Shown here piece by piece: positions 1 through 64,000 of a stretch of 64,000 bases of DNA. This DNA is from Labrenzia sp. THAF82 (GTDB taxonomy: Bacteria > Pseudomonadota > Alphaproteobacteria > Rhizobiales > Stappiaceae), in NCBI RefSeq assembly GCF_009363435.1, contig NZ_CP045354.1, positions 1,702,501 through 1,766,500 on the forward strand, written 5' to 3'. The notes under the pieces were generated by a model. That model saw only the letters and a list, made by a program, of their open reading frames with translations, was not told the DNA's origin and searched no databases. Both the position numbers and the translations under genes were made by a program. How positions within the stretch are numbered: position 1 is the first letter of the stretch; each line of letters opens with the position of its first letter.

Positions 1-7
1 GGTTGAG

Positions 8-739
8 ATGGAAAATAGAACTTCCGTGGAGATCGGTAACGACGCTGGGCGTGCTGCTGACAATGTGGTGGCAGCGCTCGAAGCACAGATCGCGTCAGGG
101 CAGCTCAAAAACAGAGCACCGCTACCGGCTGAGCGAGAGTTGATGGAACAGTTCGGCACAAGTCGAACAGTGATCCGTGAGGCTATTTCAAAGCTGTCGA
201 GCCGCGGCCTGGTCGAAACGCGGCCGCGCTTCAGGCCGATTGTGCGCAAACCCGACTATGCGACCGTTCTGCACGCGTGCGGGAATGTCGTGCAGCATCT
301 TCTAACGGACAAGACCGGCATCAAGAACCTCTATGACAGCCGTGTCTTTATGGAGCGTGCTCTTGTTCGCGATGCCGCGATGTCGGCGCGCAAAGAAGAC
401 ATTGTCGACCTGAAAACCGCGCTGGAGAACAATCGCAAGGCTATCCCGGATTCGCTGGAGTTCTACAAGACCGATGTGGCGTTTCATGGCGTGCTTTACC
501 GGATACCAAGAAACCCGATTTTTCCCGCCATTCACGAAGGCTACACCTCATGGCTGGCTCCGCAGTGGGACCAGATGCTGCGTTCGCCGGAGAGGAACGA
601 GGTGAACTACATCGCTCACAAGGCAATTCTGGATGCCATTCTGGAGCGAGATCCGGCTGCCGCGGAAGAAGCTCTGACCAATCACCTCAAAGCGGCATGG
701 GAGTTTGTCCGGGTGACATTTGACTGGGGAGAGGAATGA
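8..739 (+). CDS. GntR/FadR-family (FCD) transcriptional regulator
   Basis: This 243-residue protein has a GntR winged helix at about residues 20-80 (PAERELMEQFGTSRTVIREA) followed by an all-helical FCD domain. The FCD domain shows the spaced metal or ligand residues of that family: D and H in DVAFH, H in AHKAIL, and H in NHLKAAW. Such proteins are usually repressors released by a sugar acid or other small carboxylate. It overlaps the next gene by four bases (ATGA), so it is probably translated together with the GMC oxidoreductase and may control it. The start lies seven bases from the window edge with a GGTTGAG stretch in front, so an upstream start cannot be excluded. The specific ligand is unknown. 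Confidence 0.85.
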   Translation: MENRTSVEIGNDAGRAADNVVAALEAQIASGQLKNRAPLPAERELMEQFGTSRTVIREAISKLSSRGLVETRPRFRPIVRKPDYATVLHACGNVVQHLLTDKTGIKNLYDSRVFMERALVRDAAMSARKEDIVDLKTALENNRKAIPDSLEFYKTDVAFHGVLYRIPRNPIFPAIHEGYTSWLAPQWDQMLRSPERNEVNYIAHKAILDAILERDPAAAEEALTNHLKAAWEFVRVTFDWGEE

Positions 740-2352
740 CTGCGGCCTATGACTATATCGTTGTCGGGGGTGGGTCCGGTGGTGCAGTCGCGGCTGCACG
801 GCTGGTCACAAAAGGCAATGCGCGGGTGCTTCTGCTGGAGGCCGGTCATTCTCATCGGCACCCACTCCTGGACATGCCCCCAGGCATCTTCAAAATGATC
901 AATGGGTCCAAGTATATGCGGTACCACAAGACGGTTCCCCAACCGCATCTTGATGGCCGGGTGCATGACATCCCGCAGGGGCATGTTCTTGGGGGCGGAT
1001 CTTCGGTCAATGCTCAGGTCTATATGCGCGGCAGACCGGGCGACTATGATGCCTGGAACGAGCTTCTTCGCGAAAACAATGATAATCCGGGCTGGTCCTG
1101 GTCCGATGTGTTGCCGCATTTCAGGGGCATGGAAGCCAACAACCGGTTGGCGGGGGACCTTCACGGAACTGATGGTGAAGTAAAAGTCTCTGATCCTGGC
1201 TATGTCGATACGATGTCCCGCTGGTTTGTCCAGTCGGTACAATCGCTCGGCGAACCTTACAATACCGATTTCAACGGAACTTCGCAGCGCGGTGTTGGCT
1301 TCTATCAGTTCACCAACCGCAACGGCAGACGCAGCTCGACCGCTTACGCTTTTCTTGAACCATTGAAAAACGATAGCCGGCTAACCATCAAGCTTCAGGC
1401 TGAGGTGGAGAAGGTTATTGTTGAAAACGGGCGGGTCGTCGGTGTCCGGTACCGCGACCAGAATGGTGTTGAGACAGCTCATGCGGATGGCGAAGTCATT
1501 CTCGCGGCCGGTGCACTGGTTACACCCAAGGTTCTGATGTTGTCGGGGATCGGCGATCCGTCCCATCTTGCAGAGCACGACATCAAGGTGGAAGCGGATC
1601 TTCCGGGTGTCGGGCAGAATTTGATCGACCACCCGGAAGTGCCCATCACCGCATATGCCAACGGCCCGCACGGCTACTACCGTCAGGGCGAAGGGTGGCG
1701 AATGCTGTGGAACGGGATCCAGTACAAGGTATTCGGCAGCGGACGCATAACATCAGCGGGTGTCGAGGCCGGGGCTTTTGTCAATCCGCGTGATCGAACT
1801 GAAAACCCGACGATCCAGGCTTTTTGCGTGCCGATCGTCTATCTTGACCGCGATGCGCAGTCTGAACTGAAAGATGGCTACGGCGTCACCGTTACAACGG
1901 TGGTTGTAAAGCCGAAATCTCGTGGAGAGGTAAAACTGGCATCTGCCGATCCTGCCGACATGCCGATCGTGTGCCCCAATCTTCTGAAGCACGAAGAGGA
2001 TATGGAGGAGATGATCGCCGGGCAGCGGTTTTTCCTGGAAGCGTTTCGCACCGACCCGCTTGCCTCCAGATTGCAACGGGTTGCTATCCCCGATGCAGCC
2101 GACACATCCGATGATGCGCTCAGGCAGCATTGCAAGAGGTTTGTCAAAACAAACTACCATCCCGCCGGTACGGCCCGGATGGGGGCGGACGGCGACACCA
2201 TGGCGGTCCTTGATGCCAAACTCAGGGTGCGCGGTGTCGAGGGACTGCGCGTTTGCGATATGTCTGCTGTTCCGGACATTAATGCGGGCAATACAAATGC
2301 GCCGGCAATGATGCTGGGCTCAAGATGCGCTGAGTTTGTGCTCCAGCAATAA
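736..2352 (+). CDS. GMC-family FAD oxidoreductase (choline-dehydrogenase-like)
   Basis: A 538-residue flavoprotein of the glucose-methanol-choline family. The N-terminal Rossmann motif VVGGGSGGAVAAARL binds FAD. The GMC signature GGGSSVNAQVYMRG lies near residue 90. The C-terminal catalytic part contains NYHPAGTARMG, which carries the active-site His, and NTNAPAMM, which carries the second His/Asn position. No signal peptide is visible, so it is probably cytoplasmic or peripheral. Family members oxidise an alcohol, often choline, polyols or aryl and sugar alcohols. The substrate cannot be read from sequence. Its neighbours (GalD-like dehydratase, Opp importer, sulfatase) suggest an alcohol or sugar released from an imported conjugate. 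It is translationally coupled to the upstream regulator. Confidence 0.85.
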   Translation: MTAAYDYIVVGGGSGGAVAAARLVTKGNARVLLLEAGHSHRHPLLDMPPGIFKMINGSKYMRYHKTVPQPHLDGRVHDIPQGHVLGGGSSVNAQVYMRGRPGDYDAWNELLRENNDNPGWSWSDVLPHFRGMEANNRLAGDLHGTDGEVKVSDPGYVDTMSRWFVQSVQSLGEPYNTDFNGTSQRGVGFYQFTNRNGRRSSTAYAFLEPLKNDSRLTIKLQAEVEKVIVENGRVVGVRYRDQNGVETAHADGEVILAAGALVTPKVLMLSGIGDPSHLAEHDIKVEADLPGVGQNLIDHPEVPITAYANGPHGYYRQGEGWRMLWNGIQYKVFGSGRITSAGVEAGAFVNPRDRTENPTIQAFCVPIVYLDRDAQSELKDGYGVTVTTVVVKPKSRGEVKLASADPADMPIVCPNLLKHEEDMEEMIAGQRFFLEAFRTDPLASRLQRVAIPDAADTSDDALRQHCKRFVKTNYHPAGTARMGADGDTMAVLDAKLRVRGVEGLRVCDMSAVPDINAGNTNAPAMMLGSRCAEFVLQQ

Positions 2353-2380
2353 CCCGCATGCCCTAGGCACCCGGCGGAGT

Positions 2381-3040
2381 TCAGATGCCGAGCGCGCGCA
2401 TCTGTTGCGACATTTGCGTGAATGATCCGGCAACGTGCTTGTTGATCGCCGCTTCAGCGCGTGCCGCGTCATGCGCCTTGAATGCCGCGATCAGCTCCCG
2501 ATGCTCTTCCATGATCGTCTGATACCGGACCGGGCTGATTCTCAGTTTTGCACCGTGGACATTCAACGCGGTGCGCAGCTTCCTCCATAGATCGGCCGCG
2601 ACGTGATTGTAGTGCTGGCGACAAATCGCCCAATGAAATTCAATATCCAGCTTTCGAAAGGCAATCAGATCAGCAGTTGGCAGTTCCTCGATCCGCCGCT
2701 GAATGTCTTCCATCTCCTCAATCATTTCCGGCTGGGCGTAGTCGGCGAACCAGGAAACAAAATAGGGCTCCAGCAACTGAAGCACTTCGAAGATATTCTG
2801 AATGGTATTGGCATCCGCCTGCTTGACCACCGCGCCGCGGTTTGGGTGAATTTCAACAAACCCTTCACCTTGCAGTAGGCGCAGTACTTCGCGAACGGGG
2901 CTTGTGCTCACGCCGAAGCGATTGGCCAGCTCCGACACTTTCAGTCTTTGACCGGCCTCAAGACGACCCGTTGAGATCTCGTCGAGCACTGCTTCATATA
3001 ACGAAGCTTCCTGGTCATCGGATTTGCTGAATGCGCTCAT
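2381..3040 (-). CDS. GntR-family (FCD) transcriptional regulator
   Basis: A 219-residue regulator with a GntR winged helix (LKVSELANRFGVSTSPVREVLRLL, about residues 30-75) and an FCD effector domain with the metal/ligand residues D and H (LDIEFH), H (EEHREL) and H (NKHVAGS). The reading frame stays open upstream, but I start it at the ATG at 3040 because AAGGGA lies just before it and the extra N-terminal residues look non-coding. It is divergent from the dehydratase at 3256. The intergenic space carries two GTCGAC-centred sites, so it very likely represses the dehydratase-transporter-sulfatase operon. Confidence 0.85.
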   Translation of the reverse strand: MSAFSKSDDQEASLYEAVLDEISTGRLEAGQRLKVSELANRFGVSTSPVREVLRLLQGEGFVEIHPNRGAVVKQADANTIQNIFEVLQLLEPYFVSWFADYAQPEMIEEMEDIQRRIEELPTADLIAFRKLDIEFHWAICRQHYNHVAADLWRKLRTALNVHGAKLRISPVRYQTIMEEHRELIAAFKAHDAARAEAAINKHVAGSFTQMSQQMRALGI

Positions 3041-3175
3041 GCTTTCCCTTCGGTGACGTGTCGTCCGCGCGTCATTGGTAGCAACCGAAACGCGTCCGCT
3101 CAATCCGTAGTTTTGATCTTTTGCTGCACTTTGTTCGTGAATATACAGAAAAAGGTACGTCAAAAACATAAATAA

Positions 3176-3203
3176 AGTCGACTAAATTAAAAAAATAGTC
3201 GAC
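3176..3203. promoter_or_regulatory. Inverted GTCGACTA / TAGTCGAC, candidate GntR operator pair
   Basis: GTCGACTA at 3177-3184 and TAGTCGAC at 3196-3203 are inverted copies separated by an A-rich spacer. Each also contains the self-palindrome GTCGAC. They lie between the divergent GntR regulator and the dehydratase. The TxGTxxACxA-like layout resembles FadR-subfamily operators. Binding is inferred, not shown. Confidence 0.55.
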
Positions 3204-3255
3204 GATTTGAAATTGTTGGTGTAGCTTGCCTGCAATTGGAAGAGAGGTAAACGAC

Positions 3256-4476
3256 ATGAAAGAGGCTTCAGGAGTTGTTGACTACGAGGCAACGCCAGTC
3301 TCGCGGGGATGGGAGGATCGCGCAGCGCGGATTGCATCCATCACGCCCTTTGTCGTTCGTGTGGGCAAACGAAATCAGTTGCTGGTCAAGCTGGTGACGG
3401 AAGACGGATTGCATGGTTGGGGTGAAAGCGGCCTTTCCGGACGGGAAGGGGCGGTCTCAGCTGCGATCGATCATTTTGCTTCCTTTCTTCTGGGTCAGGA
3501 TTCCAGGCGCATCGGCCGGATATGGCAGGAATGCTACCGCAGTCAGTATTTTGAAGGTGGCAGGGTCCTGACGGCGGCTCTTTCCGCAATCGACATCGCG
3601 CTGCATGATGTTCTGGGTAAGCGGCTGGGCGTACCGGTCTATCAATTGCTCGGCGGTCGGCAGCGAGATGTCGTTCCGACATTCGCGAGCACTATGGCGA
3701 CAACGCGCTCTGAGCTGCTGAGGCAAAGCCGTGAACTCGTCCAGGCGGGATGGGATTGCATAAGGATCTATCCGTCGAACTTCAGAGACAATGTGACTTT
3801 CGATCCGAAGGCCGGTCTTGGGGATGTGGCCGGAGATCTGATTGAAATCAGGGAGGAATTCGGACACGCGGTCACGCTAGGCATCGACATGCACCACCGG
3901 TTGAGTGTTGCTGAGGCCGCCAGCTTCTGCGCCATGCTGCCAGCCGGTACACTGGACTTTCTGGAAGAGCCCATTCGCAGCGAAGCGCCGGAGGCGTATG
4001 CATCGTTGCGTACGATGACAAATATCCCTTTTGCTGTCGGTGAGGAGTTCGCTTCAAAATGGGCTGCCGCTCCCTTTCTGGAGCAGGGACTGACGCAATA
4101 TATGCGTCTCGATATCTGCAATATCGGTGGCTTCACCGAGGCGATGAAGGTCGCGGGCTGGTCGGAGCGATTCTACATCGACTTGATGCCCCACAATCCG
4201 CTTGGGCCCATCTGCACGGCCGCAACCGTTCACATGTCAGCGGCTGTGTCTAATTTCAGCTGGCTGGAAACGCGCCAATCTCCGGTCGAGGATCTCGGAT
4301 TTCACGATCCTGCATTGTTTCCCGTTCAGCCCGTTCTGGATGGCCCCAATTATCAAATTCCCGAAGGACCCGGACTGGGAGTGGAGGTCGACGAAGAAGC
4401 GATCTCCGGTCAAAGCCCGGCTCATGTTGAAGCGCCGCACCTGCGGCACCCGGATGGTTCGGTCACCAATTGGTGA
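3256..4476 (+). CDS. Mandelate racemase/enolase-superfamily sugar-acid dehydratase (GalD-like)
   Basis: A 406-residue member of the mandelate racemase/muconate lactonising branch. Metal ligands are visible as D in GIDMHHR, E in LEEP and E in VGEEF. The Asp-x-His arrangement (DMH) of the first metal loop is the layout of D-galactonate dehydratase, and a C-terminal His sits in MPHNPLGP. The family removes water from aldonates to give 2-keto-3-deoxy acids. Two ATGs are in frame. I choose 3256 because AGAGG lies at suitable distance, while the ATG at 3226 lacks a ribosome site. It is the first gene before the Opp importer, so the substrate is probably an acid released from the imported compound. 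The exact acid is uncertain. Confidence 0.8.
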   Translation: MKEASGVVDYEATPVSRGWEDRAARIASITPFVVRVGKRNQLLVKLVTEDGLHGWGESGLSGREGAVSAAIDHFASFLLGQDSRRIGRIWQECYRSQYFEGGRVLTAALSAIDIALHDVLGKRLGVPVYQLLGGRQRDVVPTFASTMATTRSELLRQSRELVQAGWDCIRIYPSNFRDNVTFDPKAGLGDVAGDLIEIREEFGHAVTLGIDMHHRLSVAEAASFCAMLPAGTLDFLEEPIRSEAPEAYASLRTMTNIPFAVGEEFASKWAAAPFLEQGLTQYMRLDICNIGGFTEAMKVAGWSERFYIDLMPHNPLGPICTAATVHMSAAVSNFSWLETRQSPVEDLGFHDPALFPVQPVLDGPNYQIPEGPGLGVEVDEEAISGQSPAHVEAPHLRHPDGSVTNW

Positions 4477-4512
4477 CGGTTCGAATTCTCTTTGCTGATA
4501 GAGGAGGAGCAA

Positions 4513-6453
4513 ATGAGTAAGCAGAGAAACTTGAAGTCTGTTCTGATCGGTGGCGTTGCCATGGCATCCCTGACGATGCTGCACATGGGAACTGCTCTTG
4601 CAGCGGACTTCAAGGAAGCACCGCAACTTGCCGAAAAGGTCAAAGCGGGGGAGCTTCCAAGTGTTGAAGAAAGACTGCCAAAGTCACCTTTGGTAATGGA
4701 ACCGATCACCAGCGTTGGCGAATATGGCGGTACCTTGCGCCGTGCCATTCTTGGCGGCGGGGATCAGCACAATATCGTGCGCTTGATTGGATCTGAGAAC
4801 CTGGTGCGCTGGAGCCCCAACTGGTCTTCCATTGAACCGAATATCGCAGAAAGCTTTGAGGTGTCCGACGACGCCACCACCTTCACGTTCAAGCTGCGTG
4901 ACGGCATGAAATGGTCGGATGGCGAGCCGTTCACGGCCGATGACATCATGTTCTGGTATGAGGTTCTGCTTGATGAGCGGCTGACACCGAGCAAGCACCC
5001 GAATTTTGTCGAAACGGCAGGTCCGGTGCAGGTCAAAAAGATTGACGACACGACGGTCGAGTTCAAGTTTGAGGAGCCGAATGGACTGTTCCTGCAGAAC
5101 ATGGCCTACGGGTTCGGATATTACGTCGTCAACTTTCCGAAGCATTATCTCGCTCAATTCCATATCGATCACAATCCGGACGTTCAGAAGCTGGTGGATG
5201 CAGAGCCGGCGGCAGCAGATTGGGTTCAGCTGTTCAATCTGAAAGCCGGTCCCATGCACACGCCTATTTTCTGGCAAAATGCCGACCGTCCGACGCTGCA
5301 CCCCTGGCATCTGAAGAATGGCTACGGCGCAACAGAAAGGGTCGTTGCCGAGCGTAATCCCTATTTCTGGAAGGTCGATCCGGATGGCCAGCAGCTGCCA
5401 TACATCGATCAGATTACCTGGGACCAGGTGGAAGACGTTGAAGCCATCTTGCTGAAAGCCTTCAACGGAGAGATTGACTACATGGCGCGCCATATCGGTC
5501 GGCCGGTCAATCTGGCGGCGCTGACCGACAACAAAGACAGGGGTAAATACGACTTTTATCAGGTTGGAGACATTCCTGGCAGCCAGACAGCGCTCATGTT
5601 CAACCTAAACAATGCAGATCCGGTCAAAAACGAGATCGTCAACAATCTCGATTTCCGCAAGGCCGTCAGCCACGCGGTTGACCGCGAAGCGATCAACGAC
5701 ATTGTGTATCTCGGTGCGGGAAATCCGGTTCAAACAGCGCCGCATCCCCTGTCTCCGTTCTACAACGAAGAATGGGCAAAGCACTCCACAAGCTATGACC
5801 CGGAAAAGGCCGGTGCCCTGCTCGACAGCATCGGGCTGGACAAGAAGGACGAGGATGGTTTTCGACTGGGGCCTGATGGCGAACGGTTCACCCTTGTGTT
5901 TCTGGTCGCTGATGTATTCGGCTGGCAATACCCGGACGTGATGGAACTTGTTGCCGGTTACGCCAAGGATGTCGGTCTCGACTTCCAGGTCAGGGCAAGT
6001 GACAGGTCTCGCCTGTTCGAGATTGTCAGTTCCGGTGAACATGACGCTTATCTTTGGAACTGCCCGGGTGGACTGGTTGATGCCTACGCCAATCCGGACT
6101 GTTACCTGCCGCGTGGCCAGGCAGTGTTCTGGGCTCCCAAATGGGCAGCCTGGGGAGCGGATCCGAGCACCGGAACGGAGCCTCCGGAAGAGATCAAGGA
6201 ACTCTTTGAGATCTACCGCGGTGTGACTTCGACTGCCGACCCTGCAAAACAGGAAGAGTCGCTGGTGAAACTCATCGACAGTGCCAGCAAGCAATTGCTG
6301 ACAGTGGGGCTTATCCAGAGCAACGGTGCCTTTGGTATCGCAAGGAACAATTTGCGCAACCATGTGGACCCGATGCCAATTGCCGGCCAGCTGTGGACGC
6401 CGGCGCCCTATACGTCTCAGTTTTACTTCGAAGGCGGCGACAATCTGCCATAA
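4513..6453 (+). CDS. Opp-family ABC transporter periplasmic substrate-binding protein
   Basis: A 646-residue extracytoplasmic protein of the SBP_bac_5 (peptide/nickel/oligosaccharide) family. Residues 1-30 form a signal peptide ending near LAAD. The family landmark LRDGMKWSDGEPFTADDIMFWYE is present, and the fold runs to the C-terminus without gaps. At about 646 residues it belongs to the larger subgroup that often binds oligosaccharides rather than small peptides. The start is set by GGAGGAG just before ATG 4513. It heads the five-gene importer. Two hairpins follow it (6464-6541), which should raise its mRNA level relative to the permeases. Confidence 0.85.
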   Translation: MSKQRNLKSVLIGGVAMASLTMLHMGTALAADFKEAPQLAEKVKAGELPSVEERLPKSPLVMEPITSVGEYGGTLRRAILGGGDQHNIVRLIGSENLVRWSPNWSSIEPNIAESFEVSDDATTFTFKLRDGMKWSDGEPFTADDIMFWYEVLLDERLTPSKHPNFVETAGPVQVKKIDDTTVEFKFEEPNGLFLQNMAYGFGYYVVNFPKHYLAQFHIDHNPDVQKLVDAEPAAADWVQLFNLKAGPMHTPIFWQNADRPTLHPWHLKNGYGATERVVAERNPYFWKVDPDGQQLPYIDQITWDQVEDVEAILLKAFNGEIDYMARHIGRPVNLAALTDNKDRGKYDFYQVGDIPGSQTALMFNLNNADPVKNEIVNNLDFRKAVSHAVDREAINDIVYLGAGNPVQTAPHPLSPFYNEEWAKHSTSYDPEKAGALLDSIGLDKKDEDGFRLGPDGERFTLVFLVADVFGWQYPDVMELVAGYAKDVGLDFQVRASDRSRLFEIVSSGEHDAYLWNCPGGLVDAYANPDCYLPRGQAVFWAPKWAAWGADPSTGTEPPEEIKELFEIYRGVTSTADPAKQEESLVKLIDSASKQLLTVGLIQSNGAFGIARNNLRNHVDPMPIAGQLWTPAPYTSQFYFEGGDNLP

Positions 6454-6463
6454 GTAAACTTGC

Positions 6464-6493
6464 CACCCGGTTTCTCAATGTTGCGACCGGGTG
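6464..6493. repeat. Stem-loop downstream of the Opp-type binding-protein gene
   Basis: CACCCGGT (6464-6471) pairs with ACCGGGTG (6486-6493) across a 14-base loop, 10 bases after the stop codon. No run of T follows, so it looks more like an mRNA-stabilising stem than a terminator. Confidence 0.6.
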
Positions 6494-6500
6494 CACTCCA

Positions 6501-6541
6501 CCGCGAGGTTTGCCATGTCCTCCCGGCACCTCGCGGTTTTT
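6501..6541 (+). terminator. Terminator-like hairpin between binding protein and permease
   Basis: CCGCGAGGT (6501-6509) pairs with ACCTCGCGG (6528-6536) and is directly followed by five T (6537-6541). This is a classic intrinsic terminator layout inside an ABC operon. It probably ends part of the transcripts after the binding-protein gene, leaving lower expression for the permeases. Confidence 0.65.
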
Positions 6542-6574
6542 CTCTGGCATCATCCCTGGCGGGCAACATCGGAT

Positions 6575-7558
6575 ATGTTTGGCTTTTTATACCGGCGCCT
6601 TCTTTACATGATCCCGACCGTCTTTTTGATTTCGGTCGTGACCTTCGTGATCATTCAGCTGCCACCTGGTGACTATCTGGACACATTGGCAGCCGAGTTG
6701 AGCGATTCCGGCGGCCTTGACGAGGGAACCATGCAGGCGCTGAGGGATCAGTACGGTCTCGGTCAGCCAATGTATGTTCAATATCTCAAATGGATGTCCC
6801 AGATCCTGTTTCACGGCAATTTCGGGATCTCCTTTGAAAAGAACATTCCCGTCAACGACATCATCTGGGACAAGCTCGGCTGGACGTTCGCCATTTCGCT
6901 GATGACACTTCTTTTCATCTGGATGACAGCCCTTCCGATTGGCATTTATTCTGCCGTTCGCAAATATTCTGCCGGGGACTATATCGCCACGTTTTTTGGA
7001 TTCATCGGGCTCGCGGTTCCAAATTTCCTGCTCGCTCTGGTGATGATGTATGTGGCCTTCAAGTATTTCGGTCAGAGTGTCGGCGGACTTGTCAGCCCGC
7101 AATATCTTGGCGAACCCTGGACCTTCGACAAGTTTCTGGATCTTCTGGCGCACATATGGATGCCGATCGTGGTTGTCGGCACCTCGGGTGCGGCTGCGTT
7201 GATCCGCATCATGCGCGCCAACCTCCTGGATGAACTTTACAGGCCGTATGTCGTCACGGCGCGCGCAAAGGGCATGTCCGAGTTCCAGCTGCTGCTCAAA
7301 TACCCGGTCCGTGTGGCACTCAATCCGTTCGTCTCGACCATCGGCTGGATCCTTCCGACACTTGTGTCCGGGGAAATCATTGTCGCAGTTGTCATGAACC
7401 TGCCAACGACGGGACCGCTTCTCCTCAGGGCATTGCTGGTGCAGGACATGTATCTCGCGGGATCACTCATCCTCCTGGTCAGCATACTGACCGTGATCGG
7501 TACACTTGTCTCCGACTTGCTGCTTGCCTGGATTGATCCGAGGATTCGCTATCAATGA
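6575..7558 (+). CDS. Opp-type ABC transporter permease (OppB-like)
   Basis: A 327-residue inner-membrane protein with the OppB/DppB layout: an N-terminal helix (MIPTVFLISVVTFVIIQLPPGDY), a periplasmic stretch, then five further helices. The cytoplasmic EAA loop reads RPYVVTARAKGMSEFQLLLKYPVRVALNP. I use the ATG at 6575 because the FGFLYRRLLYMIP start is typical of the family. An open frame reaching back to 6491 runs through the terminator-like hairpin and is unlikely to be translated. It overlaps the next permease by four bases, showing translational coupling. Confidence 0.85.
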   Translation: MFGFLYRRLLYMIPTVFLISVVTFVIIQLPPGDYLDTLAAELSDSGGLDEGTMQALRDQYGLGQPMYVQYLKWMSQILFHGNFGISFEKNIPVNDIIWDKLGWTFAISLMTLLFIWMTALPIGIYSAVRKYSAGDYIATFFGFIGLAVPNFLLALVMMYVAFKYFGQSVGGLVSPQYLGEPWTFDKFLDLLAHIWMPIVVVGTSGAAALIRIMRANLLDELYRPYVVTARAKGMSEFQLLLKYPVRVALNPFVSTIGWILPTLVSGEIIVAVVMNLPTTGPLLLRALLVQDMYLAGSLILLVSILTVIGTLVSDLLLAWIDPRIRYQ

Positions 7559-8697
7559 CCGTTGAAACAACGCTTGGGCCGTCGGACACTGAAGAACAAC
7601 ACACCCCGGAGCTGCTGGGTCCATGGGCTCTCATGTGGCGCAAATTCCGTCGTCATCGTGTTGCCTATGTCAGTCTCTGGATCACCGGTCTCATCTATTT
7701 CATGGCCTTGTTCGGCGATTTTCTGGCGCCGGAAAAGATCGACGAGACCAACCGGCGTGGCATTTTCGTTCCTCCGCAGGGAATTCACTTCCTGGTGACA
7801 GACGAGAATGGCAAGCGCTCTTTCCAGCTTCATGCCAAAGCGCTGAAAATGCAGGTGGACCGGGCGACAATGCGGCGCAGCTATGTTGAAGACCCGAACA
7901 AGATCATCCCGCTCGGTTTTTTCGTGGAAGGCTACAGCTACGAGATCCTGGGTCTGATACCGTCCAAGACGCATTTCTTCGGCCCGAAGAACCCACGTGA
8001 CATTGTGTATTTCCTCGGATCGGACAGGTTGGGCCGGGATATCCTTAGCCGCATCATTATCGGTACGAAGATTTCCATGTCGATCGGGCTTGTCGGCATT
8101 GTCGTCTCGCTGGTGATCGGCGTGTCGTTGGGTGGCCTCTCCGGCTACTACGGCGGATGGGTTGATACCCTCATTCAGCGCCTGATCGAGTTTTTGCGGT
8201 CTATACCCACCATACCTTTATGGATGGGACTTGCCGCGGCGATCCCGCTCGGATGGCCACCGCTTTACACCTATTTCGTGGTTACCATTATTGTTTCGAT
8301 GATCGGGTGGACCAGCCTTGCGCGCGAGGTTCGCGGCAAATTTCTTTCGCTCAGAAATGAAGACTTCATCACGGCGGCCCGCCTTGACGGTTTGACGGAT
8401 TGGGAAGTCATCCGCAAACACATGGTGCCTTCGTTCTCCAGCCACATCATCGCCTCTTTGACCCTGGCCGTTCCGCTGATGATCCTGGCCGAGACGTCCC
8501 TGTCCTTTCTTGGCATAGGGCTTCAGCCGCCCATCGTGTCGTGGGGAACGCTTTTGAAAGAGGCACAGAACATCCGTTCGATCATTGAAGCACCCTGGCT
8601 GCTGATTGCGCCGGGAACGATGATCGTGATTGCCGTTCTGGCACTCAACTTTCTGGGAGACGGCCTTCGTGATGCCGCTGATCCGCATGCACACTGA
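7555..8697 (+). CDS. Opp-type ABC transporter permease (OppC-like)
   Basis: A 380-residue permease. An N-terminal cytoplasmic segment and first helix (YVSLWITGLIYFMALFG) are followed by an insert of about 110 residues, then GSDRLGRDILSRIIIG, the usual OppC landmark before the transport core. The EAA loop is DFITAARLDGLTDWEVIRKHMVPS. The N-terminal insert is longer than in dipeptide systems and is typical of the subgroup paired with large binding proteins. It pairs with the OppB-like subunit and overlaps both neighbours. Confidence 0.85.
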   Translation: MTVETTLGPSDTEEQHTPELLGPWALMWRKFRRHRVAYVSLWITGLIYFMALFGDFLAPEKIDETNRRGIFVPPQGIHFLVTDENGKRSFQLHAKALKMQVDRATMRRSYVEDPNKIIPLGFFVEGYSYEILGLIPSKTHFFGPKNPRDIVYFLGSDRLGRDILSRIIIGTKISMSIGLVGIVVSLVIGVSLGGLSGYYGGWVDTLIQRLIEFLRSIPTIPLWMGLAAAIPLGWPPLYTYFVVTIIVSMIGWTSLAREVRGKFLSLRNEDFITAARLDGLTDWEVIRKHMVPSFSSHIIASLTLAVPLMILAETSLSFLGIGLQPPIVSWGTLLKEAQNIRSIIEAPWLLIAPGTMIVIAVLALNFLGDGLRDAADPHAH

Positions 8698-9724
8698 ACC
8701 AGACCAGACAAGACAAAACGCGCAGTCGCTGGTCGAGATCCGGGGTCTGAAGACGCATTTCTTTACCGACGATGGGGTGGTGAAGGCAGTCGAAGGTGTC
8801 GATCTGGACATTCACGCAAACAGAACGCACTGCATATTGGGTGAGTCCGGATGCGGCAAGTCAATCATGGCACGCTCGATCCTCCGGATTGTTGATGCGC
8901 CGGGCAAGATCGTGGAGGGCAGCATCACTTACCGGCCCGGAGACGGGCGTTCTGTCGACCTTGCGAGAATGCGCCCTGGCTCGCGGGATCTTCGCGAAAT
9001 CCGTGGACAGGACATTGCCATGATTTTCCAGGAGCCGATGTCCTCACTCGGGCCGATTACGAAGATTGGAAAGCAGATTGTCGAGACGATCCAGCTGCAT
9101 CGGCGTGTGAGCAAATCGGAAGCAAAGGAACAGGCGATCGAGTTGCTCGACAAGGTGGGCATTCCCCGTCCTTCTGAAAGGTTCGAGGCTTATCCCTTCG
9201 AATTGTCGGGGGGCATGCGTCAGCGCGCCATGATCGCCATGGCGCTTTCATGCAGGCCGCGCCTTCTGATCGCCGATGAACCGACCACTGCACTTGATGT
9301 CACCACCCAGGCGCAGATCCTTGATCTGATCGCTGAACTGAAGGAAGAGTTGGAGATGGGCGTCCTGCTCATCACACATGATCTTGGTGTCGTCGCGGAA
9401 GTCGCTGAAGACGTTTCGGTCATGTATATGGGCAAAGTCGTCGAGAAGGGCGATGTCTTTTCGATCTTTGAGGATCCGCGTCATCCCTATACCCAGGCCC
9501 TGATGCAGTCGGTTCCGAAACTGGGAATGGAGAAACGCCGCAGGCTGCCGGCGATTAAGGGGATGGTGCCCCACCCGCTGGCACGACCTTCAGGCTGTGC
9601 CTTTCGCACAAGATGCGGCCAGGCCATGGCTGGTATCTGCGACAAGGATGAACCCAGGCTTTTGAGAACCGGCAAAACGGATGTTGCCTGTTTCCTTTAT
9701 CAGGAGGAGGCCGCCAATGTCTGA
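8672..9724 (+). CDS. Opp-type ABC transporter ATP-binding protein (OppD-like)
   Basis: A 350-residue nucleotide-binding subunit. Walker A is GESGCGKS, the signature motif is [20 protein letters not shown], Walker B is [12 protein letters not shown], and the switch His is in LLITHD. The C-terminal oligopeptide-transporter domain has the Cys-rich [15 protein letters not shown] end that can hold an iron-sulfur cluster in this family. The start is chosen at ATG 8672, 26 bases inside the previous gene. ATG 8687 is an alternative, and the longer frame from 8630 is unlikely because it would overlap far into OppC. Confidence 0.8.
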
Positions 9725-10700
9725 TGCGATCCTGGAGGTTCGAGACCTCAACATGCACTTTCCCGTTGGTGGTGGTTTGTTCGGCAAATCCACGGATGTG
9801 GTTCGAGCTGTCGACGGGATCAGTTTTGATGTTCGCCGCCGCGAAACCTTTGGCATTGTCGGTGAGAGCGGAAGCGGCAAGACAACCCTTGGCCGATGCA
9901 TCATGCGTGTGCTGAAACCGTCTTCAGGCAGTATTGTCCTGCGCCGAAAGGACGGTCAGGAAGTGGATCTTTGCCAGAGTGGCAAGGCCGAACTGCGCGA
10001 TATCTGGAAAGACATGCGCATGGTGTTTCAGGATCCTCAGTCCTCGCTCAATCCTCGTCTACGCGTCTTGGAAATTGTCGGCCAAAGCCTGCGCAAGTCT
10101 GAAGGTCTGAGCGGCAAGGACCTGTCGGAGCGTGTGGCACAACTGCTGCGACAGGTCGGATTGAGGCCGGAATTCCTGATGCGCTATCCGAATGCCTTTT
10201 CAGGAGGTCAGCGCCAAAGACTGGGCATTGCCAGGGCGCTGGCCACGCAGCCTGAATTGATCATCGCCGATGAAGCGGTATCGGCACTCGATGTTTCCAT
10301 TCAGGCTCAGATCCTGAACCTTTTGCAGGATCTGCAGGAGGAGTTTTCTCTCACATATGTGTTCATCGCGCACGACCTGGCGGTTGTTGAACACATCTGC
10401 GACCGCATAGCGGTGATGTATCTGGGGCAGGTGGTTGAGCTGGCGGAAACAGAGGCACTGTTCCGGGCGCCCAAACATCCCTATACGCGCGCATTGCTTG
10501 ATGCCGTCCCGGTGCCCGACCCACGAAAACGGCGTGGCAAACACAAGGCATCCAAGCTGGCAGACGGTGCGGCAGGTTCCAAAGGGTGTCGTTTTGCAGC
10601 GCGGTGCCCACACGCAACGGACCTTTGCCGCAACGAAGCGCCACCTGCCAAGAGAGTGCAGGACGCGGACGTGCTTTGTCACTTCGCGGGCGAGATCTGA
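9717..10700 (+). CDS. Opp-type ABC transporter ATP-binding protein (OppF-like)
   Basis: A 327-residue second ATPase of the importer. Walker A is GESGSGKTT, the signature motif is FSGGQRQRLGIARALATQP, and Walker B is LIIADEAVSALD. The C-terminal oligopeptide domain ends in CRFAARCPHATDLC. In Walker B the usual DEPVSALD is DEAVSALD, a mild change that keeps the catalytic Glu. The start at 9717 has GGAGGAGG eight bases before it and overlaps the stop region of the previous gene. It should form the heterodimer with the OppD-like subunit. Confidence 0.85.
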   Translation: MSDAILEVRDLNMHFPVGGGLFGKSTDVVRAVDGISFDVRRRETFGIVGESGSGKTTLGRCIMRVLKPSSGSIVLRRKDGQEVDLCQSGKAELRDIWKDMRMVFQDPQSSLNPRLRVLEIVGQSLRKSEGLSGKDLSERVAQLLRQVGLRPEFLMRYPNAFSGGQRQRLGIARALATQPELIIADEAVSALDVSIQAQILNLLQDLQEEFSLTYVFIAHDLAVVEHICDRIAVMYLGQVVELAETEALFRAPKHPYTRALLDAVPVPDPRKRRGKHKASKLADGAAGSKGCRFAARCPHATDLCRNEAPPAKRVQDADVLCHFAGEI

Positions 10701-10756
10701 AGAACTCGTCGGCAACGACCTTAGCTTCGCACGAAAGAATTAGGACCAAACCCCTC

Positions 10757-12301
10757 ATGACCATTGAAAAGCCGCGTAACGAAAAACCGAATGTCATCCT
10801 CATTTCGACGGATCAGCAGCGCGGTGATTGCATTGGCCTCGAAGATCGGCATGTGAAGACGCCGAACATCGACAGGATTGGCCGGGGCGGGGCAATGTTT
10901 GCGAAGTGCATTACACCCCACCCAATGTGTCAGCCGGCAAGAGCTTCCATTTTAACGGGCAAGCTGCCCTATACACACGGTGTCAGGGACAATGGCCGTA
11001 ACCTTGATGAGAAAATCGGGTCCTTGGGGCTGGCCAACGTCTTCGCGGATGCAGGCTATGAAACGCGGTTTATCGGCAAAGCCCATTTTGCCAGCAACGA
11101 AACCTTCCATCCAACCGGTGCACCGGAGTGTTATCACAGCACTGCAGACTTTCCCGCCGACTGGGGCGGGCCCTATTTTGGTTTCCGGCAGGTTGAATTG
11201 ATGCTGCGTCCGCACCACCACTGCGGTTGGCAAGAGGCACCTTATACGCTCCACTACGAGAACTTTCTGGACGGTGATGGCGGCGGACGTGTTCGCTGGA
11301 ATCGTGCCAAAGAGCATGTGCAGCCTGAAACGTCGCATTTTCAGGCCTGGCGGTCTGCGCTCGAGCCAGGATGGCATTCTTCTCCCTGGATAGGGGATCG
11401 AGCGATCGACATGATCAAGAACAGGGGCGACAAGCCTTTGTTTGCCTGGGTCTCCTTTCCGGATCCGCATCCTCCTTTTTTGGCGCCCAAACCCTGGTGC
11501 GATCTATATCATCCCGATGAGGTCGACCTTCCACGTCATTGGCAGCTTGACTTGGACAACCGGCCCTGGTGGCACCGTGCGTTTCTGGAAAGCCCAGTGC
11601 GGCATAACCTTAAACGGGAGCATGCAGAAGGCGGCAAGAACTGGGGCGTTGTGGACCCGCTTGACGAGCGACAGCTCAGGGACATCACCGCAATCTACTA
11701 CGGGATGATTGCCTGGATCGATGCCCAGGTTGGCCGGATATTCGAAGCACTTGAAGCAAACAATGAACTTGAAAACACAATCATCGTCTTTATCAGCGAC
11801 CATGGTGAGTGGCTTGGCGATCATGGACTTCTGCTCAAGGGGCCGATGCTCTATGACGGCCTGCTTCGTGTGCCATGCCTTATCCGTGGACCATCCGTTC
11901 CAGAAGGGGTCGTTGTCAAAGATCCCGTGTCGACGGTGGATCTGAGGCAAACACTTGCGGATTTGGCCGGTATCGAGGCTTCACCTGACAATGGCCGGTC
12001 GTTGCGCTCGGTGATGCTTGGAAAGGTAAGTCGCGACTTTGCACTCAATGAGTGGGAGGTCGATGCTGCCCGAAGCGGCATTGATATGGATCTGACAACA
12101 GTTCGGAGCCATCGATACCGGATGTCGGTCGACCTGAAAACGGAAACAGGCGAGCTCTATGACCTTCATGATGATCCGTCGGAAATGGCAAATCTTTTCG
12201 AGGATGCGGGCTATGCAGCTGTTGTGAAGGAGCATATGGACATGATCAGCAGCAGGCCGGATGACAGGATCCCCGTTGCGCCGCGCGTCGGCTGGCACTA
12301 A
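10757..12301 (+). CDS. Type I sulfatase (Cys-type), apparently cytoplasmic
   Basis: A 514-residue alkaline-phosphatase-superfamily sulfatase. STDQQRGD supplies the N-terminal metal Asp. The CQPARASILTGKLPYTHG segment is the CxPxR signature in which Cys must be oxidised to formylglycine. FISDHGEWLGDHG supplies the second metal Asp/His pair. No signal peptide or Tat motif precedes NVILISTDQQ, so the enzyme should act in the cytoplasm. The ATG at 10757 is used because the longer frame upstream runs through the end of the OppF gene. It is the last gene of the importer operon, so it probably removes sulfate from an imported ester. Substrate unknown; a formylglycine-generating enzyme is not in this window. 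Confidence 0.85.
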   Translation: MTIEKPRNEKPNVILISTDQQRGDCIGLEDRHVKTPNIDRIGRGGAMFAKCITPHPMCQPARASILTGKLPYTHGVRDNGRNLDEKIGSLGLANVFADAGYETRFIGKAHFASNETFHPTGAPECYHSTADFPADWGGPYFGFRQVELMLRPHHHCGWQEAPYTLHYENFLDGDGGGRVRWNRAKEHVQPETSHFQAWRSALEPGWHSSPWIGDRAIDMIKNRGDKPLFAWVSFPDPHPPFLAPKPWCDLYHPDEVDLPRHWQLDLDNRPWWHRAFLESPVRHNLKREHAEGGKNWGVVDPLDERQLRDITAIYYGMIAWIDAQVGRIFEALEANNELENTIIVFISDHGEWLGDHGLLLKGPMLYDGLLRVPCLIRGPSVPEGVVVKDPVSTVDLRQTLADLAGIEASPDNGRSLRSVMLGKVSRDFALNEWEVDAARSGIDMDLTTVRSHRYRMSVDLKTETGELYDLHDDPSEMANLFEDAGYAAVVKEHMDMISSRPDDRIPVAPRVGWH

Positions 12302-12336
12302 GGACCATGCCCCAGGCACTGCAGCGCCGCTGTGTG

Positions 12337-12387
12337 CCCTGAACCTTGCAGCAAACAGACCAGTGAAGGTTCGTCAGGGCTTTTCTT
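12337..12387. terminator. Hairpin terminator between converging operons
   Basis: CCCTGA+ACCTT (12337-12347) pairs with AAGGT+TCAGGG (12366-12379, one three-base bulge), followed by CTTTTCTT. It lies between the sulfatase gene (plus) and the alcohol dehydrogenase gene (minus), and overlaps the last codon of the latter. It should end the sulfatase operon transcript. Confidence 0.65.
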
Positions 12388-13396
12388 AAGGGGACACCAG
12401 CACTTTGATGAGGTGTTCCCGATCTTCGACGAGTTTCGGAAACTCTTCCGGAAGTTCGCTCAGGCCGAGCTTTCGCGATGCGAGTGCGTCTGTCGGGATC
12501 TTGCCGCTGCGCATGGCGTCCATGACACGGTCAAAGTCCGACTTGAGCGCGTTGCGCGACCCGATGATCCGGGCTTCGCGTTTATGAAACTCGGCATCGT
12601 TGAATGTTATGTCGTCCTTCACGACGCTGACCAGGACGGCGCTGCCGCCATGCGCGAGCAAGGGAAAGCCGTTTTCGATTGCCCTGGCATTTCCGGTTGC
12701 ATCGAAGACGGCATCGAAGCCGTCCGCAAGCTCGCCTTCCAGCACCGTGTCACCGGCGATGTGAAGCGCGTTGAAGCCGAACAGTTTGCTCGCAAGATCA
12801 AGGCGTGCACGGCTCAGATCCATAAGATGAACTTCAGCGCCGGCAAGGCGTGCGAACAGCGCTGTTCCAATGCCGATGGGACCGGCACCGGTGACCAGCA
12901 CAAGATCGTCACTGGATATCCCGGACCGGGCAACCGCGTGGGCGCCGATGGCCAGAAACTCGACCATTGCAGCCTGTTCGGCTGTCAGGCCGTCGGCTGA
13001 ATAAAGGTTCTGCCTGGGCACAGCGAGGCGTGAACACATGCCGCCGTCGCGATGGACACCCAGTACTTCAATATTGCTGCAGCAGTTCGGTTTGCCACGC
13101 CGACAGGCCCGGCATGTGCCGCAGGAAACGTAAGGATTGACCACCACGAGTTTGCCCGCCTCGGGTCCTTCGGCGATATAACCGGACAATTCGTGACCGA
13201 TGACACGTGGGTAATTCAGATAGGGATGCTTGCCTTCAAAGATGTGATAGTCGGTCCCGCAAATTCCGATTGCGGCAATATCGACCAGAACCCAGTCTTC
13301 CGGCGCACTGACCGGCATGGGCCTTGTCTCCAGAGCCATCTTTCCAGGCTCGACGCACACCAGGCAATTCATGACGTCCGTTCTTGTGTCCATCAT
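12386..13396 (-). CDS. Zinc-dependent medium-chain alcohol/polyol dehydrogenase
   Basis: A 336-residue MDR protein. Catalytic zinc ligands are in GICGTDYHIFEGKH and GHE. The structural-zinc loop is CGTCRACRRGKPNCC, and the NAD-binding glycine motif is GAGPIGIG. It resembles sorbitol, L-galactonate or L-threonine dehydrogenases. It is the last gene of an importer operon and overlaps the ATPase stop by four bases (ATGA). The start is either of two adjacent ATGs at 13396 and 13393. Its role is probably oxidation of a polyol or sugar acid brought in by the neighbouring RbsABC-type system; the substrate is not determined. Confidence 0.8.
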   Translation of the reverse strand: MMDTRTDVMNCLVCVEPGKMALETRPMPVSAPEDWVLVDIAAIGICGTDYHIFEGKHPYLNYPRVIGHELSGYIAEGPEAGKLVVVNPYVSCGTCRACRRGKPNCCSNIEVLGVHRDGGMCSRLAVPRQNLYSADGLTAEQAAMVEFLAIGAHAVARSGISSDDLVLVTGAGPIGIGTALFARLAGAEVHLMDLSRARLDLASKLFGFNALHIAGDTVLEGELADGFDAVFDATGNARAIENGFPLLAHGGSAVLVSVVKDDITFNDAEFHKREARIIGSRNALKSDFDRVMDAMRSGKIPTDALASRKLGLSELPEEFPKLVEDREHLIKVLVSP

Positions 13397-14184
13397 GCCT
13401 GAGGCTCCAGATTGCGAGCGGACCAATCAGCCGGAAGTTCGCCCTTGATGATCAGGCTGAGCACATCATCCTTTGTCACTTCATCGATGTGATGAGCGCC
13501 GACAACGCGGCCCTTGTTCATCACCACGACGCGGTCACAGAGTTCGAAAACGTCGTGCATGTCATGGCTGACCAGCAAGATGCCGATGCCCTCGGACCGC
13601 AGCTGTTTGATCAGCTCACCCACCATCGCCGTTTCCGAGGGGCCAAGGGCCGCGGTCGGTTCGTCCATGATCAGGATCTTCGCTTCAAAATAGATCGCCC
13701 GTGCAATCGCTATCACCTGACGCTGCCCACCGGAGAGACTTGCGACCGGGTCGTTGAGGTTCTTGAAATTCGGGTTCAGGCGTCGCAGCACACGCTCTGA
13801 TTCCGACATCATCCTTGCGTCGTCCAGATCGCCGAACCGGTTCGTCAGTTCACGTCCAAGAAACAGATTTGCAGGTGCGTTCAGATGATCGGCGAGGGCG
13901 AGTGTTTGGTAGATTGTTTCAATGCCGAACTCGCGCGCATCGTGCGGATTTTGAATATGAGCTGCGTGCCCATTGACCTTGATTGTGCCTTCATTTGGCA
14001 TCATCGCACCCGACAATATGCGCATCAGACAGGACTTGCCGGCACCGTTATGACCAAGCACGCCGACAACTTCGCCAGGATAAAGATCAAGCGACACGTT
14101 GTTCACGGCGCGGATGCCGCCAAAGTGCTTTTCAATGTCGATCATCTGAACCAATGGCGGTCCAGACTGGGAGTGCAGGGTCAT
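13393..14184 (-). CDS. Sugar ABC transporter ATP-binding protein (single-domain RbsA type)
   Basis: A 263-residue ATPase. Walker A is GHNGAGKS, the signature motif is [15 protein letters not shown], and Walker B is [12 protein letters not shown]. Ribose-type systems mostly carry two fused ATPase domains of about 500 residues. This one has a single domain, as in fructose-type FrcA, so it must act as a homodimer. Two near-consensus features are notable: PTAALGPSE in Walker B, and HNGAGKS in the P-loop. It sits between the binding protein and the alcohol dehydrogenase in the same operon. Confidence 0.85.
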
Positions 14185-14214
14185 ATTGCCGGTCCTAGCA
14201 AAAGTCTGGAATTG

Positions 14215-14246
14215 GGCCGGGCGCTCCAGGTCAGGAGCGTCCGGCC
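14215..14246. repeat. GC-rich stem-loop after the ribose-type binding-protein gene
   Basis: GGCCGG.CGCTCC (14215-14227) pairs with GGAGCG.CCGGCC (14234-14246) with one internal mismatch and a six-base loop. It follows the stop of the minus-strand binding-protein gene and precedes the ATPase gene. No T run follows on the minus strand, so an mRNA-protecting stem is more likely than a terminator. Confidence 0.6.
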
Positions 14247-14253
14247 AAGTGCG

Positions 14254-15195
14254 TCAATAAAGGACGTTCTGAACCTCAGGGCTGTCGATATTCTCCTTGG
14301 TTGCAAGGACAACACCTGTATCGATGAAGCTCGGAACTTCTTCGCCGTTCAGAAGTTTGAGAACGGCCTGTACGCCGAGTTCACCCATCTGGAAGGAGCC
14401 CTGGACTGCTGTCCCTGCAAGCGTACCGTCCTTGACGAAATCCTGAAGATCGGAGTTGCCGTCAAAGCCGAGTGCCGTGATGCTGCCGGCCTTGCCTGCC
14501 TGCACGATTGCACGGCCCATGCCGATTGCGGTCGGCTCGTTTGCACCGAAGATGCCGACAAGATCGCTATTGGCGGCAAGAACATCGGTTGTCTGGTTCA
14601 GGGCAGTCGCCATCTGTGACTGCGAGTAGTAAGGCCCGACAATCTCAATGTTCGAGTTCTCGGTGATCTGCTCAACGAAGCAACCGACACGGCCAACTTC
14701 AGATCCGACACCGGCGACGTAGGACATCACGGCGACTTTGCCTTCCTTCCCGACTTCCGAAATCATCTTGTCCGCGACGAGCTGGCCTGCTGCACAGTTG
14801 TCTGTCGACAGGAACGCCTGGAAGTAGTCTTTGCCATTTTCGGCAAGTCCACTGTCAATGATCACGACAGGGATTTGAGCCTCAAAGGCTTTCTTGACGG
14901 CAGGGACCAGGGCCTCTGGGTCTGATGGGGCGAGTACGATACCTTTGACGCCACGGTTGACCGCGTTTTCAACGAGGTTGACCTGATCGGCGACAGCAGA
15001 TTCCGATGCCGGGCCGTTGAAGCTCATCGTGTGTTCTTCGACACCTTCGATGGCCGCTGTCGCGCCCTTGTTGACGTTCTGCCAGAAATTGGAATTGGTT
15101 GTCTTCACGATGACGGCGATTTCGCCAGCCTGCGATGCAGCTCCGGACAGTGCCAGTGCACTTACCATCATTGCGGTCGTAATCAGCTTCTTCAT
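14254..15195 (-). CDS. Ribose-type ABC transporter substrate-binding protein
   Basis: A 313-residue periplasmic-binding protein of the RbsB/LacI-like type. A signal peptide covers about residues 1-23 (cleavage near SQAGE). The ligand-binding fold shows KTTNSNFWQNVNKGA at the start, APSDPEAL and IIDSGL in the first lobe hinge, and GFDGNSDLQDFVKDGTLAGTAVQ near the end. The family binds pyranoses or polyols in the periplasm. It follows its permease gene (15241-16263) in the same minus-strand operon, with a ribosome site GGAGG in front of its ATG. Confidence 0.85.
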   Translation of the reverse strand: MKKLITTAMMVSALALSGAASQAGEIAVIVKTTNSNFWQNVNKGATAAIEGVEEHTMSFNGPASESAVADQVNLVENAVNRGVKGIVLAPSDPEALVPAVKKAFEAQIPVVIIDSGLAENGKDYFQAFLSTDNCAAGQLVADKMISEVGKEGKVAVMSYVAGVGSEVGRVGCFVEQITENSNIEIVGPYYSQSQMATALNQTTDVLAANSDLVGIFGANEPTAIGMGRAIVQAGKAGSITALGFDGNSDLQDFVKDGTLAGTAVQGSFQMGELGVQAVLKLLNGEEVPSFIDTGVVLATKENIDSPEVQNVLY

Positions 15196-15240
15196 AAGTT
15201 CTCCTCCGTTTGAAGATGCGCTGTTGAGAGACCGGGCATG

Positions 15241-16263
15241 TCAGCGCCGGTTTCGGATCTGATCGACATAGACCGCCAGAATGACGATGAAGCCGATCAC
15301 GATTTGCTGGATGAAGGCGGAGACGCCGGCCATGTTCAGACCGTTGCGCAGAACGCCGATAATAAAGGCACCAATCATTGTGCCGGAAATGTTGCCGACC
15401 CCACCCATCAGTGAGGCTCCACCGATCACCGCCGCCGCGATGGCATCGAGTTCATACATGACGCCTTCGTTCGGCTGTACCGTGACGAGCCTTGACATCA
15501 GAACGTTGCCAGCCAACCCGGCAAGTGCACCCGACAAGGTGTAAGCGCAGATCTTGGTCCTATCGACCAGAACACCTGACAGTCTTGCGGCTTCTTCATT
15601 CGAACCGGTTGCATAGATGTGACGGCCGGTTTTGCGACGTTTCAGCAAATAGGCCGCAACTACGGCAACGATTGCCAGAAGAATGACAGGGTAGGGAATG
15701 CCGGGAAAAACGACCTTCGGAAAAATCCCACCGGTTTCCTCCACGATCCGGAACAACGAGCCGTTGCCCAGGGTGCCAAATGCTTCGCCAAGGCGCGAAA
15801 TGGGGGCCGCACCGGTCAGTTGCAGGGCAATGCCGCGTGCAATCAACATCATACCGAGGGTCGCCACAAATGGTGTGATCCTCATTTTGGTGATAACGAA
15901 GCCGTTGAACGCACCGCAGGCAGCACCAGTCAGCACGCCGAGTGCCATTGACGGGGCCACGGGAATGCCCGCCTTGACGGATAGTCCGGTGACAACGCCA
16001 GAGAGCGCCAGCACTGAGCCGACACTCAAATCGATGCCACCGGTGATAATCACCATGGTCAGGCCGACGCCGAGCAGACCAATGACCGACGTTTGCAACA
16101 GAACCGTCAAGCCGTTGTTGACGGTGAAGAAAGCGTCATTGCCGAACGAGAAGGCGAATACGAGCACTGCCAGCGTCAGGAGCGCGGATAGCTTGTGCAG
16201 TGACCCTGCTGAGAATTTGAACGTCCAGGATGCCGGAGCATCGCTTCGGTCAAAATCCGCCAT
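15241..16263 (-). CDS. Ribose-type ABC transporter permease (RbsC-like)
   Basis: A 340-residue membrane protein with eight to ten predicted helices. Family landmarks are GGIDLSVGSVLALSGVV, a RITPFVATLGMM segment and the cytoplasmic-loop sequence ATGSNEEAARLSGV. It is the first gene of the operon, before binding protein and ATPase, the reverse of the more common order. The divergent GntR gene begins 138 bases away, and that gap holds A/T-rich repeats likely to be operator sequence. Confidence 0.85.
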   Translation of the reverse strand: MADFDRSDAPASWTFKFSAGSLHKLSALLTLAVLVFAFSFGNDAFFTVNNGLTVLLQTSVIGLLGVGLTMVIITGGIDLSVGSVLALSGVVTGLSVKAGIPVAPSMALGVLTGAACGAFNGFVITKMRITPFVATLGMMLIARGIALQLTGAAPISRLGEAFGTLGNGSLFRIVEETGGIFPKVVFPGIPYPVILLAIVAVVAAYLLKRRKTGRHIYATGSNEEAARLSGVLVDRTKICAYTLSGALAGLAGNVLMSRLVTVQPNEGVMYELDAIAAAVIGGASLMGGVGNISGTMIGAFIIGVLRNGLNMAGVSAFIQQIVIGFIVILAVYVDQIRNRR

Positions 16264-16289
16264 AAAACCTCCCGTGGCGAAAAATTGAA

Positions 16290-16345
16290 TTTAATTATTA
16301 AATACAATATGCGAGGTGGCGATATTGACGTCAATTGTTTTTTAT
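16290..16345. promoter_or_regulatory. A/T-rich palindrome and TTGTTTTTTAT motif, candidate GntR sites
   Basis: TTTAATTATTAAA (16290-16302) is a perfect odd palindrome. TTGTTTTTTAT lies at 16335-16345. Both are between the divergent importer operon and GntR gene. The 11-base motif recurs at 19419-19429 in the other divergent promoter of the cluster, which suggests a shared regulator, presumably the GntR at 16402. Confidence 0.45.
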
Positions 16346-16401
16346 TAAATCATACGAAATACAGGAATTCTTGTTTGATTCTATTATGTTGGATTGCGTT
16401 C

Positions 16402-17304
16402 ATGGCAAGAACAGACGATCGCTTCAGGAGTGCATACAACAAACTGCTCGACATTTGCAGCAGTATGGAAGTGGGTGACCAACTGCCGCCCGAGATCGCG
16501 CTTGCCAATCAGATGGAAGTCAGTCGTACGATCGTCAGAAGTGCCTTGCAAAAGCTGGATAGCGAGAAAATCGTGCGTTGGGAAGGGCGAACGAAAACGC
16601 TTATTCGCCAACCCGAAGTGGGCCATCGTCTTGAACCGGTTGATGCACATATTTCTGCCGAGGAGTTGGAAAAGCGTTTTCTGGAATGGATCCTGAGGTT
16701 CGACGTTCCAGCGGGAACATCGCTCAACGTGGCACAGCTCTCGCGACAATTCGGTGTACCGGCGCATAGCCTTCAGGAGTTTCTTGCGGGCCTGAGCCGA
16801 TTTGGACTTGTCGAAAGGCGCGCAAGGGGGGGCTGGACGCTTTCTGGCTTCACGGCGGAATTTGCAATTGAGTTGTCCGATTTCAGAATGCTCCTGGAAA
16901 TGAATGCTGTTCGCCAACTGCTCCAGTTGCCCGATGATCATGACATCTGGCAGAAACTGGCGTCACTGAAAGAGCAGCATGAAGCATTGCGGGAAGATCT
17001 CGAGACGCGATATCACGACTTTTCAATGCTCGACGAAACCTTTCACACGACGGTCAACAGCGTTGTCAAAAACCGCTTCGTTGTTGAGGCACAGAAGGTC
17101 ATCTCGCTGATCTTCCACTACCACTACATGTGGGACAAGCGGGATGAACGGGAACGCAATGCAGCAGCGATTGACGAGCATCTGGACTGGATCAATGCGA
17201 TGATAGACAAAGATCCGGAGCGCTCGGAAGCAGCCGCGTTGAAGCACTTGCGGCGTTCGAAGGAAACGCTTTTGTCCTCGCTACGCGGCCACAAGCACGT
17301 TTAA
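16402..17304 (+). CDS. GntR-family regulator with tandem winged helices and FCD-like domain
   Basis: A 300-residue protein. The first winged helix is near residues 12-60 (PPEIALANQMEVSRTIVRSALQKL). A second helix-turn-helix-like segment lies at about 95-140 (LNVAQLSRQFGVPAHSLQEFLAGLSRFGLVERR). The C-terminal helical bundle has FCD-type residues D (MLDETFH) and H (DEHLDW, LKHLRR). The usual GntR/FadR length is about 220-250, so the additional domain explains the size. The ATG at 16402 is chosen; the longer open frame starts in the A/T-rich intergenic region. It probably regulates both the importer and the fucose-like genes next to it. Confidence 0.8.
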   Translation: MARTDDRFRSAYNKLLDICSSMEVGDQLPPEIALANQMEVSRTIVRSALQKLDSEKIVRWEGRTKTLIRQPEVGHRLEPVDAHISAEELEKRFLEWILRFDVPAGTSLNVAQLSRQFGVPAHSLQEFLAGLSRFGLVERRARGGWTLSGFTAEFAIELSDFRMLLEMNAVRQLLQLPDDHDIWQKLASLKEQHEALREDLETRYHDFSMLDETFHTTVNSVVKNRFVVEAQKVISLIFHYHYMWDKRDERERNAAAIDEHLDWINAMIDKDPERSEAAALKHLRRSKETLLSSLRGHKHV

Positions 17305-17315
17305 GGGTCCAGTGC

Positions 17316-18278
17316 TTAGAAGAGGTCGAGGCATTCCTGCGGAAGTGTCTCCGACAATGCTGCCAGGTTTCTTTCCAGCGATGAGACCCGTGCCGTTCCA
17401 AGCAAAACCGACGCAGCCGAGGGATGAGTGCGGGCGTAGTGAAGCGCCGCGGTCGCCAGGGGGATACCGATAGCATCCGTTTTGGCCTTCAGATCTCGCA
17501 CAGCCTGGAGGATTTCTTCGGAAGCGGGTTCATAGTCGAACCAAGCGCCTTCTTTCGGTCCGGTCGCCAGAATGCCGGAATTGAAAATTCCACCAAGAAC
17601 CAGACTAACGGATTTCTGCCGGCAGACGTCGATCAGCTTTTCCTCAGCGCCCCTGTCGAGCAACGTCAAACGGCCAGCTAGAAGGATGGCGTCAAGATCG
17701 GTGTGGCTCAGGAGATCCAGACAAATCTGCGTTTCGTTCACGCCAAGTCCGAACGACCGGATCTTGCCCTTGTCCTTGAGCTGTTGCAGGCGATCAAGGC
17801 CCGTGCCCAACAAATCCGACATGTGTTTTTCATTGTTCTGACCGTGGGTGTAGGTTCCGATGTCGTGGATATAGGCGATGTCGAGATGTCTGACCTGCAT
17901 AAGCTCAAAGCTATGTTCCAGCGAGGCTTCGATGCCGTCGCCGGAATAGTCATAGCGAACACTGTTCGGCAACGGCTCGACAAAGCCGTCTGCTTCCTTG
18001 AGCGGGGTTCCAGGCGACAACACGCGGCCGACCTTGGATGAAATCACATAGTCCTGTGGGCCGAATTGCTGCAGAAAGCGGCCAAGACGAAGTTCTGCCA
18101 ACCCGCGGCCATAATGTGGGGCCGTATCATAGTATCGGATGCCGGCTTTCCAGGCATGCTGCAATACGTCTTCTGCCTCCTGATCGGAAACGATCCTCCC
18201 GATGTTTCCGATGCCCGATGTCCCAAAGGAAAGATCGGTCACTTCGACATCGGTATTGCCTATCTTGTTAAGCTCCAT
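17316..18278 (-). CDS. Aldo/keto reductase, L-fucose dehydrogenase-like
   Basis: A 320-residue AKR. The catalytic tetrad is visible: D in YYDTAPHYG, Y in the same motif, K in SSKVGR and H in AYIHDIG. The sequence start LNKIGNTDVEVTDLSFGTSGIGN is typical of the D-threo-aldose 1-dehydrogenase (L-fucose dehydrogenase) and pyridoxal 4-dehydrogenase group. This would oxidise L-fucose or a similar pyranose to its lactone. The start is ATG 18278, overlapping the previous gene's end by 11 bases. The lactonase and mutarotase nearby fit the first steps of oxidative L-fucose breakdown. Confidence 0.75.
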   Translation of the reverse strand: MELNKIGNTDVEVTDLSFGTSGIGNIGRIVSDQEAEDVLQHAWKAGIRYYDTAPHYGRGLAELRLGRFLQQFGPQDYVISSKVGRVLSPGTPLKEADGFVEPLPNSVRYDYSGDGIEASLEHSFELMQVRHLDIAYIHDIGTYTHGQNNEKHMSDLLGTGLDRLQQLKDKGKIRSFGLGVNETQICLDLLSHTDLDAILLAGRLTLLDRGAEEKLIDVCRQKSVSLVLGGIFNSGILATGPKEGAWFDYEPASEEILQAVRDLKAKTDAIGIPLATAALHYARTHPSAASVLLGTARVSSLERNLAALSETLPQECLDLF

Positions 18279-19398
18279 GAGTGGCCGCCATTTCTTGAGT
18301 TTGTGCCAGTTTTTCAAGCCGTGGCATCTTCATCGCGGGATCTGCCCTTTGCACCCATGCAAGGAAACCGGCAACACGGCGTTGCGTTTTCTCTTCATGG
18401 TTTTGCGCGATATCCGCAAGCCTGTGATCGAGGAAGGGGTTTCGAAATCGGTCGAGCGTCGTAGCAACGTAAGCCTCTGCTTCCTGTTCGCGACCATGTG
18501 CCTTGAAGCCAGTGACGACTTCTTGCCGGTATAGGTCTTCAAGGTCTGCCAAGTCTTCCGGATCGTCCATCATATCGCGCACAAACTGCTTCGGATTGTC
18601 TTTCGACTTCAGCCAGCGCGATACAAGATAAGTGTGACCAAGGTTGAGAATGAAGAGCTTGAGCGTCTCGACTTCCTCCAGATCCTGAACAACCTTGATG
18701 CTCGGATGTTTACATGGAAGTTTCAGGCCCGGCTGGTCTTCAATCGCCCAAAGCGCATAAGGTTCTGCAACCGCACCGGCTGGCTCAAGAGGCTCTGACA
18801 CGATTCTATCGACCAGCGAATTCACCCACAGGACATTTGAGCTGAGCCAGTCCTGGAAGTCCGGAGAATATGACGCCGCAATTTCCAGAACGAGGTCTCG
18901 GAGAACTGATCCGTTTTGCGGCACGAGTTCGCAGGGCATGACCTGAAGTGGCTTACTGCCTGATCGGAAACGTTGATGAAGAAACCAGGTCAGTTTCGCA
19001 GGGTAGGACATGCCGGCTGAAAATTCCGTGTCGGTATCCTGGGACTGTCGTTTGAATCCTGCGTCGGCGGTGTTTGAGATGATGATCTCGGCATCTTCCG
19101 AAATTATCCCGGCCACGTCCTGCACATCTGCTGGCAGGCTGTAGGTCTTTCGGATGCTTTTAATCTTCTTTGCAGTGTTCACCAGAGTGCCGCCGTCGAC
19201 GCCCTTGATCAGGACGTCGTAGCCAGCAGGATCCGCCAAAGCCTTGAGGCGATTTGCCCGGGCCGCGTCGCCGCTGCTTTGAACGACCGAAATTTGTCCA
19301 AGCGCCTCGCCCCTGTCCAATGCCTCTGAAACGAAGAGATCAACATGTGCCTGCAGGAAGCGGCTGGTACCAAACTGAACAATCGGGGTTGTTGACAT
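18268..19398 (-). CDS. Mannitol dehydrogenase-family oxidoreductase (UxaB/UxuB-like)
   Basis: A 376-residue member of the polyol/uronate dehydrogenase family. It starts with QFGTSRFLQAHVDLF, the nucleotide-binding segment of this family, has the ISNTADAGF motif near residue 110, and contains a YPAKLTWFLHQRF segment where tagaturonate and fructuronate reductases have YPAKVA. The family interconverts ketose or keto-acid and polyol or hexonate with NAD. It is translated upstream of, and overlapping, the aldo/keto reductase. It lacks the long N-terminus of mannitol dehydrogenases (about 490 residues), so it is nearer the shorter tagaturonate-type. Substrate undetermined. Confidence 0.75.
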   Translation of the reverse strand: MSTTPIVQFGTSRFLQAHVDLFVSEALDRGEALGQISVVQSSGDAARANRLKALADPAGYDVLIKGVDGGTLVNTAKKIKSIRKTYSLPADVQDVAGIISEDAEIIISNTADAGFKRQSQDTDTEFSAGMSYPAKLTWFLHQRFRSGSKPLQVMPCELVPQNGSVLRDLVLEIAASYSPDFQDWLSSNVLWVNSLVDRIVSEPLEPAGAVAEPYALWAIEDQPGLKLPCKHPSIKVVQDLEEVETLKLFILNLGHTYLVSRWLKSKDNPKQFVRDMMDDPEDLADLEDLYRQEVVTGFKAHGREQEAEAYVATTLDRFRNPFLDHRLADIAQNHEEKTQRRVAGFLAWVQRADPAMKMPRLEKLAQTQEMAATHGA

Positions 19399-19418
19399 GA
19401 CGCCTCCTGTGTCGTTAT

Positions 19419-19429
19419 TTGTTTTTTAT
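19419..19429. promoter_or_regulatory. Second TTGTTTTTTAT motif in a divergent promoter
   Basis: TTGTTTTTTAT recurs exactly here, between the divergent polyol dehydrogenase (minus) and lactonase (plus) genes, matching 16335-16345. It is probably part of a shared GntR site or an UP element. Confidence 0.4.
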
Positions 19430-19490
19430 AATTAAGAACACTTGCCCGTCAACATGTTTCAACTTCCTGGGGCGGGTAAAGGGAGTGGCC

Positions 19491-20339
19491 ATGGTTGTCG
19501 ATGCTCATCAGCATTTCTGGAAAATTGCGCGCGGTGACTATTTCTGGATGGACGACAGCGTTGCCACGATCCGGCGCGACATACTGCCTGAAGATCTGAT
19601 GCCGCATGCCAAGGCTTGCGGCATTGAGGCAACCATTGCTGTTCAGGCCGCGCCCACTGTCGCTGAAACGGATTTTCTGCTGGAACTCGCCGAAGAGAAT
19701 TCATTGATCAGGGGCGTGGTCGGTTGGGTCGACCTTGAAAGCGGCCTGGCCGCAAAGGACCTGAAAAGACTGTCGGCCAATCCGCTTTTCAAAGGCGTGA
19801 GGCCAATGCTGCAGGATATTGCGGCTACGGACTGGGTTCTGCAGGCAAGTGTTCTGTCGAACCTTTCAATTGCTGCGGACCTTGGACTGTCGTTTGATGC
19901 GCTGGTCCAGCCCAGGCACTTGCAGGCGATCGACGGTCTTGCCCGGGCCGTTCCGGATCTGAAGATAGTGATCGACCATTGTGCCAAGCCCGTCATCTCA
20001 GGCGGTGCAGATGCGGGAGACGCGTGGCGCTGCGACATGGCGCATCTGGCCAGTCACGAACAGATCCATTGCAAGGTTTCAGGCCTTGCCAACGAGTATG
20101 GCACAGGCTGGGCAGCAAAAACCCTGCAGCCGGTTGTCGATCATGTCGTTACTGAGTTCGGAGCAGACAGGATCATGTGGGGCAGCGATTGGCCTGTTCT
20201 GGAATTGGAAGGAAGCTACACTGACTGGTTCGGCTGCGCGCAATCCATGATGCAGCAGCTTTCAGATCAGGAACGTAATGCGGTATTCGGCGAAACGGCG
20301 TCACGGTTTTACAGGATCAATGATCCCGGAAGTCATTAA
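19491..20339 (+). CDS. Amidohydrolase-2 family lactonase (L-fuconolactonase-like)
   Basis: A 282-residue TIM-barrel hydrolase of the amidohydrolase_2 family. Metal or catalytic residues are visible: HxH in DAHQHFW, H in VIDHCAKP and D in WGSDWPV. Members hydrolyse L-fucono-, L-rhamnono- and galactaro-lactones. The sequence after the start (VVDAHQHFWKIARGDYFWMD) is characteristic of the fuconolactonase group. ATG 19491 is used; earlier in-frame codons lie in the promoter region. It pairs with the mutarotase immediately downstream and probably opens the lactone made by the aldo/keto reductase. Confidence 0.78.
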   Translation: MVVDAHQHFWKIARGDYFWMDDSVATIRRDILPEDLMPHAKACGIEATIAVQAAPTVAETDFLLELAEENSLIRGVVGWVDLESGLAAKDLKRLSANPLFKGVRPMLQDIAATDWVLQASVLSNLSIAADLGLSFDALVQPRHLQAIDGLARAVPDLKIVIDHCAKPVISGGADAGDAWRCDMAHLASHEQIHCKVSGLANEYGTGWAAKTLQPVVDHVVTEFGADRIMWGSDWPVLELEGSYTDWFGCAQSMMQQLSDQERNAVFGETASRFYRINDPGSH

Positions 20340-20356
20340 CAATAGGAGCAGAAACG

Positions 20357-20695
20357 GTGGCTCAAGTGAAAAGAATGGGCATGGTGATCGGGATCGATCC
20401 GCAGAATATTCCGGAATACAAACGTTTGCATGCTGCGGTGTGGCCAGGTGTTCTTGATCGGCTCAGGCGTTCGAACATCACGAACTACTCGATCTTCCTG
20501 AAAGAACCTGAAAACCTGATGTTCAGTTATTGGGAGTACACTGGGACGGATTTTGAAGCCGACAGCGCTGCCATTGCCGCCGACGCGGAAACGAAGGACT
20601 GGTGGAAGGTCTGCGGACCGATGCAAAGACCGCTGGACAGCCGAAAGCCGGACGAATGGTGGGCAAGCATGGAAGAGGTTTTTCATCTGGACTGA
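20357..20695 (+). CDS. L-rhamnose/L-fucose mutarotase family protein
   Basis: A 112-residue protein with the compact mutarotase fold: YKRLHAAVWPGV carries the catalytic His, MFSYWEYTG the central Tyr/Trp strand, and a double-Trp C-terminus (DEWWASMEEVFHL). This family (PF05336) interconverts alpha and beta anomers of L-rhamnose or related 6-deoxy sugars, which feeds the 1-dehydrogenase. GTG is the start codon, preceded by AGGAGCAG. It follows the lactonase by 17 bases in the same operon. Confidence 0.8.
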   Translation: MAQVKRMGMVIGIDPQNIPEYKRLHAAVWPGVLDRLRRSNITNYSIFLKEPENLMFSYWEYTGTDFEADSAAIAADAETKDWWKVCGPMQRPLDSRKPDEWWASMEEVFHLD

Positions 20696-20751
20696 TGCCA
20701 GTTTACCCGACCTCAGGTGACGGCCGGTCTTCCTTGCCTGCCTTTATCTCG

Positions 20752-21504
20752 TCAGTAGGTCGCGCGGCCGCCGGAAAGGTCATAGACCGCGCCGGTCGAA
20801 TAGGAACACTCCTCCGAAGCCAACCAACTCACGAGGCTGGAGATTTCTTTCACTGTTCCCATGCGACCCATCGGTATTTTGGCAAGCATGTAATTGATCT
20901 GTTCTTCGGTCACGTCGGCGAGCATCTCCGTCTCAATGACGGCTGGCGCAACCACATTGACCGTGATGCCCTCGCGAGCCAGCTCCTTGCCGAGACTTTT
21001 GGTGAGAGTGATTACCGCACCCTTGGAGACTGAATAGGCAGACGCATTCGGATTACCGTCTTTGCCGGCCATGGATGCAATGTTCACGATACGGCCATAG
21101 CCGTTGTTCTGCATGTGTGGAACAACGGCTTTGCAGGTGTGGAAGATGCCGTTGAGGTTTACCTGCATCACCTGGTTCCAGATATCCAGCGGATAATCGG
21201 CAAGGGACGTGTTTACCCCGGCAATACCGGCCGAGTTAATCAGAATGTCGATCTGGCCACAGCGTTGTTTTACACGCTCTGCCGCTGCCTTGACCGCGGT
21301 GAAGTCAGCAACGTTCACACTGTCGGAATGAACGTCCCCGAATTGGCTCAGTTTCTGTCGTGCGTCTAACAGGGCGGTTTCATTGAGGTCCCAGAGTGTC
21401 ACGCTGGCACCTGACTTCAGAAATCGTTCGGCGACGGCAAATCCCATGCCTCTGGCGGCGCCGGTCACAATCGCAACGCGGCCATCAAGATTGTATGTGT
21501 TCAT
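20752..21504 (-). CDS. Short-chain dehydrogenase/reductase
   Basis: A 250-residue classical SDR. The cofactor motif is TGAARGMGFA, with D in LWDLNE indicating NAD preference. The catalytic Ser is in NIASMAGKDG and the YxxxK motif is AYSVSKG. The tail SGGRATY is short. It lies last in a minus-strand operon with the neighbouring SDR and the MalFGK-type importer, so it probably acts on a sugar or its acid. The sequence does not fix the substrate. Confidence 0.8.
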   Translation of the reverse strand: MNTYNLDGRVAIVTGAARGMGFAVAERFLKSGASVTLWDLNETALLDARQKLSQFGDVHSDSVNVADFTAVKAAAERVKQRCGQIDILINSAGIAGVNTSLADYPLDIWNQVMQVNLNGIFHTCKAVVPHMQNNGYGRIVNIASMAGKDGNPNASAYSVSKGAVITLTKSLGKELAREGITVNVVAPAVIETEMLADVTEEQINYMLAKIPMGRMGTVKEISSLVSWLASEECSYSTGAVYDLSGGRATY

Positions 21505-21528
21505 CTTAAACTCCTGAATATCGGGCGG

Positions 21529-22293
21529 TCAGAGCCAACCGCCGTCAAGCGTAAATTCCTGACCAGTGCACATTTTGCTGTCGTCTGCTGAGAGGAACAT
21601 CACGAGTGAAGCAACATCTTCTTCGGTGATCCTGCCGGCCATTGGTTGGTTCTGTTTGAGGATTTCATCGACGTCTTCGCTGTAATGTTCAGCCAGTTGG
21701 CGGGCCGTCAGCACCATGCCCGGCAAAACGGTATTGACGCGGACGCCGCTGGTTCCGAATTCACGGATAAAGGACCTGGTCAATCCATGGATGGCAGCCT
21801 TGGCCGTGGTATAGGCCGGCATTCCGCCGTGCTTGGCCTTCCAGGCTATCGATCCGAAATTGACAATTGCTCCCTTTTTCCTGCGGATCATGTCTGCCGC
21901 AACCGATTGGATTGCGAAAAATGTCGGGCGGAGATTGACCGCCATTGCCCGGTCCCAGTCATCGACGGTGACGTCCCGCCAGTCGTGTCTTGTATCGTTG
22001 GCTACGTTGTTCACCAGGATGTCCAACGGTGCCGAGGTGCCCTTGTAGGTGGTGATTGCAGCCTGCAATGCGTGGATGTCACAGACATCAACAGCTTGAA
22101 ACCAGACGGAGGCACCGGCATCGCGCAGGCTCTGGCAGAGCTCATTGCCCGCATCTGCATTGATGTCGACGAACCCAACTTTCGCACCCTGAGCTGCGTA
22201 GGCCTTGACGAGCGCAGCACCGATCCCCGTGGCCCCCCCTGTGACAAAGGCGTTCATACCGGCGAGGCTCGGGTAGGTGGCAAAGGTCGACAT
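21529..22293 (-). CDS. Short-chain dehydrogenase, aldose 1-dehydrogenase-like
   Basis: A 254-residue SDR with NAD motif TGGATGIGAA, then Asp in GFVDINAD, catalytic Ser in NFGSIAWKAKHGGM, YxxxK in AYTTAKAAIHG and the C-terminal TLDGGWL. The GSIAWKxKxGGMPxY pattern is that of bacterial D-galactose, D-xylose and L-arabinose 1-dehydrogenases. It could therefore make the aldonolactone from the imported aldose. It ends three bases after the preceding importer ATPase gene, so the operon is contiguous. Confidence 0.78.
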   Translation of the reverse strand: MSTFATYPSLAGMNAFVTGGATGIGAALVKAYAAQGAKVGFVDINADAGNELCQSLRDAGASVWFQAVDVCDIHALQAAITTYKGTSAPLDILVNNVANDTRHDWRDVTVDDWDRAMAVNLRPTFFAIQSVAADMIRRKKGAIVNFGSIAWKAKHGGMPAYTTAKAAIHGLTRSFIREFGTSGVRVNTVLPGMVLTARQLAEHYSEDVDEILKQNQPMAGRITEEDVASLVMFLSADDSKMCTGQEFTLDGGWL

Positions 22294-22296
22294 CGC

Positions 22297-23406
22297 TTAG
22301 ATCCTTGGAATGCGAGCTGTTGATTCCGGATCAAAAAAGCAGACATGTTCGAGATCGAGAAGCAAATTGATCTCTTCATCCTCGGCAGGGCGGAAATTGG
22401 CAGGCAGAACGGCAACCAGGGACAGATCTGCCACCTGAAACACCAACATCGTGTCAGGGCCCGTCGGCTCCACCACTTCGACGCGGGCCGTAATCGGAAC
22501 AAGAGTACCTTCCTGTTTGCCGTCCAGAACGAAATGTTCTGGGCGTGCGCCAATGGTCACTTTGCCACCTACATAGGGCAGCAGTTCTTCGTGACGTGTG
22601 CCAAGTGGAACAACCAGCTCCGCACCATTTGATCGATAGACAAGCCGAATATCGTTCTGGCTGCCTTCGACGTCCACATCGATGAAATTCATGGATGGCG
22701 ATCCCATGAAGCCGGCGACAAACTTGTTCGCGGGTTCCCTGTAAATCGTGTCCGGATCCGCGAACTGCTGCACGACACCGCCGCTCATAACCACGATCCT
22801 GTCAGACAGTGTCATTGCCTCGATCTGATCATGCGTGACGTAGACGATGGTCTGGCCAAGTCTCTTGTGAAGCTTCTTGATCTCGGTGCGCATCTCCACG
22901 CGCAATTTGGCGTCGAGATTTGACAATGGTTCATCAAAGAGAAACAGCTGCGGATCGCGTACGAGAGCCCGTCCCATGGCAACACGCTGTCGTTGACCAC
23001 CGGAAAGTTGCGATGGTTTGCGGTCCAGCAGCGGCTCGATTTGGAGAAGACGAGCTACGTCAGCGACGGCCTTCTTCTGTTCATCCTTGGGTACACGCCT
23101 GTTTTCCATTCCGAAGGTGATGTTTTCGCGAACGGTCATGGTCGGATAGAGGGCATAGGACTGAAACACCATGGCGATGTTCCGGTCTTTCGCCGATAGA
23201 TCGGTGACGTCTCTTTCACCCAAGGTCAGTGTGCCGTAGGAGGTTTCCTCCAAACCGGCAATGATGGACAACAGCGTGGACTTGCCGCAGCCGGACGGAC
23301 CCACAAGCACCACGAACTCGCCGTCCTTGATGTCGAGGTTGATGTCCCGGAGCGCCAGAAACTCGCCGTATTTTTTCCAGGTACTGTCGATTGTGAGACG
23401 CGCCAT
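22297..23406 (-). CDS. MalK/UgpC-type ABC transporter ATP-binding protein
   Basis: A 369-residue sugar-importer ATPase. Walker A is GPSGCGKST, the signature is LSGGQRQRVAMGRALVRDP, Walker B is LFLFDEPLSNLDAKLR, and the C-terminal TOBE-type regulatory domain starts near residue 240 (GSPSMNFIDVDV). The real start is ATG 23406, which overlaps the stop of the upstream permease by one base; an open frame that extends to 24078 is a shadow in the permease gene. It serves the two permeases and the binding protein at 25314. Confidence 0.88.
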   Translation of the reverse strand: MARLTIDSTWKKYGEFLALRDINLDIKDGEFVVLVGPSGCGKSTLLSIIAGLEETSYGTLTLGERDVTDLSAKDRNIAMVFQSYALYPTMTVRENITFGMENRRVPKDEQKKAVADVARLLQIEPLLDRKPSQLSGGQRQRVAMGRALVRDPQLFLFDEPLSNLDAKLRVEMRTEIKKLHKRLGQTIVYVTHDQIEAMTLSDRIVVMSGGVVQQFADPDTIYREPANKFVAGFMGSPSMNFIDVDVEGSQNDIRLVYRSNGAELVVPLGTRHEELLPYVGGKVTIGARPEHFVLDGKQEGTLVPITARVEVVEPTGPDTMLVFQVADLSLVAVLPANFRPAEDEEINLLLDLEHVCFFDPESTARIPRI

Positions 23407-24305
23407 TATTTGACTGCTCCCTGCGTAAGGCCGCGAACGAAATATCGCCCGCCGAAGAAGTAGATGAGGAGAGGCGGTATTGCCGCGATCAGGACCGCAG
23501 CGGACCCGAAGCCATATTCGCTGACACCGGTGTCGTCCGCATTCAATGACATCAGCGCGGCCGTGATCGGCCTGAAATCCGAAGAGCTGAACGTGACCGC
23601 GAAGAGGAACTCGTTCCAGATGAAGGTGAATTGCCAGATGATCGTCACGATGATGATCGGCGGTGACAGGGGCACCACAATTTTCCAGAAGGTTCTGAAG
23701 AAACCGGCTCCGTCGATGCGGGCGGCCTTGATCAGATCGTCTGGAAGATTGACCAGATAATTCCGGCAAAAGAGGGTCGTGAAGCACGTTCCCTGAATGA
23801 TGTGAACCAGCGCCAGACCGGCCAGCGATTTCGATAATCCGAGCCAGGAGAGGGCAATCGCCCAGGGCAGCAGAACCACCTGGGGCGGCAGAAAAACCCC
23901 GATGGTGATGGCGACGAAGACAACGCTGGCAAAAGGCATTTTCCATTTTGTGAGCGCGAAGCCGTTCACCAGACCGATTGCCGTGGAGATGAGCGTTGCG
24001 GGGACGACCATGAGCATCGACGCGATGAAATAGGGCTTCACGCCTGTACAGCTTGCGTTGATACAGGCCGAGCTCCACGCAACGTCCCAGTTTTCAAGGG
24101 TGATCCTGGTGGGCCAGCCGATGAAACTTTCCCGCAGGATATCGGCATTGAAGCGCAGCGAATTCAGAAGGATCACCGCGAGCGGCATGATGGTGAACAG
24201 GCCAACCACGATCAGGATCGAATAGACCGCGACCCGCGTTGCAAACCTGCGTGGATTGAACGGCTTCTTCCGATTGAAATCGGGCAGGGTGTCTATGTCA
24301 GGCAT
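23406..24305 (-). CDS. MalG-type sugar ABC transporter permease
   Basis: A 299-residue permease with six predicted helices and the EAA loop DLIKAARIDGAGFFRTFWKIVVPLSPP. The N-terminus is short (VAVYSILIVVGLFTIMPLAVILLNSLR). ATG 24305 is chosen; it overlaps the preceding gene by eight bases. It partners the MalF-type permease and the UgpC-type ATPase. Confidence 0.87.
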   Translation of the reverse strand: MPDIDTLPDFNRKKPFNPRRFATRVAVYSILIVVGLFTIMPLAVILLNSLRFNADILRESFIGWPTRITLENWDVAWSSACINASCTGVKPYFIASMLMVVPATLISTAIGLVNGFALTKWKMPFASVVFVAITIGVFLPPQVVLLPWAIALSWLGLSKSLAGLALVHIIQGTCFTTLFCRNYLVNLPDDLIKAARIDGAGFFRTFWKIVVPLSPPIIIVTIIWQFTFIWNEFLFAVTFSSSDFRPITAALMSLNADDTGVSEYGFGSAAVLIAAIPPLLIYFFGGRYFVRGLTQGAVK

Positions 24306-25239
24306 GGCCGCCTCCGTTCTTTTGTTTGCGCAGCACCCAGCCAAGGGCAATGACCGGAAGCAGCACGACAGTCAGGCCGATCAGAAGCCAGACGGCCGCC
24401 GCCGCGCCTTGCGCAAGCTCCCCGGCGGCAAACAGGCGGTCATAAACAAAGATCGCAGGAAAGGTGGTCGAGATACCCGGACCGCCGTGGGTGAGCGCCA
24501 GGACCAGGTCGAATGTCTTGATCGCGAATTGCAGGAGAATGATCAGGACAGAAATGATGACCGGCCAAATGGATGGCAGGATGATCCGGCGGTAGATCTT
24601 GAACATGCCAGCGCCATCGATCCGACCTGCCTTGACCACATCATGATCAACCCCGCGCAGGGCGGCCAGAACCATCACCATCACAAATCCGGACGCATGC
24701 CAGACCGCGGCGATGACCACGGCATAGAGCGCCGTTTCGCGGCTTGTGATCAGACTGAATTCGAAGCTCGTCCAGCCAAGGTCATGGAAGAATTTTTCCA
24801 GACCGGTGGACGGGTTCAAGATCCATTGCCAGGTGGTTCCGGTCACAACAAAGGAAATTGCGATCGGATAGAGGAATATGGATCGAAGGAAGTTTTCGCC
24901 CTTGATACGCTGGTCCATCAGGACAGCAAGGACAACGCCGACCAGGAGGGACAACACAATGTAGAGCGCGCCGAAAATTGCCAGGTTGTTGACGCCGGTC
25001 GTCCAGCGCGGGTTGCGCCAAAGCCTTGTGTAGGCATCAAAACCTGCGAAGTCATAAACCGGCAGCAAGGTCGAACTGGACAGCGACAAGTAGATGTTCC
25101 AGCAGACAAACACAAATATGTAGATGCCAGTGGTGATAAGGGTCGGGAGCAGAACCAGGGTTGGCACGAGCTGCGCCATGCGAGCTGCGCGGCTGACCGA
25201 GCGGGTTCTGAATTCCGGCATTTGTGCAACAGATTGCAT
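24298..25239 (-). CDS. MalF-type sugar ABC transporter permease
   Basis: A 313-residue permease (starting MQSVAQMPEF) with a hydrophobic first helix (LVPTLVLLPTLITTGIYIFVFVCWNIYLSL) and EAA loop HDVVKAGRIDGAGMFKIYRRIILPS. A longer reading frame from TTG 25287 is open, but it would be translated from inside the 25272-25300 hairpin. The ATG at 25239 (or 25221) is therefore more likely, although no strong ribosome site is seen. It should pair with the MalG-type subunit. Confidence 0.83.
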   Translation of the reverse strand: MQSVAQMPEFRTRSVSRAARMAQLVPTLVLLPTLITTGIYIFVFVCWNIYLSLSSSTLLPVYDFAGFDAYTRLWRNPRWTTGVNNLAIFGALYIVLSLLVGVVLAVLMDQRIKGENFLRSIFLYPIAISFVVTGTTWQWILNPSTGLEKFFHDLGWTSFEFSLITSRETALYAVVIAAVWHASGFVMVMVLAALRGVDHDVVKAGRIDGAGMFKIYRRIILPSIWPVIISVLIILLQFAIKTFDLVLALTHGGPGISTTFPAIFVYDRLFAAGELAQGAAAAVWLLIGLTVVLLPVIALGWVLRKQKNGGGHA

Positions 25240-25271
25240 GGCTTGCCCGAGTGGTTTTGTGCCGATGAAGG

Positions 25272-25300
25272 AGGAAGGAGCCTGCAACAGGCCCCTTCCT
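25272..25300. repeat. Long hairpin downstream of the sugar-binding-protein gene
   Basis: GGAAGGAGCCTG (25273-25284) pairs with CAGGCCCCTTCC (25288-25299) across a three-base loop. The one A-C mismatch on the plus strand becomes a G-U pair in the minus-strand transcript, so the stem fits RNA made from the operon. It lies between the binding-protein and MalF-type genes. Confidence 0.65.
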
Positions 25301-25313
25301 TGAGGACATGTGA

Positions 25314-26588
25314 TCAGTATTCGTTGATCACGGCTTCCGCCATTTTCTGTGCGGCATCTTCAGAGCTCATGTCACTTGTGATGAACTCGGAAATGACCGT
25401 GAACATGGCTTTGCGGAACTTCTCAGGCACTGCCATGTTGTGTGCCATTGAGCGCACCACGGTTCCAGCTTCCGCTGCGTTTTTCAGATCAACCAGATTG
25501 AGCTGTTGGCACGGGTTGAATTCGTCACCCAACTCGACATCCATGCGAGCCGGAATGGAACCCTTGGCCACATTGAAGACCTTCTGAAAGTCCGGGGACA
25601 TGATGAGCGAGGCCATCATTTTCTGTCCTTCGATGAACTCCGGGTCACTCTGCTTGAAGAAGACGACTGAATCGGAATTCAGGATGTAGCCGGGTTCGCC
25701 GCTGTTCATCGGTGCGCCGGCGCACAGATAATCCTTGCCGTATTCATAACCGGCGGCGTTCATGGTTCCGATGGCCCAGTCGCCGTGGAAATAGAAACCG
25801 GCTTCACCCTTTGCCATCATGTTGAGCGGCTCTTCCCAACCACGGCCAGGGAAAGCCGGGTCCATCCAGCCGACCATCTTGCGAAGCTGGTCGAAGGCGG
25901 CGACCATTTCCGGACTGTTAAGTGCTTCCAGGTCGAGTTCGATGAACGCCTTTCTGAAAAGGTCGGTGCTGATGCCCTGAACCACGATTTCAAACAGGGT
26001 TCCGTCAATCCAGTCCTGACCGCCATGGGCGACGGGTACAATGCCCTTTTCAGCCATCCGTTCGGCCAGGACGTTGAACTCATCCCAAGTCTTTGGCAGC
26101 TCTTCTGCGCCGATCGCATCCATTGCGGATTTGGATGCCCACATCCAATCGATACGGTGGATGTTCATGGGCGATGCAACCCAAGTGCCGTGCGGTTTCA
26201 TGACGCTGACGAGTTCAGGGGCAACAACAGTTTCCCAGTTTTCTTCTTCGGCGAGCGCATTGAGATCAGCTGTCAGACCTGTCTTCGCCCATTCGCCGAT
26301 TTCAGGACCTTTGAGCTGAACCGCAGATGGGGGATTGCCGGAAATCACGTCGGCGCGCAAACGGGCAATCGTGTTGGACGTGTGACCGGGGATGGCTGTC
26401 TGCTTCCAGGAGCCGCCTTTTTCCTCAAACATGGTCCCAAGCACATTGATTGCCTCGGCATTCGAACCCGAATGCCACTGGTGAAGCAGGTTGGTTTTGG
26501 GTTCGGCGTGTGCACCACCGGCAATTGCCAATGTCGTAACTGCAGCTGCGGCCACCGTTACCATCAATTTCTTATGCAAGTTCGTCAT
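25314..26588 (-). CDS. Sugar ABC transporter substrate-binding protein (family 1)
   Basis: A 424-residue extracellular solute-binding protein. A signal peptide covers about residues 1-28 (ending near GAHAE) and the mature sequence begins LLHQWHSGSNAEAINVL, the usual strand-helix start of this family. GEAGFYFHGDWAIGTM is the conserved hinge segment. The start is ATG 26588, after GAGGAGGAAG. Two LacI-type palindromes precede the gene (26640-26673), so this promoter drives the importer. Confidence 0.87.
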   Translation of the reverse strand: MTNLHKKLMVTVAAAAVTTLAIAGGAHAEPKTNLLHQWHSGSNAEAINVLGTMFEEKGGSWKQTAIPGHTSNTIARLRADVISGNPPSAVQLKGPEIGEWAKTGLTADLNALAEEENWETVVAPELVSVMKPHGTWVASPMNIHRIDWMWASKSAMDAIGAEELPKTWDEFNVLAERMAEKGIVPVAHGGQDWIDGTLFEIVVQGISTDLFRKAFIELDLEALNSPEMVAAFDQLRKMVGWMDPAFPGRGWEEPLNMMAKGEAGFYFHGDWAIGTMNAAGYEYGKDYLCAGAPMNSGEPGYILNSDSVVFFKQSDPEFIEGQKMMASLIMSPDFQKVFNVAKGSIPARMDVELGDEFNPCQQLNLVDLKNAAEAGTVVRSMAHNMAVPEKFRKAMFTVISEFITSDMSSEDAAQKMAEAVINEY

Positions 26589-26639
26589 CGGTTCTTCCTC
26601 CTCGATCATGACGCTTTTTGGATATGCAGGCTGTCATTA

Positions 26640-26673
26640 GTTCACGTGAACAATTTGTTGTGCACGTGAACAA
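26640..26673. promoter_or_regulatory. Two LacI-type operators (GTTCACGTGAAC)
   Basis: GTTCACGTGAAC at 26640-26651 is a perfect palindrome. TTGTGCACGTGAACAA at 26658-26673 is the same 16-base palindrome with one mismatch. Their centres are 20 bases apart. They stand upstream of the sugar-binding-protein gene (minus strand). A perfect copy also lies beside the LacI gene at 30657-30672, so the regulator at 30740 is the likely binder. Confidence 0.8.
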
Positions 26674-26712
26674 AAATCAGTGTTCAATTTCGCGGATCAG
26701 CACGTGTTCCGC

Positions 26713-27453
26713 TTAAATCGTTATGCCTCCATCAATGTTGATTGCCTGTCCTGTAACGAAAGCACTTTCATCCGACGCCAGATAAGCGCAGAGCGATGCT
26801 ACTTCGCCCACTTGGCCAAATCGGCCAGATGGCTGCCGACTGGTGAAGAACTTTTCAGCTGCCTCTCGGCCGCCGAGTTCCTCGGCAAGGTCTTCGATGC
26901 GTTGGCGAAGACTTGGACTGTCTACCGTTCCCGGGCAAACAGAATTACACCTGATCCGGTCTTTCAGATAGTCCGCCGCAACAGCTTTGGTCAGGCCGAT
27001 TACGCCGCCCTTTGCCGCGCCATAAGCTGCTCGTCTGGGAAAGCCTTTGACCGAGCTTGCCACCGAACCGATGGTAATGATGCTGCCGCCGGAAGCCTTC
27101 ATTTTAGGGATCGCAGCCCGCAGAACGCGATAGGCGCTGCTAAGAGTTATGTCGGTGGACCGCAGCCACTCGGTCTCATCGCATTCTTCAATCGTTCCCT
27201 GGTGCACATAGCCAACGCAGTGAACGAGAACGTCAACGCGTTCAAAGTTTCCGAAATAGTCGTCAATGGCAGCCTGATCGGTGGCATCGAGCTGACCGGT
27301 TGTTACACCGGCCAGTCCGTCAAAGAGCGTTTCATTGAGATCGCTGGCAAAGACCACGGCACCTTCATCACGCAGGCGTTCTGCAACGGCCCGGCCGATA
27401 CCCTGGCCTGCTGCAGTTACAATCGCGGTTTTTCCCTTCAGTCTCTCCGACAC
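26713..27453 (-). CDS. Short-chain dehydrogenase, 2-keto-3-deoxy-acid dehydrogenase-like
   Basis: A 246-residue SDR resembling 2-keto-3-deoxy-L-fuconate 4-dehydrogenase (the BDH2-like group). The NAD site is TAAGQGIGRA with D in ASDLNE. The catalytic Ser is in GSVASSVKGFPRRAAYG, and YGAAKGG follows. A conserved VDSPSLRQRI segment sits after CNSVCPGT. This step oxidises the 2-keto-3-deoxy acid to the 2,4-diketo acid cleaved by the adjacent FAH-family hydrolase. The gene ends 12 bases after that hydrolase gene, in the same operon. Confidence 0.8.
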   Translation of the reverse strand: MSERLKGKTAIVTAAGQGIGRAVAERLRDEGAVVFASDLNETLFDGLAGVTTGQLDATDQAAIDDYFGNFERVDVLVHCVGYVHQGTIEECDETEWLRSTDITLSSAYRVLRAAIPKMKASGGSIITIGSVASSVKGFPRRAAYGAAKGGVIGLTKAVAADYLKDRIRCNSVCPGTVDSPSLRQRIEDLAEELGGREAAEKFFTSRQPSGRFGQVGEVASLCAYLASDESAFVTGQAINIDGGITI

Positions 27454-27464
27454 ACTTCTTTCCT

Positions 27465-28307
27465 TCAGATCTTCTGAACAGTCTGTTCCTGGCTTCCCAG
27501 CCCCTGGATGCCAAGTGAGACCCTGTCACCAACTTTTAGCCAGACCGGAGGCTTCATGCCAGCGCCGACGCCTGGAGGTGTGCCGGTGCAAATCAGATCA
27601 CCCGGTTCCAGTCGCAGAAACTCACTCAGGTAACTTACAATGGTCGCCGGATCAAAAATCATGGTGTCGGTGTTGCCGTTCTGCATTCGCTGACCGTTGA
27701 CGTCCAGCCACATCGGCAGGGATTTTGCGTCATCCAATTCGTCTCCGGTGACAATCCACGGGCCTGTCGGACAGAAGTTGGGAAAGCTCTTTCCCTTGGC
27801 CCATTGCCCACCGCGTTCCAGCTGCCAGGACCGCTCAGACACATCGTTGACGAGTGTGTATCCGAGAATATGCTCCAGCGCTTCATCCTTGGAAATATTG
27901 AAGGCCTGCTTGCCGATCACGATGCCAAGCTCAACTTCCCAATCCAGCTTGGTCATCTTGTCGGAATAAAGAATGGGATCAAAAGGCGCGCAATATGTTC
28001 CGGACGCCTTGTTGAAGAGGATCGGTTCATCGGGGATCGGCATGCCGGCCTCTTTGGCATGATCACTGTAATTGAGGCCAATGCAGTAGATGTTGCGCGG
28101 TTGACTGACGGGAGACCCCACACGGACACCTGCCTGATCGACTTCCGGCAAACTAGCAGGATCGACACCGGCAACAGCCGCGGTCAGACCGGCAATGGTT
28201 TCAGGCGTAATGTCTGACACCAGAGAAGAAATGTCGCGCGCCGTACCGCTCTCGTCCAAAAGGCAGGGAATTTCCTGACCGGCTGCCCCAAGTCTCAAAA
28301 ACTTCAT
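27465..28307 (-). CDS. FAH-family 2,4-diketo-3-deoxy-acid hydrolase
   Basis: A 280-residue fumarylacetoacetate hydrolase-family protein. Metal ligands are in DWEVELGIVIG and GYTLVNDVSERS; CIGLNYSDHAKEAG is the usual substrate-lid segment. A hydrolase of this kind cleaves 2,4-diketo-3-deoxy-L-fuconate to pyruvate and L-lactate. With the neighbouring SDR it forms the last two steps of the non-phosphorylated deoxyhexose route. Other 2,4-diketo acids are possible. Confidence 0.8.
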   Translation of the reverse strand: MKFLRLGAAGQEIPCLLDESGTARDISSLVSDITPETIAGLTAAVAGVDPASLPEVDQAGVRVGSPVSQPRNIYCIGLNYSDHAKEAGMPIPDEPILFNKASGTYCAPFDPILYSDKMTKLDWEVELGIVIGKQAFNISKDEALEHILGYTLVNDVSERSWQLERGGQWAKGKSFPNFCPTGPWIVTGDELDDAKSLPMWLDVNGQRMQNGNTDTMIFDPATIVSYLSEFLRLEPGDLICTGTPPGVGAGMKPPVWLKVGDRVSLGIQGLGSQEQTVQKI

Positions 28308-28317
28308 GTACTCGTCC

Positions 28318-29616
28318 TTAGTGTTTTTTGCCCCACCAGGTGCCTTTCAAAGCGCTCCCGGCAGCAAAAGTCCCGCTGCCCAGTTGCTCCTGGATACGCA
28401 GGCATTCATTCCACTTTACCATCCGTTCCGAGCGGGTGAAGGAACCAACCTTCAATTGTCCGCACCCAAGACCCGTCGCCAGATGGCTGATGGAAACATC
28501 TTCAGTTTCACCGGATCGCGCAGAAACAATTGCCCCCCAGTCTGATTTTTTTGCCGCAGCAAAGGCGTCCACTGCTTCGCTGACGGTTCCTGCCTGATTG
28601 ACCTTGATCAGAACAGCGTTGCAAGCACGATCTGCATTTGCGGCTTCCACCAGTTTGGCGTTGGTCACCAGATAATCATCGCCAATGATCTGAACCCGTT
28701 CGCCAAACCGCTTGGTGAATTCTATCATTCCGTCAGTGTCGTCCTCTCCAACCGGGTCCTCGATCGAGACAATTGGATATGTGTCGATCCAGTTTCCAAG
28801 CAGGTCAATCAGCTCGGCACTGTCCATTGCCTTGTCTTCGAGCGCAAGCCGGTATTTTCCGTTTTGGCCGAATTCGGATGCGGCGATGTCCAGCGAGATT
28901 GCGACCCGTGCGCCGGGTTTCTCACCTGCTTTTTCGATGGCTTTAACGAGAGTTTCCAAGGCTTCTTCATTGCTGTCGAAAACCGGCCACCAGCCGCCCT
29001 CGTCGGCAACTCCGGCCAACCGGCCTTTCGAGGCCATGATGTCTCCGGCTGCGAAATAGACTTCATTCGTGATTTCAAGCACCTCGTCGAAGCTCTGAGC
29101 GCCCGGGACCATGATCATAAAGTCTTGAATGTCGACCCTGCGTCCGGCATGTGCACCGCCTCCGAAAATCTGGATTTCGGGCAGGGGAATGGACGGGGTT
29201 TGGTCATAAAGATCCGCAACATGACGCCAGAGCGGTTTCTTCGCACTTGCAGCGCCCGCGTGAAGGACGGCGAGCGAAGTGGCGACCATCGCATTGCCGC
29301 CGAGCGTTTCCTTGATGGGCGAGGGATCCAGCTCAAGCAGACGATCATCCACGGCACTCTGATTGTTCGCGCTCAAACCCACAAGTTCCGGAGCAATCGT
29401 CTTGTTGATGCTCTCCAGGGCCTGAGCAACATCCATACCGCGCAAATTGCTTCCTCCGTCGCGCAAATCAACGGCTTCGCGGGTGCCTCGGCTTGCTCCC
29501 GCCGGAGCGATTGCCCTGCCAAGGCTTCCATCTTCAAGGATAACGTCGACTTCTAGCGTCGGATTGCCACGGGAGTCCCAGACCCGCCGTCCTCTGACTG
29601 ATGTGATCGCGGTCAA
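28318..29616 (-). CDS. Divergent enolase paralogue
   Basis: A 432-residue protein of true enolase length and order, starting ITSVRGRRVWDSRGNPTLEV. The catalytic or metal residues kept are: E in DEGG, D in SLDIAASEF, E in SIEDP, D in GDDY, K in IKVNQ, R-S in ARSGET and K in LKVGSF. Positions that differ from enolase are: SHRSGET is SARSGET (His to Ala), GAST is GASR, NGGxHA is GGGAHA, and QEFMI is QDFMI. The metal and phosphate-binding parts survive while lid and proton-relay positions changed, so it may act on a different phosphorylated acid. It overlaps the kinase gene by four bases and lies between catabolic genes, so it is unlikely to be the housekeeping enolase. Confidence 0.75.
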   Translation of the reverse strand: MTAITSVRGRRVWDSRGNPTLEVDVILEDGSLGRAIAPAGASRGTREAVDLRDGGSNLRGMDVAQALESINKTIAPELVGLSANNQSAVDDRLLELDPSPIKETLGGNAMVATSLAVLHAGAASAKKPLWRHVADLYDQTPSIPLPEIQIFGGGAHAGRRVDIQDFMIMVPGAQSFDEVLEITNEVYFAAGDIMASKGRLAGVADEGGWWPVFDSNEEALETLVKAIEKAGEKPGARVAISLDIAASEFGQNGKYRLALEDKAMDSAELIDLLGNWIDTYPIVSIEDPVGEDDTDGMIEFTKRFGERVQIIGDDYLVTNAKLVEAANADRACNAVLIKVNQAGTVSEAVDAFAAAKKSDWGAIVSARSGETEDVSISHLATGLGCGQLKVGSFTRSERMVKWNECLRIQEQLGSGTFAAGSALKGTWWGKKH

Positions 29617-30632
29617 CGGCTGTTACCCTTCCATGTTTGTGCAAATGTCTCGGCGATCTCGCCGATTTTTGTTTTTGGCTTTTTCAGCAATGCGATCGAT
29701 GCCTCTCTGATTGTCAAACGAGAGCTCTCGTCCAGATATTCGACCGGCGACTTGCCGTCGATGCGGGCAAGCATCAGGGCTGGCAGAAGCTCTGCTGTTC
29801 GGCGTTCGATCCGTTCTGGTGTTTCCCAACTGACATGGGCCGCGTAGGCACTCCAAAACTCTTCAAGGTCGGCTGCGAGAGCCGGACGAAGCGTCGGCAC
29901 GTGCTGTGCTTTCAAGATCAGATGGTTCAGGCAAAAGGCAACGTCGAATTCAGGCGCACCCATAGTGGCGCATTCTGCATCGAGCACGACTGGCTGCTTT
30001 CCCTTGAACAAGATGTTCTTAGGGCTGACGTCCCCGTGGACGAGCACTGTTTCAGTCTCATAGAGGCGGCTTGCCAACGCAGTCAGCTGCTCTGCAACTT
30101 CGGGCTTCTTCTTTGCGGTGAAGACAAGATAGGGCTCGATGCGGAGCGCATAAAAGTCATCACGGTTTTGGAAGGGCGCAGTTTCGAAGCCTGGACGGGT
30201 CGAGGCTGCATGGATGCTTCCGAGCAGGTTGCCGACCAGGTTTGCACGAGATGGGATACGCCGGCCTTCGAGCAAATCCGATTTCCAGAGGAATACGTCG
30301 TCTCCGGCAAGGAATTCCATTGCGAAGCCGTGGTTTTCTTCCGACCTGCCGAAGACTTTGACAGCGCTTTCCGGAGCAATATCGGCCGCCACTCTCAACC
30401 ATTCGAATTCAGCTTTGTTTCTGTGGACTGGTGCTTTCCAATCCTCAGCGACTTTCAGTTTCGGAAGGGCGAATTTGATGCACAAGCGTTGGCCTTCAAC
30501 TTCGACCATCGCGATATCTGAAGCGACGCCACCGGTGAGCGGACGAACAACACTGATCGCCGCCGGATCAGCCAGTCCAAGCTCGTCAATCAGTTCTTCG
30601 CACCTTTTCCTGAGCGCGGTCGGCATTTTCAC
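29613..30632 (-). CDS. APH/choline-kinase-family phosphotransferase
   Basis: A 339-residue kinase-like protein. The catalytic loop is HGDVSPKN (HGDxxxxN) and the following magnesium-binding Asp is in VLDAECA, the equivalent of DFG. The N-terminal nucleotide-binding lobe has an ATP-binding Lys in RLCIKFALPK. The fold is that of aminoglycoside, homoserine and sugar small-molecule kinases. GTG 30632 or ATG 30626 could be the start. It is coupled to the enolase paralogue downstream, so its product may be the substrate of that protein. Substrate unknown. Confidence 0.72.
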   Translation of the reverse strand: MKMPTALRKRCEELIDELGLADPAAISVVRPLTGGVASDIAMVEVEGQRLCIKFALPKLKVAEDWKAPVHRNKAEFEWLRVAADIAPESAVKVFGRSEENHGFAMEFLAGDDVFLWKSDLLEGRRIPSRANLVGNLLGSIHAASTRPGFETAPFQNRDDFYALRIEPYLVFTAKKKPEVAEQLTALASRLYETETVLVHGDVSPKNILFKGKQPVVLDAECATMGAPEFDVAFCLNHLILKAQHVPTLRPALAADLEEFWSAYAAHVSWETPERIERRTAELLPALMLARIDGKSPVEYLDESSRLTIREASIALLKKPKTKIGEIAETFAQTWKGNSR

Positions 30633-30656
30633 CCGTTCGTTTGGCTTGATTGAATT

Positions 30657-30672
30657 ATGTTCACGTGAACAT
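30657..30672. promoter_or_regulatory. Perfect LacI-type operator in the divergent promoter
   Basis: ATGTTCACGTGAACAT is a perfect 16-base palindrome in the 107-base gap between the kinase (minus) and the LacI gene (plus). It shares the GTTCACGTGAAC core with 26640-26651. It probably allows both autoregulation and control of the catabolic operon. Confidence 0.82.
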
Positions 30673-30739
30673 TTGCCATTGCACTCTCGTCTCTGTCAAG
30701 TCATAGTTTGCGCGCTGTGACAAAACGGAGAGCAGAAGT

Positions 30740-31738
30740 TTGGCGGCTCGGGTAACGATCAAAACCATCGCAAAGGACCTCGGGATCTCGCATATGACCG
30801 TTTCCCGGGCGCTCTCCGATCATCCGAATGTCCAGAAAGACACTCGGGAACTCGTGAAAAAAAGGGCGGCTGAACTCGGCTATGTCAAGATCGCCGCTGC
30901 GACAGCCATGCGAGGCGACGGTACTCGGATTGTCGGGCTGCTTCTGCCCAACATTGTCAACGAGTTTTATGCCAGTTTCGCCAATGAACTTGCCCGAATC
31001 TGTGAAGCTTTTTCCTATCAGCTGATCATTCATCTGACAGACGACGACTTGAAAACAGAGCACAAGGCAATGCAGCAATTGCGCGAAGTTCAGGCAAAGG
31101 CCGTTGTTGTCGTGCCGGCCCCTGGAGACCCTCACCTTATGGGTGGAGATCGGCATCATCTTGACGGGCTCGACGTGATTCAACTGATCCGCCAACGCTC
31201 CGTGACCGGACGTGAAGCTGCGATCCTGGTGGATGATGCCGGAGCGATCTCAGCCGCAGTCAAACACCTTCACGCAACGGGTCATAGGAAAATAGCCTAT
31301 ATCGGCGCGAATTCTGATCTGTCCTCTGGTCGCAACCGTCTGGAAGCCTATCGCAAGGGACTTCGTGAGAGCGGACTTTCCGAAATTCATGAACTGATCA
31401 AGACTGCACCGCCATCATTTTCCATGGGAGGAAATTCTGCAGAAGCTCTTTTGTCGGAAGGTGTTGCAACGGCGATAGTCTGCGGCGGGTTTGAAATCTC
31501 AAATGGGGCTCTGCACGCTCTTTTGACATCGGGCCGCAAACCCGGTTCCGACATCGCCTTCATCGGATATGGCGACCCGTCTTTCTATACTTGGATTGAA
31601 GGTGGGATCTCGACGATCCGCGTCCCGGTTTCACCTCTTGCAAACCAGACACTTCAGGTTTTGAAGTCGGGTACCGCCGACGATGAAAATGCTCAGATAT
31701 TCGAATTTCAGGCCGAACTCGTGATCAGAAAATCCTGA
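30740..31738 (+). CDS. LacI-family transcriptional regulator
   Basis: A 332-residue repressor. The N-terminal helix-turn-helix reads TIKTIAKDLGISHMTVSRALSDHPNV and is followed by the hinge RAAELGYVK. The rest is a periplasmic-binding-protein-like effector domain with IGYGDPSFYTWIEGGISTIRVP near the end. The start is TTG 30740 after GGAGAG. Three matching palindromes upstream of its own gene, the kinase operon and the binding-protein operon make it the likely controller of the whole 20752-30632 regulon. The inducer should be a sugar or its acid. Confidence 0.85.
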   Translation: MAARVTIKTIAKDLGISHMTVSRALSDHPNVQKDTRELVKKRAAELGYVKIAAATAMRGDGTRIVGLLLPNIVNEFYASFANELARICEAFSYQLIIHLTDDDLKTEHKAMQQLREVQAKAVVVVPAPGDPHLMGGDRHHLDGLDVIQLIRQRSVTGREAAILVDDAGAISAAVKHLHATGHRKIAYIGANSDLSSGRNRLEAYRKGLRESGLSEIHELIKTAPPSFSMGGNSAEALLSEGVATAIVCGGFEISNGALHALLTSGRKPGSDIAFIGYGDPSFYTWIEGGISTIRVPVSPLANQTLQVLKSGTADDENAQIFEFQAELVIRKS

Positions 31739-31965
31739 GAGCCCTTGTTGTTTGCAAACCAGTATTTCGGACTTCACTTTTTCAGACGCTGGGTGATGGG
31801 CCAACGCTGGTTCCGGGCATGGCTGAGTGTTATGCGTTCATCATGTTTCGGTTCAGTCTCGCTCACCGAGCCCATGTCCGGTGATGTCTCGGGTGTGGTT
31901 TTTGGAAGTATTGCGAGACTGGCAGCAAGACAGACTGTGTTTAAAATTGCGGATACGAGAGCATC

Positions 31966-33120
31966 ATGAGTTCATCGCTGAACCTTCCTAATGACGGCAC
32001 ATTTTTGTTCAGGGTCTGGCGTCCCGATGTTTCAGGGCCATCGATTTGTGCGCTGAAAGACGGTGTTTTGCATGATGTCACCTGCAAGGCTGTGTCAACG
32101 GTTCACGATCTTCTTGAACTTGAAAACCCGGCGGCCTGGCTTACCAGCGCCGAGGGTGAACCGATTGGCCGTCTCGATCAGATCGCATTGAACTCCCGCG
32201 AAACACCTGACACTTCGCAGCCCTGGCTATTGGCGCCCGCAGACCTTCAGGCGATCAAAGCCTGCGGTGTGACGTTTGCATCTTCCATGCTTGAGCGCGT
32301 GATTGAAGAACGGGCGAAGGGAGATCCCAAGAAAGCGGATCAGATCCGTGAACGCTGCACAGCCATCATGGGAGAGAGCCTGAAGTCCGTTGAGCCCGGC
32401 TCTGAAAAAGCCGCTCAACTAAAAGACGCCCTGGTCGCTGAAGATATGTGGTCGCAATATCTGGAGGTTGGCATCGGGCCAGACGCAGAAGTTTTCACGA
32501 AGTCGCAGCCTATGTCAGCTGTTGGTTCTGGTGCTGCAGTCGGTCTGCACCCTGCTTCGCGGTGGAACAATCCTGAACCGGAAGTCGTTCTTGCAGTCAG
32601 CAGTTCCGGTCAAGTCAAAGGTGCGATGCTCGGAAATGACGTGAACCTGCGCGACATCGAAGGTCGGTCCGCATTGTTGCTGGGCAAGGCCAAAGACAAT
32701 AACGCGTCAACATCCATCGGCCCTGCGGTACGTCTGTTCGACGATGCGTTCGGCATGGATGATGTGCGCAGATTGGAACTTGATCTGAAAGTCACGGGTG
32801 AAGATGGGTTCACGCTCTCCGGGCATTCGACAATGACCGAGATAAGCCGAGATCCGCTTGACCTTGTGGCGCAGGCCTGCGGCCGCCATCACCAGTATCC
32901 AGATGGTTTTTTCCTGTTTCTTGGAACGCTGTTTGCACCGACGGAAGATCGCGACACGCCCGGCGAGGGCTTCACCCATAAGCTGGGCGACATTGTCGAG
33001 ATATCCTGTCCCCAGTTGGGAACACTCCGAAACACAGTGCGACTGTCAACGCACTGTCCTGAATGGCGTTTCGGAAACCGCGCGTTGATGGCAAATCTTT
33101 CAAGCCGCAAGCTTATCTAG
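31966..33120 (+). CDS. FAH-family 2-keto-3-deoxy sugar-acid dehydratase (KdaD-like)
   Basis: A 384-residue protein of the fumarylacetoacetate hydrolase superfamily with the longer N-terminus of the 2-dehydro-3-deoxy-D-arabinonate dehydratase group. The metal motif WNNPEPEVVLAV supplies two Glu, and LGNDVNLRDIEGRSALLLGKAKDNNASTSIGP supplies the Asp and lid. These enzymes dehydrate 2-keto-3-deoxy pentonates toward 2-oxoglutarate semialdehyde. It lies alone between the LacI gene and the convergent DHPS operon. A 227-base gap precedes it, where nothing else convincing was found. Co-expression with the LacI regulator is possible. Confidence 0.75.
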   Translation: MSSSLNLPNDGTFLFRVWRPDVSGPSICALKDGVLHDVTCKAVSTVHDLLELENPAAWLTSAEGEPIGRLDQIALNSRETPDTSQPWLLAPADLQAIKACGVTFASSMLERVIEERAKGDPKKADQIRERCTAIMGESLKSVEPGSEKAAQLKDALVAEDMWSQYLEVGIGPDAEVFTKSQPMSAVGSGAAVGLHPASRWNNPEPEVVLAVSSSGQVKGAMLGNDVNLRDIEGRSALLLGKAKDNNASTSIGPAVRLFDDAFGMDDVRRLELDLKVTGEDGFTLSGHSTMTEISRDPLDLVAQACGRHHQYPDGFFLFLGTLFAPTEDRDTPGEGFTHKLGDIVEISCPQLGTLRNTVRLSTHCPEWRFGNRALMANLSSRKLI

Positions 33121-33250
33121 AGCGGATCCATCAACCGTTTCAACACTTCAGGGAGGTGCTCCAGTGACGTGACAAGTTGCGTTGTTGGTTCGCTCCCATC
33201 GTTTGTGTCAGGTCTGCCGGTTTGTCAGGTCTGCTGGGGGGCGATTGACC

Positions 33251-33670
33251 TCAGCTGTCATCATCACGCACAACAAAGACGGAGCATTCAGCACGCCGCA
33301 CGACCCGAGACGCTGTCGATCCCAAAAAGTAGTCCTGTGCTGACGGGTGATGAGAACCGACCAGTATCAAGTCGATATTGTTTTCTTTTGCGTAGCTTGC
33401 AATCTGGACACCGGGTTTGCCGGTCACGACCTTGCAGTCGACCCGTTGGTCTCCGTCAGCCGCCTGTTGCAGCTTTTCGGCCACCTTGTCAGTCAGATGA
33501 TTGTCAATTTTCAGGTCAACGAACTCCGAGACAAAGCCCGGAATGTTTTCAAGCACGGTCAATAGAGTGATCCGGCCATCGTCGGTCAATAAATGCCGGG
33601 CGACTTCAAGTTTCCGCTGGACAAGTGTTTCATGATCCAGCGCGACGGGAATGAGAACATTTTTATACAT
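33251..33670 (-). CDS. Universal stress protein family
   Basis: A 139-residue UspA-fold protein. It starts YKNVLIPVALDHE and ends with the nucleotide-binding loop LVGSHHPSAQDYFLGSTASRVVRRAECSVFVV. Such proteins bind ATP or AMP and are often coupled to TRAP transporters. It is the last gene of the DHPS operon, 28 bases after the exporter gene. A regulatory role on the transporter is an inference from position. Confidence 0.8.
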   Translation of the reverse strand: MYKNVLIPVALDHETLVQRKLEVARHLLTDDGRITLLTVLENIPGFVSEFVDLKIDNHLTDKVAEKLQQAADGDQRVDCKVVTGKPGVQIASYAKENNIDLILVGSHHPSAQDYFLGSTASRVVRRAECSVFVVRDDDS

Positions 33671-33697
33671 CGACCTGAAGCCTCCATTTTTGAACTG

Positions 33698-34780
33698 TTA
33701 TGAGCCGCCTTGCAGGCCTGGCAGCACGACAAGAAGCCCGAATGCGACCAGTGCAGCTAGAAAAACTGTTTCTGCAATCAGCAGTCCTGCGGCTGCCTTG
33801 CCGACTTTCATCAAGTCTTTGGGAACTGTTTTCAGCCCAACCGCCGCGATTGCCAGCAGCAACAGCCAGCGAGACAGGTCTGCCGACAGTTCAGTGATCA
33901 CTGCCGGAAGCGCGACAACGGAATTGAGTGTTGCCAAGGCCACGAAGCCGACCACGAATGCCGGGACGAGGGGCATGCCGGGGTTGCCAGAAGCACTGCT
34001 GCCGACGGTCATCCGAAGCACGATCAGTGCTGTCATCACGATGGGTGCAAGCATGGCGACACGCAGCAGTTTGACCAGCGTCGCCGTCTCGCCGGCTTCC
34101 TGCGAAACGGAAAAGCCCGCACCGACGACCTGTGCGACATCGTGGATCGTCGCGCCGAGATAAATGCCGGCAGCTCTGTCACTGAGTGCGAGCTGTTCGG
34201 ACAGAACCGGATAAAGGATCATGGCAAGCGTTGACAATATGGTGACGCCGACCACGGTGAAGACGAGCCTATCCTCTGATCTTTCATCTTTAGGCAAGAT
34301 GGCAGCGATGGCCATGGCGGCTGAGGCCCCGCAAATCGCGACAGATCCTGCCGACAAAAACGCAAACCGGTAACGGAAGCCGAACAGGCGCGAAACTGCA
34401 AGGCCAAAAGCGATAGTCAGAAGGACGCCTGCAACGACCAGGCCCACGACCGGCCAGCCAAGCGCACTTACCATGTCGAAGCTGATGCGTAGCCCCAGAA
34501 GAGCGACGCCCAGCCGAAGAAGGGTTCGGGCGCTGAATGCAATGCCCGCCTGACAGCGAACATCCTCGGACAAGAAGTTCAGCGAGATGCCGATCAAGAG
34601 CGCAAGAAGCATAGCCGGTGCGCCGTAGTGCTCGGCGATGAACTGGCTGGCGAGCGCAATAACCAGGGCAACGAGCACACCGGGCATAACTGTGCGCAGC
34701 ACATCAGCACTGAATTTTGATCTTCCGGCGTTTTCAGCGGGCGCGGCCGAGGCCGGTTCATTGAGGTCAGACTGAGACAT
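33698..34780 (-). CDS. YeiH-family (UPF0324) putative sulfate/sulfite exporter
   Basis: A 360-residue inner-membrane protein with about ten predicted helices. It starts with a Ser/Ala-rich cytoplasmic segment and has the family landmarks GLRISFDM, AICGASAAMAIAAIL and LGATIHDVAQVVGAGF. The family is annotated as sulfate exporter. Directly downstream of sulfo-lyase genes, it probably removes the sulfite (or sulfate) released from the sulfonate. I start it at ATG 34780 because GAGAGGG precedes it. Confidence 0.77.
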   Translation of the reverse strand: MSQSDLNEPASAAPAENAGRSKFSADVLRTVMPGVLVALVIALASQFIAEHYGAPAMLLALLIGISLNFLSEDVRCQAGIAFSARTLLRLGVALLGLRISFDMVSALGWPVVGLVVAGVLLTIAFGLAVSRLFGFRYRFAFLSAGSVAICGASAAMAIAAILPKDERSEDRLVFTVVGVTILSTLAMILYPVLSEQLALSDRAAGIYLGATIHDVAQVVGAGFSVSQEAGETATLVKLLRVAMLAPIVMTALIVLRMTVGSSASGNPGMPLVPAFVVGFVALATLNSVVALPAVITELSADLSRWLLLLAIAAVGLKTVPKDLMKVGKAAAGLLIAETVFLAALVAFGLLVVLPGLQGGS

Positions 34781-35777
34781 CAGCAAGCCCTCTCACGACT
34801 TCAAGATACCGGGTTGGCACTTCAACGCCCTTGTCCTTTGCCTCGCGAATGGCTGTGGATCGCCTGGTGCCGGGAAGGCGTGCGCCCTCCATGGTCTCGA
34901 TGAGTTGCAACAAGCCTTCGATGCGATCCGCGAAATGAGCCTGATCCTGAGGTTTCATGGCGATCAGGAATTGTCCGACCCCCGGAGGTGGACCATCACT
35001 GCTGAAAAAGGAAGACGCTTCAGTGCTCTTGGCTGCCCCTGTCATTACCGAAGCCAGAATTTCGACCATCAAGGCGAGCGCAGTGCCCTTTGCTTCGCCA
35101 ATTGGCAGCATGGTGCCTTCCAGTGCTTCCGAAGCATCCGTGGTCGGCTGGCCGTCCTTGTTGAGCGCCCATCCTTCGGGGATCGGCTTACCCGCCTTTC
35201 GGGCATTCATCACCTTGCCGCGCGCCACTCGCGACAAGGACAAATCGATGACCAGGGGATCTTTGTCCGCCCTTGGTGCAGCGAAGGCAATCGGATTGGT
35301 TCCGAAGACCGCTGACTTGGCGCCGAACGGTGCCATCGCAGCGGGCGCGTTTGCAACCATGATGCCGAGCAACCCCTGTCTGGCAAGCTTTTCAACCTGA
35401 ACGGACAGGGCACCGCAGTGATGAGACCGCGTGACACCCATGGTCGCGCACCCGCTTTCGTGAGCAAGAGCAGCCCCACGTGCAATGACAAGATCAAGGG
35501 CTGGATAGGCAAAGCCGAAACCGGCATCCGCCAGCAGGCTAGAGGTTCCGATTTCCCTGATATCGACTGGTGCCTGCGCGCGAATTTTCCCCGAGCGTAC
35601 CTGGGCAACGTAGTCTTCAACGCGAGAAAACCCGTGACCGATCTGACCTTCGGCTTCGGCGGCAACCAGAGCCTCAGCGACTGTATGGGCCACTGCTGAA
35701 GGGACGTCGGCCGCGACAAAAGCCGCGGAAATCAGACTGACCGCTTCGGCGAGACTGAGGCGCTCTGAGGTTTCCAT
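34767..35777 (-). CDS. Malate/L-sulfolactate dehydrogenase family (ComC-like)
   Basis: A 336-residue member of the Ldh_2 family. Landmarks are ATMGVTRSHHCGALSVQVEKLARQGLLGIMVANAPAAMAPFG and GTNPIAFAAPR (NAD and substrate loops), and SLSRVARGKVMNARKAGKPIPEGWALNKDGQPT. ComC-type enzymes oxidise (R)-sulfolactate to sulfopyruvate; others act on malate or ureidoglycolate. Next to suyAB, sulfolactate is the best guess, perhaps for recycling the non-cleaved enantiomer. No matching (S)-enzyme (SlcC) is in the window. ATG 35777 has GGAGTG before it. Confidence 0.7.
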   Translation of the reverse strand: METSERLSLAEAVSLISAAFVAADVPSAVAHTVAEALVAAEAEGQIGHGFSRVEDYVAQVRSGKIRAQAPVDIREIGTSSLLADAGFGFAYPALDLVIARGAALAHESGCATMGVTRSHHCGALSVQVEKLARQGLLGIMVANAPAAMAPFGAKSAVFGTNPIAFAAPRADKDPLVIDLSLSRVARGKVMNARKAGKPIPEGWALNKDGQPTTDASEALEGTMLPIGEAKGTALALMVEILASVMTGAAKSTEASSFFSSDGPPPGVGQFLIAMKPQDQAHFADRIEGLLQLIETMEGARLPGTRRSTAIREAKDKGVEVPTRYLEVVRGLADVSV

Positions 35778-35828
35778 AAAGTCGTCACTCCTAAAGATGG
35801 CCGGCGAACCGGCCATCCAGCCGGCAAA

Positions 35829-37010
35829 TCAGGCGCTTCTGTAAAGTTTGGTCATTGAGAACTCTCTATGACCTAGGGCTTCTGCAGCCGTGTTGCGCCC
35901 ATTGGCGGTGCGACGGATCATTTCGATCAATTCGTCGCCGGCCTCATCGATGGTCATCTCCCGGCGCAAAATACCGGAGACATCCACGTCAACATGTTCG
36001 CTCATCGTGCGCACTGTGCGCGGATTGGCAGTGATCTTGATGACCGGAACAATCGGGTTGCCGACCACGTTGCCTTGTCCTGTCGGGAAGGTGTGGATCA
36101 CGGCGCCACCGGCTGCCATCAGGGTCACACATTCCGCAGCGGCGGATGATGAATCCATGAAATAGAGGCCTTTACCGGACTTGGGTGCTTCAGCCGGCTC
36201 CAGGATGTCGATGTATTGCGAGGTTCGGCCGATCTTTTCAAGGTTGCCGAGCGCTTTTTCTTCGATCGTGGTCAGACCGCCTTCAATGTTGCCCTTCGTA
36301 GGCTGGCTGTCAGACAGGTCGTCGGTCTGGTGAGCAAAGATCACATCGTCCTGATACGCTTTCCACATCTTGTGCCAGCGCTCGCCGACTTCCTCGTTGA
36401 TTGCCCGTTTCTGGCAAATGTGCTCAGCGCCGGTGATCTCTGATGTTTCGCCGAAGAAGCCGGTAATGCCTTCCGGAAGCAGCTTGTCGTACATGTTGCC
36501 GACGGTCGGGCACGATCCAAGGCCGGTCGTGGTGTCGCTTTCACCACACTTTGTCGAAACCCATAGATCTGAAAGCGGGCATTCTTCGCGCTGAAGTTCG
36601 GTTGACCAGTGAACGAATTCCTTGGCTTTCCAGGATGCTGCGCGAATGGTTTCAAAATCGCCATTCTGCTCAATGGAGAACTCGGCGACCGGCTTTCCGG
36701 TTTCGCGAATGCCGTCCGCGATGCGTTTGGTCCAGCCGGGTTCGATCCCGATCACGACCACAGCAGCAACATTCGGGTTGGCTCCGGTGCCGATCATGGT
36801 GCGGAAATGCAATTCCAGATCTTCGCCGAATTGAAGGCGACCATAGGCATGCGGAATGGCAAGGGTGCCCTTGACGTTGTTGGCCACGGCCTCACAGGCT
36901 GCGTTCGATATATCGTCAACCGGCAGAATGACGACGTGGTTGCGTACGCCGACGCGGCCGTTTTCCCGCCGATAGGCCTTCACCGTGACATTTGAGTATT
37001 TGGATGACAT
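35829..37010 (-). CDS. suyB: (R)-Sulfolactate sulfo-lyase, large subunit
   Basis: A 393-residue protein homologous to the C-terminal part of altronate/galactarate dehydratases (UxaA family). Landmarks are FRREN-like [21 protein letters not shown] near the start, [22 protein letters not shown] in the middle and a [20 protein letters not shown] segment. SuyB with the small subunit SuyA splits (R)-sulfolactate to pyruvate and sulfite. Its partner SuyA lies 12 bases upstream. The UxaA family also contains sugar-acid dehydratases, but the surrounding hps genes make the sulfo-lyase assignment strong. Confidence 0.85.
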
Positions 37011-37022
37011 GGGCAGGGCTCC

Positions 37023-37313
37023 TTACCAGCGCTTTGTTTTGCAGTTGTGGGTGTGGACATGTCCGCCCTTTTCGATATCGGCAATGATCTTGCCGATGTC
37101 CTCGCCGTATTTGACAGCCGTGTCTCCGTCTTTCAGATCTTTCAGTGCGATCTTGTGTCCGATGGGCACATCAGCGCCCGCGGTCAGTCGGAATGTAGAG
37201 TTGTCGTGGGTGACGCAGCACAGCATATCGGTACCGGCCGTCAGTCCTTCCACGACGACCACACCGACATTGTCGGCATGTTCATGGACAAGAAGATGGG
37301 GGATTTCAGACAT
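37023..37313 (-). CDS. suyA: (R)-Sulfolactate sulfo-lyase, small subunit
   Basis: A 96-residue SAF-domain protein, the length of the separate N-terminal half of UxaA-type dehydratases. It begins HLLVHEHADNVGVVVVEGLTAG and includes IGHKIALKDLKDGD and GEDIGK, the typical SAF beta-clip. The start is ATG 37313 with TAAGGAGA ahead; the ribosome site overlaps the stop of the upstream gene. It partners with SuyB. Confidence 0.86.
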   Translation of the reverse strand: MSEIPHLLVHEHADNVGVVVVEGLTAGTDMLCCVTHDNSTFRLTAGADVPIGHKIALKDLKDGDTAVKYGEDIGKIIADIEKGGHVHTHNCKTKRW

Positions 37314-37323
37314 GAATGTCTCC

Positions 37324-38319
37324 TTAGGTGTTTGGCGAAAGTAGAATTTTGGGCACCGAGATTTTGCCTGCACGCAAGTCGGCAAAGGCTGCCTGGCCTT
37401 CTGACAAAGGCCGGATTTCAACCCAGTTTAGCGCGCCTAGCCTTCCTTCGAACATCGCTTTGGCAGTCTGACGGAAGTCTTCTGCAGTGTAAGTGTAGGT
37501 GCCGATAAAGGTAATTTCCTGAAGGGTAACACGACGTATATCGAGCCCCCCGTCTGCGGATCCCAAGCCTATGTGGGCAATGACACCGCCAGGCTTTACG
37601 GACGCCGAGGCGGCTGCTCGTGTCGCGGCGTAACCGACGCCGTCTATCACCAGGTCATATTGACCGCTTGTGTCTGCCTCTTCCGGCGTCAGGACTTCAA
37701 TGCCACAGGTTTTTGCGAGGAATTGACCACGGCTCTCATTCGGTTCGACCAGACGGACATCAGGCATGCCCTGAGCTCTCAAAGAAAGTGCTGCACCGAG
37801 GCCGATAGCGCCACCGCCGATCACAAGTGTTCGCGCTTCGGCAGGTTCGCAACGGAGCGCGGCGCGGGCCAACCGCACTGCGTGCCAACCACAGGCTATC
37901 GGTTCTGCCAGAGCAGCTTGTGCGTCCGATACGTGATCTGGAACGGTCACCAGATTCCGTTCCGGCATGGCAAGATAGTCTGCAAAACCGCCTTCACGCG
38001 GCGGCATTGAAATTATCTGGCGTTCCGCACACAGGTTGTCACGCCCGGATTTGCAGGCTTCGCATTTGCCGCAGGTTACCAGTGGATTGACCGTGACATG
38101 CCGACCGGACAGGGGCCCCGTCTGAACCGTTCCGGCAACTTCATGACCAAGGATCAGCGGCGCCGGCCGGCGCTCGTCATGACCCAGATAGGCGTGCATG
38201 TCGGAACCGCATATGCCGGTATGGGCGACGCGGATGAGAACTTCATCCTGCACCGGAACAGGATCGGCGACGTCCTGATAGGACTGGGCTTCTGGTCCTG
38301 TATAAACAAGCGCTTTCAT
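37324..38319 (-). CDS. hpsP: Zinc-dependent DHPS dehydrogenase (HpsP-like)
   Basis: A 331-residue medium-chain alcohol dehydrogenase. Catalytic zinc ligands are in GICGSDMHAYLG and GHE. The structural-zinc loop is CGKCEACKSGRDNLC, and the NAD-binding motif is GGGAIGLGAA. In known DHPS degraders a pair of 2-dehydrogenases (HpsO and HpsP) interconverts the DHPS enantiomers, and this gene lies between the SDR and the lyase as expected. Its start overlaps the SDR stop by four bases. Confidence 0.8.
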   Translation of the reverse strand: MKALVYTGPEAQSYQDVADPVPVQDEVLIRVAHTGICGSDMHAYLGHDERRPAPLILGHEVAGTVQTGPLSGRHVTVNPLVTCGKCEACKSGRDNLCAERQIISMPPREGGFADYLAMPERNLVTVPDHVSDAQAALAEPIACGWHAVRLARAALRCEPAEARTLVIGGGAIGLGAALSLRAQGMPDVRLVEPNESRGQFLAKTCGIEVLTPEEADTSGQYDLVIDGVGYAATRAAASASVKPGGVIAHIGLGSADGGLDIRRVTLQEITFIGTYTYTAEDFRQTAKAMFEGRLGALNWVEIRPLSEGQAAFADLRAGKISVPKILLSPNT

Positions 38320-39068
38320 TTTGCAGTAAACCCTCCATCGACCATCAGGATTTGGCCGGTCACGTAGCTGGAGGCTTCAGAACACAGGAACAACAACGGT
38401 CCGTCGATATCTTCCAGTTCGCCGTTTCGCCCGATGCAGGTTTGAGCAGCATTTCGTTCAGCTCTTTCCTTGTCACCAAAGACCGCGGCCGTCAATTCCG
38501 TTGGAAAGAAGCCAGGCCCGAGCGCGTTGGTGTTGATACCGTCTTCAGACCAGGCTTCAGCCATTGCTCTCGTCAGCTGGCCAATCCCGCCTTTTGAGGC
38601 TCCATAAGAAATACCTCCGGGAAAGGCGCGCTCGGTTTGCAATGAAGCAAAATTGACGATGCGGCCCCAGCCTTTTTCCCGCATGGCCGGGACAAAGGCT
38701 TTGCTCAAAAAGAACGGTATCGTGAGGTTGAGCGTCAAAGTGATGTCCCATCCCTCAGGGGTAACTTCGTCCGCGACCTGCCTGGTGTTGATGCCGGCTG
38801 CGTGCACCAGGATCTGAGGTGGACCGAAAGGCGTGCTCACCTCTTCGACAATCTTTGCAAGCTTGGCGCGGTCGCTGAGGTCGGCTGATACAGCCGCTGT
38901 GTGGCCGTCCGCTTCTTGTTTCCAGTTTTCCAGGTCTTCGGCTCTGCGTGCAACGCCAACCACCGACGCACCGGCGCTTGCCAGTACGGTGGCGGCTCGG
39001 CGCCCGAGGCCGGAACTTGCTCCGGTCACACAAGCAACCTTGCCGGTTACGTCGAAGAGGGCAGTCAT
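38316..39068 (-). CDS. hpsO: Short-chain DHPS dehydrogenase (HpsO-like)
   Basis: A 250-residue SDR with TGASSGLGRRAA, catalytic Ser in NFASLQTERAFPGG and YGASKGG, ending MVDGGFTAK. HpsO together with HpsP oxidises and re-reduces the 2-position of DHPS, converting one enantiomer into the other. ATG 39068 is chosen, four bases from the hpsN stop. The frame is open further upstream inside hpsN, which is unlikely to be translated. Confidence 0.8.
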   Translation of the reverse strand: MTALFDVTGKVACVTGASSGLGRRAATVLASAGASVVGVARRAEDLENWKQEADGHTAAVSADLSDRAKLAKIVEEVSTPFGPPQILVHAAGINTRQVADEVTPEGWDITLTLNLTIPFFLSKAFVPAMREKGWGRIVNFASLQTERAFPGGISYGASKGGIGQLTRAMAEAWSEDGINTNALGPGFFPTELTAAVFGDKERAERNAAQTCIGRNGELEDIDGPLLFLCSEASSYVTGQILMVDGGFTAK

Positions 39069-39072
39069 GCGA

Positions 39073-40386
39073 TCAGACCCCGGCATCGGCACTGAGATCG
39101 AATGTCTCGTCGGGGAAGTATTTCCGGAGCCTGATATCGGCCGTGCGTGCGTGGCCTTCCATACCCTCAAGCCTTGAAATACGAGCCGTTGCTTCCGCCA
39201 CTGGCTTGGCTGCATCGCGCGTTGCGCGCTGCCATGTGACGATCTTCATGTATTTATGAACGGAAAGACCGCCGGTATAGGTCGCAGCTCCGGAGGTTGG
39301 CAGAACATGGTTTGGTCCCGACGCCTTGTCGCCAAAGGCAACGGTTGTTTCTTCACCGAGAAACAGCGATCCGTAGCAGGACAACCGTTTGAGCCACCAG
39401 TCCAGGTCCTGCGCCTGCACTGTGAGGTGTTCAGGCGCATAGAGGTCCGAAGTTGCCGCCATTTCTTCCCGGTTTTCACAAAGGATGACCTCAGCATAGT
39501 CGCGCCAGGCGGCTGTGGCATTGTCCCGGTTCACTTCCGGCAGATCGTCGATCAGTTTGGGCACGAGTGCCATCACCTTTTCGGCCAATGAACGGTCGTC
39601 CGTCACAAGCCACACGGGTGAATTGTAACCGTGTTCGGCCTGACCAACGAGATCGGCGGCCACGACTTCGGCATCGGCGGTCGCATCGGCCAGAACAAGG
39701 CTGTCTGTCGGTCCGGCGATCATGTCGATACCGACCCTGCCGAAAAGGATCCTCTTGGCTTCGGCAACAAACTGGTTGCCAGGGCCGACCAGGATGTTTG
39801 CCTTGGGCAAATCGAAGAGGCCAAAGGTCATTGCTGCAACGCCTTGTACGCCGCCCATTGCCAGGATCTTGTCAGCGCCACACACTTTGGCGGCGTAGAT
39901 GATCGCAGCATTGACGCCGATGCCCGGACGCGGTGGTGAGCAAGCAATGATGTTCTTGCAGCCTGCCACCTTGGCGGTGGTGACGGTCATGATGGCGCTG
40001 GCGATATGACTGTAGCGGCCGCCGGGGATGTAGCACCCGGCAGTGTCGACCGGGATGCTCTTTTGTCCAGCGATCAAGCCAGGGATCACTTCAACCTCTA
40101 TGTCCTGGCAAGTCTCACGTTGAGCTTCGGCGAAACGCTTCACGTTTTGATGCGCGAATTCGATATCCCGCTTGAGTTTTTCCGGCACTTTGGCTGATGC
40201 AGCTTCGATTGCTGCATCACTCAAAATGATGTCACCCTCATACTTGTCGAACTTGGCAGCGTATTCCAGGGCGGCGGCGTCGCCGCCCGCTTCAATCGTA
40301 TCAAGGATTTCCTGCACGATTTTGGTGGTCTCGGAAGCATCGGTCTTTGATGTCAGGACCGCCTTCTTTAGATATTCAACAGTCAT
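39073..40386 (-). CDS. hpsN: Sulfopropanediol 3-dehydrogenase (HpsN; histidinol-dehydrogenase family)
   Basis: A 437-residue member of the histidinol dehydrogenase family. The family's zinc and catalytic residues are visible: Q and H in VGQAEHG, E-H in YAPEHLTVQ, D/H in GPNHVLPTSG and a C-terminal H in EGMEGHARTADIR. The SIPVDTAGCYIPGGRYSH segment is the nucleotide loop. HpsN carries out two NAD-linked steps from (R)-DHPS to (R)-sulfolactate. Surrounding hpsKLM, hpsOP and suyAB favour this over histidine synthesis. Confidence 0.85.
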   Translation of the reverse strand: MTVEYLKKAVLTSKTDASETTKIVQEILDTIEAGGDAAALEYAAKFDKYEGDIILSDAAIEAASAKVPEKLKRDIEFAHQNVKRFAEAQRETCQDIEVEVIPGLIAGQKSIPVDTAGCYIPGGRYSHIASAIMTVTTAKVAGCKNIIACSPPRPGIGVNAAIIYAAKVCGADKILAMGGVQGVAAMTFGLFDLPKANILVGPGNQFVAEAKRILFGRVGIDMIAGPTDSLVLADATADAEVVAADLVGQAEHGYNSPVWLVTDDRSLAEKVMALVPKLIDDLPEVNRDNATAAWRDYAEVILCENREEMAATSDLYAPEHLTVQAQDLDWWLKRLSCYGSLFLGEETTVAFGDKASGPNHVLPTSGAATYTGGLSVHKYMKIVTWQRATRDAAKPVAEATARISRLEGMEGHARTADIRLRKYFPDETFDLSADAGV

Positions 40387-40394
40387 TTCAGACC

Positions 40395-41726
40395 CTACTT
40401 GTAAATGTCAGGAAGAAGCGTTGTGGAGATTGCAGGCACATAGGCGATCATCAACGTCACGATCAGCATGAAGAAGACGAACGGCACGGCCCGTGCTGCG
40501 ATTTTCAGGATTGACTCGCCTGTCAGACCCGACACGACGAACAGGTTCAACCCAAGTGGAGGCGTGATGAAGCCGACACCAAGCGCGGTGATCATCATGA
40601 TACAGAACTGGATCTCGTTCATGCCGATATTGTCGGCAAGCGGCTTCAGGATCGGCGCCAGGATCACGATGTTCGGTGTTGTTTCCATCACGCAGCCCGC
40701 TGCGATCAGGATACCGACCATCAGGAGTATGAGAAGCGCAGGTTCGCTTGTCAGCGATGTCACTGCATAGACAAAACCCTGAGGAACACCGAGGATCGCC
40801 AGCGCCTGTGCGAGCGGCAGCGAGAAGGCGATAATCGGAACGATGACACCGTTCACCTTCGCCGAGCTGACGAGCATTGCCGGGAAATCGGACAGTTTCA
40901 GTGTGCCAAGGACAAAGCCCATGACGATGGTGATAACCACCGCGACGGCACCGGCCTCGGTTGGTGTCAGGCGTCCGGAAAAGATACCGTAGAAGATGAC
41001 GCCTGGGACGATGAACGCATACCAGCCTGACTTCAAGGCCTTGCCGAGATTGGCAGACCATTCGCTGAAGGTCATCAGACCACCGCCTTCATAGGCGTAG
41101 ATCCGGTTCATCACGATGTTGGTCACCAGGATCGACAGAAGAATGGCGATGCCGGGAATGAGTGCGGCAAGGAACAGGGTCGACGCGGAAATCCCGAGAA
41201 CCAGCCCGATGATGATGTAGGCGATCGAAGGCGGGATCAAAATGCCGGTACAGGCGCCAGCGGCAACCAGTGCACAGGCATAAGGGCGCGGGTACCCGCT
41301 TTCCACAAGGCGTTCGATGGTCATCCGGCCAACGGCCGCGGCACCTGCCGCATCAGATCCCGAGATTGCGGAGAACATGCCGCAGACCAGAACGGTGGCC
41401 GAGCCGAAGCCGCCTTTGGCCCAGCAGGTGAGGGCTTCCGCGACATCGAGAAACTTGCGGCTCAGACCGGTGCGAACCAGAACGTCACCCGTCAGAATGA
41501 ACAGGGGAACGGCGGTCAGGGCAAAGTGGTCGATGCCGTGAAAGAGACTTTCCCCGACGAGGGAGAGCGGTAGCGCGCCTGAGATGATCAGCATTGCGAT
41601 TGCCGCGGAGCCGATTGCGGCCCAGACAGGCACGGCGAGTGCAACAAGGCCGATGAAGATCAGAACCGGACCATAAAAGTCCCAGCCGAGTTCGACGGTC
41701 TGTTGTTGTAATTGTTGCCAGAGCAT
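40395..41726 (-). CDS. hpsM: TRAP transporter large membrane subunit (DctM family)
   Basis: A 443-residue protein with about 12 predicted helices. Landmarks are ALTAVPLFILTGDVLVRTGLSRK, GMFSAISGSDAAGAAAVGRM and GCVMETTPNIVILAPILKPL, all typical of DctM. It forms the sodium-coupled channel of the TRAP importer. The gene is 11 bases from the small subunit gene and 8 bases from hpsN. Confidence 0.88.
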   Translation of the reverse strand: MLWQQLQQQTVELGWDFYGPVLIFIGLVALAVPVWAAIGSAAIAMLIISGALPLSLVGESLFHGIDHFALTAVPLFILTGDVLVRTGLSRKFLDVAEALTCWAKGGFGSATVLVCGMFSAISGSDAAGAAAVGRMTIERLVESGYPRPYACALVAAGACTGILIPPSIAYIIIGLVLGISASTLFLAALIPGIAILLSILVTNIVMNRIYAYEGGGLMTFSEWSANLGKALKSGWYAFIVPGVIFYGIFSGRLTPTEAGAVAVVITIVMGFVLGTLKLSDFPAMLVSSAKVNGVIVPIIAFSLPLAQALAILGVPQGFVYAVTSLTSEPALLILLMVGILIAAGCVMETTPNIVILAPILKPLADNIGMNEIQFCIMMITALGVGFITPPLGLNLFVVSGLTGESILKIAARAVPFVFFMLIVTLMIAYVPAISTTLLPDIYK

Positions 41727-41737
41727 AGGTGCCTCCC

Positions 41738-42253
41738 TCAGTCGAAGAGCTTGTCGCCTTCGTAAACGGGACGTCCGTCACGAAAGTCGCGCAGATCGCG
41801 CAGGAGAGATTGAGCGAGCCGGAACAGAACCAGCGCGAACCCGAACGGAACGGCCATCAGGAACCAGACTTGCGAGATGCGCAGACCGTGGGTCACGGAG
41901 CCGAATTTTGCTGAAACGAGAACGGTTTCGAACGACCAGTAGACAGCAACCAATGCAACGGCAGCCATGACGAGATCGCCCAGGATGTAGAGCAGCGCTT
42001 TCACCTTGGGACCGACATACTGCATGATCACATCGATGCGGATGTGCCCGCGTTCCTTGACGGCCGCTGCAGCGCCTATCCAGGCAAGGTAGATGAACGA
42101 GTACCGGACAATTTCCTCACCCCAGATGGATGAGTAGGCGAACACTTCGCGCCGAACAACTTCGACGAACATGGTCAGAACAAGCATCACGTAGAAGACC
42201 AGCAACAGCCAGCGTTCTCCGTTCTTGTCCACGGCTTGAAGGACTTTCAACAT
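41738..42253 (-). CDS. hpsL: TRAP transporter small membrane subunit (DctQ family)
   Basis: A 171-residue protein with four predicted helices. WLLLVFYVMLVLTMFVEVVRREVF is the first, and WIGAAAAVKERGHIRIDVIMQYV is the family's central segment. The start at ATG 42253 follows GAGGAG; a longer frame upstream runs through a hairpin and is discarded. It pairs with HpsM. Confidence 0.85.
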   Translation of the reverse strand: MLKVLQAVDKNGERWLLLVFYVMLVLTMFVEVVRREVFAYSSIWGEEIVRYSFIYLAWIGAAAAVKERGHIRIDVIMQYVGPKVKALLYILGDLVMAAVALVAVYWSFETVLVSAKFGSVTHGLRISQVWFLMAVPFGFALVLFRLAQSLLRDLRDFRDGRPVYEGDKLFD

Positions 42254-42273
42254 GGGCACTCCTCTACCGTTCA

Positions 42274-42293
42274 CATCAGAGGGTCCTCTGATG
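42274..42293. repeat. Short hairpin before hpsL
   Basis: CATCAGAGG (42274-42282) and CCTCTGATG (42285-42293) form a nine-pair stem with a two-base gap. It is the second structure between hpsK and hpsL, 20 bases from the hpsL start, and might affect translation initiation. Confidence 0.5.
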
Positions 42294-42333
42294 CGGTGGT
42301 TGTGCGGGAAAGGCTTTATTGAACAGAAAACAG

Positions 42334-42359
42334 GGGCCGGTGCGAAAAGGCACCGGCCC
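42334..42359. terminator. Perfect hairpin after hpsK
   Basis: GGGCCGGTGC (42334-42343) pairs perfectly with GCACCGGCCC (42350-42359) around a six-base loop. On the minus strand it is followed by TGTTTTCTGTT. It is a likely partial terminator or stabiliser after the binding-protein gene. Confidence 0.65.
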
Positions 42360-42373
42360 AAAGGAGCGACGTC

Positions 42374-43516
42374 TTAAGCGTCGTGGACGTAGTAGCGGCC
42401 CATTGTGTTTGCGGCTTCTTCCAGACGGCCAAACGCTTCCATGGAACCGGCCAGTTCGACCTTGAACTGATCCCATTCTTCGCGCTGATAGCCACCGGCT
42501 TCTTTCCATTCTCCAAGCTGATCTTCGCTCAGCGAATGGAATTCCACACCAGACTTCACCAGTTCGGACATGGCGTAGGACCGGGCAGCCGGTACCTTGG
42601 CAAGGTTCTGCTGAGCGGTGATCTCACCAGCAAATTCGATGCCTTCCTGAACGTCGGCCGGCAACGAGTTGAACCATTCAAGGTTCATGGAATAGACCTG
42701 ACTGTCCGGAACGGCCTGGGTGAAGGTCACATGGCTCAAGATGTCCTTGAAGCCGAACACGTAAAGTGCACCGACTGACGGATCGAGAGCATCGGCAACC
42801 CCTTGCTTAATCGCTGAAGGTGTTTCACCCCAGGCGACGGGCGTCGGGTTTGCACCGACCATGCGGTAATATTGCTGAAGCATGGCGGACCCTGGTACGC
42901 GGAATTTCACGCCGGACAGGTCGCCAGGTGTGATCACCTTGTTTCCACCTTTGCGGATGGCAACAACACGCGGATCGATCACCACATAGAAGAGGGCTTT
43001 GAAACCCGAAGCTTCAATCTTCGGATGGACTTCCTTTTTCCAGGCATCTGATGTCACAAGATTGGTGAAGCGTTGGTTCGAGCCGCAGAAATACGGCATG
43101 TTGATCAGGTCAACTGTCGAGGCGAACGGTGCGAAATTCGACAGTGAGTGCTGCGCTGCCTGGATCGTGCCGCCCTGAACGGCCTGAGCGAGCGCTCCGC
43201 CCGCACCAAGCTGGCCGCCCGGAGCCAACTTGACATAAACCTTGCCGTTGGTTGCGTTCTGGATGTTTTCCTTAAGGTCCAGCTGCATGATGGGGTAGCT
43301 GCGCGACGCGCCGAGCAGATAGGCGGTCGCAAGCGTCATGATATGGTCTGCTGCTTTCTCGCGGGCAGCTTCCTCCTGCGCGGTCTGCGCAACGGCTTCG
43401 TCCGACCACAGCGTTCCGGCAGCACCTGCTACGACTGCTGCGGTGAAGCCGCCGGCGCTGGCCAGCTTCAAAAAGTTACGACGCTCGCGCGAGGCGAGAT
43501 CTTCGGTCTTTTTCAT
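42374..43516 (-). CDS. hpsK: TRAP transporter substrate-binding protein (DctP family)
   Basis: A 380-residue periplasmic protein. The N-terminus SRERRNFLKLASAGGFTAAVVAGAAG is a twin-arginine (Tat) signal. The mature part has the TRAP features VYVKLAPGGQLGAGGALAQAVQGGTIQ and LSGVKFRVPGSAMLQQYYRMVGANPTPVAW. The Arg of KFRVPGS is the usual carboxylate or anion anchor. Tat export and the length agree with the longer TRAP receptors found for taurine and sulfonates. It heads the transporter genes. Confidence 0.86.
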   Translation of the reverse strand: MKKTEDLASRERRNFLKLASAGGFTAAVVAGAAGTLWSDEAVAQTAQEEAAREKAADHIMTLATAYLLGASRSYPIMQLDLKENIQNATNGKVYVKLAPGGQLGAGGALAQAVQGGTIQAAQHSLSNFAPFASTVDLINMPYFCGSNQRFTNLVTSDAWKKEVHPKIEASGFKALFYVVIDPRVVAIRKGGNKVITPGDLSGVKFRVPGSAMLQQYYRMVGANPTPVAWGETPSAIKQGVADALDPSVGALYVFGFKDILSHVTFTQAVPDSQVYSMNLEWFNSLPADVQEGIEFAGEITAQQNLAKVPAARSYAMSELVKSGVEFHSLSEDQLGEWKEAGGYQREEWDQFKVELAGSMEAFGRLEEAANTMGRYYVHDA

Positions 43517-43548
43517 GAATTCCTCCCTAAAACTTTATTCCGATCAAG

Positions 43549-43728
43549 CTATTTGCCGGCCCGCTTTATTGCTTCCTTTTTGAGGGTGGTCGCCGTGAAG
43601 GCTATTGAGACTGCTAAGAGCAGGATCATTTCACCGACATTCCCGAAAAACGGCGTTCCACCAAAAGAACCGATCGAAACGTTGATCACAAAAACGGCAA
43701 ACAGGACTGCTGCCACAATCAAGAACAT
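43549..43728 (-). CDS. Small two-helix membrane protein before the TRAP genes
   Basis: A 59-residue protein of mainly hydrophobic sequence: FLIVAAVLFAVFVINVSI then a polar turn (GSFGGTPFFG) and EMILLLAVSIAFTATTL, ending in basic residues (KKEAIKRAGK). Two membrane helices with a positive C-terminus are predicted. The ATG at 43728 has the strong site GGAGGTGA. It lies 32 bases upstream of hpsK as the first gene after the operator. No function is known to me. It may be an accessory or assembly part of the transporter. Confidence 0.65.
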   Translation of the reverse strand: MFLIVAAVLFAVFVINVSIGSFGGTPFFGNVGEMILLLAVSIAFTATTLKKEAIKRAGK

Positions 43729-43764
43729 GATCACCTCCCAACGATGAGTTCACCCGGCTAAGGA

Positions 43765-43786
43765 AAAATGTAAGCGCTTACATTTT
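43765..43786. promoter_or_regulatory. 22-bp perfect palindrome, LacI-type operator for the DHPS operon
   Basis: The core TGTAAGCGCTTACA is flanked on both sides by A-runs and T-runs to give a 22-base perfect palindrome. It lies between the small membrane protein gene (minus) and the LacI regulator (plus). A TGTAAGC half site recurs at 43829. The GCGC centre is typical of LacI-family operators, so the regulator at 43886 probably binds here. Confidence 0.8.
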
Positions 43787-43885
43787 CCATTGCAAGCAGA
43801 AAAGTTATTTTCTTGGAGAGCCAAGAGTTGTAAGCAAACCCTTGGCTCCAGTGCCTTGGTCGGCACCGGCTCACGGAAATGATCA

Positions 43886-44905
43886 ATGGACGAGACGAAG
43901 AATACCCCGACCGGCCAGGTTCCCACGCTTGCCGATGTTGCCCATGCGGCAGGTGTGTCGACCGCTACGGTGTCGCGCTGTCTCAATCTGCCTGATCAGG
44001 TTACCGAAAAGACGATGCGCCGGGTGATGGAAGCCGTTGACAGGCTGGGATATTCGCCCAATTACAGCGCGCGTGCCCTTGCTGCCAATAGAACCAACAC
44101 CATTGGTGCAATCATCCCCACAATGGAAAACGCGATTTTTGCGCGCGGGCTGCAAGCGTTCCAGGAAGAACTCCATCAAAGCGGCTGCACATTGCTGGTA
44201 GCCAGTTCGTCATATGAGGAAGACCTGGAAGAAGAACAGATCAAGACCTTGACTGCGCGCGGGGCCGACGCGCTTTTGTTGATCGGGTATCATCGCAAGC
44301 CGCGCGTCTACGAGTTCCTGGAGAAACGAAAAATACCCACTCTTGTTGCATGGGCCTTTGACCCGGAGGGTTCCAGGTTGGCAGTCGGCTTTAACAACCG
44401 TGCGGCAATGCATGAGCTTGCCGACATCGTCATGGCTGCCGGTCACAAGAAGATCGGGTGCATTTCTGCCGACACGCTTTCCAATGACAGGGCGAGGGAA
44501 CGCGCTCTGGGCATTCGCGACGCCATGAGTGCGGCGGGGTTGGATCCCAGCACACTTCGGATGGTTGAAACGACTTACTCCATCGAAAACGGCGAGACAG
44601 CTTTTCACGAACTCATGGCGCACCCGGAGCCACCCACTGTCGTCATGTGCGGCAATGATGTTCTTGCCGTCGGAGCGCTGCGGGCAGCCGCTGCGATGAA
44701 CCTCAGAGTTCCGGAAGATGTTGCGATCACGGGGTTCGACGACATTGAGCTGGCAAGCGTTGCACCGGTCCCGTTGACGACCGTCCATGTACCTCATCGG
44801 CGTATGGGACAATTCGCGGCCCAGGCTCTATTGGACGAGTTGAATGGCAAGAAACCGGACAGCATTGAATTGCCGACGGCAATCTACCGCCGCAGCAGTT
44901 TCTGA
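43886..44905 (+). CDS. LacI-family regulator of the DHPS operon
   Basis: A 339-residue regulator. The HTH is TLADVAHAAGVSTATVSRCLNLPDQV, followed by RLGYSPNYSARALAANRTNTIGAIIP, the hinge and start of the effector domain. GFDDIELASVAPVPLTTVHVPHRRMG is the C-terminal signature. The YxPNxxARxL hinge that inserts in the minor groove is intact. Its position beside the 22-base palindrome and divergent from the hps operon makes it the likely local repressor. The inducer could be DHPS or sulfolactate. Confidence 0.84.
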   Translation: MDETKNTPTGQVPTLADVAHAAGVSTATVSRCLNLPDQVTEKTMRRVMEAVDRLGYSPNYSARALAANRTNTIGAIIPTMENAIFARGLQAFQEELHQSGCTLLVASSSYEEDLEEEQIKTLTARGADALLLIGYHRKPRVYEFLEKRKIPTLVAWAFDPEGSRLAVGFNNRAAMHELADIVMAAGHKKIGCISADTLSNDRARERALGIRDAMSAAGLDPSTLRMVETTYSIENGETAFHELMAHPEPPTVVMCGNDVLAVGALRAAAAMNLRVPEDVAITGFDDIELASVAPVPLTTVHVPHRRMGQFAAQALLDELNGKKPDSIELPTAIYRRSSF

Positions 44906-44949
44906 GGCGAACGCAGTTTGACTGGATTTGTCTGGTCGCGCCGACGGCC

Positions 44950-47865
44950 TTAGCCGCCGCAAAGCACCCCGGATTTCAGATTGAAGAATTTCAGCAAGTC
45001 CTGATAGGGCATTGGTTTGGCAAAGTGATACCCCTGAAGCCGATCGCAGCCGAGTTTGGCAAGTATTTCGGCCTGTTCGTTTGTTTCAATGCCTTCCGCC
45101 GTGACACCCATTTCAAGTGAATGGCCAATTTCAATAATGGACCTGAGAAGGCGAAGGCCGCCGCTGCCCCCTGCTGCCAGGGCGGTGAGCCGTCGGTCGA
45201 TCTTGACACGATCGGGGTTGATCCGTTGCAGAGCCACAACGGAGGCGCGGCCGCTTCCGAAATCATCGACTTCAATTGCAATTCCGAGATCGCGCAGCTG
45301 ATCCAGACGGCATAGAAAGTCGTCTTGCTGTTCCTCCAGGAAGATCGTCTCCAGAAGCTCAAAGCTTATCTGACCTGAATAGGTCTGGACGTAGTGCCGG
45401 ATGGCATCGATTTCGTTGTGGTTGACCCGGTTTTCGCTGACATTGAATGACAATGAAGGTGGATTGGACATACGGCCGAATGCCTGTTGGCACTCGCCAA
45501 TTGCCTGCTCGAATATCAGGCGATCGATGTCTCCAGCTACATTGAGATCGGTCGCAATAGAAAGAAATGCTGCGGGAGCAAGAATGCCTTTCTCCGGATG
45601 GCGCCAGCGGGCAAGCACCTCAATGCCGACGGTCTGGCCGGATCTTGCGTCCACTTGTGGCTGATAGAATGGTTCGAATTCCAGTTGCTCAATGGCACGA
45701 AGCACGTCATCTGCCACTTCCTTGGTGCGCCGCACTTCCTCCAGATCCGACTTGTCAAAAATCCCCAGCTGGCCGCGCCCGCGGCGTTTGGCCTTGTAAA
45801 GTGCGACATCGGAATTGGTCAGAAGCTGATCAACATGGGCCAGCGGTGTGCGGGCGAGACCTATGGACGCGCCAAATCTGCATTCCTTGCCTTCAAAAAG
45901 TGTCGGGCGGGAAAGTTCCTGCAAGAGGATCTTTGCTAGTGTTTCTGGCCGGTCGTTGTCTTTGGGTACATAAATCAGGACGACAAACTCATCGCCGCCG
46001 ATGCGTGCAACCACATCTGCGCTCTCGACATTGCGGCGAATACGTTCGGAGATGTCCAGCAACACCTGATCGCCGGCTGCATGCCCCATTGTGTCGTTGA
46101 TGTGTTTAAATCGGTCGAGATCGATATGCAGAGCGGCTATTTCGCCACCTTTCTTGCTTCTTAGATCGACGAGCTCGTCGAATTTGAGGGAAAGGTACCG
46201 TCGATTGCCGAGACCTGTCAGGTCATCATGCAATGCCTTGTAGGTGATTTCCTGGTTCGCTTTTTCAAGCCGTTTGGAATACTGCTCGACGGCCCTGCGC
46301 TGACGCACAACTTCGGTGATGTTCAATCGCAGAACGACATATTCACCCTTTTCGGTGCGAGATCTGACCATGCGATGGTGCTGGTCATCCGCGAATTCGA
46401 AATCCTCGACACCCGGCGCAAGAAGGTCAGGCGAATAGTAGTCTTCAAGCCATTCTTCTTCTCGTCCAATGGCAGCCGGTATGAGACCTTCCATGGCGGC
46501 GTTTCGAAGAAGCACTTTCAGGTTGGTGCCCGAGGTCAAGTCATCGGGTGACTTCGTCATGGAGCGGGCATAGGCCGGGTTCCAGATCACCAGGTTGAGA
46601 TCGGCATCATAGATGGCAAAGGGGTCCGGATAGGCCTTGATCGCGGATATCAGGCGATCCTGCGTGTCTTCCAGCGCCCGCCGTTGACGAACCAGCTCAG
46701 TCGTGTCCAAACGCAAAATGACGAGGTCACCATTTTCAGCCCGGGATCTCAGCAACCGATGGTGAACGTCATTCGGCAGCGCCAGGTCCTGAACCGGCTT
46801 GTCGACATCGCTCTGCTGGTGTGCATCGGACATCCACTCTTCTTCGCGGCCGATTGCGTCGGCAATTTTTCCGGCTCGAATGGCGATCCGGCCAACTGTC
46901 GTGCGGTGCATTCCAACTTTCAAATCGTCGTGGTTATTCGACATCGATGCACGATAGGCATCGTTGCAGACAACCAGACAGTCGTTGGAATCATAAATCA
47001 CGAAAGGCGAGGGATAGGCATTGAGTGCTGCCAACAGTCGTTCCTGGGCGGCCTCGGCGGTTCGCTTTTGCCGGACGAGCTCGGTCGAATTCAGCCGAAT
47101 GATCACATAGTCGCCGTTGGAAGACCGTGACCTCAAAAGACGATGATGAACGTCGCCTTTCAACTCGACATCTTCAATTTCCCTGTCCAGGGTGTCAGAA
47201 GACAAAATGCGGTTGACCCATTCGTCTTCCTGGCCAATTGCCTCCGGGTAACGTCCGTATTTGATGGCCAGTCGCAGCACATCCTTCAGGTGCGTTCCGG
47301 CAACGAGTTCGTTGGGATCGTCCGTGATGGCGGCAGCATAGCCATCGTTCCAGTACACCAGGCTGAGATTGGTATCATAGATGACGATTGGATCAGGATA
47401 GGCATTCAACGCGGAAACGAGGCGTTGCTGCTCCTTGATTGCACCATCCCGTTCCCTCTGAAATTGATCTGCAAGATCCGCGGCGCTTTCTGTCTCAACC
47501 TGAGGCCTGAAGGTCGCGCATAGATGCCACGCATCAGCATTAGCAACTTCTTTGAAGAAGAAGGAGATGCTCACCCAGATGCTGGTGTTGCCAGGACGAA
47601 GGAGCTTTGCCTTCAACGTGAATTTCTGATGGCCCTTCTCAAGCGCCTGAGCGACGCTGTTCTGAATGCTGACCTGTGGGCTGTCGCCAAAGAGTTCATC
47701 CATGGACATGCTAAGCAGGTCTTCCTGCTCATGTCCGGTCAACTCTGAAAAGGCGGTGTTTGCATAGATCAAGCGCGGTGCTGGTGCACCTGAAGCAACG
47801 AGCCCGACAGCGATCGCGTCGCTTGTCAGATCCATAAAACTACTTTTAAGCGCCTCGATACTCAT
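44950..47865 (-). CDS. Multi-PAS GGDEF-EAL protein (cyclic-di-GMP metabolism)
   Basis: A 971-residue soluble protein. Four PAS-like domains precede the catalytic part: one at about 1-115 (IYANTAFSELTGHEQEDLL) and three related copies with the AYPxPFxIYD motif at roughly 150-270, 275-400 and 405-530. The GGDEF domain follows (RIGGDEFVVLIY intact, about 570-720), then EAL. In EAL the key residues are present: EVLARW, FNVSENRVN, LLETIF, DDFGSG, KIDRRL and EGIET, with GYHFAKP at the Gln position. It may both make and break cyclic-di-GMP. No membrane helix is seen. It starts at ATG 47865 after GAGG, with a 259-base gap before the next gene. Confidence 0.87.
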   Translation of the reverse strand: MSIEALKSSFMDLTSDAIAVGLVASGAPAPRLIYANTAFSELTGHEQEDLLSMSMDELFGDSPQVSIQNSVAQALEKGHQKFTLKAKLLRPGNTSIWVSISFFFKEVANADAWHLCATFRPQVETESAADLADQFQRERDGAIKEQQRLVSALNAYPDPIVIYDTNLSLVYWNDGYAAAITDDPNELVAGTHLKDVLRLAIKYGRYPEAIGQEDEWVNRILSSDTLDREIEDVELKGDVHHRLLRSRSSNGDYVIIRLNSTELVRQKRTAEAAQERLLAALNAYPSPFVIYDSNDCLVVCNDAYRASMSNNHDDLKVGMHRTTVGRIAIRAGKIADAIGREEEWMSDAHQQSDVDKPVQDLALPNDVHHRLLRSRAENGDLVILRLDTTELVRQRRALEDTQDRLISAIKAYPDPFAIYDADLNLVIWNPAYARSMTKSPDDLTSGTNLKVLLRNAAMEGLIPAAIGREEEWLEDYYSPDLLAPGVEDFEFADDQHHRMVRSRTEKGEYVVLRLNITEVVRQRRAVEQYSKRLEKANQEITYKALHDDLTGLGNRRYLSLKFDELVDLRSKKGGEIAALHIDLDRFKHINDTMGHAAGDQVLLDISERIRRNVESADVVARIGGDEFVVLIYVPKDNDRPETLAKILLQELSRPTLFEGKECRFGASIGLARTPLAHVDQLLTNSDVALYKAKRRGRGQLGIFDKSDLEEVRRTKEVADDVLRAIEQLEFEPFYQPQVDARSGQTVGIEVLARWRHPEKGILAPAAFLSIATDLNVAGDIDRLIFEQAIGECQQAFGRMSNPPSLSFNVSENRVNHNEIDAIRHYVQTYSGQISFELLETIFLEEQQDDFLCRLDQLRDLGIAIEVDDFGSGRASVVALQRINPDRVKIDRRLTALAAGGSGGLRLLRSIIEIGHSLEMGVTAEGIETNEQAEILAKLGCDRLQGYHFAKPMPYQDLLKFFNLKSGVLCGG

Positions 47866-48124
47866 ACAGGCCTCGTTACCCAGTATTTGACCGTAATACG
47901 CCTGGGTTAGGCAAACATAAACAAACAACAATAATGAAAAGTATCGTAAATGTCGGTTTGTTATCGGGGAAAGGCACAGTTTTTATTGCAGTTTTAAATT
48001 GGCTGTACAGAACTGTGCAACCATTGTCTCTGCGTCAATTGAAAGTGGCGATCGTAGCAAGAATTGTCGGACGCCCGGTCGTGGACCTCGTTGCGTGCAC
48101 TCATTTTCACAAGTGGAAGCGCTG
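47866..48124. other. Intergenic region upstream of the cyclic-di-GMP gene
   Basis: This 259-base stretch is A/T-rich near 47920-48000 and should hold the promoter of the GGDEF-EAL gene and the end of the tetronate operon. No convincing gene, hairpin with a T run or palindrome was seen. Confidence 0.5.
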
Positions 48125-48598
48125 TCAGATCAGACGTCTTTCACTTATAAGAACGCCGTCTGCGTCGGCATAGACCCAATTGCCAGGCCGCAATTCAACA
48201 CCGCCGAAGTGAATGTCTTCCCCGGCTTTGCCCCAACCGTCCTTGGCGCTCTTGATCGGTGAGGTGGCGAGCGCATAGACCAGAATATCCATTTGATCGA
48301 TCTCGACACTATCTCGAATGGCGGCGTTTAGCACCAGTCCCGCCCAACCGTTCTTCAAAGCGAGGCAAGCAAGCATGTCGCCCAGCAGGGCAACGCGCGT
48401 TGAGCCGCCACCGTCCACGACGAGCACCCGTCCATTGCCAGGAGATTCCAATTCCTTTCGGACGACTGAATTGTCCTCAAAACACTTTATCGTCTGGATC
48501 GGGCCTGCAAAATGGGCGCGGCTTCCAAAGCGTCTGAAAGGTAAGTGGACAAGCGAGAGAACATCCGCGTGGTCATCGATCAGGTCAGCGGTTTTCAT
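48125..48598 (-). CDS. RraA-like / hydroxy-oxoacid aldolase-family protein
   Basis: A 157-residue protein with the RraA fold core VVDGGGSTRVALLGDMLACLALKNGWAGLVLNAAIRDS. The GD...RD residues that build the substrate and metal site are present. The family includes RraA ribonuclease regulators and 4-hydroxy-4-methyl-2-oxoglutarate/oxaloacetate aldolases. Since it ends a carbohydrate operon, an aldolase or decarboxylase role on a C4 or C6 keto acid is a better guess than RNase control. It lies 6 bases from otnC. Confidence 0.72.
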   Translation of the reverse strand: MKTADLIDDHADVLSLVHLPFRRFGSRAHFAGPIQTIKCFEDNSVVRKELESPGNGRVLVVDGGGSTRVALLGDMLACLALKNGWAGLVLNAAIRDSVEIDQMDILVYALATSPIKSAKDGWGKAGEDIHFGGVELRPGNWVYADADGVLISERRLI

Positions 48599-48604
48599 GG
48601 GTCC

Positions 48605-49246
48605 TCACATATTGCCGTATTTCACGCGCAGCGCTGCGACGTCGTTTTCTTGCAGCGTCCTGTATGGTGCATCCTGCAAAGCACAAACCAATTTGGCCGT
48701 CTCTTCAAGTTCCTCTGCGGCGCAAACCGCTGAAAAAAGATCTTTTCCTGAAACGACGGGGCCATGATTTGCGAGCAGCACAGCGCTGCACGAGCCATTC
48801 AAGCTGCGTATCAGATCGCCTGCGGCAGGATCGCCCGGCATGACATAAGGCAACTGCCTGACAGTCCCGACCCGCATCACCACATAGGGGGTAAGGGGAG
48901 GGATGCAGTCCGATGGGTCGGTGTCCTGCCTGCAAGAGAGCGCCGTTGCCCATGTGGAATGAAGATGGACCACAGCCCGGGCCTCAGGTCTCGTTTCATA
49001 GAAAGCCTGATGCAGGAAGACCTCCTTGCTGGGCATGTCGCCGGCAACGTGTCGGCCCGCAGGATCAAGCTTCGCAATTCGCTGCGGTTCAATGTCCCCA
49101 AGCCTTGAATTTGTCGGTGTGATGAGGATACCGTCCGGAACACGCGCGGAAACATTTCCGGCAGTTCCGACGCTGAAACCACGTTGGAACAATGAGCGAC
49201 AAAGCACGGACATCTGACCGCGTAGCGCTTCTTCCAAGGGGCTCAT
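48605..49246 (-). CDS. otnC: Class II aldolase-family 3-oxo-tetronate 4-phosphate decarboxylase
   Basis: A 213-residue class II aldolase/adducin-family protein. Zinc ligands are visible as HxH in VHLHSTWATAL and H in LLANHGPVV, with E in SKEVFLH. TAGNVSARVPDGILITPTNSRLG is the phosphate-binding part. OtnC removes CO2 from 3-oxo-tetronate 4-phosphate to give dihydroxyacetone phosphate. It overlaps the OtnK gene stop by four bases, the normal arrangement for this pair. Confidence 0.82.
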   Translation of the reverse strand: MSPLEEALRGQMSVLCRSLFQRGFSVGTAGNVSARVPDGILITPTNSRLGDIEPQRIAKLDPAGRHVAGDMPSKEVFLHQAFYETRPEARAVVHLHSTWATALSCRQDTDPSDCIPPLTPYVVMRVGTVRQLPYVMPGDPAAGDLIRSLNGSCSAVLLANHGPVVSGKDLFSAVCAAEELEETAKLVCALQDAPYRTLQENDVAALRVKYGNM

Positions 49247-50529
49247 GCTGTTCCCTTCATCATGTCCAGGGCCTTTTTGAAGAAATTGCGCGCACCGAAA
49301 TTTCCCGACTTCAAGGCCAGGCAAATGGGCTTTGAGGTGTCGAGGTGCAGTATGGGAACTCCGGGATCAATCTCGATACCGATATGCATCGCTTCAACAG
49401 AACTGTGGTGACAAAGGGCCTTTGCGACAGAGCCGGAGGTTTCGCCACCCGCCACAACGATCCGCGTGAAACCCAGATCGATCAGTTTCGTTGCGGTTTC
49501 GGCAAAGAGCTGTTCAAGGGCTTCTGCTACCCGTGCGACGCCGTAGTCTTCCTGAATTTGTGCAACAATTTCCGGAGCGCTTGAAGAATAAACAAGCGGT
49601 GCGTCTTGCCGATGTTTCGTGAAGAACTCAACGAGCGCCGCACTATCCAGTGAGCCGCTCAGGACAGATGGCACATCGATATCAAGAACCGGATGATTTT
49701 CGGCATGAGCTTCAATTTGCTGCCGCGTTGCGCCCGAACAGGAGCCGGCAAGAATTGCGCCATCGCCCATATTCGAAAGGACAGTGGATTTGGTCGGTTG
49801 AGGTAAGCCTTTTTTGAAGAAATTTCGCGGCAAACCCATCGCAATCCCGGACCCACCTGTCAGCAATCTGGCTCCCTGAAATGCGGCTCCCAAGGCGATC
49901 AGATCGTTGTCGGAAATTGCGTCTGCAACCAGGAAAGTCTTCTCAGTTGTCTGGGTGTCGCTTGATATGCTTCTTGGTGCAAATCGACCTTCGTGAAGTT
50001 CGCCCACCGGAAGATGCGAAACACGCCACGCCGTTTGTTTTTGCAGCCATCTGCGAATGTCAGGATCCGTCATCGGAGTAAGTGGGTGATGCTGCATGCC
50101 ACTCTCGTTCAGGAGCCTGTCATGAACAAACAGGTGTCCCTGATAGACATTGCGGCCAGCGCCTGGAAAGGCAGGGCAGACAAGGACGTTATTCTCATCC
50201 ATTGCAATCGCAAGCGCTTCGGCCACAGGCCCGATATTTCCTGTCGGGGTGGAATCGAAAGTGGAACAATATTTGAAGATGATTTGCGAGCAGCCCTGGC
50301 TTTGCAACCAATCAAGCGCAGCGAGGCTTTCTGAAATAGCGTCATTGACCGGTGATGTCCGACTCTTTAGCGCGATCACACCGGCCTGAATGTCGCTGTT
50401 GGCTGAGGTGGCAGGAACACCGCAATACTGAGCTGTGAGCAATCCACCTTCCGGCGCGACACCCTTGGAGAGAGTGTTCGCAATGTCGCTGGCGCCGGTG
50501 AAGTCGTCCGCAATTACACCAATCAGCAT
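49243..50529 (-). CDS. otnK: Four-carbon acid-sugar kinase (OtnK-like)
   Basis: A 428-residue DUF1537-family kinase. Its N-terminal domain begins IGVIADDFTGASDIANTLSKG and contains KYCSTFDSTPTGNIGP. The C-terminal nucleotide domain has VVAGGETSGSVAKAL and EIDPGVPILHLD. Members phosphorylate 3-oxo-tetronate (OtnK) or D-threonate/D-erythronate (DtnK). Fusion-free and coupled to OtnC, this one is likelier to be OtnK. The start overlaps the racemase-family gene by seven bases. Confidence 0.83.
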   Translation of the reverse strand: MLIGVIADDFTGASDIANTLSKGVAPEGGLLTAQYCGVPATSANSDIQAGVIALKSRTSPVNDAISESLAALDWLQSQGCSQIIFKYCSTFDSTPTGNIGPVAEALAIAMDENNVLVCPAFPGAGRNVYQGHLFVHDRLLNESGMQHHPLTPMTDPDIRRWLQKQTAWRVSHLPVGELHEGRFAPRSISSDTQTTEKTFLVADAISDNDLIALGAAFQGARLLTGGSGIAMGLPRNFFKKGLPQPTKSTVLSNMGDGAILAGSCSGATRQQIEAHAENHPVLDIDVPSVLSGSLDSAALVEFFTKHRQDAPLVYSSSAPEIVAQIQEDYGVARVAEALEQLFAETATKLIDLGFTRIVVAGGETSGSVAKALCHHSSVEAMHIGIEIDPGVPILHLDTSKPICLALKSGNFGARNFFKKALDMMKGTA

Positions 50530-51215
50530 GACTGAACCGCCTTTTGCTGCATGACTTCTATTCGGCTTCGTAAATCCGCCAGTGCAGATTCCGGGCTGGT
50601 GAGTACAGGCGTTTTTGTCACCCGTCGCGATGGCTCGGCTGCACTCGCCATTGAAAACTGCGCCAAAAGGATTGCGTCAAAACCGTCGAGAAGTTGGGTG
50701 CAGTCACGGATCATTCGATCATGTTCGGCGATGTCTCCAGATCGCTTTGCATCCAAAGCGTTTGCGCAAAACACACTGGTTAGCGATGCGCTCGAGCCAC
50801 TCCCTTTTGCTAACCGCTGAAATTCAGCTTCCATGCCGGTAGCCGCCGGCTCAAATGTGTAAATCATGGCCAGGCGTTCTCCGTATGAAAGAGCGTCGCG
50901 AAACATTGCCTCGTTCGGTTTCAAGACCGGCAAGGGAGTGCGCTGCGCCACTTCCTCGATCGCATCGCCGAAGGATGAACAGGTGAAGAGAATGCCGTCG
51001 ATATTCAACGTGCGCGCATAGTCCGTGAGGTCGGCAATTCTTGAATGTAGCGTCGCGGTAAGGCCGCCAGCCTCCTTCAGGTCGCTTTCGAGACTATCGT
51101 CCAGGAGAGAGGCTGTTCGGACTTCGGGCCAGAGCCGTTTTGCCGTGTTTTCAATCGGATCGATGGCAAGGCGTGTTGCGTGAATGAAGGCGATTTTGGG
51201 TCTCTCGGTGACCAT
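50523..51215 (-). CDS. Asp/Glu/hydantoin racemase-family protein
   Basis: A 230-residue protein of the two-cysteine racemase superfamily. The first catalytic Cys is in GILFTCSSFGDAIEE, but the second expected Cys or Thr near residue 180 is seen only as AQFSMAS, so a true racemase mechanism may be altered. Enzymes of this family also act as decarboxylases or isomerases of carboxylic acids (maleate isomerase, arylmalonate decarboxylase). It is coupled to OtnK, so an isomerisation of the tetronate or of 3-oxo-tetronate is a reasonable idea. ATG 51215 is spaced six bases from GGAG. Confidence 0.7.
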   Translation of the reverse strand: MVTERPKIAFIHATRLAIDPIENTAKRLWPEVRTASLLDDSLESDLKEAGGLTATLHSRIADLTDYARTLNIDGILFTCSSFGDAIEEVAQRTPLPVLKPNEAMFRDALSYGERLAMIYTFEPAATGMEAEFQRLAKGSGSSASLTSVFCANALDAKRSGDIAEHDRMIRDCTQLLDGFDAILLAQFSMASAAEPSRRVTKTPVLTSPESALADLRSRIEVMQQKAVQSC

Positions 51216-51289
51216 TTGCATCTCCGTTGGGGCGGCGGTCTGTCGCGCGACCGCCGCCTTGCTGCAGGCACGTCATCTTGGGAGGATGA

Positions 51290-52375
51290 TCAAGCTGCGA
51301 GACTGAGGTCTGAGACGGTTGACGCCACCAGTTGGCCGAAAGCGTCGGTGTCAATGGAGCCGCCAATGTCGCGAGTGCGGTTCTGAGGTACGTCAATTAC
51401 ACGGTCGACTGCTTCTGAAATTGCCGCGCCTGCCTCCATAAGCTTTGAGACACCACGCCGTTCTCCGAGCCAACTCAGCATCATGGCTGCGGAAAGGATA
51501 AGCGAGGTCGGGTTTGCGATATTCTTTCCGGCGATATCAGGCGCTGAACCATGCTGGGCCTGTGCACAACAAAGCCCTGTTTCAGCGTTGGCATTGATGG
51601 AACCTGCCAAGCCAAGTGATCCTGAAAGCTCAGATGCGAGGTCGGAGAGGATATCTCCGTAAAAGTTGGTCGCAACAACGACATCATAGTTCTGCGGCTG
51701 CCGGACGAGCAGGGCGGCAAAGGCGTCGACGATCAGTTCTTCAGTTTGAACACCCGGGAACTCTTTGGCTACTTGCCGGAAGCATTCCAGAAAAAGACCG
51801 TCAGTCATGAGAAAGGAATTGGCTTTGTGGATTGCCGCGACTTTCTTGTCGCGTTGCATAGCGAGTTTGAATGCCTCGCGGCAGATCCTCAGCGAGCCCT
51901 GTCGCGTTATCTTGCGAATTGACAGGGCCATATCGGGATCCGGCATCATCTCGCCGACACCCTTGTACATGTTGCGATCGGGGTAGAAGCCCTCTGTTGC
52001 CTCCCGCATGATGACAAGATCCATGCCGGGCGCTTTGTTGGGCAAGAAGTCCCTCGAGCGGGCGGGGCGCACATTGGCATAAAGGTCCAGCCCGATCCTG
52101 AACCCGGCTGAGACGTTGCGACCGCCTTCGGCAACTGGCGGATAGTCCATGTGGGATTGAGTGCCCAGGATAACACCGTCAAACTGGGTGCGCGCGCGAT
52201 CCAGAACGTCTTCTCGCAGCGTTGTGCCATGAGCCTTCAGGCTTTCGAAACCCGAAGCTTCTTCTTGGAATGAAATGCCAAGGTCAAATTTCTGGTTTGC
52301 TGCTCTGACCACATCGAGCGTGGCTCCCATTATTTCCGGTCCGATCCCATCACAGGGCAAAACCATCAAACGCAT
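51290..52375 (-). CDS. Isopropylmalate/tartrate dehydrogenase-family enzyme
   Basis: A 361-residue beta-decarboxylating dehydrogenase. Landmarks are VLPCDGIGPEIMGATLDVV, the YDVVVATNFYGDILSDLASELSGSLG metal-binding segment, AQHGSAPDIAGKNIANP and IHKANSFLMTDGLF. The family oxidises (2R,3S)-2-hydroxy-3-substituted acids such as malate, tartrate and isopropylmalate. In a tetronate locus it probably oxidises the C2 or C3 hydroxyl of the acid. The usual partner enzymes, LtnD or PdxA2, are absent, so this protein may replace them. ATG 52375 follows GGAGGAAAG. Confidence 0.8.
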   Translation of the reverse strand: MRLMVLPCDGIGPEIMGATLDVVRAANQKFDLGISFQEEASGFESLKAHGTTLREDVLDRARTQFDGVILGTQSHMDYPPVAEGGRNVSAGFRIGLDLYANVRPARSRDFLPNKAPGMDLVIMREATEGFYPDRNMYKGVGEMMPDPDMALSIRKITRQGSLRICREAFKLAMQRDKKVAAIHKANSFLMTDGLFLECFRQVAKEFPGVQTEELIVDAFAALLVRQPQNYDVVVATNFYGDILSDLASELSGSLGLAGSINANAETGLCCAQAQHGSAPDIAGKNIANPTSLILSAAMMLSWLGERRGVSKLMEAGAAISEAVDRVIDVPQNRTRDIGGSIDTDAFGQLVASTVSDLSLAA

Positions 52376-52418
52376 GTCTTTCCTCCAATCAGGCAGGTTC
52401 AATTTCTGTCTGATTGGT

Positions 52419-52449
52419 TTTTATAGCTATAAAATGCAAAAATGCAATC
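52419..52449. promoter_or_regulatory. TTTTATAGCTATAAAA palindrome plus ATGCAA repeats
   Basis: TTTTATAGCTATAAAA (52419-52434) is a perfect 16-base palindrome just upstream of the tetronate operon. It is followed by ATGCAAAAATGCAA. ATGCAAA also occurs just before the TctC gene near 53500. The GntR regulator between them probably binds related sites on both sides. Confidence 0.5.
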
Positions 52450-52461
52450 CGGAAAGTGACT

Positions 52462-53355
52462 CTAGTTTTTTGTTCTGAGCAGTTCCGACTTTCCTTTGAG
52501 GGCGCCGCCAAGGTGGTGGCGCATGGCATAGGATGCCTCCGCGATCTCTGCGCGTTCCAGATGACCTATGATTTCCAAGTGGCCATTGGTCTGTTCGACA
52601 AAGCGGTCCCGGCTGACCACGGCCTTGTATTCCAGCAGTCGGCGCATCTGATTGACGCGCACAAGTGCCATGTGGAAATGCGGGTTGCCGGAGAACTTGA
52701 TGAGTTCCTCGTGAAAACGCGCACCGACTGACAAAAGGTGCTCGACACTGTTGTTCTCAATCTCGTGGTCCAGCAGGCGTTGTTGTTCATCTTTGAGAGA
52801 TGCGAGTATCTTCCAGTCAACGCTGTAGTCAGGGTCAAGCATTGCTGCGGGCTCAATCGCCATTCGAAAATGATAAATCTTGTCAAATGCTTCAGGGGTT
52901 TTGGCGACATCTAGAAACCGCCAGCCGTATCCGGGTTTTCTTTCGACCCAACCCTCGCGGACAGCACGGACCAGAATATCCTGGAGACGTCCTCGCGAGA
53001 GATCATATTTTTCACGAAGGTATTGTTCAGTCACCTCGTCTGGCAACCGATCCGTTCGCCAGTCCTCAGCTATTCGCAGGTAAACGGACGAGTCGTCCGG
53101 TGCCATAGCTTTCAGAATATCCGCAGAGGCTGGCTTGGGCTCAGTTTCCGAAACAAAATAGCCGCGATTGGTGCGTTTTTCGACAAGGCCGGCCTTTTCC
53201 AGCATTTCCAACGCTTCGCGAACCGGTGAGCGGGACACGCCGAATTCGTCAGCAACATTCTGTGCGCTGATATGTGCGCCGGCGCCTAAAGACCTGGACG
53301 TGATCTTCTGGGAAAGTCCATGGGCCACTTTTGCGGCTAGTTGATTGGTTTTCAT
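52462..53355 (-). CDS. GntR-family regulator with tandem winged helices and FCD-like domain
   Basis: A 297-residue regulator. The first GntR winged helix reads SAQNVADEFGVSRSPVREALEMLEKAGLVEKR. A second winged-helix-like segment is near residues 100-150 (TEQYLREKYDLSRGRLQDILVRAVREGWVERKPGYGW). The C-terminal part has D, H and H residues of FCD (FRMAIEPA, FHEELIKF, NGHLEII, MRHHLGG). This layout matches the GntR at 16402. It is transcribed toward the tetronate operon and away from the TTT transporter, and should control both. Confidence 0.82.
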   Translation of the reverse strand: MKTNQLAAKVAHGLSQKITSRSLGAGAHISAQNVADEFGVSRSPVREALEMLEKAGLVEKRTNRGYFVSETEPKPASADILKAMAPDDSSVYLRIAEDWRTDRLPDEVTEQYLREKYDLSRGRLQDILVRAVREGWVERKPGYGWRFLDVAKTPEAFDKIYHFRMAIEPAAMLDPDYSVDWKILASLKDEQQRLLDHEIENNSVEHLLSVGARFHEELIKFSGNPHFHMALVRVNQMRRLLEYKAVVSRDRFVEQTNGHLEIIGHLERAEIAEASYAMRHHLGGALKGKSELLRTKN

Positions 53356-53527
53356 TGCGTTCTTCTAGTCCGATCACTGAGGCTGATGGTCACTTTCACG
53401 TCTGAAATAAAGCCATAAATCCAAACTTAACGCAATGATTGGTTTTTTTTTGATTGACATCCAATTTGACTTCCTCTTTATTGCACGTATTCAGCAAAAA
53501 ATGCAAATTGATCTAAGGGAGGAAGCC

Positions 53528-54490
53528 ATGATCATGCGTTCCACGATTGCTGCCGCTGCGACGGCGGTTATTGTTGCTGCTTCGGGAGTGACGGCATTCG
53601 CAGCCGACTATCCGCAAGAGCGGTTGACCTACACAGTTGCGTTCGGGCCGGGAGGCGGCAACGACCGAATGTCGCGCACGATTGTCGATATCTTGAACAA
53701 GTACGACCTTTATCCGAACGACATCGTGGTGGAGAACCGCGAAGGTGGGAGTGGAGCGGTTGGCTTCAGCTACGTGAAGCGCCAGGCTGGCAATCCCTAT
53801 TCCGCGACATCAACCAGCGGAAACTTTCTCGGCACGCCTTTGGTTGCCGATACCGACTGGACCTACAAGGACTTCACGCCTGTTGGGCTTCTTGCAAGCG
53901 ATGCAATGTTTCTGGTTGTGCGCAGCGACTCCGATTTCAAGAACCTCGACGATGTTGTTAAGGCGGCTAAGGAAGTTCGCTTCACGATTGCAGGCAGCGG
54001 ATCTGCCGGCCCTGAGCGGGTAACCGCCAGCCTCTTTGCTAATGCCGCTGATATTGAATACGAATATGTGCCGATCGGATCTGGAGGTGAGCTGGTCACG
54101 GCATTGACCTCGGGCAGTGTCGACGCGGTCGTTGCCAATCCCTCCGAAGTTGCCGGGCAGATCGATGCGGGAACGTTCACGGCACTCGCATTTTCAGATT
54201 CCGCACGCAGCACGAACCACCCCGATATCCCGACATTCAGAGAACTTGGCTATGATTTCGATTTCTCGTTGCCGCGCGGCGTGGTGCTGGCACCCGATCT
54301 CGATCCGTCTGTCCAGGAATGGTGGGTTGCCACATTGAAAGAGGCAGTTTCAAAGCCGGAATGGCAGGACTATCTCGTGAAGAACGGCATGTCAGGCAAT
54401 CCGATTTGGGGTGCGGAATTCGGAACTTATCTGGAAGCCACCAGCGCAAAGTATGAAGCCGTCCTGAAGGAAATTGGCGCGATCAACTGA
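53528..54490 (+). CDS. tctC: Tripartite tricarboxylate transporter substrate-binding protein (TctC)
   Basis: A 320-residue periplasmic receptor of the Bug/TctC type. A signal peptide covers about residues 1-27 (VTAFAADYP). The first strand YTVAFGPGGGNDRMSRTI is the conserved ligand-holding loop, and SGSVDAVVANPSEVAGQIDAG is the second. Start ATG 53528 follows GGGAGGAAG. It delivers an organic acid to TctAB. The tetronate operon next door suggests a four-carbon sugar acid. Confidence 0.85.
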   Translation: MIMRSTIAAAATAVIVAASGVTAFAADYPQERLTYTVAFGPGGGNDRMSRTIVDILNKYDLYPNDIVVENREGGSGAVGFSYVKRQAGNPYSATSTSGNFLGTPLVADTDWTYKDFTPVGLLASDAMFLVVRSDSDFKNLDDVVKAAKEVRFTIAGSGSAGPERVTASLFANAADIEYEYVPIGSGGELVTALTSGSVDAVVANPSEVAGQIDAGTFTALAFSDSARSTNHPDIPTFRELGYDFDFSLPRGVVLAPDLDPSVQEWWVATLKEAVSKPEWQDYLVKNGMSGNPIWGAEFGTYLEATSAKYEAVLKEIGAIN

Positions 54491-54505
54491 TCTGCGCTTC
54501 CAACG

Positions 54506-54538
54506 CGCATGGGCTGGAATTGTTGCCTTGCCCATGCG
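54506..54538. repeat. Hairpin between tctC and tctB
   Basis: CGCATGGGC (54506-54514) and GCCCATGCG (54530-54538) form a nine-pair stem around a 15-base loop. It starts 15 bases after the tctC stop codon. Confidence 0.6.
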
Positions 54539-54565
54539 TCCTTCAAGTGTGAGCGAGAAATCAAG

Positions 54566-55093
54566 ATGAAGAAGTGGTTTGCCGGGGCACTGCTTTTGGT
54601 TGCCCTGGGTTACACGATTTACGGCACATCGACCCTGACGCTCTATACTCAGTCTGGTCGTCCGGCGGCAGGATTCTTCCCCCTCATGATCGGCTTGTTG
54701 CTGGTCGTGTCCTGCTCGATAAACCTCTGGTTTGATATCAGGGAGTGGTTCCAGGAGCGTACATCAGGAAGCGGTCATACACACCAACCGGAACCGGCTG
54801 CAGAAGGTACGGCTGAAGCCTTGGGCCTAGACACTCACACTATCGATGGCGGGCAGGAACATGCCCGGGATGTTGTGATCGTCTTCGCTTATATCTGCGG
54901 CTTCGTGGCGGCGCTCAAGATAGTTGGCGCTCTTTTGGCGATGGTAGCCTTCATGCTGGCATTCCTCTTCACATTCGATCGGTCCAGGCCAGTCACCAAC
55001 ATCCTCTACAGTCTTGCGCTGCCAGGTTTCCTGTACTGGCTTTTCAAGATCCTTCTGAATGCCTCTCTGCCTCTGAGCCCACTGGGCTTTTGA
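54566..55093 (+). CDS. tctB: Tripartite tricarboxylate transporter small membrane subunit (TctB)
   Basis: A 175-residue protein with four predicted helices. The RPAAGFFPLMIGLLLVV segment is the TctB landmark, and a hydrophilic loop of about 45 residues precedes the last two helices. The ATG at 54566 fits the length; an earlier in-frame ATG at 54509 lies inside the hairpin. It partners with TctA. Confidence 0.82.
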   Translation: MKKWFAGALLLVALGYTIYGTSTLTLYTQSGRPAAGFFPLMIGLLLVVSCSINLWFDIREWFQERTSGSGHTHQPEPAAEGTAEALGLDTHTIDGGQEHARDVVIVFAYICGFVAALKIVGALLAMVAFMLAFLFTFDRSRPVTNILYSLALPGFLYWLFKILLNASLPLSPLGF

Positions 55094-55123
55094 TCAAGAC
55101 ACGCCGTCAATCGAGTGCGATCC

Positions 55124-56662
55124 ATGTTCAGCGAAGTTATCTCCAACCTTTCTCTCGGCCTCAGCATCGCAGCTTCACCTGAAGGGCTGCTGTTTCTTCT
55201 GCTTGGCGCTTTTGTCGGCATGATTGTCGGCCTGTTCCCGGGCTTTGGTCCGGCAGCTGGCATTGCTGTACTCTTGCCCCTTACATTCGGTCTTGATCCG
55301 ACCACGGCCATCATCATGCTCGCCGGCATTTATTATGGTTCGATGTATGGCGGTACCATCACGTCGATCCTGATCAATACGCCCGGTGAATCGGCAACCG
55401 TTGCCTCGACGCTCGATGGCTATCCGCTGGCGCAAAAGGGACGCGCTGGCCCGGCTCTTGTGATGCAGGCGATCGCCTCCTTCTTCGGGGGCACCATCGG
55501 TGTGCTTCTGATCACGGCTCTTGCGCCGTCGTTGGCGAACTTCGCTTCCAAGTTCGGTCCGTCGGAATACTTCCTGATCATTGCCATCGGGTTGCTCATG
55601 CTGACAACCATGATGGGCGACAACAAATTCAAGGGGTTCATTTCCGCCCTGATCGGATTTGCGGTTGGCAGTGTTGGCGTCGACGTGATGAGCGGGCAGC
55701 AGCGGTTCACTTTCGGCTCACCGGAATTGATCGGCGGTGTCTATTTCGTTGCCGTTGCGATTGGTCTCTTTGGTATCGGTGAACTCTTGCACTGTATCTT
55801 GAACGGCCAACATCGTCAGCCGGCTGAAAAGCTGCGCATCAGTTTCCGTGACAAGGAATTCTGGCCGACACGCAAGGATTACGCTGAATCCAAATTCACG
55901 TTTTTTCGCGGTTCAGCCATTGGTTTTCTGGCGGGTGTGCTGCCGGGATCGGGTGCAACACTCGGGTCAATCATCGGCTATTCGGTGGAAAAGAAAGTCG
56001 CCAAGGACCCCGAGAATTTCGGCAAAGGCGAAATGCGCGGTCTGGTGGCACCTGAAGCGGCCAACAATGCGGCTTCAGCCGGTGCCATGGTTCCCTTGTT
56101 GTCGTTAGGTATTCCAGGGTCCGGCGCGACGGCAGTATTGCTCGGTGCCTTCATGATGTGGGGGCTGCAGCCCGGGCCGCTGCTGATCGTCAATGACCCG
56201 GGGTTTGTGTGGGGTCTGATTGCCAGTATGTATCTCGGCAACATGTTCCTGATCGCCCTCAGCATTTTTGCGATACCGCTGTTCGTGAAGTTTCTGGATA
56301 TCCCCTATCTTCACGTTGTTCCCGTTATCGTCCTTTTGTGTGTGATCGGTGCTTTTGCGATCAATGCAAGTATCGTGGAGACATGGATACTTGTCTTCAG
56401 CGGTGCCGTCGGCTTTGCCATGAAAAAGTTCGGGTATTCGCCAGCTGCGACGGTTCTGGCACTGGTGCTGGGATCCATGGCTGAAGAAACGTTTCTCCAG
56501 TCCTACATCATTTCGCAAGGCACATTGAGTGTGTTCTGGGAACGTCCCGTGTCACTGGTTCTGAGTATCATTTTGCTCTGTATCGTGCTTGCACCGTTGA
56601 TCTTCAAACTGGGGCAGCGCTTTTTCGGAAAATCGGTAAAGCATTTGGCGCACCAGAAATAG
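55124..56662 (+). CDS. tctA: Tripartite tricarboxylate transporter large membrane subunit (TctA)
   Basis: A 512-residue protein with about 12 predicted helices. The family signatures GLFPGFGPAAGIAVLLPLTFGLDPTTAIIMLAGIYYGSMYGGTITSILINTPGESATV and FLAGVLPGSGATLGSIIGYSVEKKV are intact. The start is ATG 55124, or GTG 55115. The translocation channel and the receptor are in one operon. Confidence 0.87.
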   Translation: MFSEVISNLSLGLSIAASPEGLLFLLLGAFVGMIVGLFPGFGPAAGIAVLLPLTFGLDPTTAIIMLAGIYYGSMYGGTITSILINTPGESATVASTLDGYPLAQKGRAGPALVMQAIASFFGGTIGVLLITALAPSLANFASKFGPSEYFLIIAIGLLMLTTMMGDNKFKGFISALIGFAVGSVGVDVMSGQQRFTFGSPELIGGVYFVAVAIGLFGIGELLHCILNGQHRQPAEKLRISFRDKEFWPTRKDYAESKFTFFRGSAIGFLAGVLPGSGATLGSIIGYSVEKKVAKDPENFGKGEMRGLVAPEAANNAASAGAMVPLLSLGIPGSGATAVLLGAFMMWGLQPGPLLIVNDPGFVWGLIASMYLGNMFLIALSIFAIPLFVKFLDIPYLHVVPVIVLLCVIGAFAINASIVETWILVFSGAVGFAMKKFGYSPAATVLALVLGSMAEETFLQSYIISQGTLSVFWERPVSLVLSIILLCIVLAPLIFKLGQRFFGKSVKHLAHQK

Positions 56663-56725
56663 ACGGCTGCGAGCGCCGACGCATTTTTTGGGTGTGCCCT
56701 CAAAACTGGAGTGTCGCTGACCGCC

Positions 56726-57292
56726 TCAGCTCAGCCGTCCCAGCAAAAGGGCAAGCGCATTGTCGAAGACGGCAGGTTCTTCTTGCGCACGCGCACTGAG
56801 TTGAGCGCCTTCCATCAACGACAGCGCTGCCTGGGCTTCCTTGCGCGGATCCTGAACATTTGAAATTGAACCATCGCCGCGTCCCCTTTCAAAGATCCGG
56901 GTCAGCACATTGAGTACCATTTTCCTGAATTCCGTGATCTCGCCGATCGCCGCCGGCGAAAGGCTTTCCCGGCTGCCGATGAAGGCAACACACAGACACA
57001 GGCTGTCGCCCTCGCTCATCGCAAGACGATAGATCTCAATGAGTTTGGATAGCTGCTCTGCCGCCTTCAAGGATGACCCTTCAATCTCTTCGCAAGCAGA
57101 TTGCAGCGTTTCCCGGTAGCGCTTCATCAAGGCTGCGGACAGTTCAGCCTTGGTTGCAAAGTGGTAGTGAATGCTTGCCTTGCGGATGCCGACGTCCTCG
57201 GACAGATCAGCGTAGCTGAACCCGTCAAATCCACGGCTTCTGACGGCTCGCTCCGCAGCATCCAGAAGTGCCGTTTTCGTATCCTTTGTCAT
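56726..57292 (-). CDS. TetR-family transcriptional regulator
   Basis: A 188-residue TetR protein with HTH DGFSYADLSEDVGIRKASIHYHFATKAELSAALMKRY (about residues 20-60) and a C-terminal all-helical ligand domain. It is the last gene of the four-gene operon and its start overlaps the amine oxidase stop by four bases. The palindrome CTACCTATCAATAGGTAG ahead of the operon probably is its own target. Confidence 0.83.
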   Translation of the reverse strand: MTKDTKTALLDAAERAVRSRGFDGFSYADLSEDVGIRKASIHYHFATKAELSAALMKRYRETLQSACEEIEGSSLKAAEQLSKLIEIYRLAMSEGDSLCLCVAFIGSRESLSPAAIGEITEFRKMVLNVLTRIFERGRGDGSISNVQDPRKEAQAALSLMEGAQLSARAQEEPAVFDNALALLLGRLS

Positions 57293-58362
57293 GCATCCAC
57301 CTGTGCTTCCTGCAGGATTTTATGCAACACATTCTCAGAGGCTTCCAGAGCTCCTTCCAGATAGCCCCCAAATTGGCTCGCAACTTCCGTTCCCCCGAAA
57401 AGCAGACGGTTGTCCCAAAGATCCGTCATCGCTTCGGGCAGGCCGTAACGGGGGTGGGCATATTGTGGTTGAAGGTCCAGTGCAGTCGCTGTCAAAGGGT
57501 CGAAAGCCCAGTCCTTTATGAGGAGTGCTTTGGGCTCCGCGGCACGGGGTCCAAACAGTCTTGCAAGTTGAGCGATCACTGCGCTGCGCAAACGTTTTTC
57601 ATCTTTCCTGTCGTCGGGGCGAACACCAATGAACCCGAAAAGCGCATAGGGACCGGTTGCCTCAGGTGAGGCGTCGTGAATTTCCACCATCGGGCCCACT
57701 CGGCTCATTGCATCGCCGGAAAGACCTGAGTTGCGCCAGAAAGGATCGTCATAAACGGCGACAGCTTTTGCTTGGCCGGCCATCCAGGTGGCAATGTCTG
57801 ACATTGCTGATACAGCAGCCTCTGAAAGAGGAGGTGAGAACGCGATCTGTTCAGCTGCGAGCCGCGGCGGCAAGGCAAGAACAACGCGTCTTGCCTTCAG
57901 GTTCTCGCCGTTTTGCGTGGTTGCCATAATGTGGTCCGCTCTTGCGTCAAGCGCGACCACCTTGGACGCCAGTTTCAGGTTCGTTTCCGGCAGACGCCTT
58001 TGAAGTGACGATATCAGTCTGCCAAGACCTCCTTTCAGCCGATAGGAGCCTTGCATGGACGCGAAGCCTTGACCCCTTTGAACGTTGCCACGTTCATCTT
58101 CGAAGGTCAGGTCGCCAGTTGCATACTGTTCGAATTTTTCCAGTCCGAGTTGGTCGATGAGGGCAGCAATGCGTGGCTGGCCAGGCCAGAACCAGGCGGG
58201 ACCGAGATCAAAGCGCTCGCGGTCGATTTCGTCAGAACGGATTCGGCCGCCAAATCGTTTTCTGGCGTCCAGCACAAGATAGGTTTGCCCCTTGGCTTCA
58301 AGGTGTGCTGCAAGGCTGAGCCCTGCGAGACCTCCCCCGACGATGAGTGTTTCCGTCAACAT
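57289..58362 (-). CDS. FAD-dependent amine oxidase-family oxidoreductase
   Basis: A 357-residue flavoprotein of the flavin monoamine oxidase group. FAD motif is IVGGGLAGLSLAAHLEAKG with LDARKRFGGRIRS next, the R-G-GRxxS site of amine oxidases, and a C-terminal LLFGGTEVASQFGGYLEGALEASENV that closes the flavin. It oxidises an amine or a hydrophobic substrate that cannot be named. The start at ATG 58362 overlaps the SDR stop by one base. No signal or membrane helix is visible. Confidence 0.8.
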   Translation of the reverse strand: MLTETLIVGGGLAGLSLAAHLEAKGQTYLVLDARKRFGGRIRSDEIDRERFDLGPAWFWPGQPRIAALIDQLGLEKFEQYATGDLTFEDERGNVQRGQGFASMQGSYRLKGGLGRLISSLQRRLPETNLKLASKVVALDARADHIMATTQNGENLKARRVVLALPPRLAAEQIAFSPPLSEAAVSAMSDIATWMAGQAKAVAVYDDPFWRNSGLSGDAMSRVGPMVEIHDASPEATGPYALFGFIGVRPDDRKDEKRLRSAVIAQLARLFGPRAAEPKALLIKDWAFDPLTATALDLQPQYAHPRYGLPEAMTDLWDNRLLFGGTEVASQFGGYLEGALEASENVLHKILQEAQVDA

Positions 58363-59045
58363 CAAAAGCCCTCGGTGGCGGGTCTGAGATCCAGCTCATG
58401 TGTCCAGGCGGATTTGGGTTGATGCGCGAGTTGCCAATAGCTTTCGGCAATGTCGACTGGCCGGATCATTTTCACAGGATCAAGCGCGTGCAAAGCGCGC
58501 GACCGCGGTGTGTCGATGATGCCGTCCAAAATGACATGAGAGACATGGATTCCGGCAGGTTGAAACTCGCGTGCCAAGGATTGGCTCAGGCCTCTTAGGG
58601 CAAATTTCGCAGAGGCAAACGCTGAAAAGCGTGCGCCGCCCCGAAGTGAGGCCGTCGCGCCAGATACGATAAAAGTGCCACCGCCGGCCGCGATCATTGG
58701 CTGGATCACTGACTGGGCGAGCAGTACCGCACTTTGAACCATCGACGCCCAGGTACTTTGGTGGTCGCCAAGAGACGTTTCCAAAAAGGGAGAGATGACG
58801 AGTTCCGCGGTGTTGTGGATCACAACTTTGGGAGCTTCATGCGCCTTGATAAGGTCCGCAATCGCATCCGGTACCGAAGTTTCATCGGCCAGGTCGAGTG
58901 TTTGAAACCGACCGGAAACCGCTTCAGGTTTGGTTCTGCCCAAGCCGACAACCTGGTATCCGCCGTTCTCAAAGCGCGCTGCAAGTGCCTGGCCAAGACC
59001 TGCGCCTGCACCTGCGACAATGGCAAGGGGTCTTTCAGAGTTCAT
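58362..59045 (-). CDS. Short-chain dehydrogenase-like protein
   Basis: A 227-residue SDR. The N-terminal motif is AGAGAGLGQALAARF. The catalytic Ser is present in VSGATASLRGG, but at the YxxxK position it reads FSAFASAKFALRG, with Phe and Ala around Lys and no Tyr. The active-site Tyr thus appears to be lost or shifted. It is in an operon with amine oxidase and cupin genes. This may be an altered or pseudo-enzyme. Confidence 0.75.
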   Translation of the reverse strand: MNSERPLAIVAGAGAGLGQALAARFENGGYQVVGLGRTKPEAVSGRFQTLDLADETSVPDAIADLIKAHEAPKVVIHNTAELVISPFLETSLGDHQSTWASMVQSAVLLAQSVIQPMIAAGGGTFIVSGATASLRGGARFSAFASAKFALRGLSQSLAREFQPAGIHVSHVILDGIIDTPRSRALHALDPVKMIRPVDIAESYWQLAHQPKSAWTHELDLRPATEGF

Positions 59046-59047
59046 TC

Positions 59048-59716
59048 TTAAACCTCCGGTGCCTTGGCGTAGGGCAGGTGTCCGGTTTTCATCCAGACCT
59101 TTGCACCATCATCGCCCGCATCCAGTGTCAAACTGTCTCCTGCAGGAAGGCGTAACCAGGATCCCTTTCTCAGGGTCTCGCGGCCACTTGTACCGCTGCC
59201 GGAAATGACCAGAAGTTCAATGCCGCCTTTGTCTTCTACCGCGAGGGTCGCGCCTGGATCGACCCGATGAAACGTGACCGTTTCACGCTTATCCTGGTGC
59301 AGCAACGCAGTTGCGACGCCGTCGTTCGTTTCACTCAGTTCGTCCGCCATGTTCTTGCGGAACTGCTTGCGGTCATCCATGTCGAATTGCCACAACTTCA
59401 CAAAGATCGTACAGCCGTCGTCTGATCCGGGTGTATGCGCTGAAGTTGGCGGGTTTCGCACGTAGGTGCCTTCCGGAAAGTCTCCGTGTTCGTCTTGAAA
59501 GACGCCGTCAAGCACGATGAATTCCTCGCCACCTGTGTGCGTGTGGGCGGAAAACTTGCTGCCCGGAGCATAGCGAACAATCGTTGTCGCCCGGGCGACT
59601 TCGCCACCGATCCGGTCGAGCATGCGCCGGTCGACGCCTTTCATCGGAGAGGCTTGCCATTCCAGTTCGTCTGAATGAACGACAACGCGTTCCGAAAAGT
59701 CAGCATTCAGTTCCAT
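59048..59716 (-). CDS. Double-cupin (ChrR-like) protein
   Basis: A 222-residue protein with two cupin domains. The first has the metal-binding H-x-H in [16 protein letters not shown] and a second His in SAHTPGS. The second starts about residue 130 and lacks the clear HxH, having [19 protein letters not shown]. Such proteins resemble the zinc-binding C-terminal domain of ChrR. The start is ATG 59716 with GGAGATC. It is the first gene after the TetR palindrome. A redox- or singlet-oxygen-response role is only an idea. Confidence 0.77.
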
Positions 59717-59819
59717 GCCGGATCTCCATCTGGTGCGACCGTTGTTAAGAAAACGCGCAGGGCTTGGTCGGTGGCCGTGCTCCCGCAGCGCAAGTGTACA
59801 CAAGATAATGAAAATTTAT

Positions 59820-59837
59820 CTACCTATCAATAGGTAG
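59820..59837. promoter_or_regulatory. CTACCTATCAATAGGTAG, TetR-type operator
   Basis: Two seven-base arms (CTACCTA and TAGGTAG) are separated by TCAA. This TACCTA/TAGGTA arrangement is common for TetR-family operators. It lies 104 bases upstream of the cupin gene start, before the operon that ends with the TetR gene. Confidence 0.7.
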
Positions 59838-59890
59838 TTTAGGAATATGTTCTTTTGACCCTTCTCGCAAGCTGTGCCCATCGAAGTCTG

Positions 59891-61279
59891 TCAGCTGTAT
59901 ATGTTGTGTTCCAGCGTATGGGCGAGGAGTTGCAGTGACGTTTTGAGTTCATCGCGGGTGATCCGCCCGCCCAGACAGACCCTGATATGTTCGCTGGGAT
60001 TTCCTTCGACGGTAAATGGGTCACTCGGGACGAGGCCGATGCCCTTCCCGGACATCTGACCGACAACAGCTGCTCTGGAAAGGTTTGGCGGCAGCTTTAG
60101 CCAGATGTTGAAGCTGACCGGATCTGCGGCAAAGCTAAAACCGGTCAGGATTTCGGTAGCCAATGCTTGACGCGCTTTTGTTTCCGTTCGGATGAAGCGG
60201 CGAATGTGATCTGCCGTGCCATCCTGGATCCACCTTGTCGCGAGTGCCATGGTCACCGGTGAGGCCATGACCGTCATGGATTGAATTGCGGATGTGAAGC
60301 TCAGGGCTGCCTTGGTGTCCGGTGCAACGACATACGCGAGGCGAAGACCGGCGCCGATACACTTGGCCAGACCGCCAATGTGCCACGTGAGTTCCGGAAC
60401 CGCCGCCGCAAATGGAGATGGCGCATGTTCTGGAATAAATCCGTATGCGTCGTCTTCAATCAGGGGCAGATTGTGGCGTTTGAGAACGGCAGCAATTTCA
60501 AGTCGTCGTTCTTGCGGGATTGTCAGGGTCGTTGGGTTTTGAAGTGTGGGGTTCAGGTAAAGCGCTTTCGGATTGTGGGCCCGAATGGCATCTTCCAGAG
60601 CGTCAGGCTTAATGCCGTGTTCGTCGCTCTCAAGACCAATGAGTTTAAGGCCGAGTGAGCGGGCAATGGTCCTGATGCCTGGATAGGTAACCGCTTCACT
60701 CAGAACGGTGTCGCCGGGCTCTGCAAGCATGTTGAGAATTGTCATCATGGCGGGATGTGCGCCAGGGGTGATGAAAACCCGTTCCAGCGATGGCACCATT
60801 CCCCGCATGCTGAGCCATGAAGATGCTGCCTCTTTGTCGACTTCGGTTCCTGTTCCGTTTTGATATCGCAGCAGGGAAATCAGGTTTCCTGAAACCACCG
60901 AAAGGCCGGCCTGCATGCGTTCAATGAGATCCGGATTGTCTGTCTCCGGCGGCAGATTCATGTTCAAGTCCACCTGCTCTGCGCGACGCGGCTCGCTCTC
61001 GATAGCTGGTCCCTTGATTGTCTTTATGAACGTTCCGCGTCCGACATGGCTCTCTACAAGGCCTCTTTCGCGTGCTTCGACGTAGCCGCGCGACACGGTC
61101 GTAAAATCCACCCCGAGAATATCGGCCAGCTTTCGCTGAGGCGGTAGCCGGTCCCCCGGCATAAGGATTCCCTTTTGAAGATCTGCTGCGATCAGGTCTG
61201 CGATTTCGATGTATCGCGGTTTGCCGCTTTCGGGCAGGGCGGGTTTCCAGTTCTTCATTCCGAATCCGGGCATGTCCAT
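59891..61279 (-). CDS. MocR-family (GntR-aminotransferase fusion) regulator
   Basis: A 462-residue fusion. The N-terminal GntR winged helix is PPQRKLADILGVDFTTVSRGYVEARERGLVESHVGRGTF. The C-terminal fold-type I aminotransferase domain keeps the PLP residues: Asp in LIEDDAYGF and Lys in GLAKCIGAGLRLAY. The family regulates by direct repeats and often senses PLP or an amino compound. It is divergent from the Nit1 cluster with a repeat-rich gap of about 259 bases, so it probably controls that cluster. ATG 61279 follows AGGA. Confidence 0.86.
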   Translation of the reverse strand: MDMPGFGMKNWKPALPESGKPRYIEIADLIAADLQKGILMPGDRLPPQRKLADILGVDFTTVSRGYVEARERGLVESHVGRGTFIKTIKGPAIESEPRRAEQVDLNMNLPPETDNPDLIERMQAGLSVVSGNLISLLRYQNGTGTEVDKEAASSWLSMRGMVPSLERVFITPGAHPAMMTILNMLAEPGDTVLSEAVTYPGIRTIARSLGLKLIGLESDEHGIKPDALEDAIRAHNPKALYLNPTLQNPTTLTIPQERRLEIAAVLKRHNLPLIEDDAYGFIPEHAPSPFAAAVPELTWHIGGLAKCIGAGLRLAYVVAPDTKAALSFTSAIQSMTVMASPVTMALATRWIQDGTADHIRRFIRTETKARQALATEILTGFSFAADPVSFNIWLKLPPNLSRAAVVGQMSGKGIGLVPSDPFTVEGNPSEHIRVCLGGRITRDELKTSLQLLAHTLEHNIYS

Positions 61280-61311
61280 TTGTTGCGTCCTGTGTAGCAG
61301 AATTGATTCTG

Positions 61312-61516
61312 ATTGTATGTATGCAGTCGATTGTATGGAGTTTGTTGCAAGGAGAACGAGTGTTTTTGCCTCAGTTTTAAGCGCTCATCGGCTTAGGAAT
61401 TATGCAATTGATTTTGATTTTTGCACTTGCAGGTTTTTCGCATTTTTCACTTTTGATCGTGAAAATGATATGCATACAATGATGCGGTAAGTCAATAATT
61501 GTATGGCTATTGTATG
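61312..61516. promoter_or_regulatory. Five ATTGTATG half sites in the MocR-nitrilase gap
   Basis: ATTGTATG occurs at 61312-61319, 61330-61337, 61498-61505 and 61509-61516. An inverted copy (CATACAAT) is at 61473-61480. The last two direct copies are spaced exactly 11 bases and the first two 18 bases. Direct repeats are the usual target of MocR proteins. They lie near both promoters and should mediate regulation of mocR and the nitrilase operon. Confidence 0.65.
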
Positions 61517-61538
61517 GTCATTATAACAGGAGCATGAA

Positions 61539-62021
61539 ATGCCAGAGGTAACGGCACCGGCACACGCAGACGGCGATTTCTTCGTCAACTACGAAGAGAA
61601 GGTTTTCGAAGATGTTCAGGCGGAAGAGGGCGAAAAGGCCCTCGTCACATTCCACACCGTTGCATTTGAAGGTTCGATCGGGCTGGTCAATCTTCTCCAG
61701 GCCACGCGGCTTCAGCGGAAGGGGTTTGAAACCTCCATTCTGCTCTATGGGCCAGGTGTTTCACTTGGTGTTCAAAGAGGGTTCCCGAAGCTAGGCGATG
61801 AAGCCTTCCCAGGCCACCTGGCAATGAACAACCAGATCAAGAAATTCATGTCAGAAGGGGGCAAGGTCTATGCATGCCGCTTTGCACTGCAGGCCTTGAT
61901 GGGGCACGGTGAACCCTCACTCATTCCCGGCATCACACCAATTGCTCCGCAGGATGTTCTTGACATCGTGCTGCTGCACCGCCGGGACGGTGCTTTCATT
62001 CTGGACACCTGGACCCTCTAG
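61539..62021 (+). CDS. MSMEG_0572/Sll0783-family nitrogen-starvation response protein
   Basis: A 160-residue soluble protein of the DsrE-like fold class. It begins with a charged leader ([17 protein letters not shown]) and contains [50 protein letters not shown] and [16 protein letters not shown]. This pattern matches the first gene of the conserved Nit1 cluster. Biochemical function is unknown in general. The start at 61539 has CAGGAG. It precedes the nitrilase by 72 bases. Confidence 0.8.
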
Positions 62022-62093
62022 GTCAGCAAGTGCTCGGCCGATCAACGCGGCCGGGCAGAACACTTCCTGTCAATCCAAATTCAGTAGCCGGCA

Positions 62094-63116
62094 ATGACAA
62101 CATCATCCGAAACAATTCGAGTTGCAGCTGTCCAGATAGCGCCTGATCTGACGTCGAAAGCGCGCACGCTGGACAAGGTCATGTCTGCGATGCGCGAAGC
62201 AGCTGGTAAGGGGGCAAAGCTCGTGGTCTTCCCGGAGACCTTTGTTCCCTGGTACCCCTACTTTTCCTTTGTCTTGCCGCCGATGTTGGCCGGGCAGGAG
62301 CATCTTCGACTTTACGAAGAGGCCGTGTCGGTGCCGAGCGTTGAGACAGCTGCATTGTCAGCGCTTGCCAGAGAACTCGACATTGTGGCCGTGATCGGTG
62401 TTAACGAGCGCGACCACGGCTCGCTCTACAACACGCAACTGATATTTGATGCGGATGGCTCGCTGTGCCTCAAGAGGCGCAAGATTACCCCGACCTACCA
62501 TGAGAGAATGATATGGGGGCAGGGTGACGGCGCAGGCCTTAAAGTTGTCGAGACCGCCGTTGGACGTGTTGGTGCGCTTGCGTGTTGGGAACACTACAAC
62601 CCGCTTGCCCGATATGCCCTGATGACGCAGCACGAAGAAATTCATGTTGCCCAGTTTCCAGGGTCGCTCGTTGGTCCGATCTTTTCAGAACAGATCGAGG
62701 TTTCCATGCGACATCATGCGCTTGAAAGCGGCTGTTTCGTTGTCAATGCCACCGGGTGGCTGACGGACGAACAGATCAATTCCATCAGCGAAGATCCGAA
62801 GCTGCAGCGTGGTCTGAGGGATGGCTGCATGACGTGCATCATTTCGCCCGAAGGCCGGCATGTCGTGCCGCCTTTGACGGAAGGCGAGGGAATTCTGACA
62901 GCTGATCTGGATATGCGATTGATCACAAAGCGCAAGCGCATGATGGATAGCGTCGGGCATTACGCCCGCCCGGAATTATTGCATCTCGTGCATGACACGA
63001 GGCCTGCGAAGACAGTGTTGCCCGTAGCAGCACCATCTGCTGCGAGCACTTTGCGGGATGCCGATGTCCCGTCTCAAATCCAATCCGAAATCGAGGAGCC
63101 TTTCAATGCCGGCTGA
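62094..63116 (+). CDS. Nitrilase (Nit1 subfamily)
   Basis: A 340-residue member of the nitrilase superfamily. The catalytic triad is visible: Glu in [11 protein letters not shown], Lys in [21 protein letters not shown] and Cys in [18 protein letters not shown] and WGQGDG are the signatures of true nitrilases rather than amidases. The C-terminal tail is long and Ala/Ser-rich. Nit1 enzymes hydrolyse aliphatic or aromatic nitriles in vitro, but the natural substrate of this cluster is not settled. It overlaps the radical SAM start by 11 bases. Confidence 0.85.
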
Positions 63117-64000
63117 AGTTCTCATCAATGAACTGCAAACCCATGGAATTCGCCTCGTTGACCCGAAGGCCGGACATGAAGCGAGGCGGGGAGGTGCAGG
63201 GCCGACGGACCACAAGGCGCTGACCGTAGATGGTGTCACAGTCATGGTGCCGGTGCATACAGCGCCAGCTTTCGAGAGCCCGTTTCTGGCCGACGCACCC
63301 GGGTCTGACGGCAAAAGCAATGTGCTCAAAAAGGGCAATAAAATTGGTACGATCAGTTTTCCCGGGCGGCCGAAATTCTATGATCTGAAGACGTCAGACG
63401 GTGTCCCCTATCATCAAATTGCAACACTGCACGGACGAGACGTTCTTGCGACAACGGTCTTGCAGACTTGCATTCGCTATCAGAGCAGAACCAAGACCTG
63501 TCAGTTCTGTGCCATAGGTCAGTCGCTCGCAGCCGGACGCACAATAGCCCACAAGACACCAGAGCAACTTGCGGAAGTTGCCAGGGCCGCGGTCGAGCTG
63601 GACGATATCAAACACATGGTGCTGACCACAGGTACTCCGAAGGGGTCGGATCGTGGGGCGGCCGTCATGGTCGAAAGCGTGAAGGCAATCAAGGCTGCCG
63701 TCGACATTCCCGTTCAGGCGCAATGCGAACCGCCGGAAGATGATATCTGGCATTCTCGCATGAAAGAGGCCGGTGTCGATGCGCTCGGAATGCATCTTGA
63801 GGCGGTGACACCCGATGTCCGCAAACGGATCATGCCTGGAAAGGCGCAGGTCGGGATTGAAAAGTATTTCGATTCCTTTCGCGCAGCGGTGCCAGTGTTC
63901 GGTCGCGGTCAGGTTTCAACCTATATTCTTGCTGGGCTCGGCGACACAGCCGACGCCATTTTGAAAACAAGCCAAAAACTCATCGAAATCGGCGTCTATC
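63106..64000 (+). CDS. Radical SAM protein of the Nit1 cluster (MSMEG_0568 type), cut by window end
   Basis: An open frame from ATG 63106 (GAGGAG before it) runs to the last base without a stop, giving 298 residues. The likely iron-sulfur segment reads [18 protein letters not shown], a Cys-x9-Cys-x2-Cys spacing, unlike the usual CxxxCxx[15 protein letters not shown] and [22 protein letters not shown] follow as TIM-barrel strands for SAM and substrate. The family is found in Nit1 clusters beside the nitrilase and acetyltransferase genes; its reaction is unknown to me. The remaining C-terminal part and the following cluster genes are outside the window. Confidence 0.82.

Follow-up and report, generated by a model that had tools for sequence, protein, structure and literature searches.

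A kinase-linked enolase paralogue with an altered active site in a LacI-flanked sugar operon of Labrenzia sp. THAF82

Why a sugar-catabolic operon should carry an enolase of its own next to a kinase gene is the question raised by a 64,000-nucleotide stretch of Labrenzia sp. THAF82 DNA (the window; NZ_CP045354.1, positions 1,702,501 to 1,766,500). Enolase is among the most conserved enzymes of biology, and two of its otherwise constant active-site residues are replaced here. The initial annotation proposed that the kinase makes a 2-phospho acid and that the enolase paralogue eliminates water from it, in a phosphorylated branch of aldonate catabolism lacking an acid-sugar dehydratase. The analysis below indicates that the pair probably acts on a hydroxy acid derived from a sugar and converts it to phosphoenolpyruvate (PEP) or a close relative.

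The KIN-ENO2 pair and its operon

The two genes, designated KIN and ENO2, encode proteins of 339 and 432 residues, the latter from a TTG start codon, and their four-base overlap (TTGA, combining the kinase stop TGA with the enolase start TTG) within a LacI-flanked sugar operon was confirmed as first described (Table 1). The ABC sugar-binding protein belongs to family F18, common to the window and L035, L057, L058, L073, L112 and L119, and the LacI regulator to family F8, present in 9 other loci. SDR_B scored 286 bits against the D-xylose 1-dehydrogenase model (cut-off 400). The gene group at 17316..20339 recurs only in G715 among the stretches searched, and its lactonase-like member scored 204 bits against the fuconolactonase model NF052480 (cut-off 400).

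Table 1. Features of the window discussed in the text
Feature	Position	Strand	Basis or remark
MR/MLE enzyme, galactonate/mannonate dehydratase subgroup	3226..4476	+	Pfam MR_MLE_C
Sulfatase of MR/MLE operon	10586..12301	+	Arylsulfatase and choline-sulfatase models, under cut-offs
Aldo/keto reductase, tagaturonate-reductase-like and L-fucono-1,5-lactonase-like genes	17316..20339	.	Associated; common pathway putative
SDR_A, additional SDR in operon	20752..21504	-	ORF
SDR_B, sugar 1-dehydrogenase-like	21529..22293	-	D-xylose 1-dehydrogenase model
ABC ATPase (UgpC-like)	22297..23406	-	Start set within longer ORF; L057/L058 homologue annotated ugpC
ABC permease 2	23406..24305	-	ORF, gene order conserved; start set within slightly longer ORF
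ABC permease 1	24298..25287	-	ORF, gene order conserved
ABC sugar-binding protein	25314..26609	-	ORF; family F18
SDR_C, L-2-keto-3-deoxyfuconate 4-dehydrogenase-like	26713..27453	-	Solved relatives and motif table
FAH1, 2,4-diketo-3-deoxy-sugar-acid hydrolase-like	27465..28307	-	Closest solved chain 8gsr
ENO2, enolase paralogue (D168/A370 in E. coli numbering)	28318..29616	-	Pfam Enolase_N/C
KIN, small-molecule kinase of APH fold	29613..30632	-	Pfam APH, 62.6 bits
Perfect 16-bp palindrome	30657..30672	.	Between KIN and LacI gene
LacI-family regulator, divergent from KIN	30740..31738	+	Pfam LacI, Peripla_BP_3

The palindrome ATGTTCACGTGAACAT is likely the operator of the LacI regulator. Eleven other loci have it ahead of KIN with 0-2 mismatches, and the site search found no copy at that place in L031, L035 and L069. 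Two weaker copies, with 3 mismatches, lie at 26638 and 26658, ahead of the ABC binding-protein gene, and no similar site was found near the MR/MLE gene. A whole-genome scan allowing up to 2 mismatches gave a sole other match, at C1:4793663, upstream of an ILVD/EDD gene; this match was counted as chance because it sits in a coding frame and the reversed control pattern also matched once.

KIN carries the catalytic motifs HGD201-SPKN206 and D218-x-E220, conserved across 30 aligned sequences. The nearest solved folds to its AF2 model (pLDDT 91.8) are 5-methylthioribose kinases (query TM 0.75-0.83), which are also its nearest solved relatives in sequence and share the APH catalytic motifs. It differs from them by an identity of only 16-18% and by a near-invariant motif of its own, L288-A-R-x-D-G-K-S-P-x-x-Y299, and at 58.8 bits against a cut-off of 275 it falls short of the curated model for 5-methylthioribose kinase.

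Active-site residues of ENO2

ENO2 scored 147 bits against Enolase_N, about 297 bits against Enolase_C and 460 bits against NCBIfam TIGR01060 (cut-off 300), and its AF2 model (pLDDT 89.9) superimposes on E. coli enolase chains with TM 0.91-0.95; for both proteins these matches confirm the fold and are silent on substrate. Against MR_MLE_C it reached 28.8 and 30.1 bits in two runs (cut-off 29.4), far under its Enolase_C score, as expected for a superfamily relative. In enolases D246, E290 and D317 are metal ligands, Lys342 and Glu209 form the acid-base pair, and Arg371-Ser372 is the phosphate site. Alignment with E. coli K-12 enolase revealed that ENO2 retains all of these together with S42, H159, Q167 and K393, whereas H370A, E168D, N155G and T43R are changed; every kept or changed residue named in the initial annotation was thereby verified, and G207A, G292P and T394V extend its list. 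ENO2 thus has both domains, the fold, the metal ligands, the Lys/Glu pair and the phosphate site of the enolase family, but Asp and Ala in place of the Glu168 and His370 of a glycolytic enolase. We take E168D and H370A to remove bulk beside C3, making room for a C4 substituent, and the pocket changes presumably lie on the leaving-group side of the fold. For M. tuberculosis enolase, Glu163 of which was taken as the equivalent of E168, one report lists Glu163->Ala among the mutants called non-functional for PEP-to-2PG conversion (PMC10619443).

The genome holds a second enolase gene at C1:3521638-3522486 (Enolase_C 440 bits, compared with 298 for ENO2; row L001), which carries the canonical E168/H370, so that ENO2 is not the sole enolase and its initial assignment as a paralogue stands. 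A decayed duplicate was likewise ruled out, since, L062 excepted, no aligned row has lost the catalytic, metal or phosphate residues.

Kinase-linked D168/A370 enolases in other genomes

The kinase-enolase pair was found in 53 of 55 loci and in 9 of 398 proteobacterial genomes, ruling out ENO2 as a lone oddity of one genome; a genome-contig scan with one query sequence matched 2 loci. Kinase-linked D168/A370 enolases occur in Proteobacteria, Bacteroidota, Actinomycetota and haloarchaea. After removal of repeats, D168/A370 was present in 51 of 52 kinase-linked enolases, the single exception being degenerate, whereas all 49 enolases examined that had no adjoining kinase (none within the fetched flanks, up to about 1.5 kb) carry E168/H370. 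ENO2 is 42-48% identical to the latter and 39-100% identical to the D168/A370 enolases seen. In a tree whose 18 canonical rows are proteobacterial only, archaeal and actinobacterial housekeeping enolases being left out, the 32 D168/A370 rows fell together on one side of a branch with SH-aLRT 100.

Within the 398 proteobacterial genomes, all 9 carriers of a D168/A370 enolase also have a KIN-type kinase. The kinase in turn accompanies such an enolase in 9 of 10 kinase genomes (the remaining one, G598, L118, has a truncated kinase) and in 53 of the 55 loci, while in L056 it lies at a contig end. The genes are adjacent and on the same strand in 47 of the 55 loci, and KIN and ENO2 distances are congruent (Mantel r 0.77, n=50). 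A second enolase match, 43-45% identical where listed, was present in 9/9 proteobacterial carriers in one search and in 6/6 carriers in another. These data support ENO2 as a dedicated paralogue tied to the kinase and no glycolytic duplicate. The signature split, the co-occurrence and the congruent distances therefore make phosphorylation by the kinase followed by elimination by the enolase the natural reading of the pair, and to this extent the initial proposal survives.

Lid residue 43 is Arg in all 12 sugar-type rows compared, which have both Arg43 and Arg46, and Thr in 9 of 13 dehydrogenase-linked rows; this variation suggests that substrates may differ between clades. D168/A370 enolases are currently named glycolytic enolase, and plasmid records call them 'phosphopyruvate hydratase', so genome-based flux models may count them as glycolysis.

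Candidate role of the pair in sugar catabolism

The closest solved relative of FAH1 is the L-2,4-diketo-3-deoxyrhamnonate hydrolase 8gsr (E 9e-84), and at 354 bits it remained under the cut-off of 500 of the curated model NF053535. FAH1 is thus a hydrolase of the same kind, probably with another substrate. SDR_C is closest to the solved chains 2ag5 (DHRS6/BDH2) and 8xwk/8y11. In 11/11 complete copies it keeps the R148/T183/R192/R214 pattern which, with the residue roles, is given for L-2-keto-3-deoxyfuconate 4-dehydrogenase in PMC11199699. The same paper has Trp252 contacting the 6-methyl group of the substrate and L-2-keto-3-deoxygalactonate accepted at about one-fifth of the efficiency of L-KDF (PMC11199699). 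Trp was seen at this position in 2ag5, that in 8xwk being placed from numbering, and all 11 complete SDR_C copies have Ile, which may point to a different C6 group on the substrate. Because of this replacement and the known acceptance of L-2-keto-3-deoxygalactonate, the operon substrate may be a hexose rather than a 6-deoxyhexose; Ile, on the other hand, remains hydrophobic.

Neighbouring genes were compared between loci. Within 7 kb of the pair, FAH genes are present at 20 of the 55 loci and D-2-hydroxyacid dehydrogenase genes at 13, and the 344 kb of flanking DNA contained none of either kind; this enrichment is overstated because the queries were drawn from the same loci and the background from flanks of the same islands. 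PEP carboxylase lies within 7 kb in 3 loci and in L059 adjoins the dehydrogenase and KIN. Another 20 of the 55 loci, some of them short contigs, have none of the tested pathway families within 7 kb; in L120 the pair is preceded by a LacI gene only, and in L036 it directly follows ABC transporter genes. The non-sugar neighbourhoods of L040, L041, L059, L061, L065, L068 and L071 contain, in varying membership, an extradiol-dioxygenase-like VOC protein, a Zn-alcohol dehydrogenase, a cupin, FAH, a D-2-hydroxyacid dehydrogenase and LacI.

From the coupling, residue signature, distribution and neighbours we infer the following reactions. A sugar 1-dehydrogenase, a dehydratase (the MR/MLE enzyme of the neighbouring operon, or one encoded elsewhere), SDR_C as 4-dehydrogenase and FAH1 would act in this order, FAH1 cleaving a 2,4-diketo-3-deoxy acid to pyruvate and a C3 hydroxy acid. 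The latter, glycerate in a hexose route, would be converted to PEP by KIN and ENO2 as the last steps: KIN would phosphorylate a small 2,3-dihydroxy acid at its 2-hydroxyl, and ENO2, its leaving-group pocket rebuilt by E168D and H370A and its metal, Lys/Glu and phosphate residues normal, would catalyse C2-C3 elimination to PEP or a close enol phosphate. The loci without tested pathway genes and the PEP carboxylase neighbours fit a self-contained route to PEP, and the pair was therefore placed after FAH cleavage, an assignment that comes near to an even chance. Provided that it holds, L-glycerate, via L-2-phosphoglycerate, is the leading if tentative candidate substrate, favoured by the L-2-keto-3-deoxyfuconate type of SDR_C and because the genome provides for D-glycerate separately, with a kinase-family gene and an enolase. 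Against L-glycerate, the galactonate-type MR/MLE, UxuA-like and L-arabinonate-type dehydratases suit D-sugars too, leading to D-glycerate, and the D-2-hydroxyacid dehydrogenases of 13 loci would give D-hydroxy acids.

The scheme put forward initially sets the pair earlier: KIN would phosphorylate an aldonate at O2, ENO2 would remove the 3-OH, and the enol phosphate, once dephosphorylated, would enter the SDR/FAH steps, the pair replacing a dehydratase. The space that E168D/H370A could, on the geometry assumed above, leave for a C4 substituent accords with this, as does a variable lid residue suited to variable chain lengths, and the D-2-hydroxyacid dehydrogenases could supply a 2-hydroxy acid from a 2-keto acid. 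The operon itself indeed encodes no acid-sugar dehydratase, and the queries used detected none in the vicinity of the pair in L074, nor up to about 30 kb away in G711. The window does hold a dehydratase-like gene, however: the MR/MLE gene (258 bits against galactonate dehydratase PRK14017, cut-off 311) lies 24 kb from ENO2, in a neighbouring operon that also encodes an oligopeptide-type ABC transporter and the sulfatase. In R. aggregatum L057, G713 and G715 the same operon likewise neighbours KIN-ENO2. In several sister clusters the same FAH/SDR genes are accompanied by a dehydratase, and three superfamilies are represented, namely ILVD/EDD (L035, and L112 with L134), UxuA-like (L069, fragmentary in L066) and MR/MLE (L113 and L031). 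Moreover, no phosphatase or pyruvate-kinase-like gene was seen in the window operon to free the enol phosphate, and neither the 20 pairs without tested pathway genes nor the PEP carboxylase neighbours suit an aldonate substrate. Replacement of the dehydratase by the pair is thus not supported, and we regard the scheme as unlikely.

KIN might instead be an ordinary D-glycerate 2-kinase, non-orthologous to MOFRL, and ENO2 an enolase isozyme with tolerated residue drift, yielding PEP via D-2-phosphoglycerate. FAH cleavage in a hexose route is expected to release glycerate, the neighbouring D-2-hydroxyacid dehydrogenase, aminotransferase and PEP carboxylase recall a serine-cycle-like set, and the conserved metal, Lys, Glu and phosphate residues would suit such an isozyme. 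Drift would not, however, yield the same D/A pair across Proteobacteria, Bacteroidota, Actinomycetota and haloarchaea and in none of 49 others. Normal 2-phosphoglycerate needs no private enolase, yet the kinase is almost never without one, and besides its canonical enolase the genome contains a MOFRL-family (glycerate kinase) gene, at C1:1050566, all of which makes this explanation doubtful.

Least likely, and improbable in our judgement, is a leaving group other than plain hydroxide, with sulfite, sulfate or some further group lost from a 3-substituted 2-phospho-propionate (e.g. from a sulfonated or sulfated C6) as ENO2 forms PEP, for although the pocket changes presumably face the leaving group, sugar-type rows pair Arg43 with Arg46, the sulfatase operon (sulfatase homologues in L057, L122 and L129) stands beside the pair, a DHPS/sulfolactate-like cluster adjoins the operon (also in L073, Paracoccus seriniphilus) and SDR_B matches the solved sulfoquinovose 1-dehydrogenase 9gwu, that match ranks last of the three solved relatives in the list, the cluster brings its own sulfo-lyase-like gene, other clades lack Arg43, and no sulfur gene was noticed on reading the annotated soil and archaeal neighbourhoods.

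Returning to a module acting after FAH cleavage, an APH kinase with a D168/A370 enolase might form PEP from L-2-phosphoglycerate or a 3-substituted 2-phosphoglycerate, a second enolase chemistry that we propose as a possibility only; if true, carbon would enter central metabolism at PEP by a new route. We know of no enolase using either substrate, and to our knowledge such an entry is missing from known pathways; judged by listings, the open-access literature yielded no description of the pair or of L-2-phosphoglycerate dehydration.

Compared with known systems, ENO2 shares with enolase (EC 4.2.1.11) the fold, the three metal ligands, K342, E209, H159, R371-S372 and K393, and differs by E168D, H370A, N155G, G207A, G292P and T394V, by its accompanying kinase and by being an extra gene where a second enolase match exists. 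A MOFRL-type D-glycerate 2-kinase with housekeeping enolase would achieve the same net conversion if the substrate of KIN-ENO2 were D-glycerate, but that kinase belongs to another family than KIN, and the MOFRL-family gene is separate in the genome. Route III of L-fucose/L-rhamnose breakdown has homologues of SDR_C, with its carboxylate-binding Arg set, and of FAH1, whereas in the window Trp252 is Ile and the operon has KIN and ENO2 in addition; the available portions of PMC11199699 and PMC6336799 make no mention of either.

Carboxyphosphonoenolpyruvate synthase, an enolase paralogue that has taken on a different phospho-substrate, would resemble ENO2 in this respect, but it belongs to phosphinothricin biosynthesis.

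The kinase-enolase pair and the active site of the paralogue

In the window's genome (6.4 Mb, one contig), the APH-fold kinase gene KIN and the enolase paralogue gene ENO2 stand first in an operon that also holds FAH1 (fumarylacetoacetate-hydrolase family), the short-chain dehydrogenase SDR_C, the four genes of a sugar ABC transporter and a further two SDRs, with a LacI-family gene divergent from it. As the initial annotation had it, KIN and ENO2 overlap by four bases, TTGA being common to both ORFs.

Features of the window discussed in the text
Feature	Coordinates	Strand	Remark
KIN, kinase	29613-30632	-	ORF
ENO2, enolase-like	28318-29616	-	ORF
Perfect palindrome ATGTTCACGTGAACAT	30657-30672		between KIN and LacI
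FAH2, 384-aa FAH-superfamily protein	31966-33120		weak score; adjoins LacI
MR/MLE gene, galactonate/mannonate dehydratase subgroup	3226-4476		
Operon containing the MR/MLE gene	736-12301		
Putative sulfonate-type cluster	33698-42361		
UxaA/SuyB-like	35829-37010		read off translation
HisD-like (HpsN-type)	39073-40386		read off translation

Alignment to E. coli K-12 enolase revealed that ENO2 retains S42, H159, Q167, E209, D246, E290, D317, K342, R371, S372 and K393 and carries T43R, N155G, E168D, G207A, G292P, H370A and T394V, among which are the four changes (His to Ala, T to R, N to G, E to D) originally read from the sequence. The proposal of an altered substrate presupposed another enolase in the genome, and one exists elsewhere, with E168/H370. 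For M. tuberculosis enolase, PMC10619443 describes Glu163, taken here as the equivalent of E168, and Glu204 as working through a water molecule at PEP's terminal carbon; of the alanine mutants made, Glu163 among them, all but S42A are described as non-functional. The change is to Asp in ENO2 and to Ala in the Glu163 mutant.

All examined enolases without a neighbouring kinase have E168/H370. Since these two residues are uniformly replaced by D168/A370 (D/A) in the paralogues while the other catalytic residues are kept, we infer that the D/A group eliminates from a 2-phospho acid, with a difference on the C3 side or in stereochemistry. That the kinase hardly ever occurs without a D/A enolase, when any cell could process 2-phosphoglycerate, suggests that its product is not ordinary 2-phosphoglycerate. 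Lid residue 43 varies (Arg in 12/12 sugar-type rows compared, Thr in 9/13 dehydrogenase-linked rows), so substrates may differ between clades.

Distribution and co-divergence

The pair is real and conserved, and no description of it was found in the open-access literature. A search of other genomes showed that it recurs: among 55 loci laid out (one gene, L073/L121, entered twice), kinase and enolase are adjacent on one strand in 47, mostly overlapping or abutting, and lie 2.7-7.8 kb apart in five (L040, L041, L059, L068, L071); in L062 a degenerate pair has its two genes on opposite strands, and no enolase is seen at L056 (contig end) or L118 (truncated kinase). The kinase is present in 27 of 297 genomes of the window's order. 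Across 398 proteobacterial genomes it was found in 10 and the D/A enolase (53-100% identity; next best match 47%) in nine, all of which have both genes and two enolase matches each, the second being 43-45% identical in the five carriers for which it was listed. The family to which the window belongs gave six carriers of the D/A type among 87 genomes, each with a second enolase match at 43-44%.

The residue table (115 rows including repeats) comprises 65 D168/A370, 49 E168/H370 and one D/Gly (L062) rows; removal of 14 rows, 12 repeats and two genuine further D/A rows, leaves 51, 49 and one. The kinase accompanies 63 D/A rows out of 65; the remaining pair, L147 and L148, are short excerpts from G023 and G187, where it lies 7.8 and 4.5 kb away. 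The flanks examined for the 49 E/H rows, each up to about 1.5 kb, show no kinase; these rows are enolases with loci returned by the searches, not every enolase of those genomes. By taxon, the D/A rows fall in alpha- and beta-proteobacteria, Bacteroidota (Persicobacter), Actinomycetota (Rhodococcus, Embleya) and haloarchaea (Haladaptatus, Halomarina). A tree of 50 rows, 18 of them canonical and all of those proteobacterial, places the 32 D/A rows together on one side of a branch whose SH-aLRT support is 100. Kinase and enolase distances are correlated (Mantel r 0.77, n=50; the highest r among 2000 permutations was 0.37).

An Enterobacter chuandaensis plasmid (L062:8202-10927) carries a remote kinase and, on the other strand, an enolase-like protein that is annotated as hypothetical and has D168/G370 and Lys in place of E209; the surroundings resemble a biosynthetic cluster (aminotransferase, nucleotidyltransferase, iron-containing redox enzymes, MFS). 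On a Rhizobium sp. RCAM05350 plasmid (L066:10001-16000), kinase, enolase and UxuA-like genes are broken up over several reading frames; this copy of the sugar cluster seems to be in decay.

Neighbouring genes and place in the pathway

The best solved relative of FAH1 is L-2,4-diketo-3-deoxyrhamnonate hydrolase, and those of SDR_C are human BDH2 (DHRS6) and L-2-keto-3-deoxyfuconate 4-dehydrogenase. According to the study of the latter, R148/T183/R192/R214 bind the carboxylate and a Trp packs on the 6-methyl group (PMC11199699); all 11 complete SDR_C copies keep the four residues but have Ile for the Trp. The same source gives 1480 per min per mM for L-2-keto-3-deoxygalactonate versus 7900 for the 6-deoxy compound, and 75 for D-2-keto-3-deoxygluconate; there and in PMC6336799, 6-deoxy sugars yield pyruvate and lactate, and pentoses pyruvate and glycolate. 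The same chemistry on a hexose would yield pyruvate and glycerate, L-glycerate if the sugar were L-galactose-like. The genome has a gene of the MOFRL family. Known D-glycerate 2-kinases belong to this family, so another gene probably already provides for D-glycerate.

The initial annotation had the pair replace an aldonate dehydratase before the SDR/FAH steps. Its two-enzyme biochemistry is plausible; the placement is probably wrong, as dehydratases occur in sister clusters sharing the FAH1/SDR genes and no phosphatase gene was seen in the window's KIN-ENO2 operon. These dehydratases comprise ILVD/EDD enzymes (L035, within the operon; L112, running on into L134), UxuA-like proteins (L069; fragments in L066) and MR/MLE enzymes (L113, L031); Paracoccus seriniphilus has an araD dehydratase plus an MR/MLE gene about 30 kb away. 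The MR/MLE gene of the galactonate/mannonate dehydratase subgroup in the window likewise speaks against the placement. The dehydratase queries used found none for L074 or G711.

Within 7 kb of the pair, the 55 loci hold FAH (20), D-2-hydroxyacid dehydrogenase (13), SDR_C (12), dehydratase (7), VOC dioxygenase-like (6), GFO/IDH/MocA (4) and PEP carboxylase (3) genes, and no tested family occurs in 20 loci, some of them on short contigs. Flanking DNA totalling 344 kb gave no FAH or D-2-hydroxyacid dehydrogenase, one SDR_C and four dehydratases. These counts are descriptive rather than a fair enrichment test because the queries came from the same loci and the background was non-random. Rhizobium indicum has PEP carboxylase, D-2-hydroxyacid dehydrogenase and kinase genes in that order on one strand, a set of ABC transporter genes that includes a Peripla_BP_6 binding protein immediately precedes the pair in L036, and in L120 the sole gene before it is a LacI gene. 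These settings are in keeping with a self-contained pathway that leads from a small hydroxy acid to PEP, but do not decide the stereochemistry; the D-2-hydroxyacid dehydrogenases near the pair speak against an exclusively L substrate.

In L040, L041, L059, L061, L065, L068 and L071, VOC extradiol-dioxygenase-like, Zn-alcohol dehydrogenase, cupin, FAH and D-2-hydroxyacid dehydrogenase genes recur with the pair as a catabolic module, in several accompanied by a LacI gene. In the haloarchaeal loci L063 and L064 the pair sits in sugar-type clusters, next to cupins, several MR/MLE genes and a gene resembling ketol-acid reductoisomerase (annotated ilvC).

The palindrome and adjoining clusters

The palindrome has two weaker copies upstream of the ABC binding-protein gene; if up to 3 mismatches are allowed, the window has three matches where 0.25 would be expected. 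It lies 5' of the kinase with 0-2 mismatches in 11 further loci (L032, L057, L058, L066, L073, L074, L112, L113, L119, L120, L122), was not found there in L031, L035 or L069, and also precedes a tripartite tricarboxylate transporter in R. aggregatum (L057) and P. seriniphilus (L058). FAH2 has a homologue in G715 (L073/L121) and no NCBIfam match.

The window's MR/MLE gene shares its operon with an oligopeptide-type ABC transporter, a sulfatase and a GMC oxidoreductase, an arrangement that suggests import and degradation of some sulfated compound. In R. aggregatum, G713 and G715 this operon adjoins KIN-ENO2; counted over Roseibium-type genomes other than the window's, MR/MLE, binding protein and sulfatase recur beside the pair in three. 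From translations, the sulfonate-type cluster also holds an SDR, Zn-ADH, Ldh-like dehydrogenase, YeiH-type exporter and TRAP transporter; the gene names follow the DHPS pathway, and the whole looks like a dihydroxypropanesulfonate/sulfolactate breakdown cluster. A matching cluster adjoins the kinase-enolase operon in L073 and P. seriniphilus L143.
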